Shown piece after piece: positions 1 through 64,000 of a stretch of 64,000 bases of DNA. Under the pieces are notes generated by a model that ran no database searches, had not been told where the DNA came from, and saw only the letters and a program-made list of their open reading frames with translations. A program made the position numbers and the translations under genes. The DNA lies in NCBI RefSeq assembly GCF_015354335.1, contig NZ_JADKYR010000001.1, positions 186,001-250,000 of the forward strand, read 5' to 3'. Position 1 is the first letter of the stretch. Each line of letters begins with the position of its first letter. Source of the DNA: Methylophilus sp. 13 (GTDB lineage Bacteria > Pseudomonadota > Gammaproteobacteria > Burkholderiales > Methylophilaceae).

Positions 1-1876
1 CACTGGCCAGCGACTCAAATGCGCCTTTATTCGCGCTTGCCTGATAAATTTCCAGCAGTTTAAGTTTGAGCTCATGGCGGTCAGGATCTTTTTGAATGGC
101 ATCTTTGAGGATTTCTTCGGCCTGCGCATCGCGGCCATAGGCCATATACACCTCAGCTTCGGCAATCGGATCAACATCATGAGAGTCAATCATGCCGCCT
201 ACCCCACTCTGCGAGAAGTCGGTCAGAAATGAAGTGTCGCCCGAAGCAGCCGCTTGCGTATCCCCGAACACTGTATTGTTTTGCATTTCAGTGGCTGGCG
301 AGGTCACAATCACGTCTTCAAAGTTATCAATCTGCTTTTTACGACGAATACGGATCACAGCCCAAATGCAAAGCAAGATAGGCAATCCAATCAAGGCAAA
401 TGGCAAGACCGGGTTGATTGACTTCAGACGCTCAAGCAACACGTGCATAAATGAGGGTTGGGTGGCCGTAACTTCAGGCGCAGGCTCAACCGATGGTGCC
501 GCAGGCTTGTTTTCTGCAGCAGTGCTGGCTGACTCGGTTTTAGCCGGCTCTGTTTTTTCGCCAGTGGCCTTATCTGCATCCGCTTTCGCCGGGGCAGAGG
601 TTGTAGATTCTGACTTGGCTGGTTCAGGCTTAACAGGATCGGTAGCTGTTTTATTCTGTTCAGCTTTGGATGCAGACGCTGCCTGCGCAGCATTTTTTTC
701 AGCCTGTGCCATGGCATTGCTTTTCATTTCCACGAGCTTTTTCATGTCGGCCACTTGCTTCTCGAGCGCTGCAGCACGTGCCTGCTCTTCTTTAATCGCA
801 TTCGCTTTGGCGGTCGCGTCCTCTTGTGCAGCAGTCGCGGAGGCCTTACTGTTGGCCTTGTCAGTCAACGAAGTCGATTTCTCGTCACCTGCCGAAAGCT
901 TTAACACATCCTTGGCTGGCTTGGACTGTGGCAATGGTTTGTCACCCGCACTGCCAATCTTGCCTGCAGATTGTTGAGTGTTGCCACCGGTCTGGGCAGG
1001 CGCACTTTCCTTAACCACTTTGCCCAGCGTATTTTTATAAGCTAGCCAGTTTGCCGTATGCTCAGCCACCACTTGCTGCGCTTGCTTGCGACTCAGACGC
1101 TCCAGGCTTGCCTGGTCAGGCAGGCGAATGATTTTACCTACCTTGAGACGGTTCATGTTTTTACCGTCAAAAGCGTCCTGATTGGATTGATAAAGCGCAG
1201 CCAGCATTTGATCCATGCTGACATTGTCTGGTTTCATCTGGCGCGCGATGGCATATAGCGTATCACCACGCTCTGTCGTCAACGCTTGCGCCTCAGAGGC
1301 ATTGTCTTGAGCCGGTGATTTAGGCTCGACTTTTTTGACCGCTGGTTTGGCTGCAGTCGGAGCCTTCGCACTCCTGGTTTCTGCAGGACTGCTCTCAGCG
1401 GCCACGGCTGGCGCAGGTTGGGCTTCTGACTGTTTCACCGTGGGCGTCGCCGCAGCTTCGGCAGCATAATTAGAGTTAAAACCGGGCGGATCTAACAGTA
1501 AGGTGTACTCTTTTACCAGGCGACCGGTCGGCCAGTCTACCTGGATCAGCATGTCCAGGAAGGCTTCTGTAATCGGTTGTGTACTGCTCAACTTGAGGAT
1601 AGGCAGGCCTTTTGTATTATTGCCAACCTCAATTTTGATGAATGGATAAGCCGCAGGCTTTTCCAGCATTTGATCCTGATACACCTGCTCACTAGCAAGC
1701 GTAGCTTGAATGCTGCTCAACTCTGCAGGCGTGACGGCCAACAGCTCGATTTCAGCATTGAGTGGTTCCCCCAGTTTTGAGCTGGACGTGATGGTACCCA
1801 ATCCGGCAGCATGCGCTGACATGGCAGCACCCAGACTCAAGGCAAAGGCTATTTTTTTTAATTGAATTTTACGCAC
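1..1876 (-). CDS. fimV: FimV-like polar/pilus assembly protein, 3' end beyond window
   Basis: FimV-family inner-membrane peptidoglycan-binding protein, linked in Pseudomonas and Neisseria to type IV pilus assembly, twitching and polar organisation. The conceptual protein starts at a GTG (1874-1876) preceded by an AGGGTGA ribosome site. It has a signal peptide ending in SAHA, the FimV N-terminal domain (LGEPLNAEIELLAV), and a LysM domain at about nt 1130-1275 (GDTLYAIARQM). A coiled coil and a long Ala/Pro/Lys/Glu-rich linker follow. One membrane helix (LPFALIGLPILLCIWAVIR, about nt 360-420) precedes the cytoplasmic tail, which begins a TPR-like FimV C-terminal region (DPIAEAEVYMAYGRDAQAEEIL). 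The stop codon lies outside the window. It sits downstream of asd as in many beta-proteobacteria but is separated from it by a strong terminator. Confidence 0.9.
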   Translation of the reverse strand, partial: MRKIQLKKIAFALSLGAAMSAHAAGLGTITSSSKLGEPLNAEIELLAVTPAELSSIQATLASEQVYQDQMLEKPAAYPFIKIEVGNNTKGLPILKLSSTQPITEAFLDMLIQVDWPTGRLVKEYTLLLDPPGFNSNYAAEAAATPTVKQSEAQPAPAVAAESSPAETRSAKAPTAAKPAVKKVEPKSPAQDNASEAQALTTERGDTLYAIARQMKPDNVSMDQMLAALYQSNQDAFDGKNMNRLKVGKIIRLPDQASLERLSRKQAQQVVAEHTANWLAYKNTLGKVVKESAPAQTGGNTQQSAGKIGSAGDKPLPQSKPAKDVLKLSAGDEKSTSLTDKANSKASATAAQEDATAKANAIKEEQARAAALEKQVADMKKLVEMKSNAMAQAEKNAAQAASASKAEQNKTATDPVKPEPAKSESTTSAPAKADADKATGEKTEPAKTESASTAAENKPAAPSVEPAPEVTATQPSFMHVLLERLKSINPVLPFALIGLPILLCIWAVIRIRRKKQIDNFEDVIVTSPATEMQNNTVFGDTQAAASGDTSFLTDFSQSGVGGMIDSHDVDPIAEAEVYMAYGRDAQAEEILKDAIQKDPDRHELKLKLLEIYQASANKGAFESLAS

Positions 1877-2009
1877 CGATTCACCCTTTTTTCATTCATG
1901 GCTTTTGTCAAAATAGCATCATTCAGACAGCCACGCAAGCGCGTGCAGACGGCTTGCAGGCAATAAATACACTGTTTTTAGTGTCTCGCATCCATTAAAC
2001 ACTAGCCCC

Positions 2010-2068
2010 AAAAAAGCAAAAGCCCGAAAAGACTATGATTTCATTGATAAATCATAGCTTTACGGGCT
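2010..2068 (-). terminator. Rho-independent terminator of asd
   Basis: Read on the minus strand, a long stem pairs AGCCCG with CGGGCT and continues inward with AAAGCTATGATTT against AAATCATAGTCTTT. A T-rich tract follows (plus-strand A run at 2010-2020). It ends just after the asd stop codon and separates asd from fimV. Confidence 0.85.
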
Positions 2069-2085
2069 GCTACTTCACAAACTAC

Positions 2086-3198
2086 TTAAGCTTCTACCAA
2101 AATTCTTAACATGCGTCGCAATGGCTCGGCTGCCCCCCACAATAACTGGTCGCCGACTGTAAACGCGGACAGATATTCGCCACCCATTGCCAGTTTGCGC
2201 AAACGCCCCACCGGCGTGGTCAACGTGCCGGTAATCGCCGCTGGCGTTAACTCACGCATACTCACTTCGCGTTCGTTGGGAATCACCTTTGCCCAGGGGT
2301 TGGCTTCCGCCAGCATCTGGTTGATCTCATCGAGCGGCACATCTTTGCGCAGTTTGAGCGTCAAAGCCTGTGAATGGCAACGCATGGCGCCAATACGCAC
2401 ACACAAACCATCAATCACAATCGGATTTGCCGAGCGCCCCAGAATCTTGTTGGTCTCAACGCCCCCCTTCCACTCTTCTTTGCTTTGACCATTGCCCAAA
2501 TCCTTGTCTATCCAGGGAATCAGGCTACCGGCAAGCGGCACGCCAAAGTTGGATTGCGGTAGCGCCTCACTGCGGATGGTATCGGCCACCTGTTTGTCGA
2601 TATCCAGAATCGCAGAAGCCGGATCGGCCAGCAAGTCAGCCACAGAGGCATTGACCACGCCCATTTGCGTAATCAACTCACGCATATTTTGTGCACCGGC
2701 ACCAGACGCGGCCTGGTAGGTCATGGACGTTGCCCACTCAACCAAATCGGCCTTGAACAAGCCGTTAAGCGCCATCAGCATCAACGAAACCGTGCAATTG
2801 CCGCCTATCCAGTTGTTTCCGCCATTCGCGAGCGCATCTTTAATGACATGCATATTGACTGGATCAAGAATAATCACGGCATCGTCTTCCATACGCAAGG
2901 TCGAGGCAGCATCAATCCAGTGACCGTTCCAGCCCGCAGCGCGCAATTGCGGGAACACTTCACTGGTGTAATCGCCGCCCTGGCAGGTGACAATCACCTC
3001 CATCTGCTTCAATGCGTCTATATTTTTCGCATCTTTAAGCACGGGAGATGCTTTACCCACATTGGGTGCTGCACCGCCTGCTTGCGAGGTGGTGAAAAAC
3101 TGCGGTTCGATATCCGCAAAATCATTTTCCTGACGCATGCGTTGCATCAGCACAGAACCCACCATGCCACGCCAGCCTACAAACCCTACCTTCAACAT
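2086..3198 (-). CDS. asd: Aspartate-semialdehyde dehydrogenase
   Basis: Reduces aspartyl-4-phosphate to aspartate semialdehyde with NADPH, feeding lysine/diaminopimelate, threonine and methionine synthesis. The protein of about 370 residues opens with the nucleotide-binding sequence [15 protein letters not shown]. It carries the active-site cysteine in GGNCTVSLM. Length and motifs match the Gram-negative Asd family. I chose the ATG at 3196-3198, preceded by AAAGG, over an upstream TTG (3204). It lies in the usual beta-proteobacterial leu-asd-fimV neighbourhood, although three small genes separate it from leuB here. Confidence 0.96.
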
Positions 3199-3261
3199 AT
3201 TCAACCTTTATTGTTAACCGCACAGCCGTGCGGATAAACGCAGATAATTTTGATTCAACCC

Positions 3262-3387
3262 TTATTTGGTTGACTTTTGCACGGCTTCGCCAGCCTTTTC
3301 CAGATCCTTGCCCATGCCGTCAATGGTATTACAGGCCGCCAAGGTCAATGCAGTGATTACACACAAAATTAACGTTTTAAACATCAT
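3262..3387 (-). CDS. Entericidin-like small lipoprotein
   Basis: A 41-residue gene: MMFKTLILCVITALTLAACN, then TIDGMGKDLEKAGEAVQKST and a final K. It has a short hydrophobic signal peptide and lipobox LAAC with the lipidated Cys at residue 19. The mature part has the GMGKDLEKAGEAVQ signature of the entericidin EcnA/EcnB family, small envelope lipoproteins studied in E. coli as a bacteriolytic antidote/toxin pair. The ribosome site GAGGAGAG lies directly upstream of two consecutive ATGs, so either could be used. Only one copy is present, so no EcnAB pair is visible. Its role here is unknown. Confidence 0.85.
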   Translation of the reverse strand: MMFKTLILCVITALTLAACNTIDGMGKDLEKAGEAVQKSTK

Positions 3388-3418
3388 CCTCTCCTCAAAT
3401 GACTGATGCCGACCGTCA

Positions 3419-3913
3419 TCAGTCTCTAAAGTTACCAAATTTCAACGGAAAATCAGTAATACTCTTTTTCACAAATGCAATCGCCTCTTGCAGGACGTCT
3501 CGCTTCGCCCCATTCACGCGCACGGTGTCGCCCTGAATGGTGGCCTGGACTTTCATGCCACTGTCTTTAATCAGCTTGGTGATTTTTTTGGCCAGGTCGC
3601 TATCAATGCCATCACGCACAATCAACTCCTGCTTGACCTTGTTACCAGACACCTTTTGCACATCCTTGTGCTCCAGCCGCTTGGAAGACTCTGGCTCTTT
3701 TTTTTCCATGGCTGGCAGCAAAATATCTTTCACCTGATCCAGCTGAAAATCATTATCCCCAAACAAAGTGATCACTTTGTCTTTCTCGTTAAACTCGATG
3801 TTGGCCGAAGTGCCTTTAAAGTCATAGCGATTGGTAATCTGCTTGCTGGCAGCATCAATCGAATTCTTCAAATTAACCATATCGACTTCGGATGTAATAT
3901 CAAAGCTAGGCAT
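3419..3913 (-). CDS. yajQ: YajQ-family nucleotide-binding protein
   Basis: A 164-residue cytoplasmic protein of the YajQ (DUF520) family, with two ferredoxin-like folds that bind nucleotides. Xanthomonas and Pseudomonas members bind cyclic di-GMP and act with transcription factors. Visible signatures are the N-terminal MPSFDITSEVDMVNLKNSID, the RYDFKGTSANIEF block, and C-terminal VNGAKRDVLQEAI and FPLKFGNFRD. Length is typical. The gene stands between the entericidin-like gene and ppnP on the same strand. A repeat-like spacer lies upstream of it. Confidence 0.93.
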   Translation of the reverse strand: MPSFDITSEVDMVNLKNSIDAASKQITNRYDFKGTSANIEFNEKDKVITLFGDNDFQLDQVKDILLPAMEKKEPESSKRLEHKDVQKVSGNKVKQELIVRDGIDSDLAKKITKLIKDSGMKVQATIQGDTVRVNGAKRDVLQEAIAFVKKSITDFPLKFGNFRD

Positions 3914-3916
3914 TTT

Positions 3917-4016
3917 TTTAAAACCTCACAAGCGATGGCAGGACAAGGCGGAAGCGCGCAGGCAGTACATTGAGTACGACCAGCGCGACCAACGCAGTCA
4001 TGCCGAGCAATCACAA
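3917..4016. repeat. Intergenic repeat-like element, copy A
   Basis: This spacer between ppnP and yajQ contains an AGCGATGG block, the dyad GTAC-ATTGA-GTAC, then GCGCGACCAACGC and GAGCAATCAC. The same order of blocks appears between leuD and leuB (about 5553-5677). The resemblance is visible by eye but imperfect, so this is probably an old dispersed intergenic element. Confidence 0.45.
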
Positions 4017-4328
4017 TTATTCGAAATGGCAGACGTAGTCTACGGTCTCTACCGTTTCAATCTCAAAACTGGAATTACCCGGTACCGTGAATTTCTCACC
4101 GCCCTTGTAGGTGGTCCAGTTTTCCTCGCCTTTCAGGCGTACCTTGCAAACCCCATCGTTGATTTCCATCAACTCCGGGGAGCCTGTATTAAAGGTCAAT
4201 GTACTCGGGAAAATTACGCCTACGGTACACCGCGTGCCATTCGGGAACAGCACGGTGTGACTCACACATTTGCCATCAAAATAGACATTAGCTTTCTTTT
4301 TTACACTGACATTATCAAATTGCGCCAT
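4017..4328 (-). CDS. ppnP: Pyrimidine/purine nucleoside phosphorylase PpnP
   Basis: A 103-residue single-domain cupin of the PpnP/YaiE (DUF1255) family. The E. coli member phosphorolyses several purine and pyrimidine nucleosides. Recognised from [20 protein letters not shown], the central [20 protein letters not shown], and the C-terminal [15 protein letters not shown] with final VDYVCHFE. The start is the ATG at 4326-4328; further upstream codons in the same frame are not family-like. It follows leuB on the same strand after about 107 bases. Confidence 0.93.
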
Positions 4329-4435
4329 TTTTAAATTCCTGTTTAATTTCAATACGCTGCAAAACAAGCAAAGGACTATATCACAGCTAAATCTGCGCGA
4401 GCGTGATGAAATTACATCCGCCCGCGCAACCCGTC

Positions 4436-5506
4436 TTACATGGCCGCTACGATTTGGTCGCCCATCTCCGAGCATGACACGCGCTTGGTGCCTTCTTCAT
4501 AGATGTCGCCGGTACGGTAGCCCGCTGCCAGGACCTTTTTCACAGCATTTTCAATCCGGGTGGCGGCAGCTTCATTATCAAAGCTGTAGCGCAACATCAT
4601 GGCCGCAGACAAAATGGTGGCAATCGGGTTAGCCAGGTTCTTGCCGGCGATATCCGGTGCAGAACCGTGTGATGGCTCATACAGGCCTTTTTTGCTCTCG
4701 TTCAAGGATGCAGAAGCCAGCATACCAATTGAACCAGTAAGCATGGAGGCTTCATCAGACAGGATGTCACCAAAAATGTTACCGGTCACCATCACGTCAA
4801 ACTGTTTAGGGTTGCGAATCAGCTGCATGGCGGCATTGTCCACATACATATGGCTCAACTCGACTTCCGGGTATTCTTTCGCTACATCGATCACGATTTC
4901 TTTCCAGAACTCGGTGGTTTCCAGCACATTAGCCTTGTCTACTGAACACAGTTTTTTCTGGCGCTTCATCGCAATCTGGAAAGCGACGTGCGCAATACGG
5001 CGGATTTCTGGCTCACTGTAAATCATGGTATTAAAACCTTCGCGCACGCCCTGCTCGTTGGTGCGCATGCCGCGTGGCTGACCAAAATAGACGTCACCGG
5101 TCAGTTCACGCACAATCATGATATCTAGACCAGCCACCACTTCAGGTTTCAGCGTAGAAGCGTTGGCCAACTCTGGGAACAGCACCGCTGGGCGCAAGTT
5201 GGCAAACAGACCCAAGTCTTTACGAATCGCCAGCAAACCGCGCTCTGGACGCAATGGACGGTCCAGGGTGTCATACTGTGGGCCGCCTACCGCGCCCAAC
5301 AAAACAGCATCCGCTTCACGGCAAACTTTTTGCGTAAACTCTGGATAGGGATGACCAAACTGGTCATACGCCTGACCACCCAACGGTGCCTCGGTGAAGG
5401 TCATTTCCAGACCTTCTTTGTGCAACACATCCAGTACGCGCAAGGCTTGTTTAATAATTTCCGGGCCGATGCCATCGCCTGGCAACACTGCAATATTCAA
5501 TGCCAT
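4436..5506 (-). CDS. leuB: 3-isopropylmalate dehydrogenase
   Basis: NAD-dependent oxidative decarboxylation of 3-isopropylmalate, the third specific step of leucine synthesis. The 356-residue protein shows the family N-terminus [17 protein letters not shown], the substrate-arginine region [21 protein letters not shown], the [10 protein letters not shown] block, and the metal/NAD site [13 protein letters not shown] with [19 protein letters not shown] precedes the ATG. It follows leuC-leuD but is split from leuD by a 171-base spacer with a repeat-like element. It may also act on beta-methylmalate in the citramalate route that starts with CimA in this window (inference). Confidence 0.97.
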
Positions 5507-5552
5507 TATTTTTTCCTAACTATATATACAATCTCAATAAAAACGATGAAAA

Positions 5553-5677
5553 ACCGTCGCGAGCGATGGAGTGGCTACACGCACGGAGCACAGAAACCGG
5601 AATGTACACTGAGTACATAAGGATTTCGAGCACCGCGCAACAACGCCAATTCATTGTGTCGCAGGCGAATCACGTTT
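5553..5677. repeat. Intergenic repeat-like element, copy B
   Basis: The leuD-leuB spacer has the same block order as 3917-4016: GAGCGATGG, a dyad ATGTAC-ACTGA-GTACAT, CGCGCAACAACGC and GGCGAATCACG. CCGTCGC followed by GCGATGG could form a small hairpin. No protein is evident. It may alter leuB levels relative to leuCD, but that is inference. Confidence 0.45.
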
Positions 5678-6316
5678 TTATGCGAACAACCAGGGTTGTG
5701 CAGCCTTATGTTTTTCTTCAAACGTTTTGATTTCATCTGCATGCTGCAAGGTCAGGCCTATCTCATCCAGGCCATTGAGCAAATTGTGCTTGCGTGTCGG
5801 TGTAATCTCAAAGCTGAATGACTGGCCAGAAGGCGTGGTCACTGTTTGCGCTACCAGATCGACATTCAGCGTATACCCTTCATTGGCAAAGCATTCTTTG
5901 AACAACTGATCTACCTGCTCGGCAGCAGCCACGATGGGCAAAATACCGTTTTTATAGCAGTTATTAAAGAAAATATCGGCAAAGCTGGGCGCAATAATGA
6001 CGCGGAAGCCTTGGTCTTCAATCGCCCATGGCGCATGCTCACGTGAAGAACCGCAGCCAAAGTTGTCACGCGCGAGCAGGACTTGTGCACCTTGGTAACG
6101 CGGCTGGTTCAAGACAAAATCTGGGTTTAATGGACGGGTACTGCAATCCATACCAGGCTCGCCATAGTTGGTATAGCGCCACTCGTCAAACAAATACGGG
6201 CCAAATCCAGACCGTTTGATTGATTTTAAGAACTGCTTGGGAATAATCGCGTCAGTGTCCACGTTGGCTCGATCCAGCGGACAAACCAGCCCATTCAAGG
6301 TAGTAAATGCTTTCAT
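5678..6316 (-). CDS. leuD: 3-isopropylmalate dehydratase, small subunit
   Basis: Small (swivelling) subunit of isopropylmalate isomerase, working with LeuC to convert 2-isopropylmalate to 3-isopropylmalate. The 212-residue protein contains the family's [14 protein letters not shown] near the N-terminus, the [13 protein letters not shown] loop, and [17 protein letters not shown]. It begins 12 bases after leuC with a good site (GAGGAG), so the two are surely cotranscribed. Confidence 0.97.
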
Positions 6317-6328
6317 AATGTTCTCCTC

Positions 6329-7735
6329 TTAGGCGCTACGCACGTCAACAAAATGACCGGCAATCGCAGCAGCTGCCGCCATTTCAGGGCTGACCAAATG
6401 CGTACGTCCGCCCGGACCCTGACGGCCTTCAAAGTTACGGTTAGAGGTTGAAGCGCAACGCTCACCAGGGCTCAAGCGGTCTGAGTTCATGGCCAGACAC
6501 ATGGAGCAGCCAGGCTCACGCCACTCAAAACCAGCCTCAATAAAAATCTTGTCCAAGCCTTCAGCTTCGGCCTGGCGCTTCACCTGGCCAGAGCCCGGCA
6601 CCACCATCGCCAGTTTGATATTGCTGGCCACTTTTTTACCTTTGGCGACGCTGGCAGCGGCACGCAAGTCCTCAATACGCGAGTTGGTGCAGGAACCAAT
6701 AAAGATTTTATCGAGCTGAATTTGCTCAATCGGGGTATTGGCAGTCAAGCCCATGTATTTAAGCGCATTTTCAATACTGGTGCGTTTGGTTGCATCGGCT
6801 TCCTGGGCAGGATCCGGCACAGTGGAGCCGATGGGCAGCACTTGCTCCGGCGAGGTCCCCCAAGTCACTTGTGGAGCAATCTCTGCACCGTTCAATGTGA
6901 CCACGGTATCAAACTCGGCATCGGTGTCCGACTTGAGGGTGCTCCAGTAAGCCACAGCTTGCGCCCAATGCTCGCCCTTAGGCGCATGCAGGCGACCTTC
7001 AAGGTAAGCCGATGTTTTCTCATCCGGGGCCACCAGGCCCGCACGTGCACCGGCTTCAATCGCCATGTTACACAGTGTCATGCGGCCTTCCATGGACAAG
7101 CCACGGATCACTTCGCCGCCAAACTCAATCGCGTAACCCGTACCGCCAGCGGTACCGATTTTGCCGATAATCGCCAGCGCCACGTCTTTGGCCGTCACGC
7201 CTTTGCCCAATTGGCCATCAACCTTCACCAGCATGCGCTTGGATTTTTTCGCGACCAGGGTTTGTGTAGCCAAGACATGCTCAACCTCTGAGGTACCGAT
7301 GCCGTGCGCCAACGCGCCAAAGGCACCATGAGTTGAGGTATGGCTATCGCCACAGACCACGGTCATGCCAGGCAAGGTCGTACCATTTTCAGGCCCAATC
7401 ACATGAATAATGCCTTGGTCTTTGTTTTTAAAAGGAAAATACACCAAGGCACCAAACTCTTTGATGTTGTTATCCAGCGTTTCCACCTGCAAACGGGACA
7501 CTGGATCTTCAATGCCTTTGTCCCAGTCTTTGGTCGGTGTATTGTGGTCAGGGTTAGCCACAATGCTGGAATTACGCCATGGTTTACGCCCGGCCAAACG
7601 CAAGCCTTCAAAAGCCTGTGGGCTGGTCACTTCATGCACCAGATGGCGGTCAATGTAAATCAGACAGGTGCCGTCTGCTTCTTCACGCACCACATGCGAA
7701 TCCCATAATTTGTCGTACAGCGTTTTACCTGCCAT
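6329..7735 (-). CDS. leuC: 3-isopropylmalate dehydratase, large subunit
   Basis: Aconitase-family large subunit carrying the 4Fe-4S cluster of isopropylmalate isomerase. About 468 residues from the ATG at 7733-7735, which has AAAGGAAC upstream; the reading frame extends eight codons further but without a better site. Cluster ligands are visible in [12 protein letters not shown] and [11 protein letters not shown], and [14 protein letters not shown] is the substrate-binding signature. First gene of leuC-leuD-leuB. Its promoter region is shared with a divergent MmyB-like regulator and contains a large inverted repeat. LeuCD of other bacteria also isomerise citramalate, which fits the nearby cimA. 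Confidence 0.97.
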
Positions 7736-7785
7736 GACAGTTCCTTTCAAACCACACAAAATAAATAACCTGCGCAGAATACCTA

Positions 7786-7832
7786 AGTTTCAATACCCTT
7801 ACAAGAATATGATTTATACTAGTATTGAAACT
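7786..7832. promoter_or_regulatory. Inverted repeat in leuC/regulator divergent promoter
   Basis: Perfect 11-base arms AGTTTCAATAC (7786-7796) and GTATTGAAACT (7822-7832) lie 36 bases apart. A second short palindrome, ATACTAGTAT (7816-7825), overlaps the right arm. The position between leuC and the XRE-type regulator at 7886 suggests an operator for that regulator. Confidence 0.6.
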
Positions 7833-7885
7833 ACCACTTTAAACAGCCGCTGCACACGCAAGCAATTGATGCTCAACAGGAAAAG

Positions 7886-8674
7886 ATGGATTCAAGACGC
7901 CAGGAACTCGCAGAATTTTTACAAGCCATGCGCCAGCGTGGCAGCCCGGAAGCCTTTGGTTTTCCGTCAGGCGTTCGCCGTCGCACCCAAGGGCTACGAC
8001 GCGAAGAAGTGGCTCAATTGGCAGGGATCAGCGCTACCTGGTACACCTGGATAGAGCAAGCGCGCGAAGTCAATGTGTCGGCCGAAGCCCTGGACCGCCT
8101 GGCCAATGCACTCAAACTGAGCAAGTCTGAACGTAGCTATCTGTTTGACATGGCTGACCGCCGTGACCCGCATGCACACCAGAACCAAGTTGATACGGCG
8201 CCGGAAACCCTGGTGACCATGCTGAAACACATCCAGATTCCGGCGTACATCATGGGCCGCACCTGGGACATGTTGGCCTGGAATACCGCAGCAAGTGATT
8301 TGTTTAGCGGACTGCTGGATATTGAGTGGCCTGCTGGTGAACACCCCAACCTGCTACGCTTTGTGTTTGCACATCCGGCGGCAAAACAGTTTGTAGTGAA
8401 CTGGGACATGCGCGCGCGTAGACTGGTGGCAGAATTCAGAGCGGACAGCCGCACACGGCTGGAAGAGCCTGAAATCAAGAAACTCATCGACGAACTGAGT
8501 AATGCCAGTGCAGAGTTTGCAGCGTTCTGGAAACAGCATGATGTGCTGGAAAGACAAGGCGGACAGCGCGCCTTTCAACATCCGACGCAAGGCTTGATTC
8601 AATATCAGCAGGTGACGCTACGTCCGGTAGAACAGGAACACCTTAAACTGGTGTTGCTGCAACCTGCTGACTAA
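7886..8674 (+). CDS. XRE-family regulator with MmyB-like ligand domain
   Basis: A 262-residue DNA-binding protein. Residues about 10-85 form an XRE helix-turn-helix (RTQGLRREEVAQLAGISATWYTWIEQ is the recognition region, with the family's GLRREEVA signature). Residues about 105-260 match the MmyB-like ligand-binding domain (PAYIMGRTWDMLAWN, PNLLRFVFAHP, LVAEFRADSR), which in studied relatives can bind fatty acids. It is divergent from leuC and convergent with cimA. The inverted repeat in the shared promoter makes it a candidate regulator of itself and leuCD (inference). The ATG follows AGGAAAAG. Confidence 0.85.
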   Translation: MDSRRQELAEFLQAMRQRGSPEAFGFPSGVRRRTQGLRREEVAQLAGISATWYTWIEQAREVNVSAEALDRLANALKLSKSERSYLFDMADRRDPHAHQNQVDTAPETLVTMLKHIQIPAYIMGRTWDMLAWNTAASDLFSGLLDIEWPAGEHPNLLRFVFAHPAAKQFVVNWDMRARRLVAEFRADSRTRLEEPEIKKLIDELSNASAEFAAFWKQHDVLERQGGQRAFQHPTQGLIQYQQVTLRPVEQEHLKLVLLQPAD

Positions 8675-8696
8675 TCAGCGTTCGGGTTTGCTGCGC

Positions 8697-10277
8697 TTAT
8701 GGGCTTGTCCGCGATTGCGACAACTTATATTCAATCGCATCCTTCAAGGCCAGCCAGGATGCCTGAATGATGTCAGAAGAAACACCGATGGTCGTCCAGT
8801 TGCTTTGCTGATCGGTAGACTCTATCAACACACGCACCTTCGCTGCCGTGGCCAGATTGGAGTCCAGCACCCGCACTTTGTAATCCACCAGCTTGATTTC
8901 ATCGATGGCCGGATAAAACGGCTGCAGCGCCTTGCGCATGGCCTTGTCCAGGGCATTCACGGGACCATCACCCTGAGCGGTTGCGCTGGTTTCCTGGCCA
9001 TTCACGCTGACGTGTATCGTCACCGAGGAATTCAACCCATCCGCTGACGGTTCATAAATATTGACATGGTATTGCTTGAGGCTGAAAAACGGCTTGAACT
9101 TGCCCAGTAATTTCTGCATCAGCAAGTCAAACGAGCTCTCGGCATTTTCAAACTGATACCCTTCATGCTCCAGTGCTTTCAGTTGCTCCAGGATATTCAC
9201 TGCCGCTTGAGACTCTTTGGTCAGGCTAGGATCAATTTGTTGCAACTTGCGCAAAATCGCCCCGCGCCCCGCGACTTCAGAGACCAGAATATGTCTCTCA
9301 TTGCCAACCATGCCAGGGTTGATGTGCTCATAAGATTTCGGATTCTTATTCACTGCATCAATATGCATGCCGCCCTTGTGTGCAAAGGCATCCTGCCCGA
9401 CATAAGGCGCCTTGTCGTTAAACGCAACATTGGCGACTTCACTGACAAAGCGTGCGGCGGCCGTCAACCCGGATAATTGCGACTCTGAAATACAGGCCAA
9501 ACCCAGTTTTAGCTGCACATTAGGGATAATCGACACCAGGTTGGCGTTACCACAGCGCTCACCGATACCGTTGATGGTGCCTTGCACCTGCATGGCGCCA
9601 GCCTGCACAGCAGCCACCGAGTTGGCGACCGCCATTTCACAGTCGTTATGGCAATGAATGCCAATCTGCACTGCAGGGAAACGGTTCACCACTGTTTGCG
9701 TGATGCTGAATACCTCGTTCGGGAAAGTGCCGCCATTGGTATCACATAAGGCCAACACATCCGCCCCAGCGTCTACCGCGGCTTGCAATGTCTGCATGGC
9801 ATAGTCAGCATTGGCTTGATAGCCATCGTAAAAATGCTCGGCGTCAAACACCACCTCTTTGCCTTGCGCCTTGAGGTAGGCAATGGTATCGGCAATCATG
9901 GCCAGGTTTTCGTCTAGCGTCGTACGCAGAATGTCAGTGACCTGGTAATCCCAACTCTTGCCAAAAATGGCCACCGCCGTTGTGTTGGCTGATAACAGTG
10001 ACTGCAAATTTTTGTCTTCTGCTGCGGTAATGCCAATGCGGCGTGTACTGCCAAACGCAATAATTTTGGCATGCTGCAGATGGAGCTCGCCGACGCGGGC
10101 AAAAAACTCGAGGTCTTTCGGGTTAGAGCCAGGATTACCGGCCTCAATGTAGCCGATGCCCAACTGGTCCAGACGCTGAACCACCTTGAGTTTATCCTCA
10201 ACCGAAAAAGACACTCCCTGCGCTTGCGCGCCATCGCGCAAGGTAGAGTCGTAGGCAATGACGCGTCGATGAGCCAT
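8697..10277 (-). CDS. cimA: (R)-citramalate synthase
   Basis: Condenses pyruvate and acetyl-CoA to citramalate, starting the threonine-independent route to 2-oxobutyrate and isoleucine. The 526-residue protein has the HMG-CoA-lyase-like TIM barrel (DSTLRDGAQAQGVSFS near the N-terminus, ALCDTNGGTFPNEV, IGIHCHNDCEMAVANS, HKGGMHIDAV). It ends in a LeuA-type regulatory domain (about residues 400-520). HIDAV and overall length favour CimA over 2-isopropylmalate synthase. It starts six bases after the argG stop, so it is probably in one transcript with the arg genes. LeuCD and LeuB encoded upstream could supply the next steps. Confidence 0.92.
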   Translation of the reverse strand: MAHRRVIAYDSTLRDGAQAQGVSFSVEDKLKVVQRLDQLGIGYIEAGNPGSNPKDLEFFARVGELHLQHAKIIAFGSTRRIGITAAEDKNLQSLLSANTTAVAIFGKSWDYQVTDILRTTLDENLAMIADTIAYLKAQGKEVVFDAEHFYDGYQANADYAMQTLQAAVDAGADVLALCDTNGGTFPNEVFSITQTVVNRFPAVQIGIHCHNDCEMAVANSVAAVQAGAMQVQGTINGIGERCGNANLVSIIPNVQLKLGLACISESQLSGLTAAARFVSEVANVAFNDKAPYVGQDAFAHKGGMHIDAVNKNPKSYEHINPGMVGNERHILVSEVAGRGAILRKLQQIDPSLTKESQAAVNILEQLKALEHEGYQFENAESSFDLLMQKLLGKFKPFFSLKQYHVNIYEPSADGLNSSVTIHVSVNGQETSATAQGDGPVNALDKAMRKALQPFYPAIDEIKLVDYKVRVLDSNLATAAKVRVLIESTDQQSNWTTIGVSSDIIQASWLALKDAIEYKLSQSRTSP

Positions 10278-10282
10278 AAGAA

Positions 10283-11506
10283 TTATTTTTTACGGCTGTG
10301 CAAGTTGGCTGCAATACGCATGCGCAAAGCATTCAACTTGATAAATCCGCCGGCATCTTTCTGGTCATAAGCGCCTTTGTCATCCTCAAACGTCGCAATG
10401 GTCGAGTCAAACAACGAATCAGTTTTGCTGTCACGGCCAACCACAATCACGTTGCCTTTGTACAACTTCACGCGCACCCAGCCATTCACCGTCGCCTGGG
10501 TATGGTCGATCAAAGTTTGCAAGGCAACTCGCTCTGGGCTCCACCAGTAGCCGTTATAGATCAGGCTGGCGTAACGTGGCATCAAATCATCCTTCAAGTG
10601 CGCCACTTCGCGGTCCAGCGTAATACTTTCAATCGCACGGTGCGCTTTCAGAATAATGGTACCGCCTGGAGTTTCGTAGCAACCACGGGACTTCATACCT
10701 ACATAGCGGTTTTCCACCAGGTCAAGACGACCCACACCATGTTTGCCACCCAAGCGGTTCAGCTCAGCCAGAATCTCGTGTGCTTTCATGGATTTGCCAT
10801 TAAGCGCAACAATGTCACCCTGTTTGAACTCAAGGTCCAGATATTCGGGTGCGTCTGGCGCTTTTTCAGGGGATACGGTCCAGCGCCACATGTCTTCCTC
10901 GGCTTCCGCTGCCGGGTCTTCCAGGTGACGGCCTTCGTAGGAAATATGCAACAGGTTAGCATCCATTGAATAAGGGCTGCCGCCTTGCTTGTGCTTCATC
11001 TCAACCGGGATGCCATGTTTTTCGGCATAGGTCAGCAGTTTTTCACGGGACAGCAGATCCCATTCACGCCATGGGGCGATAATTTTGATGTTGGGATTCA
11101 AGGCATAGGCACCCAGCTCAAAACGCACCTGGTCGTTACCCTTGCCGGTGGCACCATGCGAAATAGCATCCGCTTTGGTTTCGTTGGCAATTTCAATCAG
11201 GCGTTTGGCAATGAGCGGACGCGCAATCGAGGTCCCAAGCAAATATTCACCTTCGTAAACGGTGTTGGCACGGAACATCGGGAACACAAAATCACGCACA
11301 AACTCTTCACGCAGGTCATCAATATAGATTTCGTTTACACCAAATTTTTTGGCTTTTTCGCGCGCGGGCTCCAGCTCTTCACCCTGACCAAGGTCAGCAG
11401 TAAAGGTGACCACCTCACATTGATAAGTGTCCTGCAACCATTTCAGAATCACGGAAGTGTCCAGGCCGCCAGAATAGGCCAATACGGCTTTTTTAATATC
11501 GCTCAT
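10283..11506 (-). CDS. argG: Argininosuccinate synthase
   Basis: ATP-dependent joining of citrulline and aspartate to argininosuccinate. The 407-residue protein starts with the PP-loop [15 protein letters not shown]. It continues with the family blocks [45 protein letters not shown] and [15 protein letters not shown]. Length is typical of the short bacterial type. It lies between argF (267 bases upstream, with a repeat-rich spacer) and cimA (five bases downstream). Confidence 0.97.
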
Positions 11507-11591
11507 TGAAGTTGTATTTCCATAAAAAATATTTTTACCTCACAGCTAACGAGATAAAGAGAAAATCTGTAAAAGCACTTTTTCTCTGTGA

Positions 11592-11725
11592 CCTCTTTGT
11601 TCTCTGTGGCTAACACATGTTTTTGGCGTCACATTTGTTGTCACGCCAGTCTGGCACGCTTAATTTCAACGTCGTGTCAGAGTGAACCTATAAAAAACAA
11701 TTTTTTGCCACAGAGATCACAGAGG
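11592..11725. repeat. Inverted CACAGAG-type dispersed repeat pair
   Basis: GCCACAGAGATCACAGAGG at 11707-11725 and the same motif with two changes in the opposite orientation at 11592-11610 face each other in the argF-argG spacer (11507-11773). Related CTCTGTG and TTTCTGTGGTG fragments flank them. I recall that CCACAGAGN-type sequences are dispersed in many proteobacterial genomes; I could not check copy number. The pair can form a cruciform or RNA hairpin between the two arg genes. Confidence 0.7.
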
Positions 11726-11773
11726 GCAAGGAGAAAACCACCTTGAAACACTCTGGGTTTCTGTGGTGAAAAA

Positions 11774-12688
11774 TCAAACTTTGCCCAACAACAAATATTC
11801 CATCAGCGCTTTTTGCGTGTGCAGTCTGTTCTCGGCTTCGTCCCAGACCACGCTTTGCGCGCCATCAATGACCTCGGCCGAAACTTCTTCACCACGGTGT
11901 GCAGGCAAACAGTGCATAAACACGGCATCGGCTTTTGCGACCTTCATCATGTCAACGTCGACTTGCCAATCGGCAAAGTCTTTGCGGCGCTCTTCGTTTT
12001 CGGCCTCAAAGCCCATGCTGGTCCAGACATCGGTCGTGACCAGATCGGCGCCGAGAGCAGCCTCCATCGGGTCAGCAAATGACTCGAAATGATCCGTGCC
12101 GTACAAGTTAGCGCGCTCTGGTTCGACTTCATAGCCAGGCGGGGTCGATACATGCACATTAAAGTCCAGCACTTCTGCCGCCTGCAACCAGGTGTTACAG
12201 ACGTTATTGCTGTCGCCAATCCAGGCAACGGTTTTACCCTGGATTGAGCCTCTGTGCTCGATAAAGGTAAAAATATCCGCCAGGATCTGGCATGGGTGAT
12301 ATTCGTTGGTCAGACCATTGATCACCGGCACGCGCGAGTTTTGCGCAAAACGCTCAATGATGCTTTGCTCAAACGTGCGGATCATAACGATGTCACTCAT
12401 GCGCGAAATCACCTGTGCCGCATCTTCTACCGGCTCGCCACGCCCCAGTTGCGAGTCACGGGTGTTGAGATAGATGGCTGAGCCGCCCAGTTGCTGCATG
12501 CCAGCTTCAAAAGACAAGCGGGTACGCGTACTGGCTTTTTCAAAAATCATGACCAGCGTGCGATCGACCAGCGGCCAATATTGCTTGTAATCCTTGAATT
12601 GCGATTTAATCCATTTGGCACGGGTAAAGATGTGCTCTATCTCGTCGCGTGTCAGGTCATTAAATTGCAAAAAATGTTTAATACTCAT
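11774..12688 (-). CDS. argF: Ornithine carbamoyltransferase
   Basis: Makes citrulline from ornithine and carbamoyl phosphate. The 304-residue protein has the carbamoyl-phosphate loop ASTRTRLSFE, the NGLTNEYHPCQILAD region, AWIGDSNNVCNTW, and the ornithine/catalytic motif MHCLPAHRGEE. It follows argD after 21 bases on the same strand. Confidence 0.97.
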   Translation of the reverse strand: MSIKHFLQFNDLTRDEIEHIFTRAKWIKSQFKDYKQYWPLVDRTLVMIFEKASTRTRLSFEAGMQQLGGSAIYLNTRDSQLGRGEPVEDAAQVISRMSDIVMIRTFEQSIIERFAQNSRVPVINGLTNEYHPCQILADIFTFIEHRGSIQGKTVAWIGDSNNVCNTWLQAAEVLDFNVHVSTPPGYEVEPERANLYGTDHFESFADPMEAALGADLVTTDVWTSMGFEAENEERRKDFADWQVDVDMMKVAKADAVFMHCLPAHRGEEVSAEVIDGAQSVVWDEAENRLHTQKALMEYLLLGKV

Positions 12689-12709
12689 GATGTGTAGACG
12701 CTTGCGTAA

Positions 12710-13900
12710 TCAAGCATTTGCCTTTAAGAAATTTAAAATCAGGGGCGTTAACCTGCTTACCAACTCATCTGCTTCCTGCTTATTCATGATCAGCGGTGGT
12801 AACAAACGAATCACTTTTTCTGAGGTGACGTTAATCAACAATTTGGCTGCCAACGCCTGCTTGACCAGCTCGGCACACGGCCTGTCGAGTTCAATGCCTA
12901 TCATCATGCCGGCATTGCGTACATTGACCACACCAGCCTCGCCTTTGAGCGCAAGCGTAAACTGTTCGCGAATATAGTCGCCAACCGTCTGTGCGTTTTC
13001 ACGTAATTGTTCTTCGGCAATGATGTTCAGCGTGGCCATGCCAGCGGCTGTGGCCAGCGGGTTCCCGCCAAAGGTAGAGCCATGCTTGCCAGGCGTAAAG
13101 GTTTCTGCAGCCACGCCACGTGCGACACAAGCACCAATTGGCACGCCTGAGCCCAAGCCTTTGGCCAATGTCATCACGTCCGGCAGGATGCCACTGTGCT
13201 GAAAAGCAAACCAAGTCCCGGTTCTGGCAATGCCTGACTGGACTTCATCCAGCATCAGCAACCAGCCATTGGCATCGCACAGCGCGCGTAAGCCTTGCAA
13301 ATAGGCTTTCAAACTGGCTGGAATATGAATCCCGCCCTCGCCTTGCACTGGCTCAACGAGAATAGCCACCACATTGTTTTTATGGGCTGCAATTGCTTTG
13401 ACGGCTTCAATATCATCAAAAGGCACGCGGACAAACCCGCTTACCAAGGGCTCAAAACCGGCTTGCACCTTACGGTTACCGGTCGCCGACAAAGTGGCCA
13501 TGGTCCTGCCATGAAAGCTTTGATCCATGACGATGATTTCAGGATGGTCTATGCCTTTGTTGTGTCCGTACAAACGCGCCAATTTAATCGCGGCCTCATT
13601 GGCTTCACAGCCTGAGTTACAGAAAAATACGCGATCCATGCCAGACAACTCGGCCACTTTGTCGGCCAACGCAGCTTGTTCTGCAATCTGGTAAATATTG
13701 GAGACATGGATCAGTTTGGCGATTTGTGCATTGAGCGCCGCTACAAATTTGGGATGGGTATGCCCCAAGCCATTCACCGCCACGCCAGACAGCGCATCCA
13801 GATAGCGATCACCGGCAGTGTCTGTGAGCCAGACGCCCTCACCTTTAACAAAGGTCACTGGCTGTCTGCCATAGGTGTTCATTAAATGTTCCGAATGCAT
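12710..13900 (-). CDS. argD: Acetylornithine aminotransferase
   Basis: Class-III PLP aminotransferase transferring an amino group to N-acetylglutamate semialdehyde (and possibly N-succinyl-diaminopimelate precursors). About 396 residues from MHSEHLMNTYGRQPV; AAGGG precedes this ATG at 13900, while an upstream in-frame ATG at 13924 falls against the terminator. Seen: FFCNSGCEANEAAIKLAR, HGRTMATLSATG, LMLDEVQSGIARTG, and the PLP lysine in TLAKGLGSGVPIGA. First gene of argD-argF-argG-cimA. Confidence 0.95.
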   Translation of the reverse strand: MHSEHLMNTYGRQPVTFVKGEGVWLTDTAGDRYLDALSGVAVNGLGHTHPKFVAALNAQIAKLIHVSNIYQIAEQAALADKVAELSGMDRVFFCNSGCEANEAAIKLARLYGHNKGIDHPEIIVMDQSFHGRTMATLSATGNRKVQAGFEPLVSGFVRVPFDDIEAVKAIAAHKNNVVAILVEPVQGEGGIHIPASLKAYLQGLRALCDANGWLLMLDEVQSGIARTGTWFAFQHSGILPDVMTLAKGLGSGVPIGACVARGVAAETFTPGKHGSTFGGNPLATAAGMATLNIIAEEQLRENAQTVGDYIREQFTLALKGEAGVVNVRNAGMMIGIELDRPCAELVKQALAAKLLINVTSEKVIRLLPPLIMNKQEADELVSRLTPLILNFLKANA

Positions 13901-13922
13901 TTCAAACCCTTTTTCAAAAAAC

Positions 13923-13946
13923 AAAAACGGCGGCTTAAGCCGCCGT
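13923..13946 (-). terminator. Rho-independent terminator
   Basis: The perfect ten-base arms ACGGCGGCTT / AAGCCGCCGT (13927-13946) are followed on the minus strand by a T tract. It ends the transcript of the gene at 13963-14454, right before the argD start. Confidence 0.9.
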
Positions 13947-13962
13947 AAACGTCTTAAACCCG

Positions 13963-14454
13963 CTAAAACCCTAATACGGCTCGATGACTCAACCCATTGG
14001 CCATAAAAAACAGCATGGGCAAGGAAAGCATCAAGTTCGTGCGTGAGGCCAGCATGGCAACACGTCTTGGATTGTTTTTCGCCTGTTCATCGGCTGCCAC
14101 CATGCCAAGTATTTTTTTCTGATTGGGCCAAATCAGCACCCAAACATTAAACAGCATAATGGTCCCCAGCCAGGCGCCCACACCAATCAATTCAAACCCG
14201 CCTCGCAAGGCGAACGCATCGGTAAAATGTGGGCCCAACAATGCCGCACCCGCCAGCCAAGTCACCACAGCAGACCAACGAAACCACAGTAAGGCACGTG
14301 GCGCGATATGTTTGTTAATACCCGCAGCCGTACCGTCTGCTGCGGCCGCTTTCAAGCCTGCCATTTGCACCAGATTAAAATAATAAAGCAGGCCCACCCA
14401 GGTAATGCCTGCCAATACATGAAACCATCTTGCGAGTGCCGGAACCAGTTCCAT
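13963..14454 (-). CDS. Urate hydroxylase PuuD-like membrane domain protein
   Basis: A 163-residue multi-helix membrane protein starting MELVPALARWFHVLAGITWVG. It resembles the N-terminal membrane part of the PuuD family (DUF989), with conserved HVLAGITWVGLLYYFN, WFRWSAVVTWLAGA, and NVWVLIWPNQKKILG. Family members carrying a C-terminal cytochrome c domain oxidise urate; that domain is absent, so urate oxidation cannot be assumed. The His and Arg residues in the helices could bind heme (inference). The start follows GGAGG that lies inside the end of an upstream 34-codon gene, indicating coupled translation. Confidence 0.75.
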   Translation of the reverse strand: MELVPALARWFHVLAGITWVGLLYYFNLVQMAGLKAAAADGTAAGINKHIAPRALLWFRWSAVVTWLAGAALLGPHFTDAFALRGGFELIGVGAWLGTIMLFNVWVLIWPNQKKILGMVAADEQAKNNPRRVAMLASRTNLMLSLPMLFFMANGLSHRAVLGF

Positions 14455-14458
14455 CGTA

Positions 14459-14563
14459 TCAGCCTCCTGCAACCACAAAATTTTTGAGGAAAAAAACCAG
14501 CGCCAGCGTGAGCAATACACCAGAGAGAACGGATCCTGCAACAGATTCCAACGGATTTTTCAT
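14459..14563 (-). CDS. Small membrane peptide (34 residues), uncharacterised
   Basis: ATG at 14561-14563 opens MKNPLESVAGSVLSGVLLTL, then ALVFFLKNFVVAGG and a stop. It is a single hydrophobic helix with a short charged N-terminus. AAAGGG/GGGG lies upstream. The final codons GCA GGA GGC supply the ribosome site of the next gene, which begins four bases after this stop. Such tight coupling supports a real gene. The product could be an accessory subunit of the PuuD-like membrane protein (inference). Confidence 0.6.
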   Translation of the reverse strand: MKNPLESVAGSVLSGVLLTLALVFFLKNFVVAGG

Positions 14564-14989
14564 ATACACCCCAACCCTTTTGTGTTTTTAAGCCTGATCG
14601 GACTAGATCCGCATGGTGGCTATGCCGGCTAGCCACTCGCAAACATTTTCATGCGCCTAAATTTAGGTGTCTCAAGAGCATAACGACTGCCATGAGACAA
14701 CACCAAATCGGAAATTCAGATCAACGACCCAGTAAATCTTGTTCCAGTCAAATCCGGTTGAAGATAAACCCAAGCCAGGCTTGATTTTTTTGTGGTTTTG
14801 AACCTTTTTAATTTCATCCTTAAGCTTACCGTAAAAGCAATTTATTGACAAGTTAGCCCCAGGCTTATTGGCATGCGTCACGAAAGCATCAAGTTTAGAT
14901 GATACGCGTGGTTTTTCGATTTATAATGCGCGGCGTCAATATAATTTGCGCCCAATCTGCAGGCGCGACAATGAAGGGACACTCGCACC
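14564..14989. other. 426-base intergenic region with two palindromes
   Basis: No convincing gene; a 69-codon minus-strand frame here has no family features. It contains a hairpin GTGGCTA-7-TAGCCAC (14616-14636) and a perfect 12-base palindrome CCTAAATTTAGG (14656-14667). The upstream signals of mqo should lie toward 14990, and those of the small peptide gene at the left. Confidence 0.6.
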
Positions 14990-16477
14990 ATGGCAACAAC
15001 AGACATCGATGTCGTGCTGGTTGGCGGCGGCATTATGAGCGCAACGCTGGCGTCTCTATTGCATAGACTCGACCCGACCTTAAGCATATGCATGGTGGAG
15101 CAACTCGAAGACGTTGCGCTTGAAAGTTCTGATGCACTGAATAATGCAGGCACTGGCCATGCGGGGTATTGTGAGCTCAACTACACCCCCAAAAACCGGC
15201 AGGGAGAGATTCAGATTCGGCGCGCACTGGAGATCAACGCCGCCTTTGAGATGTCTCTGCAATATTGGTCTACCCTAACAAAAGAAGGGGTACTGCAAGC
15301 GGCAGCATTTATCCAGCGCGTCCCGCACCTGAGTGCGGTTTGGGGTGCAGAAGATGGTGCTTTTTTGCGTCAGCGATTTGAGTTATTGCAAGCACATCCT
15401 TTATTTGCAGAGATGCAGTGGAGCAACCAGCCGGAAACCCTGAACGAGTGGATGCCCCTGATGATGCGTGGCCGTGAAAGCGGCGTGCACATGTCTGCCA
15501 CACGCGTCGCCCATGGCTCGGATGTCAATTTTGGCGCACTGACAAGGCAGTTGGTGACTCACCTCAAGACACAAGCCAACTTTACCTTGCTCACCCAATC
15601 CCGCGTGACCAAGCTCAAGCAAGTGAACAAGCGCGAAAAACATCCCTGGCAAGTTCAAGTGCAGGATCTGGTCACCGGTAAAAAACAAACTCTGGAGGCC
15701 CAGTTTGTGTTTTTAGGTGCCGGCGGCGGCGCCTTGCCCTTGTTGCAGCAGTCGGGGATCCCTGAAGCGAATGGCTATGGCGGTTTTCCGGTCAGTGGCC
15801 AATGGTTGATTTGTAATGAACCCTCGCTGATCAACACTCATCATGCCAAGGTTTACAGCCAGGCTGCGGTCGGCGCACCACCCATGTCGGTGCCGCATCT
15901 GGATACGCGCATGATACAAGGCAAGCCTGCCCTGCTATTTGGGCCCTATGCCGGATTCACCACGCGCTTTCTCAAGCAAGGCTCGCGTTTCGACCTGGCC
16001 AAATCTGTCAAAGTCAGAAACATCAAGAGCCTGCTCGGTGCGGGCCGACACAATCTGGACCTGACCAAATACCTGATCAAGGAAGTGTTTCAAACACATG
16101 AGCAGCGCATGTCTGCCTTGCGCGTATTTCTGCCTGCGGCCGATAGCCAGCACTGGCAATTGGCGCACGCCGGGCAGCGGGTACAAATCATCAAGCGCTG
16201 CCATCAGCATTGGGGCAAACTCGAATTTGGCACTGAGATTGTGGCCAGCGCCGATGGCAGCCTGGCGGCCTTGCTCGGCGCTTCGCCTGGCGCATCGGTG
16301 AGCGTCCAGGCCATGCTGGATGTATTACAGCGCTGTTTTGCCAAACGCATGCAAAGCCAGACCTGGCAAGAGACGCTCAAGTCCATGCTTCCCTCCTATG
16401 GCGAATCATTGATTGACGATGCGCAACTGCTGGCACGTGTGCGTAGTGAAACCTTGAGTACCTTGCAACTGGGTTAG
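14990..16477 (+). CDS. mqo: Malate:quinone oxidoreductase
   Basis: FAD-dependent membrane-associated oxidation of malate to oxaloacetate with electrons passed to quinone. The 495-residue protein has the FAD fold DVVLVGGGIMSATLASLLHRL at the N-terminus, then LESSDALNNAGTGHAGYCELNYTP, GRESGVHMSATRVAHGSDVNFG, and VFLGAGGGALPLLQQSGIPE, all Mqo signatures. A GAAGGGA site lies ten bases before the ATG. It stands alone on the plus strand between minus-strand arg genes and a lipoprotein gene. Confidence 0.96.
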   Translation: MATTDIDVVLVGGGIMSATLASLLHRLDPTLSICMVEQLEDVALESSDALNNAGTGHAGYCELNYTPKNRQGEIQIRRALEINAAFEMSLQYWSTLTKEGVLQAAAFIQRVPHLSAVWGAEDGAFLRQRFELLQAHPLFAEMQWSNQPETLNEWMPLMMRGRESGVHMSATRVAHGSDVNFGALTRQLVTHLKTQANFTLLTQSRVTKLKQVNKREKHPWQVQVQDLVTGKKQTLEAQFVFLGAGGGALPLLQQSGIPEANGYGGFPVSGQWLICNEPSLINTHHAKVYSQAAVGAPPMSVPHLDTRMIQGKPALLFGPYAGFTTRFLKQGSRFDLAKSVKVRNIKSLLGAGRHNLDLTKYLIKEVFQTHEQRMSALRVFLPAADSQHWQLAHAGQRVQIIKRCHQHWGKLEFGTEIVASADGSLAALLGASPGASVSVQAMLDVLQRCFAKRMQSQTWQETLKSMLPSYGESLIDDAQLLARVRSETLSTLQLG

Positions 16478-16618
16478 TTTGCTGAACTAGCTCAGCAGGT
16501 CTGGCAACCCGGGATCGCACCACCCATTGCTGACGGCCATGCAAGCCAACAAAATTTGAATTTTCTGGACAATAGCGTGGTCCTGACTAGAGGACTTGTA
16601 AGAGAAAGCGAACTGTTT

Positions 16619-18367
16619 ATGTATTCCGGGATTGCCGACAAAACACTGTTTACCCTATTTGGCGCGGGCCTCACCGCTTTGTTTTTAGCCGGATGTCAGG
16701 CGGATGCCCATAAAGTGCAAGCCAGTGCCCCCGACTTTGGCGAGAACGTGTTTGTGCTCGACCCACAAATGCCGGCGGAAGAAGTGCAGGCCAGGCTGGA
16801 TGCCCTGTTCAAACAACAAGAAAGTAACCAGTTTGGGCCTGAACGCTATGCGGTATTGTTCAAACCGGGCGTCTACCATAACAAGATCAAGTTGGGCTTT
16901 TATACCCAACTCATGGGTCTGGGCCGCTACCCTGATGACGTCATGTTGCAGGGCGGGATTGAGGTCAAGGCCACCTGGCACGAAGAAGATGCCACACAAA
17001 ATTTCTGGCGTAGCGTAGAGAACCTGTCGGTGACGCCGGATAATGGCACCATGCAATGGGCGGTGTCGCAAGCTTCACCGCTACGCCGTCTGCATGTGCG
17101 TGGCAATATGTTGCTGGATGATAATGGCGGCTGGTCCAGTGGCGGCTTTATCGCTGACAGCCTGATTGACCAGCAAGTCAATTCGGGCACCCAGCAGCAA
17201 TGGTTAACCCGAAACAGCAACATTGGCAGCTGGACCAATGCCAACTGGAATATGGTATTTGTTGGCGTCAAGCATGCCCCGGATGCGTCGCATTGGCCTA
17301 ACCCACCCTATACCGACGTCCCGCAAACGCCTATCGTACGCGAGAAGCCGTTTTTGACAGTGACCGCGGCTGGTGAATACCAGGTTTACGTCCCACCCTT
17401 GCGTCAGCAGACGCAAGGCATCAGTTGGCAAGACGCCCACCTGGACGGCACGACGATTCCCTTGCGCCGTTTTTATATTGCCAAAGCGGCAACAGATAAC
17501 GCTGACAGCCTGAATGCGGCGCTTGCCAAAGGTCTGCATCTGTTGCTGACGCCGGGCATTTACCCGCTAGACAAAGCCCTCAACATTTCGCGCGCCAATA
17601 CCGTGGTGCTCGGCTTGGGCATCGCCACCCTGCTGCCTACGCATGGCAACCCCGCCATGCAAGTGCAAGATGTCGATGGCGTGATCCTTGGCGGCCTGCT
17701 GTTTGATGCAGGTGAGAAAAACAGTGAGGTGTTATTGCAAGTTGGCCAAAGCAAAACCGCCACCTCGCATGCCCAAAACCCGATCAGCCTGCATGATGTG
17801 TTTTTCCGGGTAGGCGGCGCCAGCGTGGGCAATGCCACGCATAGCGTCATCATCAATAGCAATCACGTGATTGGCGATAACTTGTGGGTATGGCGCGGCG
17901 ACCATGGCAACGGCATCGGCTGGTCTATGAATAAAACCAAGCATGGCATCGTGGTGAACGGGGATGATGTCACCATGTATGGCTTGTTTGTCGAGCACTT
18001 CCACGACTACCAAACCGTGTGGAATGGCGAAAATGGCGCCGTGTACTTTTACCAGAGTGAAGCGCCCTATGATGTCCCCAACCAGGCCAGCTGGATGAAT
18101 GGCAGCAGCAACGGCTTTGCCTCCTACAAGGTGGCTGATCACGTCACACAGCACAAGGCTATCGGCATGGGTGTGTACTGCTTTTTTAATGACAATCCGG
18201 AAGTCAAACTGACTAGCGCGATTGAGGCACCGCTGGGCGAACATATCCAGTTTGAGCGCATGACCAGCGTTTCGCTGGGCGGGACAGGCGAAATCACACA
18301 TGTGCTCAATACCAGTGGCGACGCTGCCAAACCAGGCAGTGAAGTGTCTCGCCTGTTGAAGCCTTAA
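16619..18367 (+). CDS. Lipoprotein with right-handed beta-helix-type body
   Basis: About 582 residues from MYSGIADKTLFTLF; an N-terminal membrane segment ends in the lipobox LAGC (Cys26), so a lipoprotein is likely. A 21-codon longer frame from 16556 would bury the signal. The mature part is rich in Gly, Asn, Asp and Trp with repeated short beta strands (HKVRG-like turns, LGLGIATLLPTHGN, GVILGGLLFDAG, NHVIGDNLWVWRGDHG). It resembles the pectate-lyase-superfamily beta-helix proteins sometimes mislabelled as adenylyl cyclase or coagulation-factor domain proteins. Substrate unknown; polysaccharide binding or cleavage is a guess from fold type. Confidence 0.6.
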   Translation: MYSGIADKTLFTLFGAGLTALFLAGCQADAHKVQASAPDFGENVFVLDPQMPAEEVQARLDALFKQQESNQFGPERYAVLFKPGVYHNKIKLGFYTQLMGLGRYPDDVMLQGGIEVKATWHEEDATQNFWRSVENLSVTPDNGTMQWAVSQASPLRRLHVRGNMLLDDNGGWSSGGFIADSLIDQQVNSGTQQQWLTRNSNIGSWTNANWNMVFVGVKHAPDASHWPNPPYTDVPQTPIVREKPFLTVTAAGEYQVYVPPLRQQTQGISWQDAHLDGTTIPLRRFYIAKAATDNADSLNAALAKGLHLLLTPGIYPLDKALNISRANTVVLGLGIATLLPTHGNPAMQVQDVDGVILGGLLFDAGEKNSEVLLQVGQSKTATSHAQNPISLHDVFFRVGGASVGNATHSVIINSNHVIGDNLWVWRGDHGNGIGWSMNKTKHGIVVNGDDVTMYGLFVEHFHDYQTVWNGENGAVYFYQSEAPYDVPNQASWMNGSSNGFASYKVADHVTQHKAIGMGVYCFFNDNPEVKLTSAIEAPLGEHIQFERMTSVSLGGTGEITHVLNTSGDAAKPGSEVSRLLKP

Positions 18368-18384
18368 CGTATTCCCTTGTGAGC

Positions 18385-18404
18385 GCCTGCATTTAGCTGC
18401 AGGC
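18385..18404. terminator. Hairpin between convergent genes
   Basis: GCCTGCA (18385-18391) pairs with TGCAGGC (18398-18404) across a six-base loop, between the convergent lipoprotein and ABC transporter genes. It lacks a T tract, so it may only be a weak or Rho-assisted end. Confidence 0.45.
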
Positions 18405-18414
18405 GGCTCAAATA

Positions 18415-20193
18415 TTAGCTGGCCTGCTGACCATACAAGCGTTGATAGACACTGCCGGCCTGCTGCACCAGCGTGTCATGCTGTCCTTCCTCAATGATGC
18501 GGCCCCCATCAAACACCAGCACGCGGTCAGCCTCTTTCACGGCAGATAATCTGTGAGCAATGATGATGGTCGTCCGCCCACGCAAAAAAGTGCGCATTGC
18601 CTGATGCAGCAAAGCTTCTGTATGCGTATCCAGCATGGAGGTCGCCTCATCCAAGATGACGATTTGCGGCTGTTTCAGCATCATGCGAGCAATCGCCAGC
18701 CGTTGACGTTGGCCACCGGACAAGCGCACCCCACTGCGCCCGAGCTGCGACGCCAGCCCTTGTGGCAAATCGCGCACAAATTGCGCTAGTTGCGCAATTT
18801 CAAGCGCCTGCCATAAGGCATCATCCGAATAAGCGGTCTCCAGACTCAGGTTTTGGCGCACGCTGTCATTAAACAACATGGGTTGTTGCAGCACCACGCC
18901 CAAGTGTTCGCGCACTTGTGCATAGCCCAACTGCTCAATCGGCTGGCCGTTGAATAAGATCTGCCCCTGAGTGGGAGCATATAAGCCCAGCAACAGTTGC
19001 ACCAGGGTGGACTTGCCCGCGCCTGAGACGCCGACCAGCGCCACTTGCTCACCCGGTGCAATATCCAGCGTCACGTCGGCCAGAATAGGATCGCCTTCGC
19101 CATAAGCAAAGGTCACGTTTTGCAGGCGGATTGCTGCGGGTGAATGTGCATCCAGGGCTTGTACGGTGGCAGGATAATGGGGTTCTTCATCCGCCGCCAA
19201 AACCTGGTTGATCCGACCCAGCGCCGCCTTGGCGGCGTAATAAGAGACTTGCACCGACAACAGCTCTTGCACCGGGCCCATCATGAACCACAAGTAGCCA
19301 AACACAGCGATCATCTGGCCGACAGACAAGTTGGAAAACACCACCATCAACATGGCGACGGCACGAAAAATCTCAAAGCCAAATAAAAACACGCCGAATG
19401 ACAAACGCGCCAAAGCATCAGACTTCCAGCCGGAAGCCGTTGCGGCGGCTCTGACTGCTTCAGCCGCCTGCTTGGCTTTATCCAGAAAGCGGCGGTCACT
19501 ATTGCTGGCCCGCAGTTGCTGCATCACTTCCAGCGTCTCGTTCACCGATTGCGACAAAACTTCAAAGGCGCCATTTTCTCGCTGCTTCCAGGCTTTGACC
19601 TTTTTGCCCAAGATCATGGTCAGCGCGATCACAAACGGATTCAAGAACAGGATAATCAACGCCAGTTGCCAATGCATCCAGAGCAAGACACCAGCCACGC
19701 CAATCACGCTTAAGACGGCGACCAGCACTTTGGCGATGGTCTCGCCTAAAAACTTGTCCAGCGTCTCAATATCGGTGAGCAACCTGGCAGTGACTTGACC
19801 TGCACCCAGGCTTTCATAGACTTGCATGCGTATCCTGCCCAGTTTATCCAGCAGCATTTGCCGCACCCCCAGCGTCACCTGTTTGGATAAGCCGACAAAA
19901 ATACGGGTGGTCGCCACGCCGAGTAACACACTACTTAAGCGCAAGCTGATCGTGAACACCGTTACCACCACGATAATAGCAATCGGCCCCAGCCATTCGG
20001 CGGGGAGCAGCGCCGTCATCAATTTCGTAAGTTTACCCGGTTGGTGCAGTAATACCTCATCCACCAGCAAGGGCATCAATAGCGGAATCGGTACCGCCAC
20101 CATCGCCCCGCAAAAAGCCAGGCATTGCCCCAACCACAAACGGCGGGCCTGCTGGCGCAGTTGCTGCCATAAATCCTGCAAGCTTAGGGTCAT
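18415..20193 (-). CDS. ABC exporter, fused membrane and ATPase domains
   Basis: A 592-residue half-transporter. Residues about 1-310 form a six-helix exporter domain, and about 345-590 an ATPase with Walker A GVSGAGKST, signature LSGGQRQRLAIARMM and Walker B IVILDEATS, plus H-loop IIIAHRLS. No N-terminal peptidase domain is present. It would work as a homodimer in the inner membrane; substrate unknown (lipid, peptide or drug types share this layout). It starts 18 bases after rlmB and is probably in the rnr-rlmB transcript. Confidence 0.9.
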   Translation of the reverse strand: MTLSLQDLWQQLRQQARRLWLGQCLAFCGAMVAVPIPLLMPLLVDEVLLHQPGKLTKLMTALLPAEWLGPIAIIVVVTVFTISLRLSSVLLGVATTRIFVGLSKQVTLGVRQMLLDKLGRIRMQVYESLGAGQVTARLLTDIETLDKFLGETIAKVLVAVLSVIGVAGVLLWMHWQLALIILFLNPFVIALTMILGKKVKAWKQRENGAFEVLSQSVNETLEVMQQLRASNSDRRFLDKAKQAAEAVRAAATASGWKSDALARLSFGVFLFGFEIFRAVAMLMVVFSNLSVGQMIAVFGYLWFMMGPVQELLSVQVSYYAAKAALGRINQVLAADEEPHYPATVQALDAHSPAAIRLQNVTFAYGEGDPILADVTLDIAPGEQVALVGVSGAGKSTLVQLLLGLYAPTQGQILFNGQPIEQLGYAQVREHLGVVLQQPMLFNDSVRQNLSLETAYSDDALWQALEIAQLAQFVRDLPQGLASQLGRSGVRLSGGQRQRLAIARMMLKQPQIVILDEATSMLDTHTEALLHQAMRTFLRGRTTIIIAHRLSAVKEADRVLVFDGGRIIEEGQHDTLVQQAGSVYQRLYGQQAS

Positions 20194-20211
20194 GGGGATT
20201 GAGGTCTTTAG

Positions 20212-20964
20212 TTAGACGGCCAAGACGCGCTGACGGCGAATCTCGTATAACGCAATGCCACTGGCCACACTCACATTCAGGCTCTGTACCGTGCCAAACA
20301 TGGGGATGGTAATCAAGGCATCACACGTTTCCTCGGTCAATCGACGCATGCCATCGCCCTCAGCCCCCATCACCAGGGCAATAGGACCTTGCAGCTTGGT
20401 ATTGTGCAGAGAGCCTGGCGCATCCATGGTAGTGCCAACAATAAACACCCCCGCTTCTTTCAGCTCGCGTAAGGTGCGCGCCAGATTGGTCACGGCAATA
20501 AATGGCACCGTTTCGGCCGCACCACTGGCTACCTTGCGCACCGTGCCATTCAGGCCGACAGATCGATCTTTGGGTGCAATAATCGCATGCACGCCCATGG
20601 CATCGGCCACACGCAAACAAGCCCCAAGGTTATGCGGATCTTGCACACCATCCAGCACCAGGAAGAACGGCGGTTCATCCAGATCAGACTCCAGCACATC
20701 GTGGATATCCTTGTAAGGCATGGGCGTTTCTATCACGCGCGCAATCACGCCCTGATGGCGGCCATGCGCACCGATAAAGCCATCCAGGCGCTGGCGATCC
20801 GCCTGAATCACGCGGATATTCTGCCCTTTAGCCATCTCAAGCAAATCACGCATCCGCGCGTCTACCCGGTCCTGGTCAATAATAATTTCCTGAATGCTGC
20901 TACCATGCTGACGCATGCGACTCAACACCGCATGAAAACCAAACAAAATGCGGGCTTCCGACAT
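20212..20964 (-). CDS. rlmB: 23S rRNA (guanosine-2'-O)-methyltransferase RlmB
   Basis: SPOUT-family methyltransferase that modifies G2251 of 23S rRNA in E. coli. About 250 residues: N-terminal substrate-binding domain ([14 protein letters not shown]), then the knotted SAM domain with [41 protein letters not shown] and [22 protein letters not shown]. The ATG at 20962-20964 has GGAG at good spacing; a GTG two codons upstream is less likely. Follows rnr, the common beta/gamma-proteobacterial pair. Confidence 0.95.
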
Positions 20965-21152
20965 AATCACTCCTAAATTTTTGATCTCTTTTGCTTATGC
21001 TTTGGCAAAAGTGAAAATACGAATCGCGCAGAGGCAGCCACATTCACTGCCCCGTGCGCGACGAGATGCCCCAAGCAGGGCAATATTGCATTAACCGCTA
21101 TTATCCCAGATTTTTCATAAAGCAATTTTTCAATCTGATTGAACGGCTGGGA

Positions 21153-23630
21153 TTATCGGGCTTTCGCCTTGGGTTTGCCTTTATTTTTTTGCGCAGAATG
21201 GCGGCCCTTGTCTTTGGCTGAGCGGCTTCTGGCCGGAGCAGGTTTGCTCGCAGCGGGCTTTTCTGCGGTGCTGCGAGACGTGCTGGTGCCGGATCTGGTT
21301 GATTTTTTGGCTGGTCGTTTAGCCTTTTTGGGTGCTTCCCACACTGCGGGCACCACCTTTTCAACCGGCTTGGCAGACCGTGTCTTTTTCACGCTGGACA
21401 CGGCCAACGATTCAGCGACAGTACCATCTGCCGGATCAACCACGCCCTCTGACTTGCCGACCAGTGTAAAGTCAATACGCGTGGTTTCAAGATCCACACG
21501 CACCACCTTCACGGTTAAGCGGTCGCCTAAACGATAGCGCACGCCGGTGCGCTCGCCCACCATCTCATGACGGGCTTTGTCATGGATGAAGTAGTCATTG
21601 CCCAGGTCGGTGACATGCAGCAAGCCTTCCACATAAACCTCATCAAGCGCCACAAACAAACCAAAGCTGGTGACACCTGCCACTGTGCCACTGAACACCT
21701 CACCCACCTTATCCTGCATGTAAAAGCATTTGAGCCAGTTCGTCACATCGCGGGTTGCGTCGTCGGCACGGCGCTCGGTCATGGAACAGTGCACGCCAAG
21801 GTGATGCCAGTCTTTGGCCTGATAACGTTTACCCTCAACCACTGCCTTGATCGCTCTATGCACCAGCAAGTCAGGATAGCGGCGGATCGGCGAAGTGAAA
21901 TGCGTATACGCCTCATACGCCAGGCCAAAGTGGCCGACGTTATCCGGGCTGTACACCGCCTGCTGCATCGAGCGTAACAAGACCGTCTGTAATAACTGCG
22001 CATCCGGACGTTCTTTGATACGCTGCATGAGTTTGGCGTAGTCTTTGGCGTGCGGGCTCTCGCCCCCACCCACACCAAAACCAAATTCGCCCATAAACAG
22101 GCGCAAGGCCTCCAGTTTTTCTGGCGTAGGCCCCTCATGGATACGGAACAGGCAGGTCTGCTCGTTTTTGAGCAAAAAGTCAGCGGCACAGACGTTGGCC
22201 GCCAGCATGCACTCTTCAATCAGTTTGTGCGCATCGTTGCGTACCACCGGCACAATCTTGTCGATTTTGCCATTATCGTTAAACACCATCATGGTTTCAG
22301 TGGATTCAAACTCCACCGCACCACGTTTTTCGCGTTGTGTCAGCATGAGCCTAAACACGCTGTTGAGGTTCTGCAAATGCGGTAACAGCCAGGTATATTC
22401 CTCACTCAACGCAGCATCTTCGCCCTGCAATAAAGCAGCGACTTTGGTATACGTCATGCGCGCTTTAGACCGCATCACCGACGGGTAAAACTGGTATTGC
22501 TTGACCACGCCCTGCCCGTCCACCTGCATATCGCACACCATGCACAATCGCTCAACATCCGGGTTCAACGAACACAGCCCGTTAGACAAAGCCTCTGGCA
22601 ACATCGGGATCACACGACGCGGAAAATACACCGAGTTGCCGCGGTCAAACGCCTCTTTATCCAGCGCATCCCCAGGCTGCACATAAAAACTCACGTCCGC
22701 AATCGCCACCACCAGGCGCCAACCTTTGCCTTGCGGCTCAGCAAACACAGCATCGTCAAAGTCACGTGCGGTTTCACCATCAATCGTAATCAAAGCCAAA
22801 TCACGCAAATCCTTGCGGCCTTTATAATCTTTGGCTTGTACGGTTTTAGGAAAGTCTTCTGCCTGCTTGAGCGCCGCAGGATTGAATTGATGCGGCAAAT
22901 GATGCTTGCGCAAGGCAATCTCAATCTCCATGCCGCTATCCGCATAATTGCCCAAAATCTCGACAATCTTGCCCATGGGGTTAGAGTGCGAAGAAGGATA
23001 TTCGGTTAACTCAACCGTCACCACCTGTCCCACTTGCGCATCCATATCCAGATGGTAAGGAATCAGGATATCCTGGCTGATACGCTTGTCTTCAGCCGCA
23101 ACGATGGTCACGCCCTGGGCGCGAATCACACGCCCCACCAGGGTCTTATTCGCCCGCTCAAGCACCTCAACCAGCTTGCCCTCAGGCCGACCTCTGCGGT
23201 CCACCCCAGCCAACCGCACCATGGCGCGGTCGCCATGCATGACCAAGGTCATTTCCTTGGGGCCTAAAAAGATATCTTCAGGATTTTTGGTTTTATCATC
23301 GGGGACCAGGAAACCATAACCATCGGTATGCCCGAACACGGTCCCCGCAATCAAATGGATTTTATCCGGCAAACAAAACGCACCCTTGCGGTTACGCATT
23401 AACTGGCCATCGCGCTCCATCGCGCCCAACCGGCGGTTAAAAATGTCACGCTCATCATGGCTGATATCGAGCATCACATAAATCTGCTCAGCACTCAGGG
23501 GAATGCCCTGGTCTGACAACAACTGCAACACCAACTCGCGACTAGGCAACGGTGTTTGATACAACTCAGCTTCTCGCTGCGCCTGCGGGTCATTTGCACG
23601 CAGGGATTTTTTAGTTTTTCTGGTTGACAA
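21153..23630 (-). CDS. rnr: Ribonuclease R
   Basis: Processive 3'-5' exoribonuclease that degrades structured RNA. The 825-residue protein has an N-terminal helix-turn-helix (ELVLQLLSDQGIPLSAEQI), two cold-shock-type domains, the RNB domain with metal-binding TIDGETARDFDDAVF, an S1 domain (FSGTVAGVTSFGLFVALDE) and a Lys/Arg/Ser-rich tail of about 60 residues. The start is a TTG (23628-23630) preceded by AGGAAG. Its complement overlaps the -35 element of the divergent tRNA-Leu gene. First gene of rnr-rlmB-ABC exporter. Confidence 0.96.
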   Translation of the reverse strand: MSTRKTKKSLRANDPQAQREAELYQTPLPSRELVLQLLSDQGIPLSAEQIYVMLDISHDERDIFNRRLGAMERDGQLMRNRKGAFCLPDKIHLIAGTVFGHTDGYGFLVPDDKTKNPEDIFLGPKEMTLVMHGDRAMVRLAGVDRRGRPEGKLVEVLERANKTLVGRVIRAQGVTIVAAEDKRISQDILIPYHLDMDAQVGQVVTVELTEYPSSHSNPMGKIVEILGNYADSGMEIEIALRKHHLPHQFNPAALKQAEDFPKTVQAKDYKGRKDLRDLALITIDGETARDFDDAVFAEPQGKGWRLVVAIADVSFYVQPGDALDKEAFDRGNSVYFPRRVIPMLPEALSNGLCSLNPDVERLCMVCDMQVDGQGVVKQYQFYPSVMRSKARMTYTKVAALLQGEDAALSEEYTWLLPHLQNLNSVFRLMLTQREKRGAVEFESTETMMVFNDNGKIDKIVPVVRNDAHKLIEECMLAANVCAADFLLKNEQTCLFRIHEGPTPEKLEALRLFMGEFGFGVGGGESPHAKDYAKLMQRIKERPDAQLLQTVLLRSMQQAVYSPDNVGHFGLAYEAYTHFTSPIRRYPDLLVHRAIKAVVEGKRYQAKDWHHLGVHCSMTERRADDATRDVTNWLKCFYMQDKVGEVFSGTVAGVTSFGLFVALDEVYVEGLLHVTDLGNDYFIHDKARHEMVGERTGVRYRLGDRLTVKVVRVDLETTRIDFTLVGKSEGVVDPADGTVAESLAVSSVKKTRSAKPVEKVVPAVWEAPKKAKRPAKKSTRSGTSTSRSTAEKPAASKPAPARSRSAKDKGRHSAQKNKGKPKAKAR

Positions 23631-23651
23631 TATTTATTCTTCCTTTAAAAT
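23624..23651 (+). promoter_or_regulatory. Promoter of tRNA-Leu
   Basis: TTGACA (23624-23629), a 16-base spacer and TAAAAT (23646-23651), 14 bases before the mature tRNA. The -35 box overlaps the rnr start codon on the other strand. Confidence 0.75.
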
Positions 23652-23665
23652 GCACAGCTTCTTTA

Positions 23666-23750
23666 GCCCAGATGGCGAAATTGGTAGACGCGCTAGTTTC
23701 AGGTACTAGTGTTTAACGACGTGGAGGTTCGAGTCCTCTTCTGGGCACCA
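23666..23750 (+). tRNA. tRNA-Leu (anticodon CAG)
   Basis: An 85-base class-II tRNA with encoded CCA. The acceptor stem pairs GCCCAGA with TCTGGGC. The anticodon stem CTAGT/ACTAG encloses TTCAGGT, giving CAG, read as leucine CTG codons. There is a short variable arm and a GGTTCGAGTCC T-arm. It is transcribed away from rnr. Confidence 0.96.
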
Positions 23751-23890
23751 TCAAGCAGCTTTCCAGCTGTGCCAAATTAGACTCCCAAGCAAACAATGTT
23801 TTTTGTGTATTACAAAGAATTTTCTTGGCTGTTTTTTGAATCAACATGTGGTCAGTTTAACACTCTTTGGTAATTGACTCTGTTTAAACT

Positions 23891-24493
23891 TCAAAACCTA
23901 TATTCCTTTTTTCTTCTATCAAAAATAACAATTAGAAAAACCGAAATTATCATAGCACCCCATGGGTAGGCCCATTTCATCACCCAAGGTGTCTCCTTAA
24001 AGCTGGGTAAAATTAGTCCTATGAGTAGGAAAAATGAAGACACGAACATTATTCCGCCCATCGCACTTGCCCTACCAGAGGTCATGGTGACTACCAAAAA
24101 AAAGCTTAAAACCAGCCAAGGAAATAAAATATAAATACTCTTTGTAAACCACTCAGGGAACGAATACCTTGTAGTTAAACTTGCCCCATCCACACCTAGA
24201 TAGCTTTTATAATTTACCTGAGAGTTAAACCCAGCTACTAGGCTTTTAAAGGATTCATTTAGCACCTTGTCATTTTCCTCCAAGTTTAGCTTTTCAGATA
24301 ATGTTACTAATTGATCGAAAATTTTAACTTGCTTATCAAGCCTCTCCAGAGCAAAGTGCTGTGTATACGCTTCATATGCAAAGATTGCACTAATCAGAAG
24401 AAACAGCAAAACGAATGTAAATGTGAGTCGAGACCATGTGAAGTTAGTTAGAAGCCGTTCAAAGTAATCAATTAGACTATTTATAATAATCAT
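23891..24493 (-). CDS. Uncharacterised membrane protein
   Basis: A 200-residue protein not assigned to a family. Residues about 18-42 form one membrane helix (LTFTFVLLFLLISAIFAYEA). A roughly 75-residue soluble stretch with coiled-coil-like ALERLDKQVKIFDQLVTLSEKLNLEE follows. Three more helices come between about 118 and 190, and the tail is basic (DRRKKEYRF). It is AT-rich compared with its neighbours and stands directly behind the tRNA-Leu gene. This suggests foreign origin, but no integrase or repeated tRNA end was found. Confidence 0.6.
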   Translation of the reverse strand: MIIINSLIDYFERLLTNFTWSRLTFTFVLLFLLISAIFAYEAYTQHFALERLDKQVKIFDQLVTLSEKLNLEENDKVLNESFKSLVAGFNSQVNYKSYLGVDGASLTTRYSFPEWFTKSIYILFPWLVLSFFLVVTMTSGRASAMGGIMFVSSFFLLIGLILPSFKETPWVMKWAYPWGAMIISVFLIVIFDRRKKEYRF

Positions 24494-24593
24494 CCATCAT
24501 TGATTATTTAATTGTCTAAATTATAAGCAAAATTTAAGCGGCATGGCATTGCAACATAAACCTCGCATAATCATTACTGGTTAATGGAAAAAT

Positions 24594-24627
24594 AAAAAAG
24601 CCCCGGTCTGCCGAGGCTTTTTTTAAT
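24594..24627. terminator. Bidirectional Rho-independent terminator
   Basis: AGCCCCGG-TCTG-CCGAGGCT (one mismatch) is flanked by A and T runs, so it can work in both directions. It ends the 24644-25012 gene on the minus strand. Confidence 0.8.
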
Positions 24628-24643
24628 CCAGCAACTGAATTGC

Positions 24644-25012
24644 CTAGCGATTATTAAAGAACCCAATATTCATCACTCTGTCATTCACAAAAGTGACTTC
24701 GGTTTCTTTGTACGTGTTCTTTTTGTCGTATTTGACCAGGTTTTTGTAGTACCACATCTCAACCTGTACAGGTTTTGAGCTGTCTTGTTGTTTGCCGATG
24801 CCTGCGATCATGCTGTTGGCGTTGGTGGGTTTGACGGATTGCTGTTTTTTAAAGGGTTGGCCGAGTTTTTCGAGCACCACTTTTTTGGATTTGCCGCTAA
24901 AGCCGTTGATAAAGTCGTTTTCATCGTAGGTTTTGCCTGCCAGTGCGCTGGTTGCAGCCAAAGCGAGTGTGGCGGTGACCAAAGCGGTCATAAGATGGGT
25001 GTATACCTTCAT
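24644..25012 (-). CDS. Small exported protein, possible BamE/SmpA-like fold
   Basis: A 122-residue protein with a clear signal peptide (MKVYTHLMTALVTATLALAA, cleavage after SALA). The mature part begins with KSKKVVLEKLGQPFKK and ends with ETEVTFVNDRVMNIGFFNN. A helix starting a gene-product 'G-P' turn, an aromatic strand (VEMWYYKNL) and a final 'VTFVNDRV' strand recall the BamE/SmpA fold. There is no lipobox cysteine. Function unknown; location periplasmic by inference. Confidence 0.6.
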   Translation of the reverse strand: MKVYTHLMTALVTATLALAATSALAGKTYDENDFINGFSGKSKKVVLEKLGQPFKKQQSVKPTNANSMIAGIGKQQDSSKPVQVEMWYYKNLVKYDKKNTYKETEVTFVNDRVMNIGFFNNR

Positions 25013-25149
25013 GTTTACTTCCTGTTATCCAAAATCAAATTGCTGAATTATTGTTTTGTGCAAGTATAACTGTTTATGTCTGGCTTTGGTTGACCTGGCT
25101 AATGAGCCAGTTGGCTTCAGGGCAAGATTTAAAGCCCTTGGTGCACCGT

Positions 25150-25914
25150 TTAAAAATCAAGTTGCATGCCGTCATAACCGACCTGGACATTGGCAGGCAC
25201 CCTGGCTTGCAGGGCCTGATATTCAAGCTCATGGGTCATATGAATGAGCACATTGCGCTTGGCGCCTATGCGCTCAATCAAGGCCAGTGATTGCTCAACG
25301 TTGACATGCGTGGGGTGCGGTTTTTCGCGCAGGCAATCTATGAGCAACAGGTCTACCCCTTGCAGCAAGGCATACGCGCTTTCCGGGATATCGGAGACAT
25401 CGGTCATGTAGACAAAGTTAGCGATACGGTAGGCGTAGATGCGGATTTTGCCGTGCATGATGGGGATGGGGATAATCTGCTGACCAGCCGCTTCAAACGG
25501 GCCCTCGACGGTATGTGCAGCCAAAACGGGCAAGTCCCAGTAAGTGGGGATGGGGTCACGCAGCGTGTAGCCAAACTTTTCCTGAATATGGGTAATCGCC
25601 TCGGGATAACTGTAAAGCGGAATCTGGCAGCGGTTGATCTGGCAAAACGCGCGTAAATCATCAATGCCGTGCAGATGATCTGCATGGGTGTGGGTGTACA
25701 GCACGGCATCCACCCTGCGCATCTGTTGGCGTAAAGCTTGCAGGCGCAGGTCTGGCGAGGTGTCTATGAGGATCACCCGGCCGTCATCCAGCGTGACCAT
25801 GCTAGAGCAGCGTGTGCGCTTGTTGCGCGTATCGGTCGAGCTGCAGGTGGTGCATTGGCAGCCGATCGCGGGCGTGCCAGCGCTGGAGCCTACGCCTAAT
25901 ATGGTCAGTTGCAT
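25150..25914 (-). CDS. PhnP-like metallo-beta-lactamase-fold hydrolase
   Basis: A 254-residue cytoplasmic metallohydrolase. Metal site HTHADHLHGIDDL, plus MTDVSD and IHMTHE. The N-terminal GVGSSAGTPAIGCQCTTC with several cysteines resembles PhnP/RNase-Z-like cyclic phosphodiesterases that carry a structural zinc. No C-P lyase genes are nearby, so a phosphonate role is unsupported. It overlaps the end of tatD by ten bases and is the last gene of the pabC-to-tatD transcript. Confidence 0.85.
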   Translation of the reverse strand: MQLTILGVGSSAGTPAIGCQCTTCSSTDTRNKRTRCSSMVTLDDGRVILIDTSPDLRLQALRQQMRRVDAVLYTHTHADHLHGIDDLRAFCQINRCQIPLYSYPEAITHIQEKFGYTLRDPIPTYWDLPVLAAHTVEGPFEAAGQQIIPIPIMHGKIRIYAYRIANFVYMTDVSDIPESAYALLQGVDLLLIDCLREKPHPTHVNVEQSLALIERIGAKRNVLIHMTHELEYQALQARVPANVQVGYDGMQLDF

Positions 25915-26681
25915 GGCTGGGCGTGCTTGAACAGTTTAAAAAAGTTAGCGGTGGTTGCGTCCATGATCTGCTGTAATGGCTGCTCGCGCAGGCGCGCAAT
26001 TTCTTCTGCCACATGCCGCACATACGCGGGCTGATTGGTTTTGCCACGGAACGGGATAGGTGCCAGATAGGGGGAGTCGGTTTCGACCAACATGGATGCC
26101 AACGGCACTTTTTGCGCGACGTCTTTGAGCGCCTGGGCATTTTTAAAAGTCACGATGCCAGAAAACGAGATATAGAAACCCATGGCAATCGCGGCCTGAG
26201 CCACCTCCCAGCTTTCTGTAAAGCAGTGCATGACGCCCCCAACCTCGGCCGCGCCCTCCTCCTGCATAATCTTGATCGTATCCTCGGCCGCATTACGGGT
26301 ATGGATGATCAAGGGTTTACCCGTCTGCCTTGCCGCCCGGATATGCGTTCTGAAGCGCTCGCGCTGCCAGGACAAATCACCAGTTAAACGGAAGTAATCC
26401 AGTCCGGTTTCGCCAATCGCCACCACGCGTGGATGATTGGCCAGTTCAACCAGGCCTTGTACGGTAGGCTCGGTAATGTTTTCGTAATCAGGATGCACGC
26501 CGACTGAGGCATAAATGTTGGGATACTGCTCGGCAATGGCAAGTACTTCGGGGAATTTATCCAGCGTGACCGAGACGCACAAGGCATGCCCCACCTGGTT
26601 GCTGCGCATGCTCTCCAATACTTGATCCATGTTCTGGACCAGCTCGGGAAAATTCAGGTGGCAATGGGAATCTACTAACAT
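25905..26681 (-). CDS. tatD: TatD-family metal-dependent DNase
   Basis: A 258-residue TIM-barrel hydrolase of the TatD/YcfH type. Metal ligands are seen in DSHCHLNF at the N-terminus, ASVGVHPDY, IGETGLDYF, IIHTRNA, HCFTE and VETDSPYLAP. Relatives are 3'-5' deoxyribonucleases or D-aminoacyl-type hydrolases. It lies directly after a PilZ gene, the same order as in many proteobacteria. Confidence 0.93.
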   Translation of the reverse strand: MLVDSHCHLNFPELVQNMDQVLESMRSNQVGHALCVSVTLDKFPEVLAIAEQYPNIYASVGVHPDYENITEPTVQGLVELANHPRVVAIGETGLDYFRLTGDLSWQRERFRTHIRAARQTGKPLIIHTRNAAEDTIKIMQEEGAAEVGGVMHCFTESWEVAQAAIAMGFYISFSGIVTFKNAQALKDVAQKVPLASMLVETDSPYLAPIPFRGKTNQPAYVRHVAEEIARLREQPLQQIMDATTANFFKLFKHAQPCN

Positions 26682-26706
26682 ATTCTTTCTGTCTGCGTGC
26701 TAATCA

Positions 26707-27069
26707 CTAAATGGTATTCGACGGTCGGCTAGATTTGAGTGCGGCACCCAAGATAGATTCAATCCGTTTTTTGGCTTCGGCACCGCCATCTTTGTCACTA
26801 AACTGAATGCCTATGCCTTGCGGCTTGTTGTTGACCGCCTGCGGCGTGATCCAGATCACCTTACCTACCACTTTGAGCTTGTTTGGATCATTGAGCAAAG
26901 TGAGCAACATAAACACTTCTTCGCCCATTTTAAAAGACTTGCTGGTGGGGATAAACAAGCCCCCGCCTTTGACAAAAGGCATATACGCCGCAAACAGGGC
27001 GGCTTTTTCTCGAATCGCCAGCGACAACACACCAGGTTTTGCCGCGGTAGAAGGTTGCATCTCGGTCAT
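26707..27069 (-). CDS. pilZ: PilZ-domain protein (type IV pilus class)
   Basis: A 120-residue single PilZ domain: LSLAIREKAALFAAYMPFVK, GGLFIPTSKSFKMGEEVFML, GKVIWITP and GIGIQF. The canonical c-di-GMP signatures (RxxxR and D/NxSxxG) are not seen. This matches the Pseudomonas PilZ class that is needed for type IV pili without binding c-di-GMP. It sits between holB and tatD as in many beta/gamma-proteobacteria. Confidence 0.9.
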   Translation of the reverse strand: MTEMQPSTAAKPGVLSLAIREKAALFAAYMPFVKGGGLFIPTSKSFKMGEEVFMLLTLLNDPNKLKVVGKVIWITPQAVNNKPQGIGIQFSDKDGGAEAKKRIESILGAALKSSRPSNTI

Positions 27070-27193
27070 GACATCAGCTCCAGAGTACGTGAGCGGTTAA
27101 TGAAGGATACAGGGATAGTGACTACTTGAGCACAATACTGCGTTGCACGTTGTTGTTTCTAACACCGCGCGCCTTGCATCTGATCTCGCGCAC

Positions 27194-28204
27194 TCACTTA
27201 TTCGGTTTATCCTCAAATATTTTTTTGTATTGCAACAACAGCTGCTCCAACTGCAACTCCTGATTGAGCGGATGTTGTGCGGTCATTTTAAAACGATTTA
27301 GCTGTTGCTGAAACGCCAGCAGCCGCGATAACTGCACACGCCCGGCCAGCCCCTGCAAAGCTGTTGCCTCTGAGGGGTGGTAGCGCAGGGGTTGCTGATG
27401 GCAGGACAACCACACGTCCAGCAACCACTTTTGCAGCACTTGTATCGCCGCTTCCATGCCTTGCTTGATCAGCACCGGCACCGCAGCCACCACGTCAATC
27501 TCGGCACCGCGGCGTAAGTGCGGTTGAAACTGCTGATACCAGGCATACCAGTCCAGGTCGTCTTGCAGCACGGTAATAGGCGCCCCGCCACTGTAGTGCC
27601 AGAGCCATTCGGGTTGAGCAATGCCTTGTGACTGCATCCATTGCAAGCCTTGTGATTCACTGGGAACTGGCATCTCCACCTGCATGCAGCGGCTCAGGAT
27701 GGTCGGCAGCAACGCTTGTCTTTGATGTGAGACCAGCAAAAACTGCGTGCGTTGCGGCGGTTCTTCCAGCAACTTGAGCAAGGCATTGGACGCCGCGACA
27801 TTCATGGCTTCCAGCGGGTGAATCAACACCACGCGCATGCCTTCAACACGGTGACTGCTCAGCGATAAATAATCATGCAAGGCGCGAATCTGGTCGATGA
27901 GGATTTGCTGCCGCTTGCGGGTTTTCTTTTTGCTGCCCTCAGCGCTGTCTTCATCTTCTGGCGTGATCTCCCTAAAATCAGGATGCGCGCCTTCGGATAA
28001 CCAGTGACAAGACTGACACTGACTGCAAGCATGGCAGTGTTCAGGCTGCAAGCACAGCAAGGCAGCGGCCATCGCGCGCGCAAAAGCCAGTTTGCCGATG
28101 CCGGTTTTGCCATGCAACAACAGCGCATGGTGACGTGACTGGCCTGCTTGCATCCATTGTGCAAATAACGTGGCCTGCCATGGGTATTCTTGGGAAATCA
28201 ACAT
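27194..28204 (-). CDS. holB: DNA polymerase III subunit delta prime
   Basis: Clamp-loader subunit of the replicative polymerase. The 336-residue protein has a P-loop-like GKTGIGKLAFARAMA, a zinc-binding cluster (CLQPEHCHACSQCQSC), a VLIHPLEAMNVAASNALLKLLEEPP core with sensor-type FLLVSHQRQALLPTILSRC, and a helical C-terminal domain. Its start overlaps the tmk stop by seven bases. Confidence 0.94.
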   Translation of the reverse strand: MLISQEYPWQATLFAQWMQAGQSRHHALLLHGKTGIGKLAFARAMAAALLCLQPEHCHACSQCQSCHWLSEGAHPDFREITPEDEDSAEGSKKKTRKRQQILIDQIRALHDYLSLSSHRVEGMRVVLIHPLEAMNVAASNALLKLLEEPPQRTQFLLVSHQRQALLPTILSRCMQVEMPVPSESQGLQWMQSQGIAQPEWLWHYSGGAPITVLQDDLDWYAWYQQFQPHLRRGAEIDVVAAVPVLIKQGMEAAIQVLQKWLLDVWLSCHQQPLRYHPSEATALQGLAGRVQLSRLLAFQQQLNRFKMTAQHPLNQELQLEQLLLQYKKIFEDKPNK

Positions 28205-28803
28205 TGGCGGATGATTTCTACAACACTCTGCTGCACGTCAAGCAGGGGGCGATTGGCATCTATGACTCTGAAGCGTTGCGGATATTGGGCAGCCCGCGCC
28301 AGATATTGTGCGCGCAGCCGCTCAAAAAATGCCGCGCCCTGCGCTTCAAATTTATCCGGGGTGCGTGCGCCCGCCAACCGTTGCAGACTCACCTCTACCG
28401 GCACATCAAACAGCAAGGTCAGGTCTGGTTGCAAATCGCCCAGCACCCACTGCTCAAGCTGCTGCATTTTTTCCATGGCCAGGCCACGTGCGCCACATTG
28501 ATACGCATAAGAAGCATCGGTAAAACGGTCTGACAGCACAATCGCGTCACGCTGCAAGGCGGGCAGAATGACTTGCTGCAAATGCTCGGCGCGCGCTGCA
28601 AACATCAGCAGCGACTCAGTCTCCACATGCATCTCACGATGCAAGAGCAAGGCACGCAGCTCTTCGCCCAAAGCCGTGCCACCTGGTTCGCGCGTGGACA
28701 CCACTTCTCTGCCGGTCGCTTGCAGCAACTCCAGAATAATGGGGATATGCGTACTTTTACCCGCGCCATCCATGCCTTCCAGCGTAATAAACAACCCTGC
28801 CAT
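28198..28803 (-). CDS. tmk: Thymidylate kinase
   Basis: Phosphorylates dTMP to dTDP. The 201-residue protein shows the P-loop LEGMDGAGKSTH, the DRX-type FTDASYAYQCGARGL lid region after LSDRF, and STREPGGTALGEELR. Typical length, between mltG and holB. Confidence 0.96.
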   Translation of the reverse strand: MAGLFITLEGMDGAGKSTHIPIILELLQATGREVVSTREPGGTALGEELRALLLHREMHVETESLLMFAARAEHLQQVILPALQRDAIVLSDRFTDASYAYQCGARGLAMEKMQQLEQWVLGDLQPDLTLLFDVPVEVSLQRLAGARTPDKFEAQGAAFFERLRAQYLARAAQYPQRFRVIDANRPLLDVQQSVVEIIRQC

Positions 28804-28832
28804 GTCCCGATTTCCCTTTAACTTTACGACAA

Positions 28833-29837
28833 CTATTTTTTTAACTGGTACGCCCGCACCGCCTGGTTATGCGCTTCGAGTGTCGCGGTAAACACATGCC
28901 TGCCCTGGCCGTTGGCAACAAAATACAAGGCGTTGGTATTGGCCGGATGCAATGCCGCCTGAATCGAGGCCAGGCCAGGCAAAGCAATCGGCGTCGGCGG
29001 CAAGCCGCTGCGCGTATAGGTGTTATACGGCGTATCCGCCAGCAAGTCTTTTTTGCTGATATTGCCACTGTAACGCGTGCCCATGCCATAAATCACGGTG
29101 GGGTCAGTTTGCAGGCGCATGCCTTTGCGCAGGCGGTTCACAAACACACCGGCAATCTGCGGCCGTTCTTCTTCCACACCGGTTTCTTTCTCTACAATCG
29201 AGGCCATGATTAAGGCCTCATACATGGTACGGTAAGGCAGGCCCGATGCGCGTTGCTCCCACGCCTGATTCAAGTGCTGCACCATTTTTTGATAAGCGCG
29301 CTTATACAAATCAAGGTCACTGCTTTGCGCATCCAGAAAATACGTATCCGGGAAAAACCAGCCTTCGGGGGCATCGTTCTGGCCACTCACCTGTTGCATC
29401 AGTTCCTGGTCGGACAACATGAGCGTGTCATGGCGAATACCTGTCATTTGCGCCAGCTTTTGCCTGAAATCGGCAAAGGTTTTACCCTCGGTCAATTGCA
29501 GTTTGAACTGGTCAAACGTGCCATGCTTGAGCACATCAATGAGGCCCATCACTTGCAAGGGCGTATTAAAGGCATAATCGCCCGCCTGCAACTTGTTGGC
29601 ACTGCCCGTGAGTTTCACCACCAGCAAAAAACTGTAAGGCTCGGTGAGCACGCCTGAAGCCACCAACTGGTCGGCAATCGCACGCACACTGGCCCCGGCA
29701 GGAATTTGCATGCCTATGGTTTCTGAGGCCATGGGCAGCGGGCGGATCAAAAAGATCACGATCCAGATGGCTAATGCCAGTGTCGTCAGGCCCAACAAGG
29801 CCAGACTGTATTGAAAAAAACGTTTAATGAACAACAT
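28833..29837 (-). CDS. mltG: Endolytic murein transglycosylase MltG
   Basis: Inner-membrane lytic transglycosylase (YceG family) that cleaves nascent peptidoglycan strands. About 334 residues from MLFIKRFFQYSLALLGL; the longer frame from 29897 lies inside pabC. One N-terminal helix is followed by the YceG domain with DTYFLDAQS and catalytic-glutamate region ASIVEKETGVEEERPQIAGVFVNRL, then LQTDPTVIYG and YNTYTRSGLPPTPIALPG. The start overlaps the pabC end by 14 bases. Confidence 0.94.
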   Translation of the reverse strand: MLFIKRFFQYSLALLGLTTLALAIWIVIFLIRPLPMASETIGMQIPAGASVRAIADQLVASGVLTEPYSFLLVVKLTGSANKLQAGDYAFNTPLQVMGLIDVLKHGTFDQFKLQLTEGKTFADFRQKLAQMTGIRHDTLMLSDQELMQQVSGQNDAPEGWFFPDTYFLDAQSSDLDLYKRAYQKMVQHLNQAWEQRASGLPYRTMYEALIMASIVEKETGVEEERPQIAGVFVNRLRKGMRLQTDPTVIYGMGTRYSGNISKKDLLADTPYNTYTRSGLPPTPIALPGLASIQAALHPANTNALYFVANGQGRHVFTATLEAHNQAVRAYQLKK

Positions 29838-30663
29838 AATGCAACTGGGTTCTGAGGGTGTGTGCCCAATCATTGTGTGCCAATGGCTGCGCATCAAGCT
29901 GCGTCACCTGTAATACGCCATAGACACTGTTGGTGATAATCACGGCATCGGCAGTGAGCACATCTTGTACGGTCAACCGGGTCAAGCTGACCGGCTGGCC
30001 TTGCGTTTTATACCAGTCCAGAATTTTTTGCCGCATAACCCCGGCCACGCCACACTGGTCCAATATCGGGGTCATGACCTGCCCGGCCTTGTGAATAAAA
30101 AGATTGCCGCTCACTGCTTCGACCACCTGATCCTGGTAATCCAGCATCAAGCCGTCAAAAAAGCGGGGGTCTTTCAGTTCGGCCCGGGCCAAGACATTTT
30201 CTAGCCGGTTTAAGTGCTTGATGCCCGCTAACAAAGGCTGACTGGCCAGTCGGGTCTGGCACTGATAGAGCGCGACCCCATGGGTGTATATGGCCTCAGC
30301 ATAGACTGGCAAAGGGCTCCAGACAAACACGCGGGTTGGTTCGGAAATGGCGGGGGGCGCATAGCCGCGGGCACCATCACCACGCGTAATGATGATTTTG
30401 ACTACGCCGGATAATTTGGTCTCATCCTCACCGGCAGACATCAGGCTTTTGAATTCTTGCATCAGCAATTCAGCCGACGGACAGACCATCAGGATTTTGC
30501 TGCAATCCGCAACTAGGGTTTGATAATGCAGGGGCCAGTCTTGTAGTTCACCATCGAGCAGGCGCATGGTGCGAAATATGCCATCGCCATAAGCAAAACC
30601 GCGGTTGGTCGGGCTCACGCCGCTCACCAGTCTCCCATTCACGCAGTAACGCACCAAACTCAT
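29824..30663 (-). CDS. pabC: Aminodeoxychorismate lyase
   Basis: PLP enzyme of fold type IV that releases pyruvate from 4-amino-4-deoxychorismate to make p-aminobenzoate for folate. The 279-residue protein has NRGFAYGDGIFRTMR, the PLP lysine in AGIKHLNRLENVLAR, and an ending typical of class-IV enzymes (TRLTVQDVLTADAVIITNSVYGV). First gene of pabC-mltG-tmk-holB-pilZ-tatD. The folate link is relevant because the amine pathway in this window loads formaldehyde onto tetrahydrofolate. Confidence 0.93.
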   Translation of the reverse strand: MSLVRYCVNGRLVSGVSPTNRGFAYGDGIFRTMRLLDGELQDWPLHYQTLVADCSKILMVCPSAELLMQEFKSLMSAGEDETKLSGVVKIIITRGDGARGYAPPAISEPTRVFVWSPLPVYAEAIYTHGVALYQCQTRLASQPLLAGIKHLNRLENVLARAELKDPRFFDGLMLDYQDQVVEAVSGNLFIHKAGQVMTPILDQCGVAGVMRQKILDWYKTQGQPVSLTRLTVQDVLTADAVIITNSVYGVLQVTQLDAQPLAHNDWAHTLRTQLHYVVH

Positions 30664-30874
30664 GTTTCGCCATTAAATATCTGTGTTTCTAACAAGGCTG
30701 AACCTTACCATAAATCTGCTGGCACTGACGGGTGGCTGGCCAAAAATGCAGGCCAGCACACTGGAAAAATGCGGCAAATTAAAAGAATTAAAGGGTGTTC
30801 TAAAGTTTTTTTCTGGCATGCCGTTAACAAGATACGCGGTAATGTGAGCGAAATAATGATTAAGGGCTTCGATC

Positions 30875-31318
30875 ATGTCTATTTCAAGTATACAAAACAG
30901 CAATGTGTCGTCGTTATTGAACAAGGCTTACAACACGGATAACAGTGCTGCGACCGGCAAGGTGCAAACCACGGACAGCAAACAGGCTGATGAGACTCCG
31001 CAAACTGCGGCAGAAGCCGCTGTTGAAAGCGCCAAAGTGATTCTTGGGGGCCAACAGGCGCCACAAACCTACACAGCGCAAGGCTTGATGCAGCAATTAC
31101 GCCAGTACCAGCTCGACAACGCTACAGTAATGTTTGGGGACAACAGCGACGACGCCAATCAGGATGCACTGCCCGGTATGCTTGGCAATAACGCTGTGGA
31201 GTCAGACAGCAGCAGTCAGGACTGGGCTAGCACCATCAGCAAGAACCCAGGTCAGGCAGCCGTGATGGTCGAGCGCAGTAAAAGTAACTCCCTGAATACG
31301 ATCTTCAACAACAAATAA
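30875..31318 (+). CDS. Uncharacterised small soluble protein
   Basis: A 147-residue protein I do not recognise. It is rich in Ser, Asn, Gln, Ala and Asp, has no cysteine, no signal peptide and no membrane segment. Blocks such as SLLNKAYNTDNSAATG, AAVESAKVILGGQQAPQ and LMQQLRQYQLDN are separated by polar low-complexity linkers. It stands alone on the plus strand, divergent from pabC, and is followed by a large imperfect hairpin. The composition resembles small secreted or flagellum-associated proteins, but that is a guess. Confidence 0.6.
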   Translation: MSISSIQNSNVSSLLNKAYNTDNSAATGKVQTTDSKQADETPQTAAEAAVESAKVILGGQQAPQTYTAQGLMQQLRQYQLDNATVMFGDNSDDANQDALPGMLGNNAVESDSSSQDWASTISKNPGQAAVMVERSKSNSLNTIFNNK

Positions 31319-31327
31319 GTCGGCGAT

Positions 31328-31418
31328 CCGCTCAGCCTGAACGACGTCTGGACGCACCGCGCAGCAGGCGAATCTTAACGTCCCTGCGGCGTCAGCATTT
31401 TTTATGCTGAGCGGTTTT
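31328..31418 (+). other. Extended imperfect hairpin downstream of the 30875 gene
   Basis: CCGCTCAGC (31328-31336) pairs with GCTGAGCGG (31406-31414). Inside, GACG-CCGC can pair with GCGG-CGTC, and CAGCAT-5-ATGCTG offers an alternative local hairpin. TTTT follows at 31415. It could be a terminator with an extended stem, a structured 3' end or a small RNA. Confidence 0.5.
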
Positions 31419-31427
31419 AACCGGAGG

Positions 31428-31922
31428 TTAAACCTTCACAAACTGCCCAACCGGGTGCGCACTCAATAGGGCTTGCAAATCACTGCCACTCAGCGCCAGT
31501 GCATAGCCCAGCACACCACTGCCAATCACCACCCGATCGTAACTCAACACGCTTTGGTCAACCAGCACGCGCAAACCAGCGGGCAAGGCAATCGGCGGCA
31601 CTGCGCCAACCACATAGCCGGTGGCCTCAGGTACTTCGTCATATTCTGCCATACGGCACTTACGCTCACTCAAGTGCGCGCGCAACAAGGCCCAATCGGC
31701 ACGGCCAGCTCCCGCCACCGCGAGCAGACTAAAGCCAGTATGCTCCCCTTTAAACACGACACTACGCACGACCGATTGTGGATCCAGGCCTTGTGCTGTT
31801 AGCAGCTCTTCTAGGCTGCGAATCGGTTTTTTGTCTTCGCTGAGCGGGATTTCGATGACCTCGAACGCGATGTGTTGCTGCTCGAGCAAACGGGTTACCG
31901 GGGAATCTAAAGTTACACGCAT
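31428..31922 (-). CDS. YbaK/ProX-family aminoacyl-tRNA deacylase-like protein
   Basis: A 164-residue protein from MRVTLDSPVTRLLEQ; upstream codons to 31988 lack family features. It has the YbaK/ProRS-editing fold: VRSVVFKGEHTGFSLLAVAGAGRADWALLR, the conserved EYDEVPEATGYVVGAVPPIALP, and VLVDQSVLSYDRVVIGSG. Relatives hydrolyse mischarged Cys- or Ala-tRNA(Pro). The exact substrate cannot be told from sequence. Monocistronic on the minus strand. Confidence 0.85.
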   Translation of the reverse strand: MRVTLDSPVTRLLEQQHIAFEVIEIPLSEDKKPIRSLEELLTAQGLDPQSVVRSVVFKGEHTGFSLLAVAGAGRADWALLRAHLSERKCRMAEYDEVPEATGYVVGAVPPIALPAGLRVLVDQSVLSYDRVVIGSGVLGYALALSGSDLQALLSAHPVGQFVKV

Positions 31923-32113
31923 GGCTATTCCTTCAATATAACAAACTACATTAAATTCAACATTTAAATGCGCGGGTGCTTCTATCAATGCAAGTTGCTA
32001 AGCCAGACAAGACGCGACTAAAAAGTTTTGACGTCGCATATAGCGGATATGTAAGGAGACATTTTTTATACGCAACGCAGTATAGCGACGGAAATTGAGT
32101 TTATAGAAGTGCC

Positions 32114-32488
32114 CTATTGATATTCTGTATATTTAGCATTGCTCCCCTTGCATTTCTCAACCGGGTATTTTTGCGCATTCAACTCGATCTTGGCATGGGT
32201 GGCTGCAATCAAGTCTATGCCACACACCTCGGCAATCCGCAGCAGGTAAACAAAGGTGTCGGCCAGCTCTTGCCCAACTTTTTCGCGCGTGGCGGCATCC
32301 AACTGGCGGCTGTTATCCTCAGTCATCCATTGAAAATGCTCTACCACTTCTGCCGCCTCAACTATCATGGCCATGGCCAGATTTTTTGGGGAATGGAACT
32401 GCGCCCAGTCACGTGCCTGCACAAATGCATTAATGCGCTCACGCAAATTCAGTAAAGAGTCAGTCGTTTGGTGTTGGTGTTCAGTCAT
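32114..32488 (-). CDS. MazG-like nucleotide pyrophosphohydrolase
   Basis: A 124-residue all-alpha NTP pyrophosphatase from MTEHQHQTTDSLLNLRERI; a longer frame to 32605 overlaps the upstream gene. Metal-binding motif AMAMIVEAAEVVEHFQWM (ExxE) and GQELADTFVYLLRIAEVCGID (second acidic helix) match the RS21-C6/MazG-like dCTPase type, which removes non-canonical or excess dNTPs. It is 34 bases downstream of the GGDEF/EAL gene on the same strand. Confidence 0.88.
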   Translation of the reverse strand: MTEHQHQTTDSLLNLRERINAFVQARDWAQFHSPKNLAMAMIVEAAEVVEHFQWMTEDNSRQLDAATREKVGQELADTFVYLLRIAEVCGIDLIAATHAKIELNAQKYPVEKCKGSNAKYTEYQ

Positions 32489-32522
32489 AAATAAACTCAA
32501 TAAAACAATAAGATGGGAAGCT

Positions 32523-34766
32523 TTATTGCTGCGCAAGCAACGCTGCAAATTCATCGGCAGGCAAGGGTCGGCTAAATAGATAACCTTGCATCTCGTCACA
32601 GTCATGCGATTGCAGAAATTCGAGCTGTGCCTGGGTTTCTACCCCTTCTGCGATCACTGTTAATCCCAGACTTTGTGACATTTTGATAATCGCAGTGACA
32701 ATTGCCGCATCGTTAGCATCCACTTGTATATCACGAATAAAGCTTTTATCGATTTTAATGGTATTTACCGGCAATAGCTTGAGATATGACAGGCTGGAAT
32801 ATCCTGTCCCAAAATCATCTACTGATAACCGGACACCCATCTCTTTGAGCTTGTTCAAATCGTTAATCACGGTCACCTCAGTCTGAATCGCAACGCTTTC
32901 AGTCACCTCCAGTTCGAGATGATAGGGTTGCAGGCCCGTTTGTAATAACACTTTAGTCACTTCTTGTGTAAAGTGCGCATGGTGCAACTCAACCACCGAA
33001 ACATTAATCGCAATGGGAATCTCGGGCAAACCGGAGTCTTGCCACTTTTTATTTTGCGTACACGCCTCGCGCAATACCCAATGACCAATGCCTCTGATCA
33101 AGCCAGAGTCTTCGGCAATCTTGATAAAACGATCTGGCATCATCATACCCCATTGCGGATGCACCCATCGGATCAGAGCCTCAGCGCCGATGATCTTGCC
33201 GGTTTTGATGCTGACTTTTGGCTGATAAAAAAGCAGTAACTCATTGTTTGATATTGCTTTTTGCAAACTGTTTTCCATCGTAAGCTGAGCCGCGACACGT
33301 GCACTCATTTCCTTGGTAAAAAACTGGTAATTATTTCTACCTGAATTTTTGGCATGATACATTGCCGCATCTGCATGTCGTGTCAGCACATCGACATTGT
33401 CGCCATCATCAGGATATACGGCAATCCCAATACTGGCCGTGATAAACAACTCGTGATTTGCGATGCTGATCGGGTCCTTGATGGAAAACAGTATTTTTTG
33501 TGCGATTTCGGCTGGGACGGCATCATCTGTTAACTCTGGCAACAACACTACAAACTCATCCCCGCCCTGGCGACTGAGCGTGTCAGAGGCACGAATGCAC
33601 ATTTGCAGCTTTTTGCTCAATACTTTGAGCAATTGATCGCCCACTTCATGGCCCAGGGTATCATTCACCCGCTTGAAGTGATCTATGTCAAAAAACAGAA
33701 TGGCCAGCTTGGAACCCCTTCTTTTCGCTGCACTGATCGCTTGCGTAATACGGTCTGTCAGTAACAGTCGATTCGGTAAGTCGGTCAGATAATCATGCTC
33801 GGCAAGGTAGGTCATTTTTTGTGCCATCTGACGTGCATCACTCACATCATGAAACACCAGCACGACCCCTAGAATATTGCCATCCTGATCACGAATCGGC
33901 GCCGCAGAATCTTCAATCGCATATTCAGCGCCAGATTTGGCGATCAGCAAGGTATGATTGGCCAGTCCGCAGACCTTGTTGTGCGCCAGCACCACATCCA
34001 CCGGGTTGGCTGCCAGCTTGCGGGTGCTTTCATTCAAAATCCTGAACACCTCCAGAATCGGCCGCCCCGCTGCCTCAGCTTTGCTCCAGCCTGTCATTTT
34101 TTCGGCCACTGGATTCAGATAAGTCACCTCGGACTGCATATTGGTGGTGATCACCGCATCGCCGATGGACTCCAGCGTGACAATTGCCAATTGTTTCTGT
34201 TTAAACAACTCAAGTTCTGTGCGTTTTCTTTGTTCGATCTCCTGTCTTAAACTCGCATTGATATTGCTCAGATCTTCTGTACGCGCCTTGACCAGATGCT
34301 CAAGATTCAAATTCAATTTTGCCAAGGCCTGTTCTGCGAGCAATCGTTTCTGCACTTCGGACTCTAGCCTGGCAATGGTTGTTTTTAGCTGCTTGGTACT
34401 GGTAATCGTCAACGCAACTGGCATCAAGCGCCAAAGCATCACTGCCGTGATCCCTGAAGCCACGGCTGTTAAGCATTTCATTGTGGCATCAAGCCAATAG
34501 GCTGGCTCCCAAATGGTTGCAATTGCAATCAAATGCGTTGTTCCACAGGCAAAGATAAACAGGGAAAACATGAAAAATACCCAGTTAAACTCCAAGTCAG
34601 CGCGTTTTTTAACCAGATAAAGCAATGCCATCGGAATCGTATAGTAAGAAATCGCAATGACAGTGTCAGAAACAACATACATCCACAACAGGACGGGCGT
34701 CCATAAATAGCAGTGGCCATGGGGCATGAAGTTATCAGGGACCAACAAACTCAACAAAGCATCCAT
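32523..34766 (-). CDS. Ethylene-receptor-like membrane domain, PAS, GGDEF and EAL protein
   Basis: A 747-residue c-di-GMP enzyme candidate. Residues about 20-115 are a three-helix membrane domain resembling plant ETR1: VVSDTVIAISYYTIP and FIFACGTTHLIAIATIW. Asp34, Cys74 and His78 keep the 40- and 4-residue spacing of ETR1 Asp25, Cys65 and His69, where Cys and His hold the copper that binds ethylene. A coiled coil (about 120-180), a PAS domain (about 200-320), an intact GGDEF (about 400) and an intact EAL (about 528, with DDFGTGYSSL and EGVETQAQ) follow. Both catalytic motifs are complete, so it could make and break c-di-GMP. The ligand (ethylene or another small gas) is inference. Confidence 0.88.
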   Translation of the reverse strand: MDALLSLLVPDNFMPHGHCYLWTPVLLWMYVVSDTVIAISYYTIPMALLYLVKKRADLEFNWVFFMFSLFIFACGTTHLIAIATIWEPAYWLDATMKCLTAVASGITAVMLWRLMPVALTITSTKQLKTTIARLESEVQKRLLAEQALAKLNLNLEHLVKARTEDLSNINASLRQEIEQRKRTELELFKQKQLAIVTLESIGDAVITTNMQSEVTYLNPVAEKMTGWSKAEAAGRPILEVFRILNESTRKLAANPVDVVLAHNKVCGLANHTLLIAKSGAEYAIEDSAAPIRDQDGNILGVVLVFHDVSDARQMAQKMTYLAEHDYLTDLPNRLLLTDRITQAISAAKRRGSKLAILFFDIDHFKRVNDTLGHEVGDQLLKVLSKKLQMCIRASDTLSRQGGDEFVVLLPELTDDAVPAEIAQKILFSIKDPISIANHELFITASIGIAVYPDDGDNVDVLTRHADAAMYHAKNSGRNNYQFFTKEMSARVAAQLTMENSLQKAISNNELLLFYQPKVSIKTGKIIGAEALIRWVHPQWGMMMPDRFIKIAEDSGLIRGIGHWVLREACTQNKKWQDSGLPEIPIAINVSVVELHHAHFTQEVTKVLLQTGLQPYHLELEVTESVAIQTEVTVINDLNKLKEMGVRLSVDDFGTGYSSLSYLKLLPVNTIKIDKSFIRDIQVDANDAAIVTAIIKMSQSLGLTVIAEGVETQAQLEFLQSHDCDEMQGYLFSRPLPADEFAALLAQQ

Positions 34767-35057
34767 AGCAGCCTCTTAGTTGACTCTTAATTGTTGAAAT
34801 GTGACGACTTAAATCTGCTTAATCACGTTCAGCATAAGAAATGCTAACGATAATATTTGCCACTATAATTTATACTAAACAATAGAAATGCGGGTCAGAT
34901 AAAACAATCATTAACATTTGATCCAAGCGTGCACTTTGAGACTGCAATGCAATCTGCCAGCGCCTGTCGTCCTTCACAGACACTAGAGATTGCAGCGGAT
35001 GAATACATGCGACCTACATTGATGCATAAGGCATCGACGGATAAGAATACAACTGCC

Positions 35058-36209
35058 CTATTTACGGTTACTTCCTGCCACCATCTTGATTTCAAACAAC
35101 CGGCATTCCAATGGGCCGTTATACAGTGGTGTTTTCTTGCTGGGGCTCAGACGCATGAGCTTGGGCAGGCGCAAGTCGTTGGTCAGGAAATAGGTATTCC
35201 AGCCAGAGAACTTCTGTTTGAGCGCAGCGGCCATTTCGGGGTACAAGGCGGCCAAGGTCTCATCTTCACCAATACGCACGCCATAAGGCGGATTGGCGAC
35301 CAGAACACCGCTGTCAGCTGGCGGCACCACTTGCGTGAATTCCCAGTGTGTCAGTTGTACGGCGTCCAGCCAGCCCGCCATTTCCAGGTTCTGCTTGGTG
35401 ACGCGTACGGCACGTAAATCCATATCCGAGCCGTAAATGCTCTGGAAACTGACCGGCTTGGCAGCTTTGGCCGCGGCATTGCGGATTTTACGGAAAGTAT
35501 CAGATTCAAAGTTTTTGAGTTTTTCAAAGCCGAAATTGCGATTTAAACCAGGCGCAATATTGAGAGCCATCATCACCGCCTCAAGCAAAAAGGTGCCACT
35601 GCCACACATGGGATCCAGCAAGGCCTGGCCCGGCTGCCAGCCGGTGAGCTTGAGAATGCCCGCGGACAGGTTTTCACGCAACGGCGCTTCTATGCTGTTT
35701 TTGCGGTTGCCGCGCTGGTACAGCGGGTTGCCGGAAGTATCGACATACAGTTGGTAGCTGTCGCTGGTAAGATATACATGCACGCGGACCGCAGGTTCAC
35801 GCGTATCGATATTAGGACGGCTGCCAACGGCCTGGCGGAATTTATCACAGATGGCATCTTTGACGCGCAGGGTAATAAATTCCAGGCTTTTGAGCGGGCT
35901 GCGCACGGCCGTGACCTTGACCATCATGCTGTGTTTGACATCAAACCAGTTAGGCCAGTTAATTTTGAGCGCGCCCTGGTAAATATCGTCTTCTTTCAGA
36001 TACTGGCCCCGCCCCACTTGCATGAGAATGCGCGTGGCGACACGCGAATGCAGGTTGGCGTGATAGCACGCCGACAACTCGCCGCTAAAACTGGCACCGC
36101 CATCGGTGGCTTTAATGTCGCGCGCCCCGCTCTGCTTGAGTTCGTCGACGAGAATGGCTTCCAGGCCACGTGGGCAGGTTGCGAAAAAATGATTCAGAAA
36201 ATTAGCCAC
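35058..36209 (-). CDS. RlmL-like rRNA m2G methyltransferase (THUMP + methylase)
   Basis: A 383-residue RNA methyltransferase. It has an N-terminal THUMP-type region (HFFATCPRGLEAILVDELKQSGA, DTREPAVRVHVYLTSDSYQLYVD) and a C-terminal Rossmann methylase with LLDPMCGSGTFLLEAVMMALN and the catalytic ANPPYGVRIGED. It corresponds to the RlmL half of E. coli RlmKL, which makes m2G2445 of 23S rRNA, without the RlmK half. Its start overlaps the spermidine-synthase-like gene by eight bases. Confidence 0.9.
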   Translation of the reverse strand: MANFLNHFFATCPRGLEAILVDELKQSGARDIKATDGGASFSGELSACYHANLHSRVATRILMQVGRGQYLKEDDIYQGALKINWPNWFDVKHSMMVKVTAVRSPLKSLEFITLRVKDAICDKFRQAVGSRPNIDTREPAVRVHVYLTSDSYQLYVDTSGNPLYQRGNRKNSIEAPLRENLSAGILKLTGWQPGQALLDPMCGSGTFLLEAVMMALNIAPGLNRNFGFEKLKNFESDTFRKIRNAAAKAAKPVSFQSIYGSDMDLRAVRVTKQNLEMAGWLDAVQLTHWEFTQVVPPADSGVLVANPPYGVRIGEDETLAALYPEMAAALKQKFSGWNTYFLTNDLRLPKLMRLSPSKKTPLYNGPLECRLFEIKMVAGSNRK

Positions 36210-36993
36210 CGAGTTGAAACTCCTTGCCGTTATTGGGGTTTGCGCCTTGCAGGCGGTCTATGAGGCCGGGAAAGTTGATACGATGCGTCTGCATGGCGTC
36301 TTGCGAACGTTTGCGCAACGTCGCCAGATCCGGGATGGGCAGTTCGGCTTTAAAGCCGAACACGATGATGTTACCAGGCTTGCCGGTAGGCATCATGAGC
36401 ACGCGCTGGTCAAACGTCTGCTCCATGCGCTGCATGTAGATATCAAACTTTTTGTCCGAACCCCACAGGTTAATCGTAAACAAGCCATCCGGCGTCAGTG
36501 CATCGGCACAGTCGTCAAAAAAAGCCTGGGTGCAAAAGTCTGGCGGCAAGCCGTTGCTGCCAAAGGCATCCATCATGAGCCAGTCGACACTGCCAGGATG
36601 CTGCTGCAGATAGGCAATACCATCGCCTTCGATGATCTGTAATCGCGCATCGTCATCCGGCACAAAAAAATGGCTGCGGGCGACCTGGATCACTTGCGGA
36701 TTCAGTTCCACCACCGTTTGTTTGATCTGCGGACAATATTTCCATACATATTTGGCAATCGACCCGCCGCCCAGCCCAACCAGCAACAGTTTGCGCGCGT
36801 CCGGCTTAAACAACAAGCTGCTCATGGCGCCCCAGGAATAGGCCAGGACCAGCGCAAACGGATCTTTCACGCTCATACTGCTCTGTATGGTCGGCGAGCC
36901 CAAGTGCATGGAGCGCACGCCATCCATTTCGGTGACCTCCACCATTTCAAAGTCGGAGACGGCTTTGTGCACTTTACGGTTAAATTTAAACAT
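36202..36993 (-). CDS. Spermidine synthase-like methyltransferase-fold protein
   Basis: A 263-residue Rossmann-fold protein of the SpeE superfamily: LLLVGLGGGSIAKYVWKYCPQ, VVELNPQVIQVARSHF, IIEGDGIAYLQQHPGSVDWLMMDAF. Within the bacterial 'fused/short spermidine synthase-like' groups, polyamine activity is often unproven, and no speD is nearby. It is translationally coupled on both sides (eight-base overlaps) to an RNase II-like gene and an rRNA methylase. This hints at RNA metabolism rather than polyamine synthesis (inference). Confidence 0.82.
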   Translation of the reverse strand: MFKFNRKVHKAVSDFEMVEVTEMDGVRSMHLGSPTIQSSMSVKDPFALVLAYSWGAMSSLLFKPDARKLLLVGLGGGSIAKYVWKYCPQIKQTVVELNPQVIQVARSHFFVPDDDARLQIIEGDGIAYLQQHPGSVDWLMMDAFGSNGLPPDFCTQAFFDDCADALTPDGLFTINLWGSDKKFDIYMQRMEQTFDQRVLMMPTGKPGNIIVFGFKAELPIPDLATLRKRSQDAMQTHRINFPGLIDRLQGANPNNGKEFQLGG

Positions 36994-38887
36994 TAGGCGC
37001 CTCCAAGCTTGCTTCCACCACAGCCTCGGCTTCCGTTGAGGGTTCTGTGGTCTCTTCGATCAGGTGCAGGAATTTACAGTCCAGCTCCATCAGTAAAGTA
37101 TCGACTTTTTGTACCGCCAGCCGGACTTTGCTGCCCGGCTTGGTCGCTGGCAAACTGTGTACCTTGGTCATATAGGGTAAGTTTTGCAGGCGCACCAGAT
37201 TCTCACGCCAGACCGTTGCGTCGATTTCAGTGATATTTTCCTGGATCAGGTACTGCAAGCACCAGTAGCGCTCCATCCGCGTCTGGAACTCGTTGTAGGC
37301 ATTATAAGTTTGATCAAAATTGCGCATATGGCCGACAATTTCATCACTGTTGGACGGGTAGACTGGCGGCGTCAGGGTCAACACGCTGATCAGTTGCCGC
37401 TGGTTGATCAAATCCACCGCGCGGCGCAACGGCGAGGTACACCAGGCATATTGCGCCACGCCCAGGCCCTGATGGCCTTCGGCTTTGGTGGTCATGTACA
37501 CTTTGCCACCATTTTGTGCGCGATAAATACCGGGCACTTCGTTTTGCGCCAGTAACAGGCCCCACTGGCTATTGGCGGCAATCATGAGCTCTGCCACCAG
37601 TTTATCCATGGGCGAGCCGCGCTGGCGGTTGATAATGCTGACCTTACCCTCGCTCACATAAAAATTGTAATCCACCGGTTGTGGCCGGGTCGGGTCATAT
37701 TTACCGCGCGCTTTTTCCAGGCTCTCGGCAAAGCGGAACAAAAACACCAACGGTTGCCATAGTGGATGGCCACTGTCCTCGGTCAGCGTCTGCTCGTTAA
37801 AATAAGGTTCCAGCGTGTCGTGGCGCAGGTTTTCGATGATGGTTACCTGCTCCAGACGGCTTTGATGGCTAACAATGCTGAAATCAGGTGCCACTTCAAG
37901 ATACAGGGACAAGGCCGGTTTCACTTGGCCGGCATCCAGGCTAAACGGACGGATGGCCGCTTCAGGCAACATGGTGATTTTATGCCCGGGCATATACACC
38001 GTAGACAGCCGCTTCATGACCTCATTATCCAGCGACGCATGCGGCGACACTCCCAAGGCTGGCGCGGCAATATGAATCCCGACCTGCGTGTTGCCATTAG
38101 GCAGCGCGGTCATCGATAAGGCATCATCAATTTCGGTGGTGGTGCTGTCATCAATACTAAAGGCCTGCACCGCTGACAAAGGCAGTGCCTCGGGGAGATC
38201 AGCCAACGTAAAGGCCGGGAACTCCGTGCCATTGGCAAAGTATTCGCGTAAAAACGCCCCCAGATGGTAATCATGAATCGAGGCAATGGCGCCACTGGCA
38301 TGCAGCACTTGCACCGGCAGTTGCTTGAGTTCGCTGGCTGCCTGATCCAGCGCTTTCCACTCCAGGCTGTTTTTATCCGGCGCGTAGAGCAATTGGTCCA
38401 GCTTGCTGGCAAAGCCGTCTGGCAGACTGTGCGCTTTGAGTTGTGCAACCATCTGTGCCAACAGTTCAGCTTGCTGGCGCTTTTTCTCCATCCCCGCCAA
38501 TGCCGCTTTTAGCGTGTCCTCAGGCGCGGCCTTGTAGCGTCCTTTGCCTTTGCGGTAAAAATACATGGGCGCGCCATGCAATTTGATGGCAATGGCAGCA
38601 GCTTGCTGATGACTGGGTTTGCCGCCATAGTATTCCTCGGCCAGGCGTTCAAAACCAAACTCGTCCTCGCCACAGCATTCCCATAAAAAATCGGTATCCA
38701 GGGTCTCGGCTTCGGCCTGGGCGGCCTCCAGAAAACCGGACAAACTCCCCTCGAACCGCATCAAGACATTGGCGGTTTTGATTTTGCTGCGCTTGCCCGA
38801 GCTCGCTTCGACCTGCATGCTGCTATCGGCCTCGGACATGATGGAGGCGACTTTAAAGCCGCCATCCTCTTCATAAAATACGTTCAT
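36986..38887 (-). CDS. RNase II/RNB-domain ribonuclease
   Basis: A 633-residue second RNB-family exoribonuclease, distinct from the rnr gene in this window. Its N-terminal region lacks clear cold-shock domains. The RNB metal motif reads SIDDSTTTEIDDALS, with Asp246, Glu252, Asp254 and Asp255; E. coli RNase II has Asp where Glu252 stands. Later blocks include VYMPGHKITMLPEA, AYNEFQTRMERYWCLQYL and a short S1-like tail. First gene of a three-gene overlapping operon with the SpeE-like and RlmL-like genes. Confidence 0.85.
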   Translation of the reverse strand: MNVFYEEDGGFKVASIMSEADSSMQVEASSGKRSKIKTANVLMRFEGSLSGFLEAAQAEAETLDTDFLWECCGEDEFGFERLAEEYYGGKPSHQQAAAIAIKLHGAPMYFYRKGKGRYKAAPEDTLKAALAGMEKKRQQAELLAQMVAQLKAHSLPDGFASKLDQLLYAPDKNSLEWKALDQAASELKQLPVQVLHASGAIASIHDYHLGAFLREYFANGTEFPAFTLADLPEALPLSAVQAFSIDDSTTTEIDDALSMTALPNGNTQVGIHIAAPALGVSPHASLDNEVMKRLSTVYMPGHKITMLPEAAIRPFSLDAGQVKPALSLYLEVAPDFSIVSHQSRLEQVTIIENLRHDTLEPYFNEQTLTEDSGHPLWQPLVFLFRFAESLEKARGKYDPTRPQPVDYNFYVSEGKVSIINRQRGSPMDKLVAELMIAANSQWGLLLAQNEVPGIYRAQNGGKVYMTTKAEGHQGLGVAQYAWCTSPLRRAVDLINQRQLISVLTLTPPVYPSNSDEIVGHMRNFDQTYNAYNEFQTRMERYWCLQYLIQENITEIDATVWRENLVRLQNLPYMTKVHSLPATKPGSKVRLAVQKVDTLLMELDCKFLHLIEETTEPSTEAEAVVEASLEAPNV

Positions 38888-38980
38888 TCAACTGATTCTT
38901 TAAAATACAGCCGTAATGATACCTTAGCGCGTTTGATTCAGCGTGCAAGAAATGCCGAGATGAAAAAAGAAAAGGGAGCG

Positions 38981-41104
38981 CTAAACTCTCTGGAGGTTTC
39001 TGCGGTTCAAAAAAATCAACATACAAGCCAGGAGAATAAGCCCCCACTCAGGCAGCGTCGGCACATCAGTCACTGTGGAGGCCTGAGTGGCTGGTAACGA
39101 AAATGTTGTCGAGTTATTGCCAGTGTCAGCATCCGCCAAGTCAGAATTCACAGAGATGACCAACGGTGGGACATCCTGCGTATTGGTCCACGACAGTTGT
39201 ACATTAAAACTGCTTGAACTCCCGACATTCAACTGTGCAACGCGGCAAGTCAGTGTTCTACCCTGCAATTGGCATCGTTGGTCTGCACTGACCAGATCCG
39301 CCCCCGTTGGCAAACTCAGTTGTACGGCAACATTGGTGGCATTCGAGGGCCCGCCATTGGCAACAGTTAAGGTGTAAAGATAAGGCGTGGCCAGCGCAAG
39401 TTGTTGGTTAGGGCCACTAAAAGTAACGGATAAATTGGCATTTGCCTGCGTGTTCAATTGCCATGACAGTTGATAACTACCGGCATCCGTTTGATTGGTG
39501 TTGAGGGCGATATGGTATTGGGTATTTGCGCTAGCTTGAAAATACAGGGGGGAATTCGCATTATCAATGCCTGCTTTAGGCGTTAATGCGCTGATTGCTG
39601 TCCCGGTATACACCGCAAGTCTGGGGTTCGCAACACTGCCATTGACGGTAAGCGTTACTTGGCCAGAGGCTGGTGCCGTCCACTGCAACCAGACCGTATT
39701 TTGCGCTGCCAGGTCGGCATGGGCTGGCTCGCTCACTTCTGCCGTCGCGAGCAGATTGGTGCCACTGACACTGCCAGAGTCGCCACTCATCAAGGCGGGG
39801 TTAGAAAATGAATCATTTTGCGGACGGGCTGCAGCGCTTAAATCCAGCCGGGGTTTGACAAGACTGTTACGACTGTCTATGACAGGTTTGCCAAAGCTGG
39901 TCAATCGCGCTTGAATTTGATCTGCTGTTTCATTAACAAACGCTGACCTTAACACGGCGACCGCACCAGCCACATGCGGAGACGCTTGAGAAGTGCCTGC
40001 CATCGTGATCCCTGCTGCGGTGATTAAAGCACCCGGCGCCAGCAGGGTTAAATAATTGGCACTGTTTGAAAAACAAGTGACTTTATCCGCGGCCGAAGTC
40101 GTATCGGTACAGTTACTATAGGCCAAGCCTCCAACATTACTGTCGTACACCGCCCCGACTGAAATGGCCGCTGGCGCGCAAGCAGGTGTGCTGATGCCAT
40201 CCAGGTATCCATCATTGCCTGCGGCGACCACCACATTAATGCCGGCATCCTTTGCCCGTTGTATCGGGCTGGTAAAAGGATTGGACTGGCAGGGACTGGT
40301 ATTTTTATCCGACGCCCCCAAGCTCATGTTAATGGCCACAATATTGTATGTGGCTCGATTGGCAACCGCCCAGTTGATCGCACTTAAAATATCGCTTGTA
40401 TAAGCGCCGCCACTATTATTGAAGACATTGATTGCTGCAATTTTAGCCTCTGGCGCCACGCCCAATACCGTCGCCGCCACATTGCTACCATGATTTGGGC
40501 TGGCATTGGCTGTGCCAGAATTGACGATGGTGTTAGCCACCACCACGCGACACGTCGCCGAGGGCGTCGCCACCGCAGTACAAGGACCAAACGCCGACTT
40601 TGTAAAGTCTATGCCGTCATCAATCACGACCACAGTGGCCCCTGCCCCTTTGTAATTAACCTGGCTGACGACAGGCTGATTGATCAAAGGCAAGCTCTGC
40701 ATGAGTACCTTATGCATGATCCGGTCAACATACACGGCCTTGATGTTGCCATTGGCCATGAAGGTTTTGAGCGACCTGAGCGATTTAAAACGCTTTAAGC
40801 TCAGTGGCAAGTATGGATAGTCTTTGACTCCCTGGATGCCCTGCTGCAGCTCTAGCGTTTTCATTTGGCTTTTAAGCGAAGCATACGCCTTGCGCTTGAT
40901 TGCCAACACATCGTCATTATCGGTCTTGAGCCGCTTATTCAAGCGGGTTGCGATCAGGCTTTTATTCACAGACGCATCATCATATTCAACAATTAAATCC
41001 TGTGTCTCGCCCTGATTAAAACGGGTCAGGATTTCTGGCTCAATGTCTGCTGCATGAGAAAAGGTAGAAAAAGTGATGAGGAAATACAGCAGTAAAAAAG
41101 GCAT
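38981..41104 (-). CDS. Subtilisin-like (S8) protease with IPTL-CTERM sorting signal
   Basis: A 707-residue exported protease. Signal peptide MPFLLLYFLITFSTFSHAA; S8 triad at Asp162 (VVVIDDGID), His205 (PNHGSNVAA) and Ser372 (MAGTSQASPHVAG). After the catalytic domain comes a pre-peptidase-like beta domain, then a DUF11-type repeat (about 560-660, YLYTLTVANGGPSNATNV). The C-terminus reads VPTLPEWG, a hydrophobic helix and NRRN, the IPTLxxWG-CTERM signal recognised by exosortase H. The exosortase is encoded just upstream on the same strand, so this is probably its dedicated substrate. Confidence 0.93.
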   Translation of the reverse strand: MPFLLLYFLITFSTFSHAADIEPEILTRFNQGETQDLIVEYDDASVNKSLIATRLNKRLKTDNDDVLAIKRKAYASLKSQMKTLELQQGIQGVKDYPYLPLSLKRFKSLRSLKTFMANGNIKAVYVDRIMHKVLMQSLPLINQPVVSQVNYKGAGATVVVIDDGIDFTKSAFGPCTAVATPSATCRVVVANTIVNSGTANASPNHGSNVAATVLGVAPEAKIAAINVFNNSGGAYTSDILSAINWAVANRATYNIVAINMSLGASDKNTSPCQSNPFTSPIQRAKDAGINVVVAAGNDGYLDGISTPACAPAAISVGAVYDSNVGGLAYSNCTDTTSAADKVTCFSNSANYLTLLAPGALITAAGITMAGTSQASPHVAGAVAVLRSAFVNETADQIQARLTSFGKPVIDSRNSLVKPRLDLSAAARPQNDSFSNPALMSGDSGSVSGTNLLATAEVSEPAHADLAAQNTVWLQWTAPASGQVTLTVNGSVANPRLAVYTGTAISALTPKAGIDNANSPLYFQASANTQYHIALNTNQTDAGSYQLSWQLNTQANANLSVTFSGPNQQLALATPYLYTLTVANGGPSNATNVAVQLSLPTGADLVSADQRCQLQGRTLTCRVAQLNVGSSSSFNVQLSWTNTQDVPPLVISVNSDLADADTGNNSTTFSLPATQASTVTDVPTLPEWGLILLACMLIFLNRRNLQRV

Positions 41105-41243
41105 CGTGCGCTATCAGGCATAGATTGTAATTAGCTTGCAGATGCTAAATTTGATTTATGAAGGCTTGATGAAGGCAGAACCATGCCCGGCAGGATGCGG
41201 GCATTGAGTGACCATGGCAAGCCCCCGCTGTACTCTCAAGCAG

Positions 41244-41804
41244 CTAAGCCAAGAAAATGGCCAAACAGCCTATCATCAATCCCAATATTAACCGGCCACC
41301 GTTTTCAAGTACCTGCTGCCAATCAGTCAAGATTGAAAAGTCTGCAATGCCATAGTGCGCATCAATCATTTGCCACAAGGCCGCCAGCAAAACGAATGGC
41401 ACATCGATGCACCACACCAGCAGCGTGCCTAACAGCCCGTAAGCAAGGGCCAACAGGCGTTTACGCATAAGGATCTCCGGCCAGGACAGGATCAGCGCGA
41501 GGCATACCGCCAGGCTTTGCCAAAGATGCACCAGCGTCGTACTGGCATGCGCAACGCCGCTGGGGTCCACTGCAATAAAATGCTTTCCCAACCAGAAAGA
41601 CTTTGCCAATCTCACCTCAAAATCGATGACTTGCGCATCGCTTACTGTCGTCACCTGGGCAGAGATCACCTCGAAATGACCATCAATCAAAGTCAATAGC
41701 CCTTTAAAAAGTGGTAAAAGTGCCTGGATACAGGGACTGAAAAATGCATTGAGCGCCAGCCCAATGCCCAACACATAACAGAAAAACATTATTGCAAAGC
41801 GCAT
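41244..41804 (-). CDS. Exosortase H-associated membrane protein
   Basis: A 186-residue protein with an N-terminal membrane helix, a 60-residue soluble segment (LIDGHFEVISAQVTTVSDAQ, DFEVRLAKSFWLGKHFI) and three C-terminal helices. It matches, by layout and location, the accessory membrane protein that accompanies XrtH in other bacteria. It overlaps the exosortase stop by 16 bases, which shows translational coupling. Its role is unknown; help in substrate recognition or anchoring is inference. Confidence 0.8.
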   Translation of the reverse strand: MRFAIMFFCYVLGIGLALNAFFSPCIQALLPLFKGLLTLIDGHFEVISAQVTTVSDAQVIDFEVRLAKSFWLGKHFIAVDPSGVAHASTTLVHLWQSLAVCLALILSWPEILMRKRLLALAYGLLGTLLVWCIDVPFVLLAALWQMIDAHYGIADFSILTDWQQVLENGGRLILGLMIGCLAIFLA

Positions 41805-42337
41805 GTGGACTCATCATCCGCCAGAGGTTGGGTAGAGGCGGCCAGCCACCATGCATAAAATATTCCGGTGGCGCCCAACATTAAAAAAGGCGCAAGAATA
41901 CCGTGGGTAAAGGTAAAGTGCTGGCGATCGTGCTGCAATACCTCAAACAACAGCAGCAACCGTAGTTGATTGATTAAAAATAAAAACAGTAACCCATACA
42001 AGGCACCCAGCAGCTTTTGCCGCAGGCTTAATGTTGAGCTTAACAGTGCAGCGACCAACATTAGCATCATGTCCACCCCATCACAGCCATTGGCAATATT
42101 CATGCTGGCATGTGCGCCTGTCAGCAGACTGCCTACCACCGTCACTTGTTCGTCAGCCAGCCAGCCTATCGTAAAAGCCAATGTCCGGGTAATGACCTTG
42201 TTGATCCACCATGCGCCTAGGCCGGTATCGGCAACACTCAACCACATTTGCTGCATAACGATAAACAGACAAAAAAATATCAACACGCCTTTCAACTTTT
42301 TGAAGTCTTGAAAACTTAAACCTTGCAGATGGTTCAT
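41789..42337 (-). CDS. xrtH: Exosortase H (IPTL-CTERM-specific)
   Basis: A 182-residue polytopic membrane protease/transpeptidase candidate. Exosortase catalytic residues are visible: Cys85 in NIANGCDGVDMM, Arg126 in INQLRLLLLF and His145 in FTHGILAP. It is short, as XrtH proteins are. Exosortases cut PEP-CTERM-like tails and are thought to attach substrates to the cell surface. The only IPTL-CTERM protein seen in the window is the S8 protease two genes downstream. It is divergent from selO with a 132-base spacer. Confidence 0.9.
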   Translation of the reverse strand: MNHLQGLSFQDFKKLKGVLIFFCLFIVMQQMWLSVADTGLGAWWINKVITRTLAFTIGWLADEQVTVVGSLLTGAHASMNIANGCDGVDMMLMLVAALLSSTLSLRQKLLGALYGLLFLFLINQLRLLLLFEVLQHDRQHFTFTHGILAPFLMLGATGIFYAWWLAASTQPLADDESTCALQ

Positions 42338-42469
42338 AGGGGAAAACGACTTTCAAAAACAGCTCTGTGCTACCACTGGATAGGCTTCATTGATAAAGCG
42401 CCAAAGTGTAGCATGGATAAAATGTTATGATTAAAAGCACGATTGAACTCACGGTAACGCCCATTTTAA

Positions 42470-44056
42470 ATGCGCCCTTTAACTTTTGATAACCGTTTTG
42501 TCCGCGAACTGCCGGGCGACCCGATCCGCCATAACTACACCAGACAAGTCAGTGACTGCCTATGGTCTGCCGTACAACCCACCCCGGTCAAAGACCCGCA
42601 ACTGATCGCCTACAGCGCAGAAGTGGCCGGGATGCTGGGACTCACCGCCAGCGACATGCAAGACCGCGAACTGATACAAACGCTGGGCGGCAATGGCATG
42701 CTGGACGGCATGTTTACCTATGCCACCCGCTACGGCGGCCACCAGTTTGGACATTGGGCAGGGCAATTGGGCGATGGACGTGCCATTTTGCTGGGTGAGT
42801 TAGTGCATGGCGGCAAGCGTTTTGAATTGCAACTTAAAGGCGCAGGCGAGACCCCCTACTCGCGCTCGGCAGATGGCCGTGCCGTATTACGCTCCAGCTT
42901 GCGCGAATTTTTATGCTCGGAAGCCATGTACCATCTAGGCGTGCCGACCACGCGCGCCTTAAGCCTGGTCAAAACCGGTGACCAGGTGGTGCGTGACATG
43001 TTTTACGATGGGCATCCGCAGCTGGAACCTGGCGCCATTGTCTGCCGCGTGGCCCCTTCATTTACGCGTTTTGGGCATTTTGAGCTGCTGGCCAGCCGTG
43101 AAGAATTCGCGCTGTTAAAACGCCTGATTGGCTTTACCCTGGACCGGGACTTTGCCGACTGGTGGCCCTCAACTGGACTGACGCTGGATGTGAATGACCC
43201 AGCCCCAGAGCTGATTGAAGCCTGGTTTGAAGAAGTGTGTTCCCGTACGGCAGTCATGATCGCGCACTGGATGCGTGTGGGCTTTGTGCATGGCGTGATG
43301 AATACCGATAACATGTCTATCCTGGGCCTGACCATAGACTACGGCCCTTATGGCTGGATAGATAATTTTGACCCCGGCTGGACACCCAACACCACCGACG
43401 CACAAGGGCGCCGTTATTGCTTTGGCCGCCAACCCGATATTGCCCGCTGGAACCTGGAACGGCTGGCAGAAGCCTTGGGTACGCTGTTGCCATCTACACA
43501 AGGCCTGGCGGACGGAATCGCCACCTATGACCAAACTTACTTCCGCGCCCTCACCAGCAGCCTCGCTGACAAGTTTGGGTTTGAGCGCTGGCAGGAGGGG
43601 GATGGCGAGCTCATCAACCAGATTTTTGAGTTCATGACCCGTGCCGAAATTGACCAGACACTGTTTTTCACCCAGCTTGCGCAAATTGACCTGCAACAAC
43701 CACAAGTCAGCACGCTGCAAAACGCTTTTTACACGCAAAAAGGCTGGCAAGATTTTAATCAGGATATCCAGGCCTGGCTCATGACTTATTGCCAACGCCT
43801 GGCGCAATCCCAGCAATCGGTGGCTCAACGCCAGCACCGCATGGCTGCCGCCAATCCGGTCTATGTGCTTCGCAACTATCTGGCCCAAGAAGCGATTGAT
43901 TTGGCCACAGCAGGCGACAATAGCCGCCTGCTGGAATTACTGGAAGTATTACGCCACCCGTATACCCTGCAGCCTGGCAAAGAGCACTTTGCGGAAAAGC
44001 GCCCGGACTGGGCAAGACAAAAGGCGGGTTGCTCCATGCTGTCGTGTAGTTCATAA
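42470..44056 (+). CDS. selO: SelO-family protein adenylyltransferase (YdiU)
   Basis: A 528-residue pseudokinase-fold enzyme that transfers AMP to proteins in E. coli and eukaryotes. Family blocks: GGHQFGHWAGQLGDGRAILLGE, LQLKGAGETPYSRSADGRAVLRSS, PTTRALSLV, GVMNTDNMSILGLTIDYGPYGWID. It ends in CSMLSCSS, the conserved C-terminal cysteine tail (selenocysteine in some eukaryotes). Nine bases separate it from the Fur-family gene, so the two are likely cotranscribed. Confidence 0.95.
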   Translation: MRPLTFDNRFVRELPGDPIRHNYTRQVSDCLWSAVQPTPVKDPQLIAYSAEVAGMLGLTASDMQDRELIQTLGGNGMLDGMFTYATRYGGHQFGHWAGQLGDGRAILLGELVHGGKRFELQLKGAGETPYSRSADGRAVLRSSLREFLCSEAMYHLGVPTTRALSLVKTGDQVVRDMFYDGHPQLEPGAIVCRVAPSFTRFGHFELLASREEFALLKRLIGFTLDRDFADWWPSTGLTLDVNDPAPELIEAWFEEVCSRTAVMIAHWMRVGFVHGVMNTDNMSILGLTIDYGPYGWIDNFDPGWTPNTTDAQGRRYCFGRQPDIARWNLERLAEALGTLLPSTQGLADGIATYDQTYFRALTSSLADKFGFERWQEGDGELINQIFEFMTRAEIDQTLFFTQLAQIDLQQPQVSTLQNAFYTQKGWQDFNQDIQAWLMTYCQRLAQSQQSVAQRQHRMAAANPVYVLRNYLAQEAIDLATAGDNSRLLELLEVLRHPYTLQPGKEHFAEKRPDWARQKAGCSMLSCSS

Positions 44057-44064
44057 TTTTAGCC

Positions 44065-44538
44065 ATGGTTACCGCTGAACAACTAATGATAGAGGCCGGG
44101 TTACGCCCTACACAAGCACGAACGGCCGTGCTCACGACGCTGATCAACTCGCATACCGCCTTGAGCCAGCCTGAAATCCTCAACGCCTTGCAAGGCGTCA
44201 AAGAAATCGACCGGGTCACGGTGTATCGCGTCCTCGACTGGTTACAGGAAAACGCGCTGATTCATAAGATATCCACCGAAGACCGCGCCTGGAAATACCA
44301 GTTAAACAGCCCCAAACGCAGCTTTAAAACGCCGAGCACCTCCTCTCCAGGCATGCTTAACAACCACGGCCACGCCCACCTGCTCTGCCAGTCCTGCGGC
44401 ACCGTGTTATGCATACACGAACTCGCTGCGCATATTCCACAGGCGATTTTTGATACTTATCAGGTGTCAAATATTGAGATTAGCTTGAAGGGATTGTGTC
44501 CGGATTGCCAGAAAGCGGCTGCAGTCGCACACGCTTAA
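44065..44538 (+). CDS. Fur-family metalloregulator, probably Zur
   Basis: A 157-residue Fur-family repressor. An N-terminal winged helix (RPTQARTAVLTTLINSHTALSQPEIL, RVTVYRVLDWLQENALIHKI) is followed by a dimerisation domain with HGHAHLLCQSCG and LKGLCPDCQ. The four cysteines 108, 111, 145 and 148 form the two-CxxC structural zinc site typical of Zur and Fur. The His-rich NHGHAH fits metal sensing. The probable Zur boxes at 59622-59680 in this window make zinc the likely metal (inference). The ribosome site is weak, as expected for coupling to selO. Confidence 0.85.
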   Translation: MVTAEQLMIEAGLRPTQARTAVLTTLINSHTALSQPEILNALQGVKEIDRVTVYRVLDWLQENALIHKISTEDRAWKYQLNSPKRSFKTPSTSSPGMLNNHGHAHLLCQSCGTVLCIHELAAHIPQAIFDTYQVSNIEISLKGLCPDCQKAAAVAHA

Positions 44539-44661
44539 CCTGTTGGTGTTGTAGACGCCATGAGCACGCGAACTTGCGTGATTTTTGATGCTCATAAGTG
44601 AGTGGATTAAAGGCCTAAGACCAGCGCTTTAATCTAGCAAAGTCCCTTTGAGAACTAAATC

Positions 44662-45078
44662 ATGTGCTCACAAATTACCTTTCCGCTGACCATTTATTAC
44701 GATGCCTCCTGCCCCTTGTGTCGGACTGAAATAGAGACGCTGAAGCAAGCTGATGATACAAACCAGTTAATACTGGTCGACTGTTCGCAAACTGCAATGC
44801 AGTTACCCGACAGTTGCCCGGTCACGCGTGACGCCCTGATGAACAGGATTCACGCGCAAGACGCCATGGGACGCTGGATCAATGGTGTCGATGTGTTTGC
44901 CGCGGCATACACCGTGACAGGCTTCACAAAGATGGGCAAATTCTGGTCTAGCCGGATACTGCGGCCCTTGCTTAGCCGAGCCTATCCGTGGGTGGCCGAC
45001 CACCGACAGTGGCTTAGCAAAACACCCTTGCCGTGGTTGTTGCATAAGCTCATCTCAAAAAACGCCAAGCCGCGCTAG
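44662..45078 (+). CDS. DCC-family (DUF393) thiol-disulfide protein
   Basis: A 138-residue protein with thioredoxin-like N-terminus and YYDASCPLCRTEIETLK, the DCC-family CxxC motif, followed by VDVFAAAYTVTGF and a hydrophobic C-terminal half. Many relatives are annotated as predicted thiol-disulfide oxidoreductases without proven substrate. No neighbour suggests a partner; it converges on tdm. Confidence 0.88.
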   Translation: MCSQITFPLTIYYDASCPLCRTEIETLKQADDTNQLILVDCSQTAMQLPDSCPVTRDALMNRIHAQDAMGRWINGVDVFAAAYTVTGFTKMGKFWSSRILRPLLSRAYPWVADHRQWLSKTPLPWLLHKLISKNAKPR

Positions 45079-45257
45079 TTGGCTCATCACAATGACCTTA
45101 GTGATTGGTCTGGCAAAGACCCTTACACTCTAAATCTTTGCCATGCTGGATGCACCGACTCAGTGTATGCATCACAATTCAGCGCGGAGAAACGCCCCCC
45201 AGCAACACAAAGGCATTAAGACCATGTACGACACAGGATCTATATGTCTCATCAGCC

Positions 45258-47582
45258 TCATGCGAGTAGTTTCTCGCGCTTAGGGTCATAAAAAGGCAAC
45301 TTCACGACCTCTCCCGCCAAACGTTTCTGTTGCCCATCCAGCTTACCTATATCCAGGCGCGTGCCTATGCTGGAAAAATCGGGTGCCACGCGCACGATAG
45401 CAATCTGTTTTCCCATCAATGGCGAATAAGTAGCGCTGGTGACGATGCCAACCGGGAAACGCCCATGATAAACATGATCGCCATGACTGGCAGGGTCGCC
45501 ACCTTGCAGAATCATGCCGACTAAACGATGTCGGCTCTCTGGCGCTTGCCGCGACAAGGCTTCACGGCCGATAAAGTTTTCCTGTTTGCTATGTAAAGGC
45601 ACACTGAAACCAGTGCCTGCTTCAAATGGATTGGTACTGTGGTCAAACTCGTGCTCAGCCATACTCAAGCCGGCTTCAATGCGCAGGATGTCAAGCGCAT
45701 TCAACCCCATAGGGGCAATCTGAAAGCGCTGACCCGCTTGCCACACAGCATCCCATAATGCTTCGCTATCATCGGGGTGACACCAGACTTCATAGCCCAG
45801 TTCGCCTGTATATCCGGTTCTGGAAACCATCAAGGGCACGCCTGCAGCCCCTCCTAGCCGGCCAATCGTAAAGTGAAACCATTTGAGTTTTTCAACCGAG
45901 GGCTGACTATCAGGGGTCCAAATCAGCTTGCTTAACAATTCACGGCTGTTCGGGCCCTGCACAGCGAGATTGTCTAGCTGTGCGCTGGCGTTGCGGATGC
46001 TGACTTTAAAGCCTTTTTCTTGGGCTTTTTCCCTCATCCAGATACCGGTGTATTCCGCACCGCAGCACCAGCGAAAAGCCTGTTCCCCCATACGGAATAT
46101 GGTGCCATCATCGATCATGCCGCCGGTTTCAAGACAAATCGCCGAGTGCGCAATTTCACCGATGGCCATGCGGCTGATGTTCTGCGTTAATACATACTGC
46201 AAAAAAGCCACCACATCAGGGCCGACGATTTCAAATTTGCGTATCACCGACAAATCTAACAATGCCACGCGTTCACGACAGGCGAGATATTCGGCATTCG
46301 TCCCCCAGCCATCGTATTCAGTGGCCACCCAATAGCCTGCATAGTCGATAAACTTTTTGGTCAGTGCGGAAGTTCGGGGGTGAAAACCAGAAGATTTGGT
46401 CATGCGTGGCAGCTCCTCAGAAGTGTTTCGATAGGCAATGGCGCGTGGGAAAAATTGTTCAGCATCGTAAATACGCACATGAATATCGGTCGGATGCCAG
46501 CCATTGGCAGGATCAATATCGTCAGGACAAGCAGAAGAGGCGCAGACAAGGTCTCGCTCAGCACGCATTAAAATATAATCCCCCGCCCGTGACCACGGTT
46601 CATCCATCAGCACGGCGCCCGAGGCGTCAATAAAGGTGTTAAAAAACAAATTAATCGCTGGCCAGCCAGCCCGTGGTGCAATGCCATACTTAGCCAACAG
46701 TTGGTTAAAGTTGTCGGTGCAACTGGCGTGGCCGAAATAGCCACTGTCTTCGTAGTATTTGGGGGTACAAGCCAGTAGAAAACTATCGTGCCGACCCACG
46801 GTATCCTGCACCACTTCTGTCATCGGTTTCAGATCCGAACCAAGGTATCGTGAGTGCAATCCGGGTACAGGATTGCTCAAGCCCATCACCGTTCTGGTCG
46901 CTGTCGCATCCAGCCCCAACACAATGCCTTGTTCCAAAGCCTGTTTATCAAACGCAATAAAATCCGAGCACTGCTTGCCAGACACATCAATAATCTGAAT
47001 CCATTCGCCTTTTTTGACTTCATAGGTCTGTGCCGTGGCGCGATTAACCCTCAACTCGTGCTTGATTGGCGCCAAGGGTGCGGGCAAGGGTGGTTCTGCC
47101 AGATTGGCGTAAGTCACGGTAATGTCCACTTCAGTGACTGGCGTGTGCGCTTCAACGGACATGTTTGGGCCAGCCACGACAATCACGACAGTCAAAGCAT
47201 TTGCTGCTGTAAATTTGGCATGCTCTGCACCTGACACTGTGATTGCTTGCTGTAAAGAAGCGTCATCCAGCTGCCAAGTGTTTAATTGATTACGCAGCCT
47301 TTGGGAGGCTGCACCACCCTGCTCAAGTTGCTGTTGAATACCGATAGCGACGCCTGGCGGACGCTTATCGAGTAACGCAGGTGCCAATGTGCCATGAGCA
47401 TCCAATACAATCAGCTCAGTGCTTTGCGCTTGGTCTGGACTTAGAATTTCAAGCCGGTCGCCCGCGCTCAGCGATAATTGAATGGCATGTTGTCCATCCA
47501 GACGGTACTTGCTAATAGGCTTGGTGAAGGAAGCGCCAAAATAATAGTCCTCCCCCCACTGCTGTTCTTTGATTGCTTGCAT
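45258..47582 (-). CDS. tdm: Trimethylamine N-oxide demethylase (aldolase)
   Basis: Splits TMAO to dimethylamine and formaldehyde; a C-terminal folate domain can catch the formaldehyde. The 774-residue protein has an N-terminal DUF1989-type domain (about 170-390) with GKQCSDF, DTVGRHDSFLLACTPKYYEDSGYFG, HASCTDN and DLVCASSACPDD. His285, Cys288 and Cys352 keep the spacing I recall for the zinc ligands of Methylocella silvestris Tdm (His276, Cys279, Cys343). Residues about 400-770 form a GcvT-like aminomethyltransferase/folate domain. Divergent from tmm, sharing a 428-base regulatory region. Confidence 0.93.
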   Translation of the reverse strand: MQAIKEQQWGEDYYFGASFTKPISKYRLDGQHAIQLSLSAGDRLEILSPDQAQSTELIVLDAHGTLAPALLDKRPPGVAIGIQQQLEQGGAASQRLRNQLNTWQLDDASLQQAITVSGAEHAKFTAANALTVVIVVAGPNMSVEAHTPVTEVDITVTYANLAEPPLPAPLAPIKHELRVNRATAQTYEVKKGEWIQIIDVSGKQCSDFIAFDKQALEQGIVLGLDATATRTVMGLSNPVPGLHSRYLGSDLKPMTEVVQDTVGRHDSFLLACTPKYYEDSGYFGHASCTDNFNQLLAKYGIAPRAGWPAINLFFNTFIDASGAVLMDEPWSRAGDYILMRAERDLVCASSACPDDIDPANGWHPTDIHVRIYDAEQFFPRAIAYRNTSEELPRMTKSSGFHPRTSALTKKFIDYAGYWVATEYDGWGTNAEYLACRERVALLDLSVIRKFEIVGPDVVAFLQYVLTQNISRMAIGEIAHSAICLETGGMIDDGTIFRMGEQAFRWCCGAEYTGIWMREKAQEKGFKVSIRNASAQLDNLAVQGPNSRELLSKLIWTPDSQPSVEKLKWFHFTIGRLGGAAGVPLMVSRTGYTGELGYEVWCHPDDSEALWDAVWQAGQRFQIAPMGLNALDILRIEAGLSMAEHEFDHSTNPFEAGTGFSVPLHSKQENFIGREALSRQAPESRHRLVGMILQGGDPASHGDHVYHGRFPVGIVTSATYSPLMGKQIAIVRVAPDFSSIGTRLDIGKLDGQQKRLAGEVVKLPFYDPKREKLLA

Positions 47583-48010
47583 CGATTCACCATGTCTTAC
47601 GAAGTGTCCAAGTTAAGAGCGTGCCTATCCTATGGATATCTATTAATAGGTTGATATTCACCAACAGGCTGTTATCCAGTGCACTAATATTGACTTTGAC
47701 GGCATGAGATTCAATTACCCTCATGGCGTACCTCTTTGGTATTAGGCTTCGCCCTCACTCAGCCATGTCAACAGTGCATAAGTGCCAGCGATTCTGTTGT
47801 ATCCACAATGGCTGGGCTATGCGCGGTCATCAAAACGCACTCAACACATTTCCAGCCACGGCCTAATCAACGTGATGACCTCACCATCACTTACCCAATT
47901 TGGAGTACTTCTTGATGAGGATTTTTCATCTTGGTGAAGCAGGTTACTTTAGCGACATCGCGCTTCTAAACGCGGCGCAAACTAATCAATCAGATTTATG
48001 GAGAATCCTA
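47583..48010. promoter_or_regulatory. tdm/tmm divergent control region
   Basis: No reliable gene; the 37 codons in front of tmm are not family-like. It contains a NarL-type 7-2-7 dyad (47892-47907), an overlapping TACCTCT heptamer with a perfect TACC-N5-GGTA dyad (47729-47741), and GGTTGATATTCACCAAC near 47650. GGAG at 48000-48003 serves tmm. Confidence 0.65.
47892..47907 (+). promoter_or_regulatory. NarL-type 7-2-7 dyad upstream of tmm
   Basis: TACCCAA-TT-TGGAGTA. Each half matches the TACYYMT heptamer of NarL at six of seven bases in the classic inverted 7-2-7 layout. It lies about 104 bases before the tmm ATG. It shares TACCC-N5-GGAGTA exactly with the site at 56163-56178. Confidence 0.65.
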
Positions 48011-49381
48011 ATGTCAACGCGAATAGCCATACTCGGCGCGGGTCCTAGCGGCCTCGCACAGCTTAGAGCCTTTCAATCAGCCCAGGCAAAAGGCGCTCAA
48101 ATTCCAGAAATTGTGTGTTTTGAAAAACAAAGCGACTGGGGTGGGTTGTGGAATTACACCTGGCGTACAGGGACAGATGAACATGGCGAGCCTGTCCATG
48201 GCAGTATGTATCGTTATCTTTGGTCTAACGGTCCCAAAGAGTGTCTGGAATTTGCCGACTACACCTTTGAAGAACATTTTGGCAGGCCGATCGCCTCATA
48301 CCCACCACGCGAAGTGTTGTTTGATTACATCAAAGGTCGCGTAGAGAAAGCAGGTGTGCGCAATTATATTCGCTTTAATACGGCTGTACGCAATGTCATC
48401 TTTAGTGAGGTGACTCAGAAGTTCACCGTGACTGTGCAAGATCACACCACGGATACCATTTACGCAGAGGAATTTGATTACGTGGTCTGCGCAACAGGGC
48501 ATTTCTCTACCCCAAAAATCCCGAGTTTTGAAGGCTTTGACAAGTTTGGCGGCCGCATCTTGCATGCCCATGATTTCCGGGATGCCCTGGAGTTTAAAGA
48601 CAAAGACATTCTATTGGTTGGCAGTAGTTATTCCGCAGAAGATATAGGCTCACAATGTTACAAATATGGGGCACGCAGCATCATCAGCTGTTACCGCACC
48701 GCACCAATGAATTATAAATGGCCCAAAAACTGGGAAGAAAAACCCAATCTGGTCAGAGTCGATACGGATACTGCTTATTTTCTCGATGGCAGCTCGCGAA
48801 AAGTGGATGCGATTATTCTGTGCACCGGCTATTTGCACCACTTTCCATTCCTCGCAGATGATTTACGCCTAAAAACCAACAATCGACTATGGCCACTTAA
48901 CCTGTATAAAGGCGTTGCATGGGAAGACAATCCAAAATTCTTCTATATCGGCATGCAGGATCAGTGGTATTCCTTCAATATGTTTGATGCGCAGGCTTGG
49001 TACGTGCGAGACATTATTTTGGGACGTATTGAATTACCGGCAAAAGCCGAGATGAAAGTGCATAGCATGCTATGGCGTGAAAAAGAACTGGCGCTACAAA
49101 CGGCGGAAGAAATGTACACCTACCAAGGCGACTATATTCAGGAGCTGATAGATGCCACTGATTATCCATCATTTGATATTCCTGCGGTCAACAAGACCTT
49201 CCTTGAATGGAAGTATCATAAAAAGCAAAACATCATGACTTTCCGTGATCACTCTTATCGCTCCTTGATGACGGGCACCATGTCCCCACCCCATCACACA
49301 CCTTGGTTAGAGGCGTTGGACGACTCATTAGAAGCCTATCTCTCCGATAAAAGCGAATTGCCTGCGGTGAAAGAGGCTTAA
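48011..49381 (+). CDS. tmm: Trimethylamine monooxygenase
   Basis: Flavin-containing monooxygenase converting TMA to TMAO with NADPH and oxygen. From the ATG at 48011 (GGAG seven bases upstream) the protein has 456 residues. FAD site GAGPSG at 9-14; the FMO motif [11 protein letters not shown] at 179-189; NADPH site [10 protein letters not shown] at 204-213. Tyr207, which I recall as functionally important in marine and Methylocella Tmm, is present. Length and motifs match Tmm well. An upstream ATG at 47900 gives a non-conserved extension. Followed after 93 bases by the dimethylamine monooxygenase genes. Confidence 0.93.
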
Positions 49382-49474
49382 GTTAAAGGATATGTTCTCT
49401 AAGGTGCTCACTTCATCCTGCGCAAAAAGCACCCTTATTGGATAACCATGGATATGATTTAACGGAAAAATACG

Positions 49475-50080
49475 ATGGAACGCGGATATTGGATTCGAAG
49501 TAAGCCGGTCTATTCAACCTTGGTCTGGCAACAACAAGCAAACGCACATATTGTGCTGGTTGAAGGCAGTGCTGGGGGCCTGGCGGCAATGAAGTTATTC
49601 CAGCAAATGCATCCAGAGCACCCTACCAAAGTACTCTACGCGAGAAACCCCGTGGTGCAACAGGATTTCAGCGTCCCCTTAAGCAAGGTCGTGCCGGATG
49701 CGCTGTTGATGTTTGAAACGACAGAGGAGTCTCTCGTTGCATTTGAGGCCCATTTATCCAGTGCATGCATGGGCTTACGCATCTACGTGGCAGGCTCTGA
49801 GCGCTTTATCTGGCAGGTGGCTCAAATGGCTGACAAGTATGGCATTGATGACAGTGACATCCTCAAAGAGCTCGTTGGCACCTTAGCTAGGCCTATCTAT
49901 TGCGTGCACTGCAAGACCATCTCTTATGAAGCGCATACCAATATCAAAAAATGTGATGGCTGCGGCAAACAACTGTTTGTCAGAGACCACTTTTCTAGAC
50001 GTCTTGGTGCTTATATGGGGCTGATGGTGGACGCTGAAGACCCAGGGCAGATTCCAAGCATTGAGGAGATTTATCCTTGA
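49475..50080 (+). CDS. dmmA: Dimethylamine monooxygenase subunit DmmA-like
   Basis: A 201-residue cytoplasmic protein. The N-terminal two thirds have a Rossmann-like pattern (IVLVEGSAGGLAAMKLFQQ, LRIYVAGSERFIWQVAQMADKYG). The end is a zinc-ribbon with Cys143, Cys146, Cys160 and Cys163 (YCVHCKTISYEAHTNIKKC, DGCGKQLFVRDHFSRRLGAY). This layout fits the DmmA/gamma-type subunit of the dimethylamine monooxygenase, whose role is probably electron or subunit docking. The stop codon overlaps the next start (TTGA). Confidence 0.82.
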   Translation: MERGYWIRSKPVYSTLVWQQQANAHIVLVEGSAGGLAAMKLFQQMHPEHPTKVLYARNPVVQQDFSVPLSKVVPDALLMFETTEESLVAFEAHLSSACMGLRIYVAGSERFIWQVAQMADKYGIDDSDILKELVGTLARPIYCVHCKTISYEAHTNIKKCDGCGKQLFVRDHFSRRLGAYMGLMVDAEDPGQIPSIEEIYP

Positions 50081-51030
50081 GTACATTTAAAGTTGTTGTT
50101 TCAAATATTCAGCAAATCACTCCGCTGATTAAGCAGTTCTCTTTTATCAGGGAGGATGGCGCAAGTTTCCCTCCATTTTCAGGGGGAAGTCATGTGGTTG
50201 TTGCGATGAACATTAATGGCCGACTCCATCGCAACCCTTACTCACTGATGGGCTCTCCACAGGCGCCTGATGCTTATCACATTGCCGTGCGCCTACAAGA
50301 GCACTCACGCGGCGGCTCGGCTTACCTCCATCACGAGGTAAACGTTGGCTCTCAATTAGAAATCACGTATCCAAATAACTTATTCGCGTTGGATAAAAGA
50401 GCGCGTAAACATCTACTCGTCGCTGGTGGCATTGGCATCACCCCATTCATGTCGCAGATTGAAGATTTAATCAGGACCAAAGCCAATTACGAATTGCATT
50501 ACGCCTATCGCTCTCAGGATCACGCGGCATTCACCTCTACCCTGAAAGAAAAATGCGATGAAAGAATCCGTGTGTATGTCGAAAGCGAAGGACTCAGCAT
50601 TGATCTCAAAGCGCTATTAAGCAAACAACCCCTGGGCACCCACGTCTATGTGTGTGGACCGAATGCGATGGTGGTGGCTTTAATTGAAACGGCGCGATCA
50701 CTGGGTTGGCCAGAAAATCATATCCATAGCGAACAGTTTTTAGCGCCGCCTTCAGGTGAACCATTCAAAGTGAAATTGGCAAAATCTAACATTGAAGTTC
50801 ATGTCCCCGCAGAAATGAGCATGTTGGAAGCCATTGAAGCGGCAGGGGTGGATGCGCCCTACTCTTGCCGTGGCGGCGCATGTGGCCGCTGTGAGCTGGA
50901 AGTCATCCGAACTGATGGCGTGCTGGTGCATCAAGATCACTATTTATCAGAAGCAGACAAGGCGGCTGGCAAAAAGATTATGCCTTGCGTCTCGCGCGCA
51001 AAATGCCACTCCTTAGAAATCAATCTTTAA
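50077..51030 (+). CDS. Dimethylamine monooxygenase reductase subunit (PDR/VanB type)
   Basis: A 317-residue NAD(P)H:flavin/2Fe-2S reductase. Flavin-binding N-terminal barrel (RNPYSLMGSPQAPDAYHIAV), NADH domain (LLVAGGIGITPFMSQIEDL, VYVCGPNAMV) and a plant-type ferredoxin domain with Cys264, Cys269, Cys272 and Cys304 (PYSCRGGACGRC, MPC). It would pass electrons to the heme subunit. The TTG start overlaps the previous stop, with GAGGAG upstream; no ATG fits the N-terminus. It is the Dmm reductase by context. Confidence 0.88.
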   Translation: MSTFKVVVSNIQQITPLIKQFSFIREDGASFPPFSGGSHVVVAMNINGRLHRNPYSLMGSPQAPDAYHIAVRLQEHSRGGSAYLHHEVNVGSQLEITYPNNLFALDKRARKHLLVAGGIGITPFMSQIEDLIRTKANYELHYAYRSQDHAAFTSTLKEKCDERIRVYVESEGLSIDLKALLSKQPLGTHVYVCGPNAMVVALIETARSLGWPENHIHSEQFLAPPSGEPFKVKLAKSNIEVHVPAEMSMLEAIEAAGVDAPYSCRGGACGRCELEVIRTDGVLVHQDHYLSEADKAAGKKIMPCVSRAKCHSLEINL

Positions 51031-51041
51031 CAGGAAATGCT

Positions 51042-52079
51042 ATGAGCTTAGCTTTTAAAAAAGAAACCTTTCGTGATGACTATACTTACCAAAACTCACC
51101 CGAGGCCATCAAACGGTTTCCATTTCCGTTCGCAGAAGACACCTATATGTATTCAGTGAATATTGAGCCCCACACCAAGGGGCCGGTGGGCGCTGTGACT
51201 GAATTTGCTTTTGATATTGATGAGCACTACGTCGCTGAATGCGAGGATAAAGCCAAAACATTAGCGCTAGATGCGGGACGGTACCAGGCCTTGCCACACA
51301 TGGCGGAGGCGCAATGGGACTTTCTAGAGCTGACGATGGAAAGTTTATCGAACGACTATCCTGACCTATTTTTGCTCAAAAAAGACGGCCTATTGTGGAC
51401 CTGGGAAAATAAACCGCTTGGGATTAAAAACACGTTTACATTTGGCGACAGCACCTCATTTGACATGGATCCAATGGAGTATATGGGGAGACAGGTGCAA
51501 GGTGACTTTGTGCTATTGGATCAACGCAACGGTACCTTGTACGCCGATGCTGGCTTTATCACCAGCCAAGCAGATTGGTCGTTGGCCTTTGATGTGGGCA
51601 TGGCGTGGCATGAGTGGCACGGCCCTGTCCCGCAAGTGACGAAACTCGGTGTGATGGACCGTGCTTTAAAATTCCTCATGGCCTTGCAATTGGGTGCACC
51701 CGTACGGCGTTTAAATTGGACCATGACAATTAATCCAAGATTAGATACCTCGCCCGAAAACTATCCCTTATGGGGCGGCGACCGTAATAAAGTGACCATC
51801 GACAATGTGGGCGAGCTTGTACATTTACGTGTTGAGTTACAAAGTCTATTCAGATTGCCACGCAGCAATGCCATACTGTTCAGTATTCGCTGCTATTTAA
51901 TCAATATGAATGAGTTGACCACTTCTGCACGCTGGGCAAAGCGCTTTCATCGCGTGCTAAAGTCATTACATCCGGATTTAGTGGAGTACAAAGGCTTAAC
52001 CAAGTTTAAAGATTTAACGGTGCAATGGCTGTCTAAAAAAGATGATGGCGCAGAAGTGGCATTAGGGACGCACCCATAA
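51042..52079 (+). CDS. Dimethylamine monooxygenase heme subunit (DUF3445)
   Basis: A 345-residue heme-dependent oxidative N-demethylase alpha subunit. The DUF3445 family uses a PAS-fold heme to demethylate dimethylamine (Pseudomonas HODM). Motifs: RFPFPFAEDTYMYSVNI, FTFGDSTSFDMDPMEYMGRQVQGDFVLLDQR, and WHEWHGPVPQVTKLG with RLNWTMTINPRLDTSPENYPLW. The ATG follows AGGAAA; a longer upstream frame overlaps the reductase. Converges on the PAS-protein gene with 25 bases between. Confidence 0.88.
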   Translation: MSLAFKKETFRDDYTYQNSPEAIKRFPFPFAEDTYMYSVNIEPHTKGPVGAVTEFAFDIDEHYVAECEDKAKTLALDAGRYQALPHMAEAQWDFLELTMESLSNDYPDLFLLKKDGLLWTWENKPLGIKNTFTFGDSTSFDMDPMEYMGRQVQGDFVLLDQRNGTLYADAGFITSQADWSLAFDVGMAWHEWHGPVPQVTKLGVMDRALKFLMALQLGAPVRRLNWTMTINPRLDTSPENYPLWGGDRNKVTIDNVGELVHLRVELQSLFRLPRSNAILFSIRCYLINMNELTTSARWAKRFHRVLKSLHPDLVEYKGLTKFKDLTVQWLSKKDDGAEVALGTHP

Positions 52080-52104
52080 TGCTGGATACCCTCTAGCTTG
52101 AAAA

Positions 52105-53484
52105 TCACATGAAATACTTTTGTAAACTCTGTATGGCCTGTGATCCATCTTCTTGAGCCACATCGGTAATGAAGCCTTCAAGTGCTAACAACTCTCCAGC
52201 ACTTGAAAATACCCCTTTACCCTGCTCTAGTACCCATTTAACCGCGCCAGAACGCGTATAAATACGATAAAGTAATTGGAATTTTTGTTGATGCCTGATT
52301 TTCTCTTGCACATGATCCCAGGCGATATTGCGGTCCTCAGGATGAATAATCTGGGCATAGGAAAAGTTGGAGTTGCCTATCATTTCATACGGTTCGTAAC
52401 CGGTAATATCAACCGCGCCTTCACTGACAAATTCAAAACTCCAGTTTTTATCATTTTTACAACGATAAATCATGCCAGGCGTATTGTTGATGAGCGCATT
52501 AAGCAGATGACGATGACTTCTTTTGGTAGACTCCGTGAGCTTCATTTGGCTGATATCGGTGAGGGTACCGATGATGCTGGATCGTTCGCCTTTGTATGCG
52601 GTGGTGTTTTTAGCACGCAACTCCACCCAATGAGAATCGCCATTTCTGGCAATCAGACGAAACTCGACGACGGTCTTATTGCGCTTTCCTTGAATCAGAG
52701 AAGTGATTCTCGCCTCAGCCAACGGTTTATCTTCTGGATGCACAAAAGTAAGTAAGGTTTTATTGAGACATTCTTGTACTTTGTAACCTAACATCGATTC
52801 CCAAGAATGATTTAAGAATATGATTTCTTGATTCACTTTAAGATAAAACACAATTTGTTCTATGTGATTGATGAGTTGCTCATGGATTGAGTTTTCAAGC
52901 TCACTGGATTCCACCATCTTTTGTGAAAGGCTTGAAGAGAATTGGAGTAAATTGACAACAGATCGACTGTCTTCTTGTATGGGTGAAATGGAGACGTGTG
53001 TCGGTAAAATGCTGCCATCCAGGCAGAGCAAACGAATGCGTAAGTGATTCTTTTTATCTTGTGTCGCCGTTGTCTTTGCAAATAGAGAAGCCAGCAGCTG
53101 ATGGTCGCCAGGATGAATAATATTGGTCAACGGCATCCCGACCACTTGCTCCTGCATGCTTAACATGCCAATTTCCATCAGAAATGCTTTGTTCGCAAAC
53201 TTAACAATGTAGCCATCAATGACTGCGGCAGGCGTAGAAAGATTGCTGGACACATCGTTGGCCCAAGTCACGCTATGATCCATCGATGGCTTGGGATGAC
53301 GCGTATAATGTTTACGAAAGATGGGGTAGATTGCAATCAACAACAATGAAGACAATGCAGTGGTTGCAGCGATCATCAATGCAGATAAATGCGTGTTAAA
53401 TGAAGCGCCAGACACCCACCATGCGTTAAAGACGATAAAAAAAATGACACTCAATATTAGTGTGCTAAAAACAAACAAACTCAT
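52105..53484 (-). CDS. Membrane protein with PAS domains and no output domain
   Basis: A 459-residue protein: two N-terminal membrane helices (LFVFSTLILSVIFFIVFNAWW and a second to about residue 58), then three PAS/PAC units (about 85-195, 205-315 and 325-450). The third ends four helical turns before the C-terminus. No kinase, GGDEF, EAL, HTH or cyclase domain follows, and the frame closes cleanly with TAA/stop signals. It shares a 41-base promoter space with the kinase gene at 53526. A sensor that works through the partner kinase is plausible (inference). Confidence 0.85.
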   Translation of the reverse strand: MSLFVFSTLILSVIFFIVFNAWWVSGASFNTHLSALMIAATTALSSLLLIAIYPIFRKHYTRHPKPSMDHSVTWANDVSSNLSTPAAVIDGYIVKFANKAFLMEIGMLSMQEQVVGMPLTNIIHPGDHQLLASLFAKTTATQDKKNHLRIRLLCLDGSILPTHVSISPIQEDSRSVVNLLQFSSSLSQKMVESSELENSIHEQLINHIEQIVFYLKVNQEIIFLNHSWESMLGYKVQECLNKTLLTFVHPEDKPLAEARITSLIQGKRNKTVVEFRLIARNGDSHWVELRAKNTTAYKGERSSIIGTLTDISQMKLTESTKRSHRHLLNALINNTPGMIYRCKNDKNWSFEFVSEGAVDITGYEPYEMIGNSNFSYAQIIHPEDRNIAWDHVQEKIRHQQKFQLLYRIYTRSGAVKWVLEQGKGVFSSAGELLALEGFITDVAQEDGSQAIQSLQKYFM

Positions 53485-53525
53485 CTAAGCGCCTTTCGCG
53501 GGAAATTTCAATTCCGGAGTCATCC

Positions 53526-55370
53526 TTGAGCATTCAATTTGCAAGCCTGATCAAAAGCATCAAAGATCTGACAATACACACATTGTATGCAAAGCTTATC
53601 ATATTAATTTTTTGTATTACTTCCAGCTTGATACTCATGCAGGCCGGCTCTCTTTTTTTGCTCGACTACACTGCTAACAATCAAAAAGTCATTCAAAACA
53701 TCACCAAAGAGCAGATTTTCTGGCAACACTTTTCTGACACCGCCATCGGAGAAGCGCCGGAGAAATTACCCGAAGCAATCCTTAAGGCCGATCCCCATTT
53801 ACGCTTTGATCTCGGCAAGATGGTGGCACAGATTAACAACCATGATGCCACGCAAGTCAATCAACTGTTACAGAAACTCAGAGAAGCAAGAGAAAAAATC
53901 AGTGACAGCCACTTTCAACAAGCGTCCATCACCTCGCAACGACTCACGGTTCAAACCTTAATCTCAAGCTATGAGCAATTGGTCGCGCTATTGTTGCAAG
54001 AGGTCGAGGCAAAGCAATCAGTGATTGCACTGCTGCAGCTGCTGAGCATTTATTTAGCCATCAGTTGCTTGATCACCATCGCGTTTAGAGCGAGAAAGCT
54101 CCTGGTTCATCGTCTGGATACGCTAGTCAGTTTTGCTGGCTCAGACGCGCAAAATGAACAGCGCGAGCAGGATGAAGATGAGTTTGTCAAAATTGAACGC
54201 CTGGTCTACGAAACCTCGGCAAGACTAGAAGGGTTTAAAGCAGAAAACGAATGGTTCAATCAAAATAGCAGTGAACGCCTGCGTCGATTAATTAGATCAC
54301 AAGACTTTCTGCATGAATTTGTAGAATCTATCAACAACACTTTATTAAGCGAAACAGTCTTACGCAAAAGTTTATTCTCGCTGGAAAAGGCCTTAAACAT
54401 TTTGAATGTCTCTCTCATTTTTACCGAAAATGACTTGGGCATTTCAACAGAGCGCGTTTTATTTTCCAATCACAAACCAGAAAAACTCAGTGACGCCATT
54501 TTAGAAGATCTCACCACAACGAATCTGGTGAGATTCTGTACCAATGACAATTCGTCACATGACAATGGCTTTCAATGCATTGCGGTCGGCTTCGTCACCC
54601 CCACTGGGGCATTGGGCGTGTTACAGGTCGAGGCGGATCTTGAGCATGTGTTTGATGAAACAGAAACGCAATTGATAGAACTGACGGCACATTTACTTTC
54701 TATGGTGATGGGTTTCCAAGGACGGGAGCAAGAGGGGCGGCGTCTGGCATTGTTAGAAGAGCGTGCGGCCATTGCCCGTGAATTGCACGACTCTCTGGCG
54801 CAATCATTGTCGTTCATGAAAATTCAAATTTCGCGGCTGCAAAGTGCAAGCAACAACCAATTAGAGACGAATGAATTTCGCGGCATTGTCAACGAATTGC
54901 GCGATGGCTTGAATACGGCTTATCGTGAGCTACGCGAGTTATTGGCAACCTTCCGCGTACATATGGATGTGCGGGGATTGAATTCGGCGATTCAGACTGC
55001 CATTGATGAATTTAGCCAGCGCTCCAACCTATCCATTTCCCTGGATAATCGTCTGATAAACTGTCGCTTGACTGTCAATGAAGAGTTTCATATTTTACAT
55101 GTATTGCGTGAGGCACTCTCCAACGTAGTGCGCCATGCAAACGCAAGTAGAGTGGAAATCTCACTTAATTTTCAAAGCAGTGGAACCATCATTATCATCA
55201 TTGATGATGATGGTATTGGCTACACCGCCACTGAAGCGTCTGGCCATTATGGACAGAGCATCATGCAAGAGCGGGCAGAAAGCCTGGGGGGAAATGTTGC
55301 GGTTCTCAGACGCAAACAAGGGGGCACGCGAGTGCGCTTGATTTTCACGCCACAGTTGCCTCAATCATAG
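53526..55370 (+). CDS. NarX-like sensor histidine kinase
   Basis: A 614-residue membrane kinase. Helix 1 at about 22-45, a periplasmic helical domain of about 120 residues, helix 2 at about 170-190. Next come a GAF-like region, and the HisKA_3 site EERAAIARELHDSLAQSLSF with phosphorylated His421. The ATPase domain shows VLREALSNVVRHANA and IDDDGIGYTA. It has NarX-type architecture, but the nitrate-binding P-box is not recognisable, so it likely senses another signal. TTG start with GGAG upstream. Followed 14 bases later by its response regulator. Confidence 0.92.
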   Translation: MSIQFASLIKSIKDLTIHTLYAKLIILIFCITSSLILMQAGSLFLLDYTANNQKVIQNITKEQIFWQHFSDTAIGEAPEKLPEAILKADPHLRFDLGKMVAQINNHDATQVNQLLQKLREAREKISDSHFQQASITSQRLTVQTLISSYEQLVALLLQEVEAKQSVIALLQLLSIYLAISCLITIAFRARKLLVHRLDTLVSFAGSDAQNEQREQDEDEFVKIERLVYETSARLEGFKAENEWFNQNSSERLRRLIRSQDFLHEFVESINNTLLSETVLRKSLFSLEKALNILNVSLIFTENDLGISTERVLFSNHKPEKLSDAILEDLTTTNLVRFCTNDNSSHDNGFQCIAVGFVTPTGALGVLQVEADLEHVFDETETQLIELTAHLLSMVMGFQGREQEGRRLALLEERAAIARELHDSLAQSLSFMKIQISRLQSASNNQLETNEFRGIVNELRDGLNTAYRELRELLATFRVHMDVRGLNSAIQTAIDEFSQRSNLSISLDNRLINCRLTVNEEFHILHVLREALSNVVRHANASRVEISLNFQSSGTIIIIIDDDGIGYTATEASGHYGQSIMQERAESLGGNVAVLRRKQGGTRVRLIFTPQLPQS

Positions 55371-55384
55371 AAAGACATTTAAAA

Positions 55385-56026
55385 ATGATGCAGACCCAAT
55401 ACAAAGTGTTCTTGATTGATGATCATGCCCTCTTCCGCAAAGGGGTTGGGCAAATCATAGATGCAGACCCTGCATTCAAAGTAATCGGTGAAGCCGCCTC
55501 AGGGCAAGAGGGTTTGGATACTGCCATTGGCTTTAAACCAGACATTGTGTTGATAGACCTCAACATGAAAGGAATGAATGGCATAGAGACCTTACGCCAA
55601 TTTAAAGCGTTAGATCTCACAGCCAAATATGTGGTGCTGACGGTGTCAGATGCTGAAGACGATTTATTAGAGGCCTTGCGCGCAGGTGCTGATGGCTACT
55701 TATTAAAAGACATGGAGCCGGAAGACCTCTGTGCCAACTTAAAAAAAGTCGCTAATGGCATGACGATTATTCAAGACACACTCACTGAAGTGCTAAGAAC
55801 AGCCCTTTTAGAGCCTAAACCTCAACGTAAAGATGAGCAGGCTTCGCTCACTGAGCGTGAAAGAGAAATATTGCAATGTCTCAGTGACGGACTCAATAAC
55901 AAAACGATTGCGCGCAAACTTGGCATTAGCGACACCACCGTGAAAGTGCATATCAAACATTTATTGAGCAAACTTAAACTAAGCAGCCGCTTAGAAGCCG
56001 CAGTCTGGGCACACAATCAAAAATAA
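55385..56026 (+). CDS. NarL/FixJ-family response regulator
   Basis: A 213-residue two-domain regulator. Receiver: DDHALFRKGV acidic pair, phospho-acceptor Asp58 in IVLIDLNMKG, and Lys in YLLKDM. LuxR-type HTH at about 150-213 (LTEREREILQCLSDGLNNKTIARKLG, then DTTVKVHIKHLLSKL). Pairs with the kinase upstream. NarL-type 7-2-7 sites near tmm, the permease and the gcvT-like gene are its probable targets. A hairpin terminator follows at 56049. Confidence 0.94.
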   Translation: MMQTQYKVFLIDDHALFRKGVGQIIDADPAFKVIGEAASGQEGLDTAIGFKPDIVLIDLNMKGMNGIETLRQFKALDLTAKYVVLTVSDAEDDLLEALRAGADGYLLKDMEPEDLCANLKKVANGMTIIQDTLTEVLRTALLEPKPQRKDEQASLTEREREILQCLSDGLNNKTIARKLGISDTTVKVHIKHLLSKLKLSSRLEAAVWAHNQK

Positions 56027-56048
56027 GGTGTACTAGCGCAGACCTCGT

Positions 56049-56079
56049 GCCTTTTTAGCGCTCAGCAAAAAGGCCTTTT
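56049..56079 (+). terminator. Terminator of the response regulator
   Basis: GCCTTTTT (56049-56056) pairs with AAAAAGGC (56067-56074), followed by CTTTTC. It ends the kinase/regulator pair. Confidence 0.65.
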
Positions 56080-56361
56080 CAAATTGTGCGTAGGCGCAAG
56101 GTCACGCATACGCGCCTATCAACACCTCCCCCCTCCAACGCTCCTTTGAAATCTTCTCCAGCTACCCCTTAAGGAGTAATCCGTAGTGAGAATTTAGTAA
56201 ACAGCTGCAAATCATCAAAATAGATTCCATTGTGGATGTATTGACTTAATCCCATGTGCAGTTGATATCTGATTGTCATTGAACGTTGATCTTCTTATTA
56301 GCCTTTCTTGAAATCAGTAGATAGGTGAAAAAAAGAAGGCTTTTAGGGAAGGGAAAATAAG
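56080..56361 (+). promoter_or_regulatory. Permease control region
   Basis: No gene seen in this stretch. It carries a NarL-type 7-2-7 dyad at 56163-56178, described separately, and GGGAA just before the GTG start. The 335-base gap from 56027 to the permease is explained by the terminator and this region. Confidence 0.6.
56163..56178 (+). promoter_or_regulatory. NarL-type 7-2-7 dyad upstream of the permease
   Basis: TACCCCT-TA-AGGAGTA: both heptamers match TACYYMT at seven of seven positions in the inverted 7-2-7 layout. About 184 bases before the permease start. Confidence 0.75.
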
Positions 56362-58056
56362 GTGAGTATAAATTCTTCGATTGATATATCTCAAGCCGGC
56401 TTCGCAGGTGGTGCTGAAAGCAAGCACACGCTGCATCGAAAGATTGGTTGGCAAGGTGCATTTTGGGTCGCTAGTGGCGTGCCAGCGCTTGTATTGTTTT
56501 CTATGGGCGCCATTTCGGCAACGGTAGGCAAACCAGCTTGGTTGGTATGGGCTATTTCTATCACATTTGGTTTTATTCAAGCATTTACGTATGCAGAAAT
56601 TGCAGGCTTGTTTCCACATAAGTCTGGCGGTGCTTCGGTATATGGCGCGGTTGCATGGGTAAGATATAGCAAGTTTATCGCGCCAGTCTCAGTGTGGTGT
56701 AACTGGTTCGCATGGTCTCCAGTATTGGCTATCGGTTCTGGATTGGCTGCAGGCTACATTTTAAGTGCCTTATTTTCCCCAGATGCCGCCATCAACACCT
56801 GGCAAATTACTCTCATGGATTTGAGTAGCATTAAAGCTGGCTTAAGCTTAAGAATTAACGCAACGTTTATTCTCGGGGCTGCCGTTTTACTCACAGTGTT
56901 TTCGATACAGCACGGTGGTATTTTACGTTCTGCCAAAGCAACCATGATCCTGGGGGTCACAGCTTTAATTCCACTCATGCTGATAGGCTTGGTGCCTATC
57001 CTCACCGGCGACATGCCTATGGCGAATTTCTTTCCCTTGGCGCCTTTAAGTTATGACACAGCCGGGAATGTGATTGATGGTATTTGGAATATTGAAGGCT
57101 GGAAATTAATGGCGGCGGGCTTGTTTATTGCTGCCTGGTCAACGTATGCCTTTGAAACCGCCGTCTGTTACACACGAGAATTCAAGAACCCTAAAACAGA
57201 TACTTTTAAGGCCATTTTCTACTCAGGTTTGCTGTGTATTGCGGTGTACACACTGGTGCCCATCGCTTTTCAGGCGCATTTAGGCTTAGGCCATTTGGTG
57301 ACGCCAGCGGTGACAGATGCCGCGGGTAACGTAACGACTGGCGCGGTATACGATGGGATGTTGGCACCAGACATTTACAGTGGCATGGGCGTTGCCGGGG
57401 TGTTGTCGAGTATGTTGGGCGGCTCCAAGCTGATTGTGACAGTATTGGTAATTATGCTGGTTTTGGCTCTTTTGCTCTCGATCATGACCTCCATGGCCGG
57501 TTCTTCTCGTACGCTTTATCAAGCCTCTGTCGATGGCTGGCTGCCCAAATACTTGTCTCAAGTCAATGAGCATGGCGCGCCTACCAAAGCGATGTGGACA
57601 GATTTGTGTTTCAACCTGCTGTTATTGCTGATGTCAGACTATGTGTTTGTATTGGCTGCCTCCAATGTTGGTTACATCATTTTTAATTTCCTCAATCTGA
57701 ATTCCGGCTGGATACACCGCATGGACAGACCGAACTGGGACCGCCCATACAAAGCACCTACTATCCTACTGCTTTTAGGCGGCTTGCTCGGTTTTGTTAA
57801 CCTGGGATTGATGGGATTAGGCGCTGACGTCTGGGGGGCAGGCACCCTCAATGCCGGACTGTTTTTTGCAACCTTGATTGTGCCGGTTTTTATTTACAGA
57901 CACTTCATCCAGGATAAAGGTGTATTTCCATCAGCCATGCTAGAAGATATGCAACTAGACAATGCAAAGGATGCCGTCATGAACCGCGCTGGCGTGCTCC
58001 CTTACATAGCGTTGCTGGTGGGCGTCTTGATTGTCTTCTGGCTGCATAGCATTTAG
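56362..58056 (+). CDS. APC-family permease, probable methylated amine/TMAO carrier
   Basis: A 564-residue inner-membrane transporter with about 12-14 helices of the amino acid-polyamine-organocation type (IGWQGAFWVASGVPALVLF, ITFGFIQAFTYAEIAGLFPHKSGGASVYGAVAW, AAWSTYAFETAVCYTREFKNP). Its place between the amine regulators and the gcvT-like gene suggests uptake of TMA, TMAO or dimethylamine. I recall that the TMAO permease of Methylocella is found in a similar setting. The substrate is not provable from sequence. GTG start, with GGGAA upstream. Strong terminator after the gene. Confidence 0.8.
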   Translation: MSINSSIDISQAGFAGGAESKHTLHRKIGWQGAFWVASGVPALVLFSMGAISATVGKPAWLVWAISITFGFIQAFTYAEIAGLFPHKSGGASVYGAVAWVRYSKFIAPVSVWCNWFAWSPVLAIGSGLAAGYILSALFSPDAAINTWQITLMDLSSIKAGLSLRINATFILGAAVLLTVFSIQHGGILRSAKATMILGVTALIPLMLIGLVPILTGDMPMANFFPLAPLSYDTAGNVIDGIWNIEGWKLMAAGLFIAAWSTYAFETAVCYTREFKNPKTDTFKAIFYSGLLCIAVYTLVPIAFQAHLGLGHLVTPAVTDAAGNVTTGAVYDGMLAPDIYSGMGVAGVLSSMLGGSKLIVTVLVIMLVLALLLSIMTSMAGSSRTLYQASVDGWLPKYLSQVNEHGAPTKAMWTDLCFNLLLLLMSDYVFVLAASNVGYIIFNFLNLNSGWIHRMDRPNWDRPYKAPTILLLLGGLLGFVNLGLMGLGADVWGAGTLNAGLFFATLIVPVFIYRHFIQDKGVFPSAMLEDMQLDNAKDAVMNRAGVLPYIALLVGVLIVFWLHSI

Positions 58057-58084
58057 TTCAAATTGGAACGCGTGGCCTAACCAA

Positions 58085-58116
58085 GGGTGAGCAAGTTTGA
58101 TTGCTCACCCTTTTTT
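58085..58116 (+). terminator. Rho-independent terminator of the permease gene
   Basis: Perfect ten-base stem GGGTGAGCAA (58085-58094) with TTGCTCACCC (58101-58110), six-base loop and six T residues. Confidence 0.95.
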
Positions 58117-58170
58117 AATCCTTGCTCTGGGTGAGCTCAACTTTTTGAAGGTGTCACTTGAAGACAACTT

Positions 58171-58186
58171 TACTTCTTAAGTAGTA
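58171..58186 (+). promoter_or_regulatory. NarL-type 7-2-7 dyad upstream of gcvT-like gene
   Basis: TACTTCT-TA-AGTAGTA; left heptamer 7/7 and right 6/7 to TACYYMT. It shares the CTTAAG core with the site at 56163 and lies 78 bases before the gcvT-like start. Confidence 0.7.
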
Positions 58187-58263
58187 CATCCTAAAGAGAG
58201 TGTTGAACAAATCTTTATTTTTATAGTATTCCGAATCATCAATTTAATGGGAGAAAAGTCATC

Positions 58264-59373
58264 ATGTCTAGAAACTCAATACTCAATATTCGACACCGGG
58301 AATTAGGGTCAAATTTAGATGGCGACACATGGAACAATATGCCTATTCCTTGGAGCTATCACACTAATGTCCATGATGAAGTTGTCGCAGTGAGGAGTCG
58401 TGCCGGCTTATACGACGTGTCTGGCTTAAACATCATCAATGTGGATGGTCCAGATGCAGAAAAGGTCCTGGATATGCTGGTGGCTAAGGACATCACCAAA
58501 CTCGAACCCGGCCACAGTGTCCTGGCTGCAGAAACGGATGAATCCGGTGCCATTTGTGATGACATCATGATTATCAGAGACAGTGCAAACAGCTTTCGGC
58601 TCTCCCACGGCTCAGGCAAAACACCGGAAAACTTAAAAATGCTTGCGGCTGGCAAAGACGTGACCATCGCGCCCGATCTTGATGCGCATATTTTATCTTT
58701 ACAAGGCCCTCAGTCCTTAGCGATATTAGCGCCGCATGTCATCGACTTTGACCTGGCAAGCTTGGATTATTTTCAGCACAAGCCCACCAGCCTATTTGGT
58801 AAAAATGTTGTCATTGCTCGTGGTGGTTATTCAGGAGAGCGTGGATACGAAGTCTATTGTAAAGGGCAAGATGCCATTGAGCTATGGGATAAGATTTTAG
58901 AGGTTGGCAAGCCTTTTGGCGCGATCCCAGCTTCTTGGAACTCGCTAGAGTTGACGCGCATTGAAGCAGCGCTCTTGTTTTTTCCATTCGAAATGCCTGA
59001 AGGTGATACCACACCATGGGAGATCAACATGGGCTGGGGGGTGGACCTTGACAAAAAGGGAGACTACATCGGCAAAGCGGCTGTATTGGCGTCTAAAGGC
59101 AGAGAGCGGGTAAAACAAGCCGGTTTAATCTGCAAATCACCCACGAGTGTTGAGGCTGGCGCAAAAATAGTCAAAGATGGGGTAGAGATCGGTGTCGTCA
59201 CCAGCGCCTCCTTTAGCAATTATTTAATGCAGTCTTTAGCCATGGTGCATTTAAAGCCAGAATACACAGCGATTGGAACGGCTGTTGAAGTGGTGTGCAG
59301 CCATCAAAAAGTGTCCGCCTATGTGGCCCCTACCCCCTTTTATGATCCTATGAGACGACGGACGCACGCCTGA
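58264..59373 (+). CDS. GcvT-like folate-dependent aminomethyltransferase, likely Dmm partner
   Basis: A 369-residue GcvT-fold protein: SRAGLYDVSGLNIINVDGPDAE, ETDESGAICDDIMIIRD, GYSGERGYEVYCKG, and the folate-binding NSLELTRIEAALLFFPFEMPEGDTTPWEI. It has no glycine-cleavage neighbours (gcvH, gcvP). In this setting it likely transfers the methyl-derived formaldehyde from dimethylamine monooxygenase to tetrahydrofolate, as described for the folate subunit of HODM/Dmm. The letter (DmmD) is inferred and not used as a symbol. Own promoter with a NarL-type dyad. Confidence 0.85.
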   Translation: MSRNSILNIRHRELGSNLDGDTWNNMPIPWSYHTNVHDEVVAVRSRAGLYDVSGLNIINVDGPDAEKVLDMLVAKDITKLEPGHSVLAAETDESGAICDDIMIIRDSANSFRLSHGSGKTPENLKMLAAGKDVTIAPDLDAHILSLQGPQSLAILAPHVIDFDLASLDYFQHKPTSLFGKNVVIARGGYSGERGYEVYCKGQDAIELWDKILEVGKPFGAIPASWNSLELTRIEAALLFFPFEMPEGDTTPWEINMGWGVDLDKKGDYIGKAAVLASKGRERVKQAGLICKSPTSVEAGAKIVKDGVEIGVVTSASFSNYLMQSLAMVHLKPEYTAIGTAVEVVCSHQKVSAYVAPTPFYDPMRRRTHA

Positions 59374-59621
59374 TGATGATAGCGCGTGCGATATCAGGCT
59401 GGCGATGTTGCATGCGCATCTAACGATGCTGCAATACAAGAATGTAAATGACTGTGTGCGGTGGAGACGCTTTCTACAGCAATAACTACCCTTTTAGCGC
59501 TACCTCATTGATGACATGCTAATTTCAAGGAGTGACGGCTAATGATGATTAGCTAGTAAAAATCCACTCTACGTAAATAACAGGTGCCTGTAAGTGGGAT
59601 GCCTGCTTTTTTTACACGCAA

Positions 59622-59642
59622 AATTGCAACATTGTTGCAATT
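59622..59642 (+). promoter_or_regulatory. Zur-like palindrome 1
   Basis: Perfect ten-base arms AATTGCAACA (59622-59631) and TGTTGCAATT (59633-59642) around a central T. The form matches Fur/Zur-family operators with TGCAACA halves. A zinc-type operon follows. Confidence 0.75.
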
Positions 59643-59654
59643 AAATCCCTCACC

Positions 59655-59685
59655 CTTTAAAATGCAACAAAATTGCATTTTAAAG
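59655..59685 (+). promoter_or_regulatory. Zur-like palindrome 2
   Basis: Arms CTTTAAAATGCAA (59655-59667) and TTGCATTTTAAAG (59673-59685), perfect over 13 bases with a five-base centre. The inner AAATGCAACA repeats the half-site of palindrome 1. Centres are 38 bases apart. It touches the ribosome site of the ZIP gene. Confidence 0.75.
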
Positions 59686-59692
59686 TTCAAGC

Positions 59693-60484
59693 ATGTTATT
59701 CCCCAGTTTAATGCTGGCTTGTACCGCCGGTGGTGTGGTTTCGGTACTGATCGCTGGCTGGTTATCTAATACCCTGTTCGCCAATCATGCGCGACGCATG
59801 GTGGCATTTGCCGTGGGTGTATTGCTCGGGTTTGCTTTTACTGATTTATTACCGGAAGCCTTAAATCAAGGCATCAACCTGACCAACGCAGGCTGGATGC
59901 TGGTAGCCGGGATGTTGTTATTTTTCATTCTGGAGAAGCTGGCTCTATGGCGGCATTTCCATCATGCGGACGCTGCACCTGTTGCTACTCAATCGGTAGA
60001 ACATCAGTCCGGCGGCCAAGTGGCCATTATTCTAATCGGCGATGGCATCCATAATTTTGTCGATGGCATTTTGCTGGCGGCCAGTTTTTTAACTGATATC
60101 AAGCTGGGCTGGGTGACGGCATTTGCGATAGTCGCGCATGAGATCCCGCAAGAGATTTCAGATTTTATGGTGTTGATCAATGCTGGCTTGAGTAAACGCC
60201 GTGCGCTCCTGCTTAATATGCTTTCGGGTTCAGCCATGATTGTCGGTGGTTTGGTTGGCTGGTTGAGTTTTACGCATATTGCCCCGCTGATTCCGTACGC
60301 CTTGTTACTGGCCGCCGCCAGTTTTATCTACATCGCCCTGGCAGACTTAGTGCCAACGCTGCAAACGCAATACCGCCCACAGGATTTACTGGTGCAATGC
60401 CTGTTGATTGCTTGTGGTCTCGGCGTGGCCTGGATTTCACCGTTTATTCAGCAACAGATCATTACACTTTGGGAAACCGCATGA
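59693..60484 (+). CDS. ZIP-family metal (zinc) transporter
   Basis: A 263-residue inner-membrane transporter with about eight helices. ZIP signatures [18 protein letters not shown] (helix 4) and [17 protein letters not shown] (helix 5) contain the metal-binding His, Asp and Glu. A His-containing loop ([14 protein letters not shown]) precedes them. Imports zinc or related metals. Its stop overlaps the GTPase start (ATGA), so they are cotranscribed. Confidence 0.9.
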
Positions 60485-61461
60485 CGCAAGCCACACCCAG
60501 AATACCCGTCACGATTTTGACCGGCTTTTTAGGCGCAGGTAAAACCACCCTGCTTAACCGCATTCTGCAAGAGCAACACAGCCAGCGCATTGCCGTGATT
60601 GAAAATGAGTTTGGCGAGACCGGCATAGACGGCGAGCTGTTGATTCAGGGTGACGAGCAAATCGTAGAAATGAATAACGGTTGCATATGCTGCACCGTGC
60701 GTGGCGACCTGGTGCGTATTCTGGGCGATCTGGCGCAAAAACGTGCAGCGCAGGAAATTAGCTTTGACCGCGTGATGATCGAAACCACGGGCCTGGCCGA
60801 TCCGGCACCCGTCGCACAAACTTTTTTTGTCGAAGATGACGTCTATGCCAGCTATCACCTGGATGCGATTATCACGGTGGTGGATGCGGTGCATGCCATG
60901 CAGCAACTGGATGCGCACCATGAGGCGCAAGAGCAGGTCGGGTTTGCTGACCGTATTCTGTTGTCAAAAACGGATCTGGTCACGCCAGAAGCAGTGAGCG
61001 CGCTCTCGGCAAGGCTGCATAACATCAACTCCCGGGCCACCATTCACAGCGTGCACTTTGGCCAAACCGACCTCAGGCAGATTCTGGATATTGATGGTTT
61101 TTCACTGGATGCCATCCTGGAAATCGAACCAGACTTTTTGCGTGATGTGAGTCATGCGCATGATGACGACGTCACCTCGTTTGTGTTTAGCAGCGAGCGG
61201 CCATTTGACCTGCAAAAACTGGAAATCTTTCTCGAAACCATCATCCATGATTACGGCCCGCAGCTACTGCGTTACAAAGGCATTGTGCATGCCTACAACG
61301 ATCCACAACGGATTGTTTTTCAAGGTGTACACATGCTCATGAGTGGTGACCATACCACGCAATGGCAGCCTGATGAGCGCAAAGTGTCTACGCTGGTATT
61401 CATCGGTACCGACCTCCCTCAAGAATTTTTTATGCAAGGACTCAATTTATGTCTGGTTTAA
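60481..61461 (+). CDS. COG0523 GTPase (CobW/YeiR-like metallochaperone)
   Basis: A 326-residue G3E GTPase. P-loop GFLGAGKTT (15-23), the zinc-binding CxCC motif Cys68-Cys71 ([12 protein letters not shown]), [16 protein letters not shown], and a C-terminal CobW domain ([19 protein letters not shown]). Such proteins deliver zinc to target enzymes under starvation. Overlaps ZIP by four bases and the next GTPase by 13. The start is the ATG of the ATGA overlap; an upstream frame from 60397 runs in the ZIP gene. Confidence 0.9.
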
Positions 61462-62711
61462 GCGCGTCTCACTTCAAAAAACTCCCTGTCACCGTACTCT
61501 CCGGCTTTTTGGGCGCGGGTAAAACCACGCTGTTGAATCATGTACTCAATAACCGCGAAGGCAAGCGTGTCGCGGTGATCGTCAACGACATGTCTGAAGT
61601 CAATATCGATGCCCAGCTGGTACGCGACGGCGGCGCTGAGCTGTCACGTCAGGAAGAAAAACTGGTGGAAATGAGCAATGGCTGCATCTGCTGCACCTTG
61701 CGAGAAGACCTGCTGGTGGAGATCACCCGCCTGGCCAAGGAAAACCGCTTTGATTACCTGCTGATTGAAACCACCGGTATATCGGAGCCCTTGCCAATTG
61801 CCGAAACCTTCACCTTTGCCGATGAGGAAGGCGTTTCTCTAGCGGACGTGGCGCAACTCGATACCATGGTCACGGTGGTGGATGGCTACAACTTTCTCAA
61901 GGACTATAGCTCGCAAGAAAGCCTGACCGACAGAGGAGAGTCGCTGGGTGAAGAAGATGAACGCACCGTGGTTGACCTGCTGGTAGACCAGATTGAGTTT
62001 TGCGATGTGCTGGTGTTGAACAAAACCGACCTGATGACGCTGGAGGAAATTGCACGGCTGGAAGGCATTCTCAAAACACTTAACCCGCGTGCACACATCC
62101 TGCACAGCAGCTTTGGCAAGGTGCCGTTAGACCGCATCATGCATACTGGCCTGTTCGACTTTGACCAGGCTGCTGAAGCACCAGGCTGGCTCCAAGAGCT
62201 ACGCGGCGAGCATGTGCCAGAAACCGAGGAATATGGCATCTCAAGCTTTGTTTACCGTTCACGCACGCCGTTTCATCCACAACGCTTGTGGCAGTGGCTC
62301 AATAGCGAATGGCCAGGCGTGATCCGCTCTAAAGGCCGCTACTGGATCGCCTCGCGTCCCGAGTTTTGTGCCATGTGGTCGCAAGCGGGTGCGGTGACGC
62401 GCACCGAACTGGCGGGCATCTGGTGGGCGGCAACGCCGGCCAAGTATTGGCCGCAGGATGTAGACAGTCTGCAACATATCCGTTCACGCATGCAAGCGCC
62501 TTATGGTGATCGTCAACAAGAGTTGGTCATTATTGGCATGGAGATGGATAAAGCGGCGCTAACGGCAAAATTTGATGCCTGCCTGCTGACAGAAAGCGAG
62601 CTGGCATTGGGCATGGAGGCCTGGCGCAAGTTTGACGACCCATTCCCCCACTGGGCGGTAGAAGAAACCGTTGAAACCAACGACGATATGCAGATATTGG
62701 AAAGTGTCTAG
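61449..62711 (+). CDS. COG0523 GTPase, ZigA-like
   Basis: A 420-residue paralogue of the preceding gene. P-loop GFLGAGKTT (19-27), CxCC at 79-82 ([12 protein letters not shown]), [17 protein letters not shown], and an extended CobW C-terminal domain ([29 protein letters not shown]). Length and extension resemble the ZigA group induced by zinc limitation. One base separates its stop from the DUF1826 start. Confidence 0.9.
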
Positions 62712-62712
62712 C

Positions 62713-63417
62713 ATGTTGTCGGTTGCCAGCTCCCCTCAAACTGCTTCACTTGCACCTGCGCTGACACCAGCAAGCGAGCCGTTGACCTTTAACCCACTGC
62801 AAATGCTGCCGATCTTTGAGCCCGAGCAGCAAGTCTGTCTCGTACGCCGGGAGGCGCAAACTGCAATCAGCGACTACCTGCAGCTGGCAGCGCGCAGCTT
62901 GGCGCCTGGACTGCGCAACGTGATTTCATTGCAGCCCGCACTTGCGCCACAGTTGCGTGCTTTGCCGTTGCCTGCACAGCCGGGCCGCGAAGCGTTTATT
63001 CAAGAGCTGGCACAATTGGTGACGGTGTTTGCCGAGCTGCTGGATTGCCAGACCGTGGGCCTGCGACTGGAAGTATTGCAAAAAGCCATGTGCCCGCAAT
63101 TTCATGTTGACCATACCGGAATTCGGCTGCTGTGTACCTACATGGGGCCAGGCACCGAATGGCTGGAGGAAGCATTTGCCGACCGCAGTTATTTAAAGCA
63201 CCGCAGTCACTTAAACCCGCCTGGACTCAACAACCAACAGCGTGCAGGCGTGGTACTCGATGCGCGTGGCATCAGACAGGCAGACGCCTTTGATATCGTA
63301 TTGCTCAAAGGTAGTCAGTGGCAAGGGAACACCGTAGGCGGCGCCATTCATCGTTCGCCTGTGGTGCCAGAGGGGCAGACACGCGTCGTACTCGCGCTGG
63401 ATGCCATCAGGGATTAA
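62713..63417 (+). CDS. DUF1826-family protein
   Basis: A 234-residue protein from MLSVASSPQTASLAP. Family blocks: CPQFHVDHTGIRLLCTYMGPGTEWLEE and FDIVLLKGSQWQGN with HRSPVVP. His-x-Asp (VDHTG) and a later His resemble a metal-dependent dioxygenase core, but function is unproven. DUF1826 genes often neighbour COG0523 GTPases under Zur control, as here. The ATG at 62713 starts two bases after the preceding stop. Confidence 0.85.
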   Translation: MLSVASSPQTASLAPALTPASEPLTFNPLQMLPIFEPEQQVCLVRREAQTAISDYLQLAARSLAPGLRNVISLQPALAPQLRALPLPAQPGREAFIQELAQLVTVFAELLDCQTVGLRLEVLQKAMCPQFHVDHTGIRLLCTYMGPGTEWLEEAFADRSYLKHRSHLNPPGLNNQQRAGVVLDARGIRQADAFDIVLLKGSQWQGNTVGGAIHRSPVVPEGQTRVVLALDAIRD

Positions 63418-63518
63418 CGCGCTGTGATGAAAATAACTTGCCCGATTCATGAGTGTGTCATCAGAACATGGCTAGATAGCGGACGCGCTCATCGCAGGTT
63501 TTTTAATCGCCAGACTGC

Positions 63519-63863
63519 ATGCTAAATCACTACATACGGACCCGACTCAATCAATGGCTGCTAGGCGCCCTGCTGGCAGTCTTGCTGTTTTTTGTATTTG
63601 CGCAGCAGCATGCGATTGCGCACGCCATCTCTCACCTGTCTGAAGAGATTAATCACACCCTCAAGCATGATAAAACCAGCCAGGACAATCTGTGTGAAGA
63701 ATGCCTGTGCCTGGACAATCTCCCTGACACGCTACTGCCAGGGCGTCTGCTACTGCTACATGCACCAGACCTCGTCACATCAGCCCAAACCAGCCATACC
63801 GTTTTACATACCAAACCGTCCTATCGCCGCTACGCTGCGCGCGCACCACCTCTTTTCGTTTGA
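63519..63863 (+). CDS. DUF2946-like His/Cys-rich membrane protein
   Basis: A 114-residue protein with one N-terminal membrane helix (LLGALLAVLLFFVFAQQHAIAHAISHLSEEI) that includes several histidines. A CEECLCLDNLP motif and a basic, aromatic C-terminus follow. The His and Cys pattern matches the DUF2946 family linked to metal and TonB-receptor genes. It stands between DUF1826 and a new exported protein. Metal binding is inferred. Confidence 0.65.
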   Translation: MLNHYIRTRLNQWLLGALLAVLLFFVFAQQHAIAHAISHLSEEINHTLKHDKTSQDNLCEECLCLDNLPDTLLPGRLLLLHAPDLVTSAQTSHTVLHTKPSYRRYAARAPPLFV

Positions 63864-63927
63864 GCCCTGATAACCCCAACACAACCAGACGAAAAAGGCC
63901 TCAGCGTGAGGCCAAGAGGACAACTTT

Positions 63928-64000
63928 ATGAAGATCAAACGCATCATTTCTGTAGCGGTGGGCGGCCTGTTTGCCAGCTACCCTGCAATCTCAGTACTGG
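63928..64000 (+). CDS. Start of an exported protein (possibly a TonB-dependent receptor)
   Basis: ATG at 63928 with AAGAGGA upstream opens MKIKRIISVAVGGLFASYPA, a signal peptide, before the window ends. The setting after a DUF2946-like gene in a zinc operon suggests an outer-membrane receptor for zinc, but only about 24 codons are visible. Confidence 0.5.
   Translation, partial: MKIKRIISVAVGGLFASYPAISVL

Follow-up and report, generated by a model that had tools for sequence, protein, structure and literature searches.

The window, a 64,000-nucleotide stretch of DNA from Methylophilus sp. 13, holds four boxes of class-II type that are very probably bound by a NarL-family response regulator encoded in the same gene cluster, which would thereby activate the catabolism of methylated amines. 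The box has a set layout, is conserved across species, co-occurs with the regulator and precedes a recurrent set of genes, and boxes of similar sequence recur in the genomes of other methylamine-eating bacteria. A local regulon read through NarL-like sites, as proposed in a preliminary description of this DNA, is strongly supported by phylogenetic footprinting of the sequence, although the single 7-2-7 dyad did not stand as its unit and the set of three sites proved incomplete, because a fourth box precedes tdm. The regulon is wider than had been stated.

Results

The cluster begins with the minus-strand gene tdm for trimethylamine N-oxide demethylase (45258..47582; DUF1989 and GCV_T in Pfam), which scored 1039 bits against NCBIfam NF053776, below the cut-off of 1100. 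On the plus strand follow tmm for trimethylamine monooxygenase (48011..49381; NF058570, 831.8 bits versus a cut-off of 675) and dmmA, dmmB and dmmC for the dimethylamine monooxygenase subunits (49475..52079; PF22290/PF22289, Fer2 plus NAD-binding, and PF11927). A PAS-repeat protein with no kinase domain in Pfam (52105..53484, minus strand) is encoded divergently from a histidine kinase (53526..55370, plus strand; HisKA_3 and HATPase in Pfam), and at each of the 36 orthologous loci that were mapped it adjoins the kinase and the regulator. The response regulator (55385..56026, plus strand; receiver and GerE) is the proposed ligand of the box. Downstream on the same strand lie a permease of the TMAO-permease family (56362..58056; NF053774, 839 bits versus a cut-off of 690) and the GcvT-like gene dmmD (58264..59373), assigned by Pfam GCV_T and synteny; dmmD stands directly upstream of dmmA in 16 of 17 other-species loci mapped, and the gene is described in PMC5520151.

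Three 16-bp dyads have exactly the sequences and coordinates given in the preliminary description, namely TACCCAATTTGGAGTA before tmm (47892-47907), TACCCCTTAAGGAGTA before the permease gene (56163-56178) and TACTTCTTAAGTAGTA before dmmD (58171-58186), with two, zero and one mismatches to TACYYMT-N2-AKRRGTA, respectively, and the genes behind them are those it had named. Comparison with relatives showed the dyads to be the upstream halves of putative activator boxes of 34 bp. What is conserved is two overlapping dyads in tandem, 30 bp in all, with a -35 and a -10 after them, so that the bare 7-2-7 was the wrong unit for a signature. At tmm, moreover, the dyad originally named is not the best one there: the second, overlapping dyad at 47906-47921 has at most one mismatch, versus two.

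The window was scanned with a matrix built from 22 sites (19 distinct), all from other species; its seeds had been located with the earlier dyad consensus, and columns 17-34 and the -10 lie outside that consensus. The three sites described earlier ranked first, second and third in the window. The permease box (56163..56196, plus strand) scored 39.6 bits and comprises dyad 1 at 56163-56178, dyad 2 at 56177-56192, a -35-like element from 56193 and a -10-like CAAAAT at 56216-56221; in the relative G175, the permease gene is preceded by TACTTCTTAAGGAGTAATCCGTAGTGAGAATTGT. The dmmD box (58171..58204, plus strand; 31.5 bits) comprises dyads at 58171-58186 and 58185-58200 and a -10-like TAGTAT at 58224-58229, and 19 genomes from other species carry a box ahead of dmmD. 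In the tmm-dmmABC box (47892..47925, plus strand; 24.9 bits), the weak first dyad at 47892-47907 is followed by the stronger one at 47906-47921 and by a -10-like TACTTT at 47945-47950. In a genome scan with an IUPAC pattern devised with knowledge of the tmm and tdm boxes, this box ranks in the top four positions. The start of tmm was taken as the ATG at 48011, which follows both the box and its -10. A sequence-only covariance model run on the whole Methylophilus genome at E <=10 returned only the permease box (E 5.7e-7) and the dmmD box (E 1.3e-3), plus the dmmD dyad on the other strand; the tmm and tdm boxes were not found in that search.

The fourth box, absent from the preliminary description, precedes tdm on the minus strand (47711..47744; dyad 1 at 47729-47744, dyad 2 at 47715-47730, -10-like AATATT at 47686-47691). 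With 11.5 bits it is the best minus-strand match in the window, yet it falls within the random maxima of the matrix (mean 2.8, maximum 15.2 in 30 resamples), and it has one mismatch to the IUPAC genome pattern, whose design took this box into account. It shares 29 of 34 bases with one box of a trimethylamine dehydrogenase gene, and the 12 boxes nearest to it all come from that gene. The call of a tdm box rests on its position, its orientation and this likeness. We also considered that tdm had captured a trimethylamine dehydrogenase promoter; since the flanks show no likeness by eye, only the box is alike.

The two 7-2-7 dyads of the box are offset by 14 bp and overlap by 2 bp. The second ends at column 30 and abuts the -35 (columns 31-36), with the -10 at columns 54-59, 17 bp on. 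Such an arrangement, in which a putative activator site abuts the -35 at a fixed distance from the -10, is the class II layout. In 70 of 94 promoters from outside the window, the -10 stands at one fixed column, and none of 500 rotation controls reached the information at that column (3.07 bits; control maximum 0.38); the 94 promoters are not 94 independent cases, because many are orthologous to one another (<80% identity). The -10 came out only in the cross-species alignment: a generic sigma-70 consensus scan of 47400-58400 gave 12 matches versus 18.2 expected, none at the four promoters. An RNA element was considered as the identity of the box and set aside, as an Rfam search of 45000-60500 at gathering scores returned no match and the box, lying upstream of the putative -35, should not be transcribed.

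Columns 1-16 consist of inverted TACYYMT-like heptamers separated by 2 bp, as in NarL 7-2-7 operators, of which the oligonucleotide TACCCCTAAAGGGGTA in PMC4549865 is an example. The reading of the second half admits a possible though less likely alternative, in which it is a promoter element, or the second dimer sits elsewhere, for example on columns 8-23; either would be compatible with the regulator as ligand. Columns 31-36 act as the -35, and over 98 boxes the palindrome correlation of columns 15-30 (r 0.41) is lower than that of columns 8-23 (0.66) and columns 1-16 (0.86), although a tandem of overlapping dyads itself predicts a better palindrome at columns 8-23 than at 15-30. Likewise, a single 7-2-7 immediately ahead of the -35 is required at E. 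coli yeaR (PMC7419079). Against this, the two halves of the box are most alike when shifted by 14 (r 0.65, versus 0.29 at the runner-up offset), and the tmm box of the window has the stronger second dyad, both of which speak for two dyads in tandem.

We infer that the regulator at 55385-56026 is the ligand of the box. It has a receiver plus a LuxR-type GerE output domain (PF00072 and PF00196; NarL/FixJ family), and its best PDB match is E. coli NarL (1a04, E 2e-61). The recognition helix reads TVKVHIKH in the regulator versus TVKVHVKH in NarL, a stretch that presumably holds the base-touching residues of the NarL helix. Within the family Methylophilaceae, the box was present in 36 of 37 genomes with an ortholog of the regulator versus 3 of 150 without one, in counts that ignore kinship among the genomes. 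The exception with the regulator (G130) has it on a 5.4-kb contig.

It is improbable, on this evidence, that the box is real and conserved but bound by another regulator, borne on the cluster or elsewhere in the genome. Co-occurrence cannot separate the members of the PAS-kinase-regulator trio, and three genomes have the box with no detectable regulator ortholog (G047, 90% complete; G181, 99%; G182, 78%), the G181 box preceding only a 126-aa dmmD-like frame; another protein of the Methylophilus genome also has a GerE-region match (49% over 57 residues). However, inverted TACYYMT-like heptamers are the NarL operator (PMC7419079, PMC4549865), the recognition helix matches that of NarL, the regulator alone in the trio has a DNA-binding domain in Pfam, and its remaining full-length relatives in the genome are only 25-33% identical.

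Of at least 472 relatives, the 80 best were kept. Outside Methylophilaceae, the box was present at 12 of the 13 regulator loci that contain amine genes and at none of the 50 that lack them; the locus comparison took all 50 of these controls, and a rescan with the full-box matrix took 45. In the remaining amine-gene locus (L222), which has the PAS-kinase-regulator trio, the box was not found. The loci examined contain 138 boxes, with the permease, trimethylamine dehydrogenase, dmmD/dmmA, folE2, globin and other genes downstream. By class these are amine, folate, globin, porin, cupin, reductase and transporter genes, with 10 of the 138 unassigned. Boxed folE2 occurs in 11 relatives; the folE2 of the Methylophilus genome (C8) has no box, and that genome has no close trimethylamine dehydrogenase (best match 34% over residues 10-260). 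In a midpoint-rooted tree of the regulators from 51 of the 80 named loci and the window, the box-linked regulators form two clades, and the first also takes in L171 (Pseudogemmobacter), a locus classed as unlinked that is truncated at a contig end.

These data also make it very unlikely that the sites are independent single dyads of an ordinary nitrate NarL system that includes amine genes by accident. The regulator does pass the NCBIfam NarL equivalog cut-off (277.6 versus 250), but the kinase is far under those for NarQ (227 bits versus 553) and NarX (220 versus 578), its matches omitting the sensor end (from model position 317 for NarQ and 100 for NarX in a whole-model comparison). The 50 box-free loci above lack amine genes, a branch (97/91) separates 19 plain-NarL rows of the tree from all PAS-linked rows, and no nitrate or nitrite respiration gene was among the assigned classes behind the 138 boxes.

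Bare dyads with <=3 mismatches show no enrichment in the window (31 matches versus a mean of 28.4 in 100 shuffles), and the 3.11-Mb genome has 11 sites at <=1 mismatch, below the 14 of a reversed-pattern control. Three of the 11 (56163, 58171 and 47906) lie within 47892-58186, where 0.036 would be expected (Poisson P 8e-6 for three, a count made post hoc). The expectation that such dyads would be sparser away from this locus failed in part for the bare 7-2-7, of which there are eight other sites at <=1 mismatch in the genome, and held for the full box: because all eight score below zero with the full-box matrix on both strands, it is the full box that marks this locus, not the bare dyad. An origin of the sites as chance dyads in intergenic DNA, which would fit the unenriched counts, is barely conceivable and in our view ruled out by phylogenetic footprinting, given the cross-species matrix, the position and orientation, the fixed -10 spacing and the presence in other families.

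Discussion

We infer activation rather than repression, occupancy by two dimers, the start sites and the signal. The kinase at 53526 would phosphorylate the regulator when a methylated amine or its breakdown product is present, possibly assisted by the PAS protein. Regulator dimers would then occupy the two 7-2-7 dyads, with centres near -57.5 and -43.5, the second abutting a poor -35, and would recruit RNA polymerase to tmm-dmmABC, tdm, the TMAO-type permease gene and dmmD.

On balance, the comparisons favor a wider reading, in which a NarL-type branch is a general regulator of methylated-amine use in alpha-, beta- and gamma-proteobacterial methylotrophs, with a new operator of dyads overlapping by 2 bp at the -35, and with the box reused on folE2 and on non-homologous enzymes of the same step (trimethylamine dehydrogenase in relatives, tmm and tdm here). 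The box would then be a genome-scale marker for methylated-amine genes, a predictor of new regulon members (folE2, a truncated globin, a porin and cupins) and a natural example of a conserved operator in front of different enzymes; the folE2 box would tie folate supply to amine oxidation. It would also flag a group of regulators that is likely misnamed, as standard annotation would call them nitrate regulators (NarL). How trimethylamine and dimethylamine breakdown is regulated is established for Ruegeria (TmaR and TmoR; PMC13390433), and among the matches listed, open-access titles and the starts of abstracts named no regulator of these genes for Methylophilaceae, Methylophaga or Methyloversatilis.

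The system resembles E. coli NarX-NarL and ogt in its regulator family, recognition helix, heptamers with a 2-bp gap and dimer site at the -35, NarL activating ogt from a 7-2-7 at -44.5 that abuts the -35 (PMC7419079). It differs in that the dyads here overlap by 2 bp with centres 14 bp apart, versus 33 bp in E. coli, and in its methylated-amine genes, its kinase lacking a match to the NarX sensor end and the PAS protein alongside. In Ruegeria pomeroyi, TmaR (AraC-type) and TmoR coordinately control the tmm, tdm and dmm genes (PMC13390433); unlike TmaR, the clustered candidate here belongs to a two-component NarL family found in Methylophilaceae and other methylotrophs. The enzymes and the permease type are like those of the dmmDABC/tmm/tdm pathway of Ruegeria and Methylocella, whereas in the window tmm precedes dmmABC and dmmD is set apart under a box of its own.

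Results

The amine cluster comprises tdm, tmm, dmmA, dmmB, dmmC, the genes for a PAS protein, a histidine kinase and a NarL-type response regulator (55385-56026), a TMAO-permease-family transporter gene and dmmD. The three 7-2-7 dyads of the preliminary description (47892, 56163 and 58171, before tmm, the permease and dmmD) lie exactly where it placed them. A bare 7-2-7 search is nonetheless poor evidence, because the window yielded 31 matches with up to three mismatches against 28.4 in shuffles, and its own 3.1-Mb genome 11 sites with up to one mismatch against 14 for the reversed-pattern control. The supposed rarity of such dyads away from the locus was borne out only in part. Their clustering is notable, with 3 of the 11 sites in the 10.3-kb region of the dyads against 0.036 expected, a post hoc count. 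The eight remaining sites all scored below zero with the box matrix introduced next.

A regulator ortholog (at least 69% identity, E < 1e-90) was found in 37 of 187 Methylophilaceae genomes, the window's own counted, and 36 other regulator loci were mapped, of which two nearly duplicate the window locus. The order PAS protein, kinase, regulator was identical in all 36, and dmmA, dmmB, dmmC or dmmD was present in 30, the six loci without a dmm match including ones ended by a contig edge or retrieved one-sided. In these relatives, dyads precede dmmD and the permease, and the alignment is conserved for 18 bases beyond the dyad. A 34-column matrix of this candidate activator element (the box), built exclusively from other species (22 sites, 19 of them distinct), ranked 56163 first in the window (39.6 bits), 58171 second (31.5) and 47892 third (24.9). 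A fourth match, on the minus strand upstream of tdm (47711-47744), scored 11.5 bits, below the highest random maximum (15.2 bits; mean 2.8, 30 resamples). A 32-base pattern, composed with the tmm and tdm boxes already known, matched five places in the genome with up to three mismatches, the top four being the four box promoters, while the control matched one. By covariance model (E <= 0.01), the box was present in 36 of 37 genomes with the regulator versus 3 of 150 without, and the six box-bearing genomes among the 22 of the window's genus are the same six that have the regulator. Footprinting thus bears out the proposed local regulon signature as real, but larger than first described, with a fourth box at tdm. 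Genome G181, without a regulator ortholog, has a 45-bit box before a short dmmD-like frame only (L105:10022-10231), as if the locus had decayed.

Loci of other species (1.11 Mb), picked around regulator or box-model matches and so not a genome-wide census, held 138 boxes above 12 bits after removal of 3 opposite-strand echoes. They precede genes for the permease (34), trimethylamine dehydrogenase (24), dmmD (19), dmmA (15), folE2 (11), globin (10), porin (3), an EamA transporter (3), two cupin groups (3 each), a reductase (2) and an Fe-S oxidoreductase (1); 10 were unassigned. Since boxes precede folE2 (GTP cyclohydrolase) in 11 genomes (L104, L107, L109, L110, L111, L113, L115, L116, L118, L120, L131), the tally suggests that the supply of folate or pterin is controlled jointly with amine oxidation; by matrix, no box precedes folE2 in the own genome. 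The boxed globin gene is of bacterial type (e.g. L124:13971-14390), and in 9 of its 10 genomes a divergent permease has its own box no more than about 105 bp away.

Among the best 80 of at least 472 relatives, 17 loci were Methylophilaceae, mostly from genomes used before, and 15 of these had a box above 10 bits; the two box-less ones (L151, L154) both ended at a contig edge. Amine genes (dmm, dmmD, tmm, trimethylamine dehydrogenase or permease), assigned by eye, were present in 13 of the 63 loci from other families, and 12 of the 13 had a box of at least 18 bits: six Methylophaga, two Methyloversatilis, Derxia, two Aquabacterium (one identical box) and Hyphomicrobium zavarzinii. The last, the sole alphaproteobacterial example in this set, has its 22.3-bit box 444 bp upstream of the permease. 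The exception by matrix was L222. None of the 50 loci without amine genes had a box (highest, 8.4 bits); they include plain NarL-type loci and PAS-linked trios without nearby amine genes (L162, L172, L173, L181, L210). Other methylotrophic proteobacteria share the regulon signature. Two of the PAS-linked trios, from Burkholderiaceae (L172, L173), lie with porin and EamA genes, and in L172 with an Fe-S oxidoreductase; their stretches contain no dmm, tmm or trimethylamine dehydrogenase gene and no box by matrix, and their operator may have diverged.

In 98 non-redundant promoters, four of them from the window, columns 1-16 are palindromic (r 0.86) and columns 15-30 echo them: at an offset of 14, r is 0.65, and no other offset exceeds 0.29. 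Palindrome r was 0.41 for columns 15-30 versus 0.66 for columns 8-23. The latter span the 3' half of dyad 1 and the 5' half of dyad 2, as expected of a tandem, although a second dimer may sit on either stretch. The tandem is plain at tmm, where dyads 47892-47907 and 47906-47921 have 2 bp in common. The predicted -35 (columns 31-36) lies immediately 3' of dyad 2, 17 bp from a -10 (columns 54-59) with A second and T sixth in 70 of 94 non-window promoters and in all four window promoters. Shifted by up to 3 columns, the same pair was present in 1-14 of the 94, and the -10 information exceeded that of each of 500 rotation controls.

Discussion

The predicted binding of the box by the regulator is well supported. 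The protein scores above the NCBIfam NarL cut-off (277.6 versus 250), while its partner kinase is far under those for NarX and NarQ. In a midpoint-rooted tree of 51 of the 80 loci plus the window, a branch (97/91) separates 19 plain NarL-type rows from every PAS-linked row. Own-genome relatives share 25-33% identity with it, except for a 57-residue stretch of the DNA-binding part at 49%. Among the matches listed, the open-access literature named no regulator of the amine genes in these methylotrophs.

The PAS-repeat protein (52105-53484), which has no output domain in Pfam and is divergent from the kinase in 36 of 36 mapped loci, is perhaps an accessory sensor. The flanks (59693-63863, 44065-44538) suggest a zinc-homeostasis neighbourhood, because they encode a ZIP-like transporter, two CobW-type GTPases and a Fur/Zur-like protein, names assigned by reading the sequences without database search.

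No close trimethylamine dehydrogenase is encoded in the own genome, which carries tmm and tdm. Each of the 12 boxes most similar to the tdm box precedes a trimethylamine dehydrogenase gene, the best matching it at 29 of 34 bases. Where dmmD was mapped in other species, it stands immediately 5' of dmmA in 16 of 17 loci; in the window, tmm occupies that place and dmmD, with a box of its own, follows the permease. We read this as a probable exchange of enzymes under a retained operator.

Assuming a start about 7 bp past the -10, the dyads would be centred near -57.5 and -43.5. According to PMC7419079, E. coli NarL activates ogt from a site at -44.5 adjoining the -35, and the predicted dyad 2 would likewise abut the -35, near -43.5.
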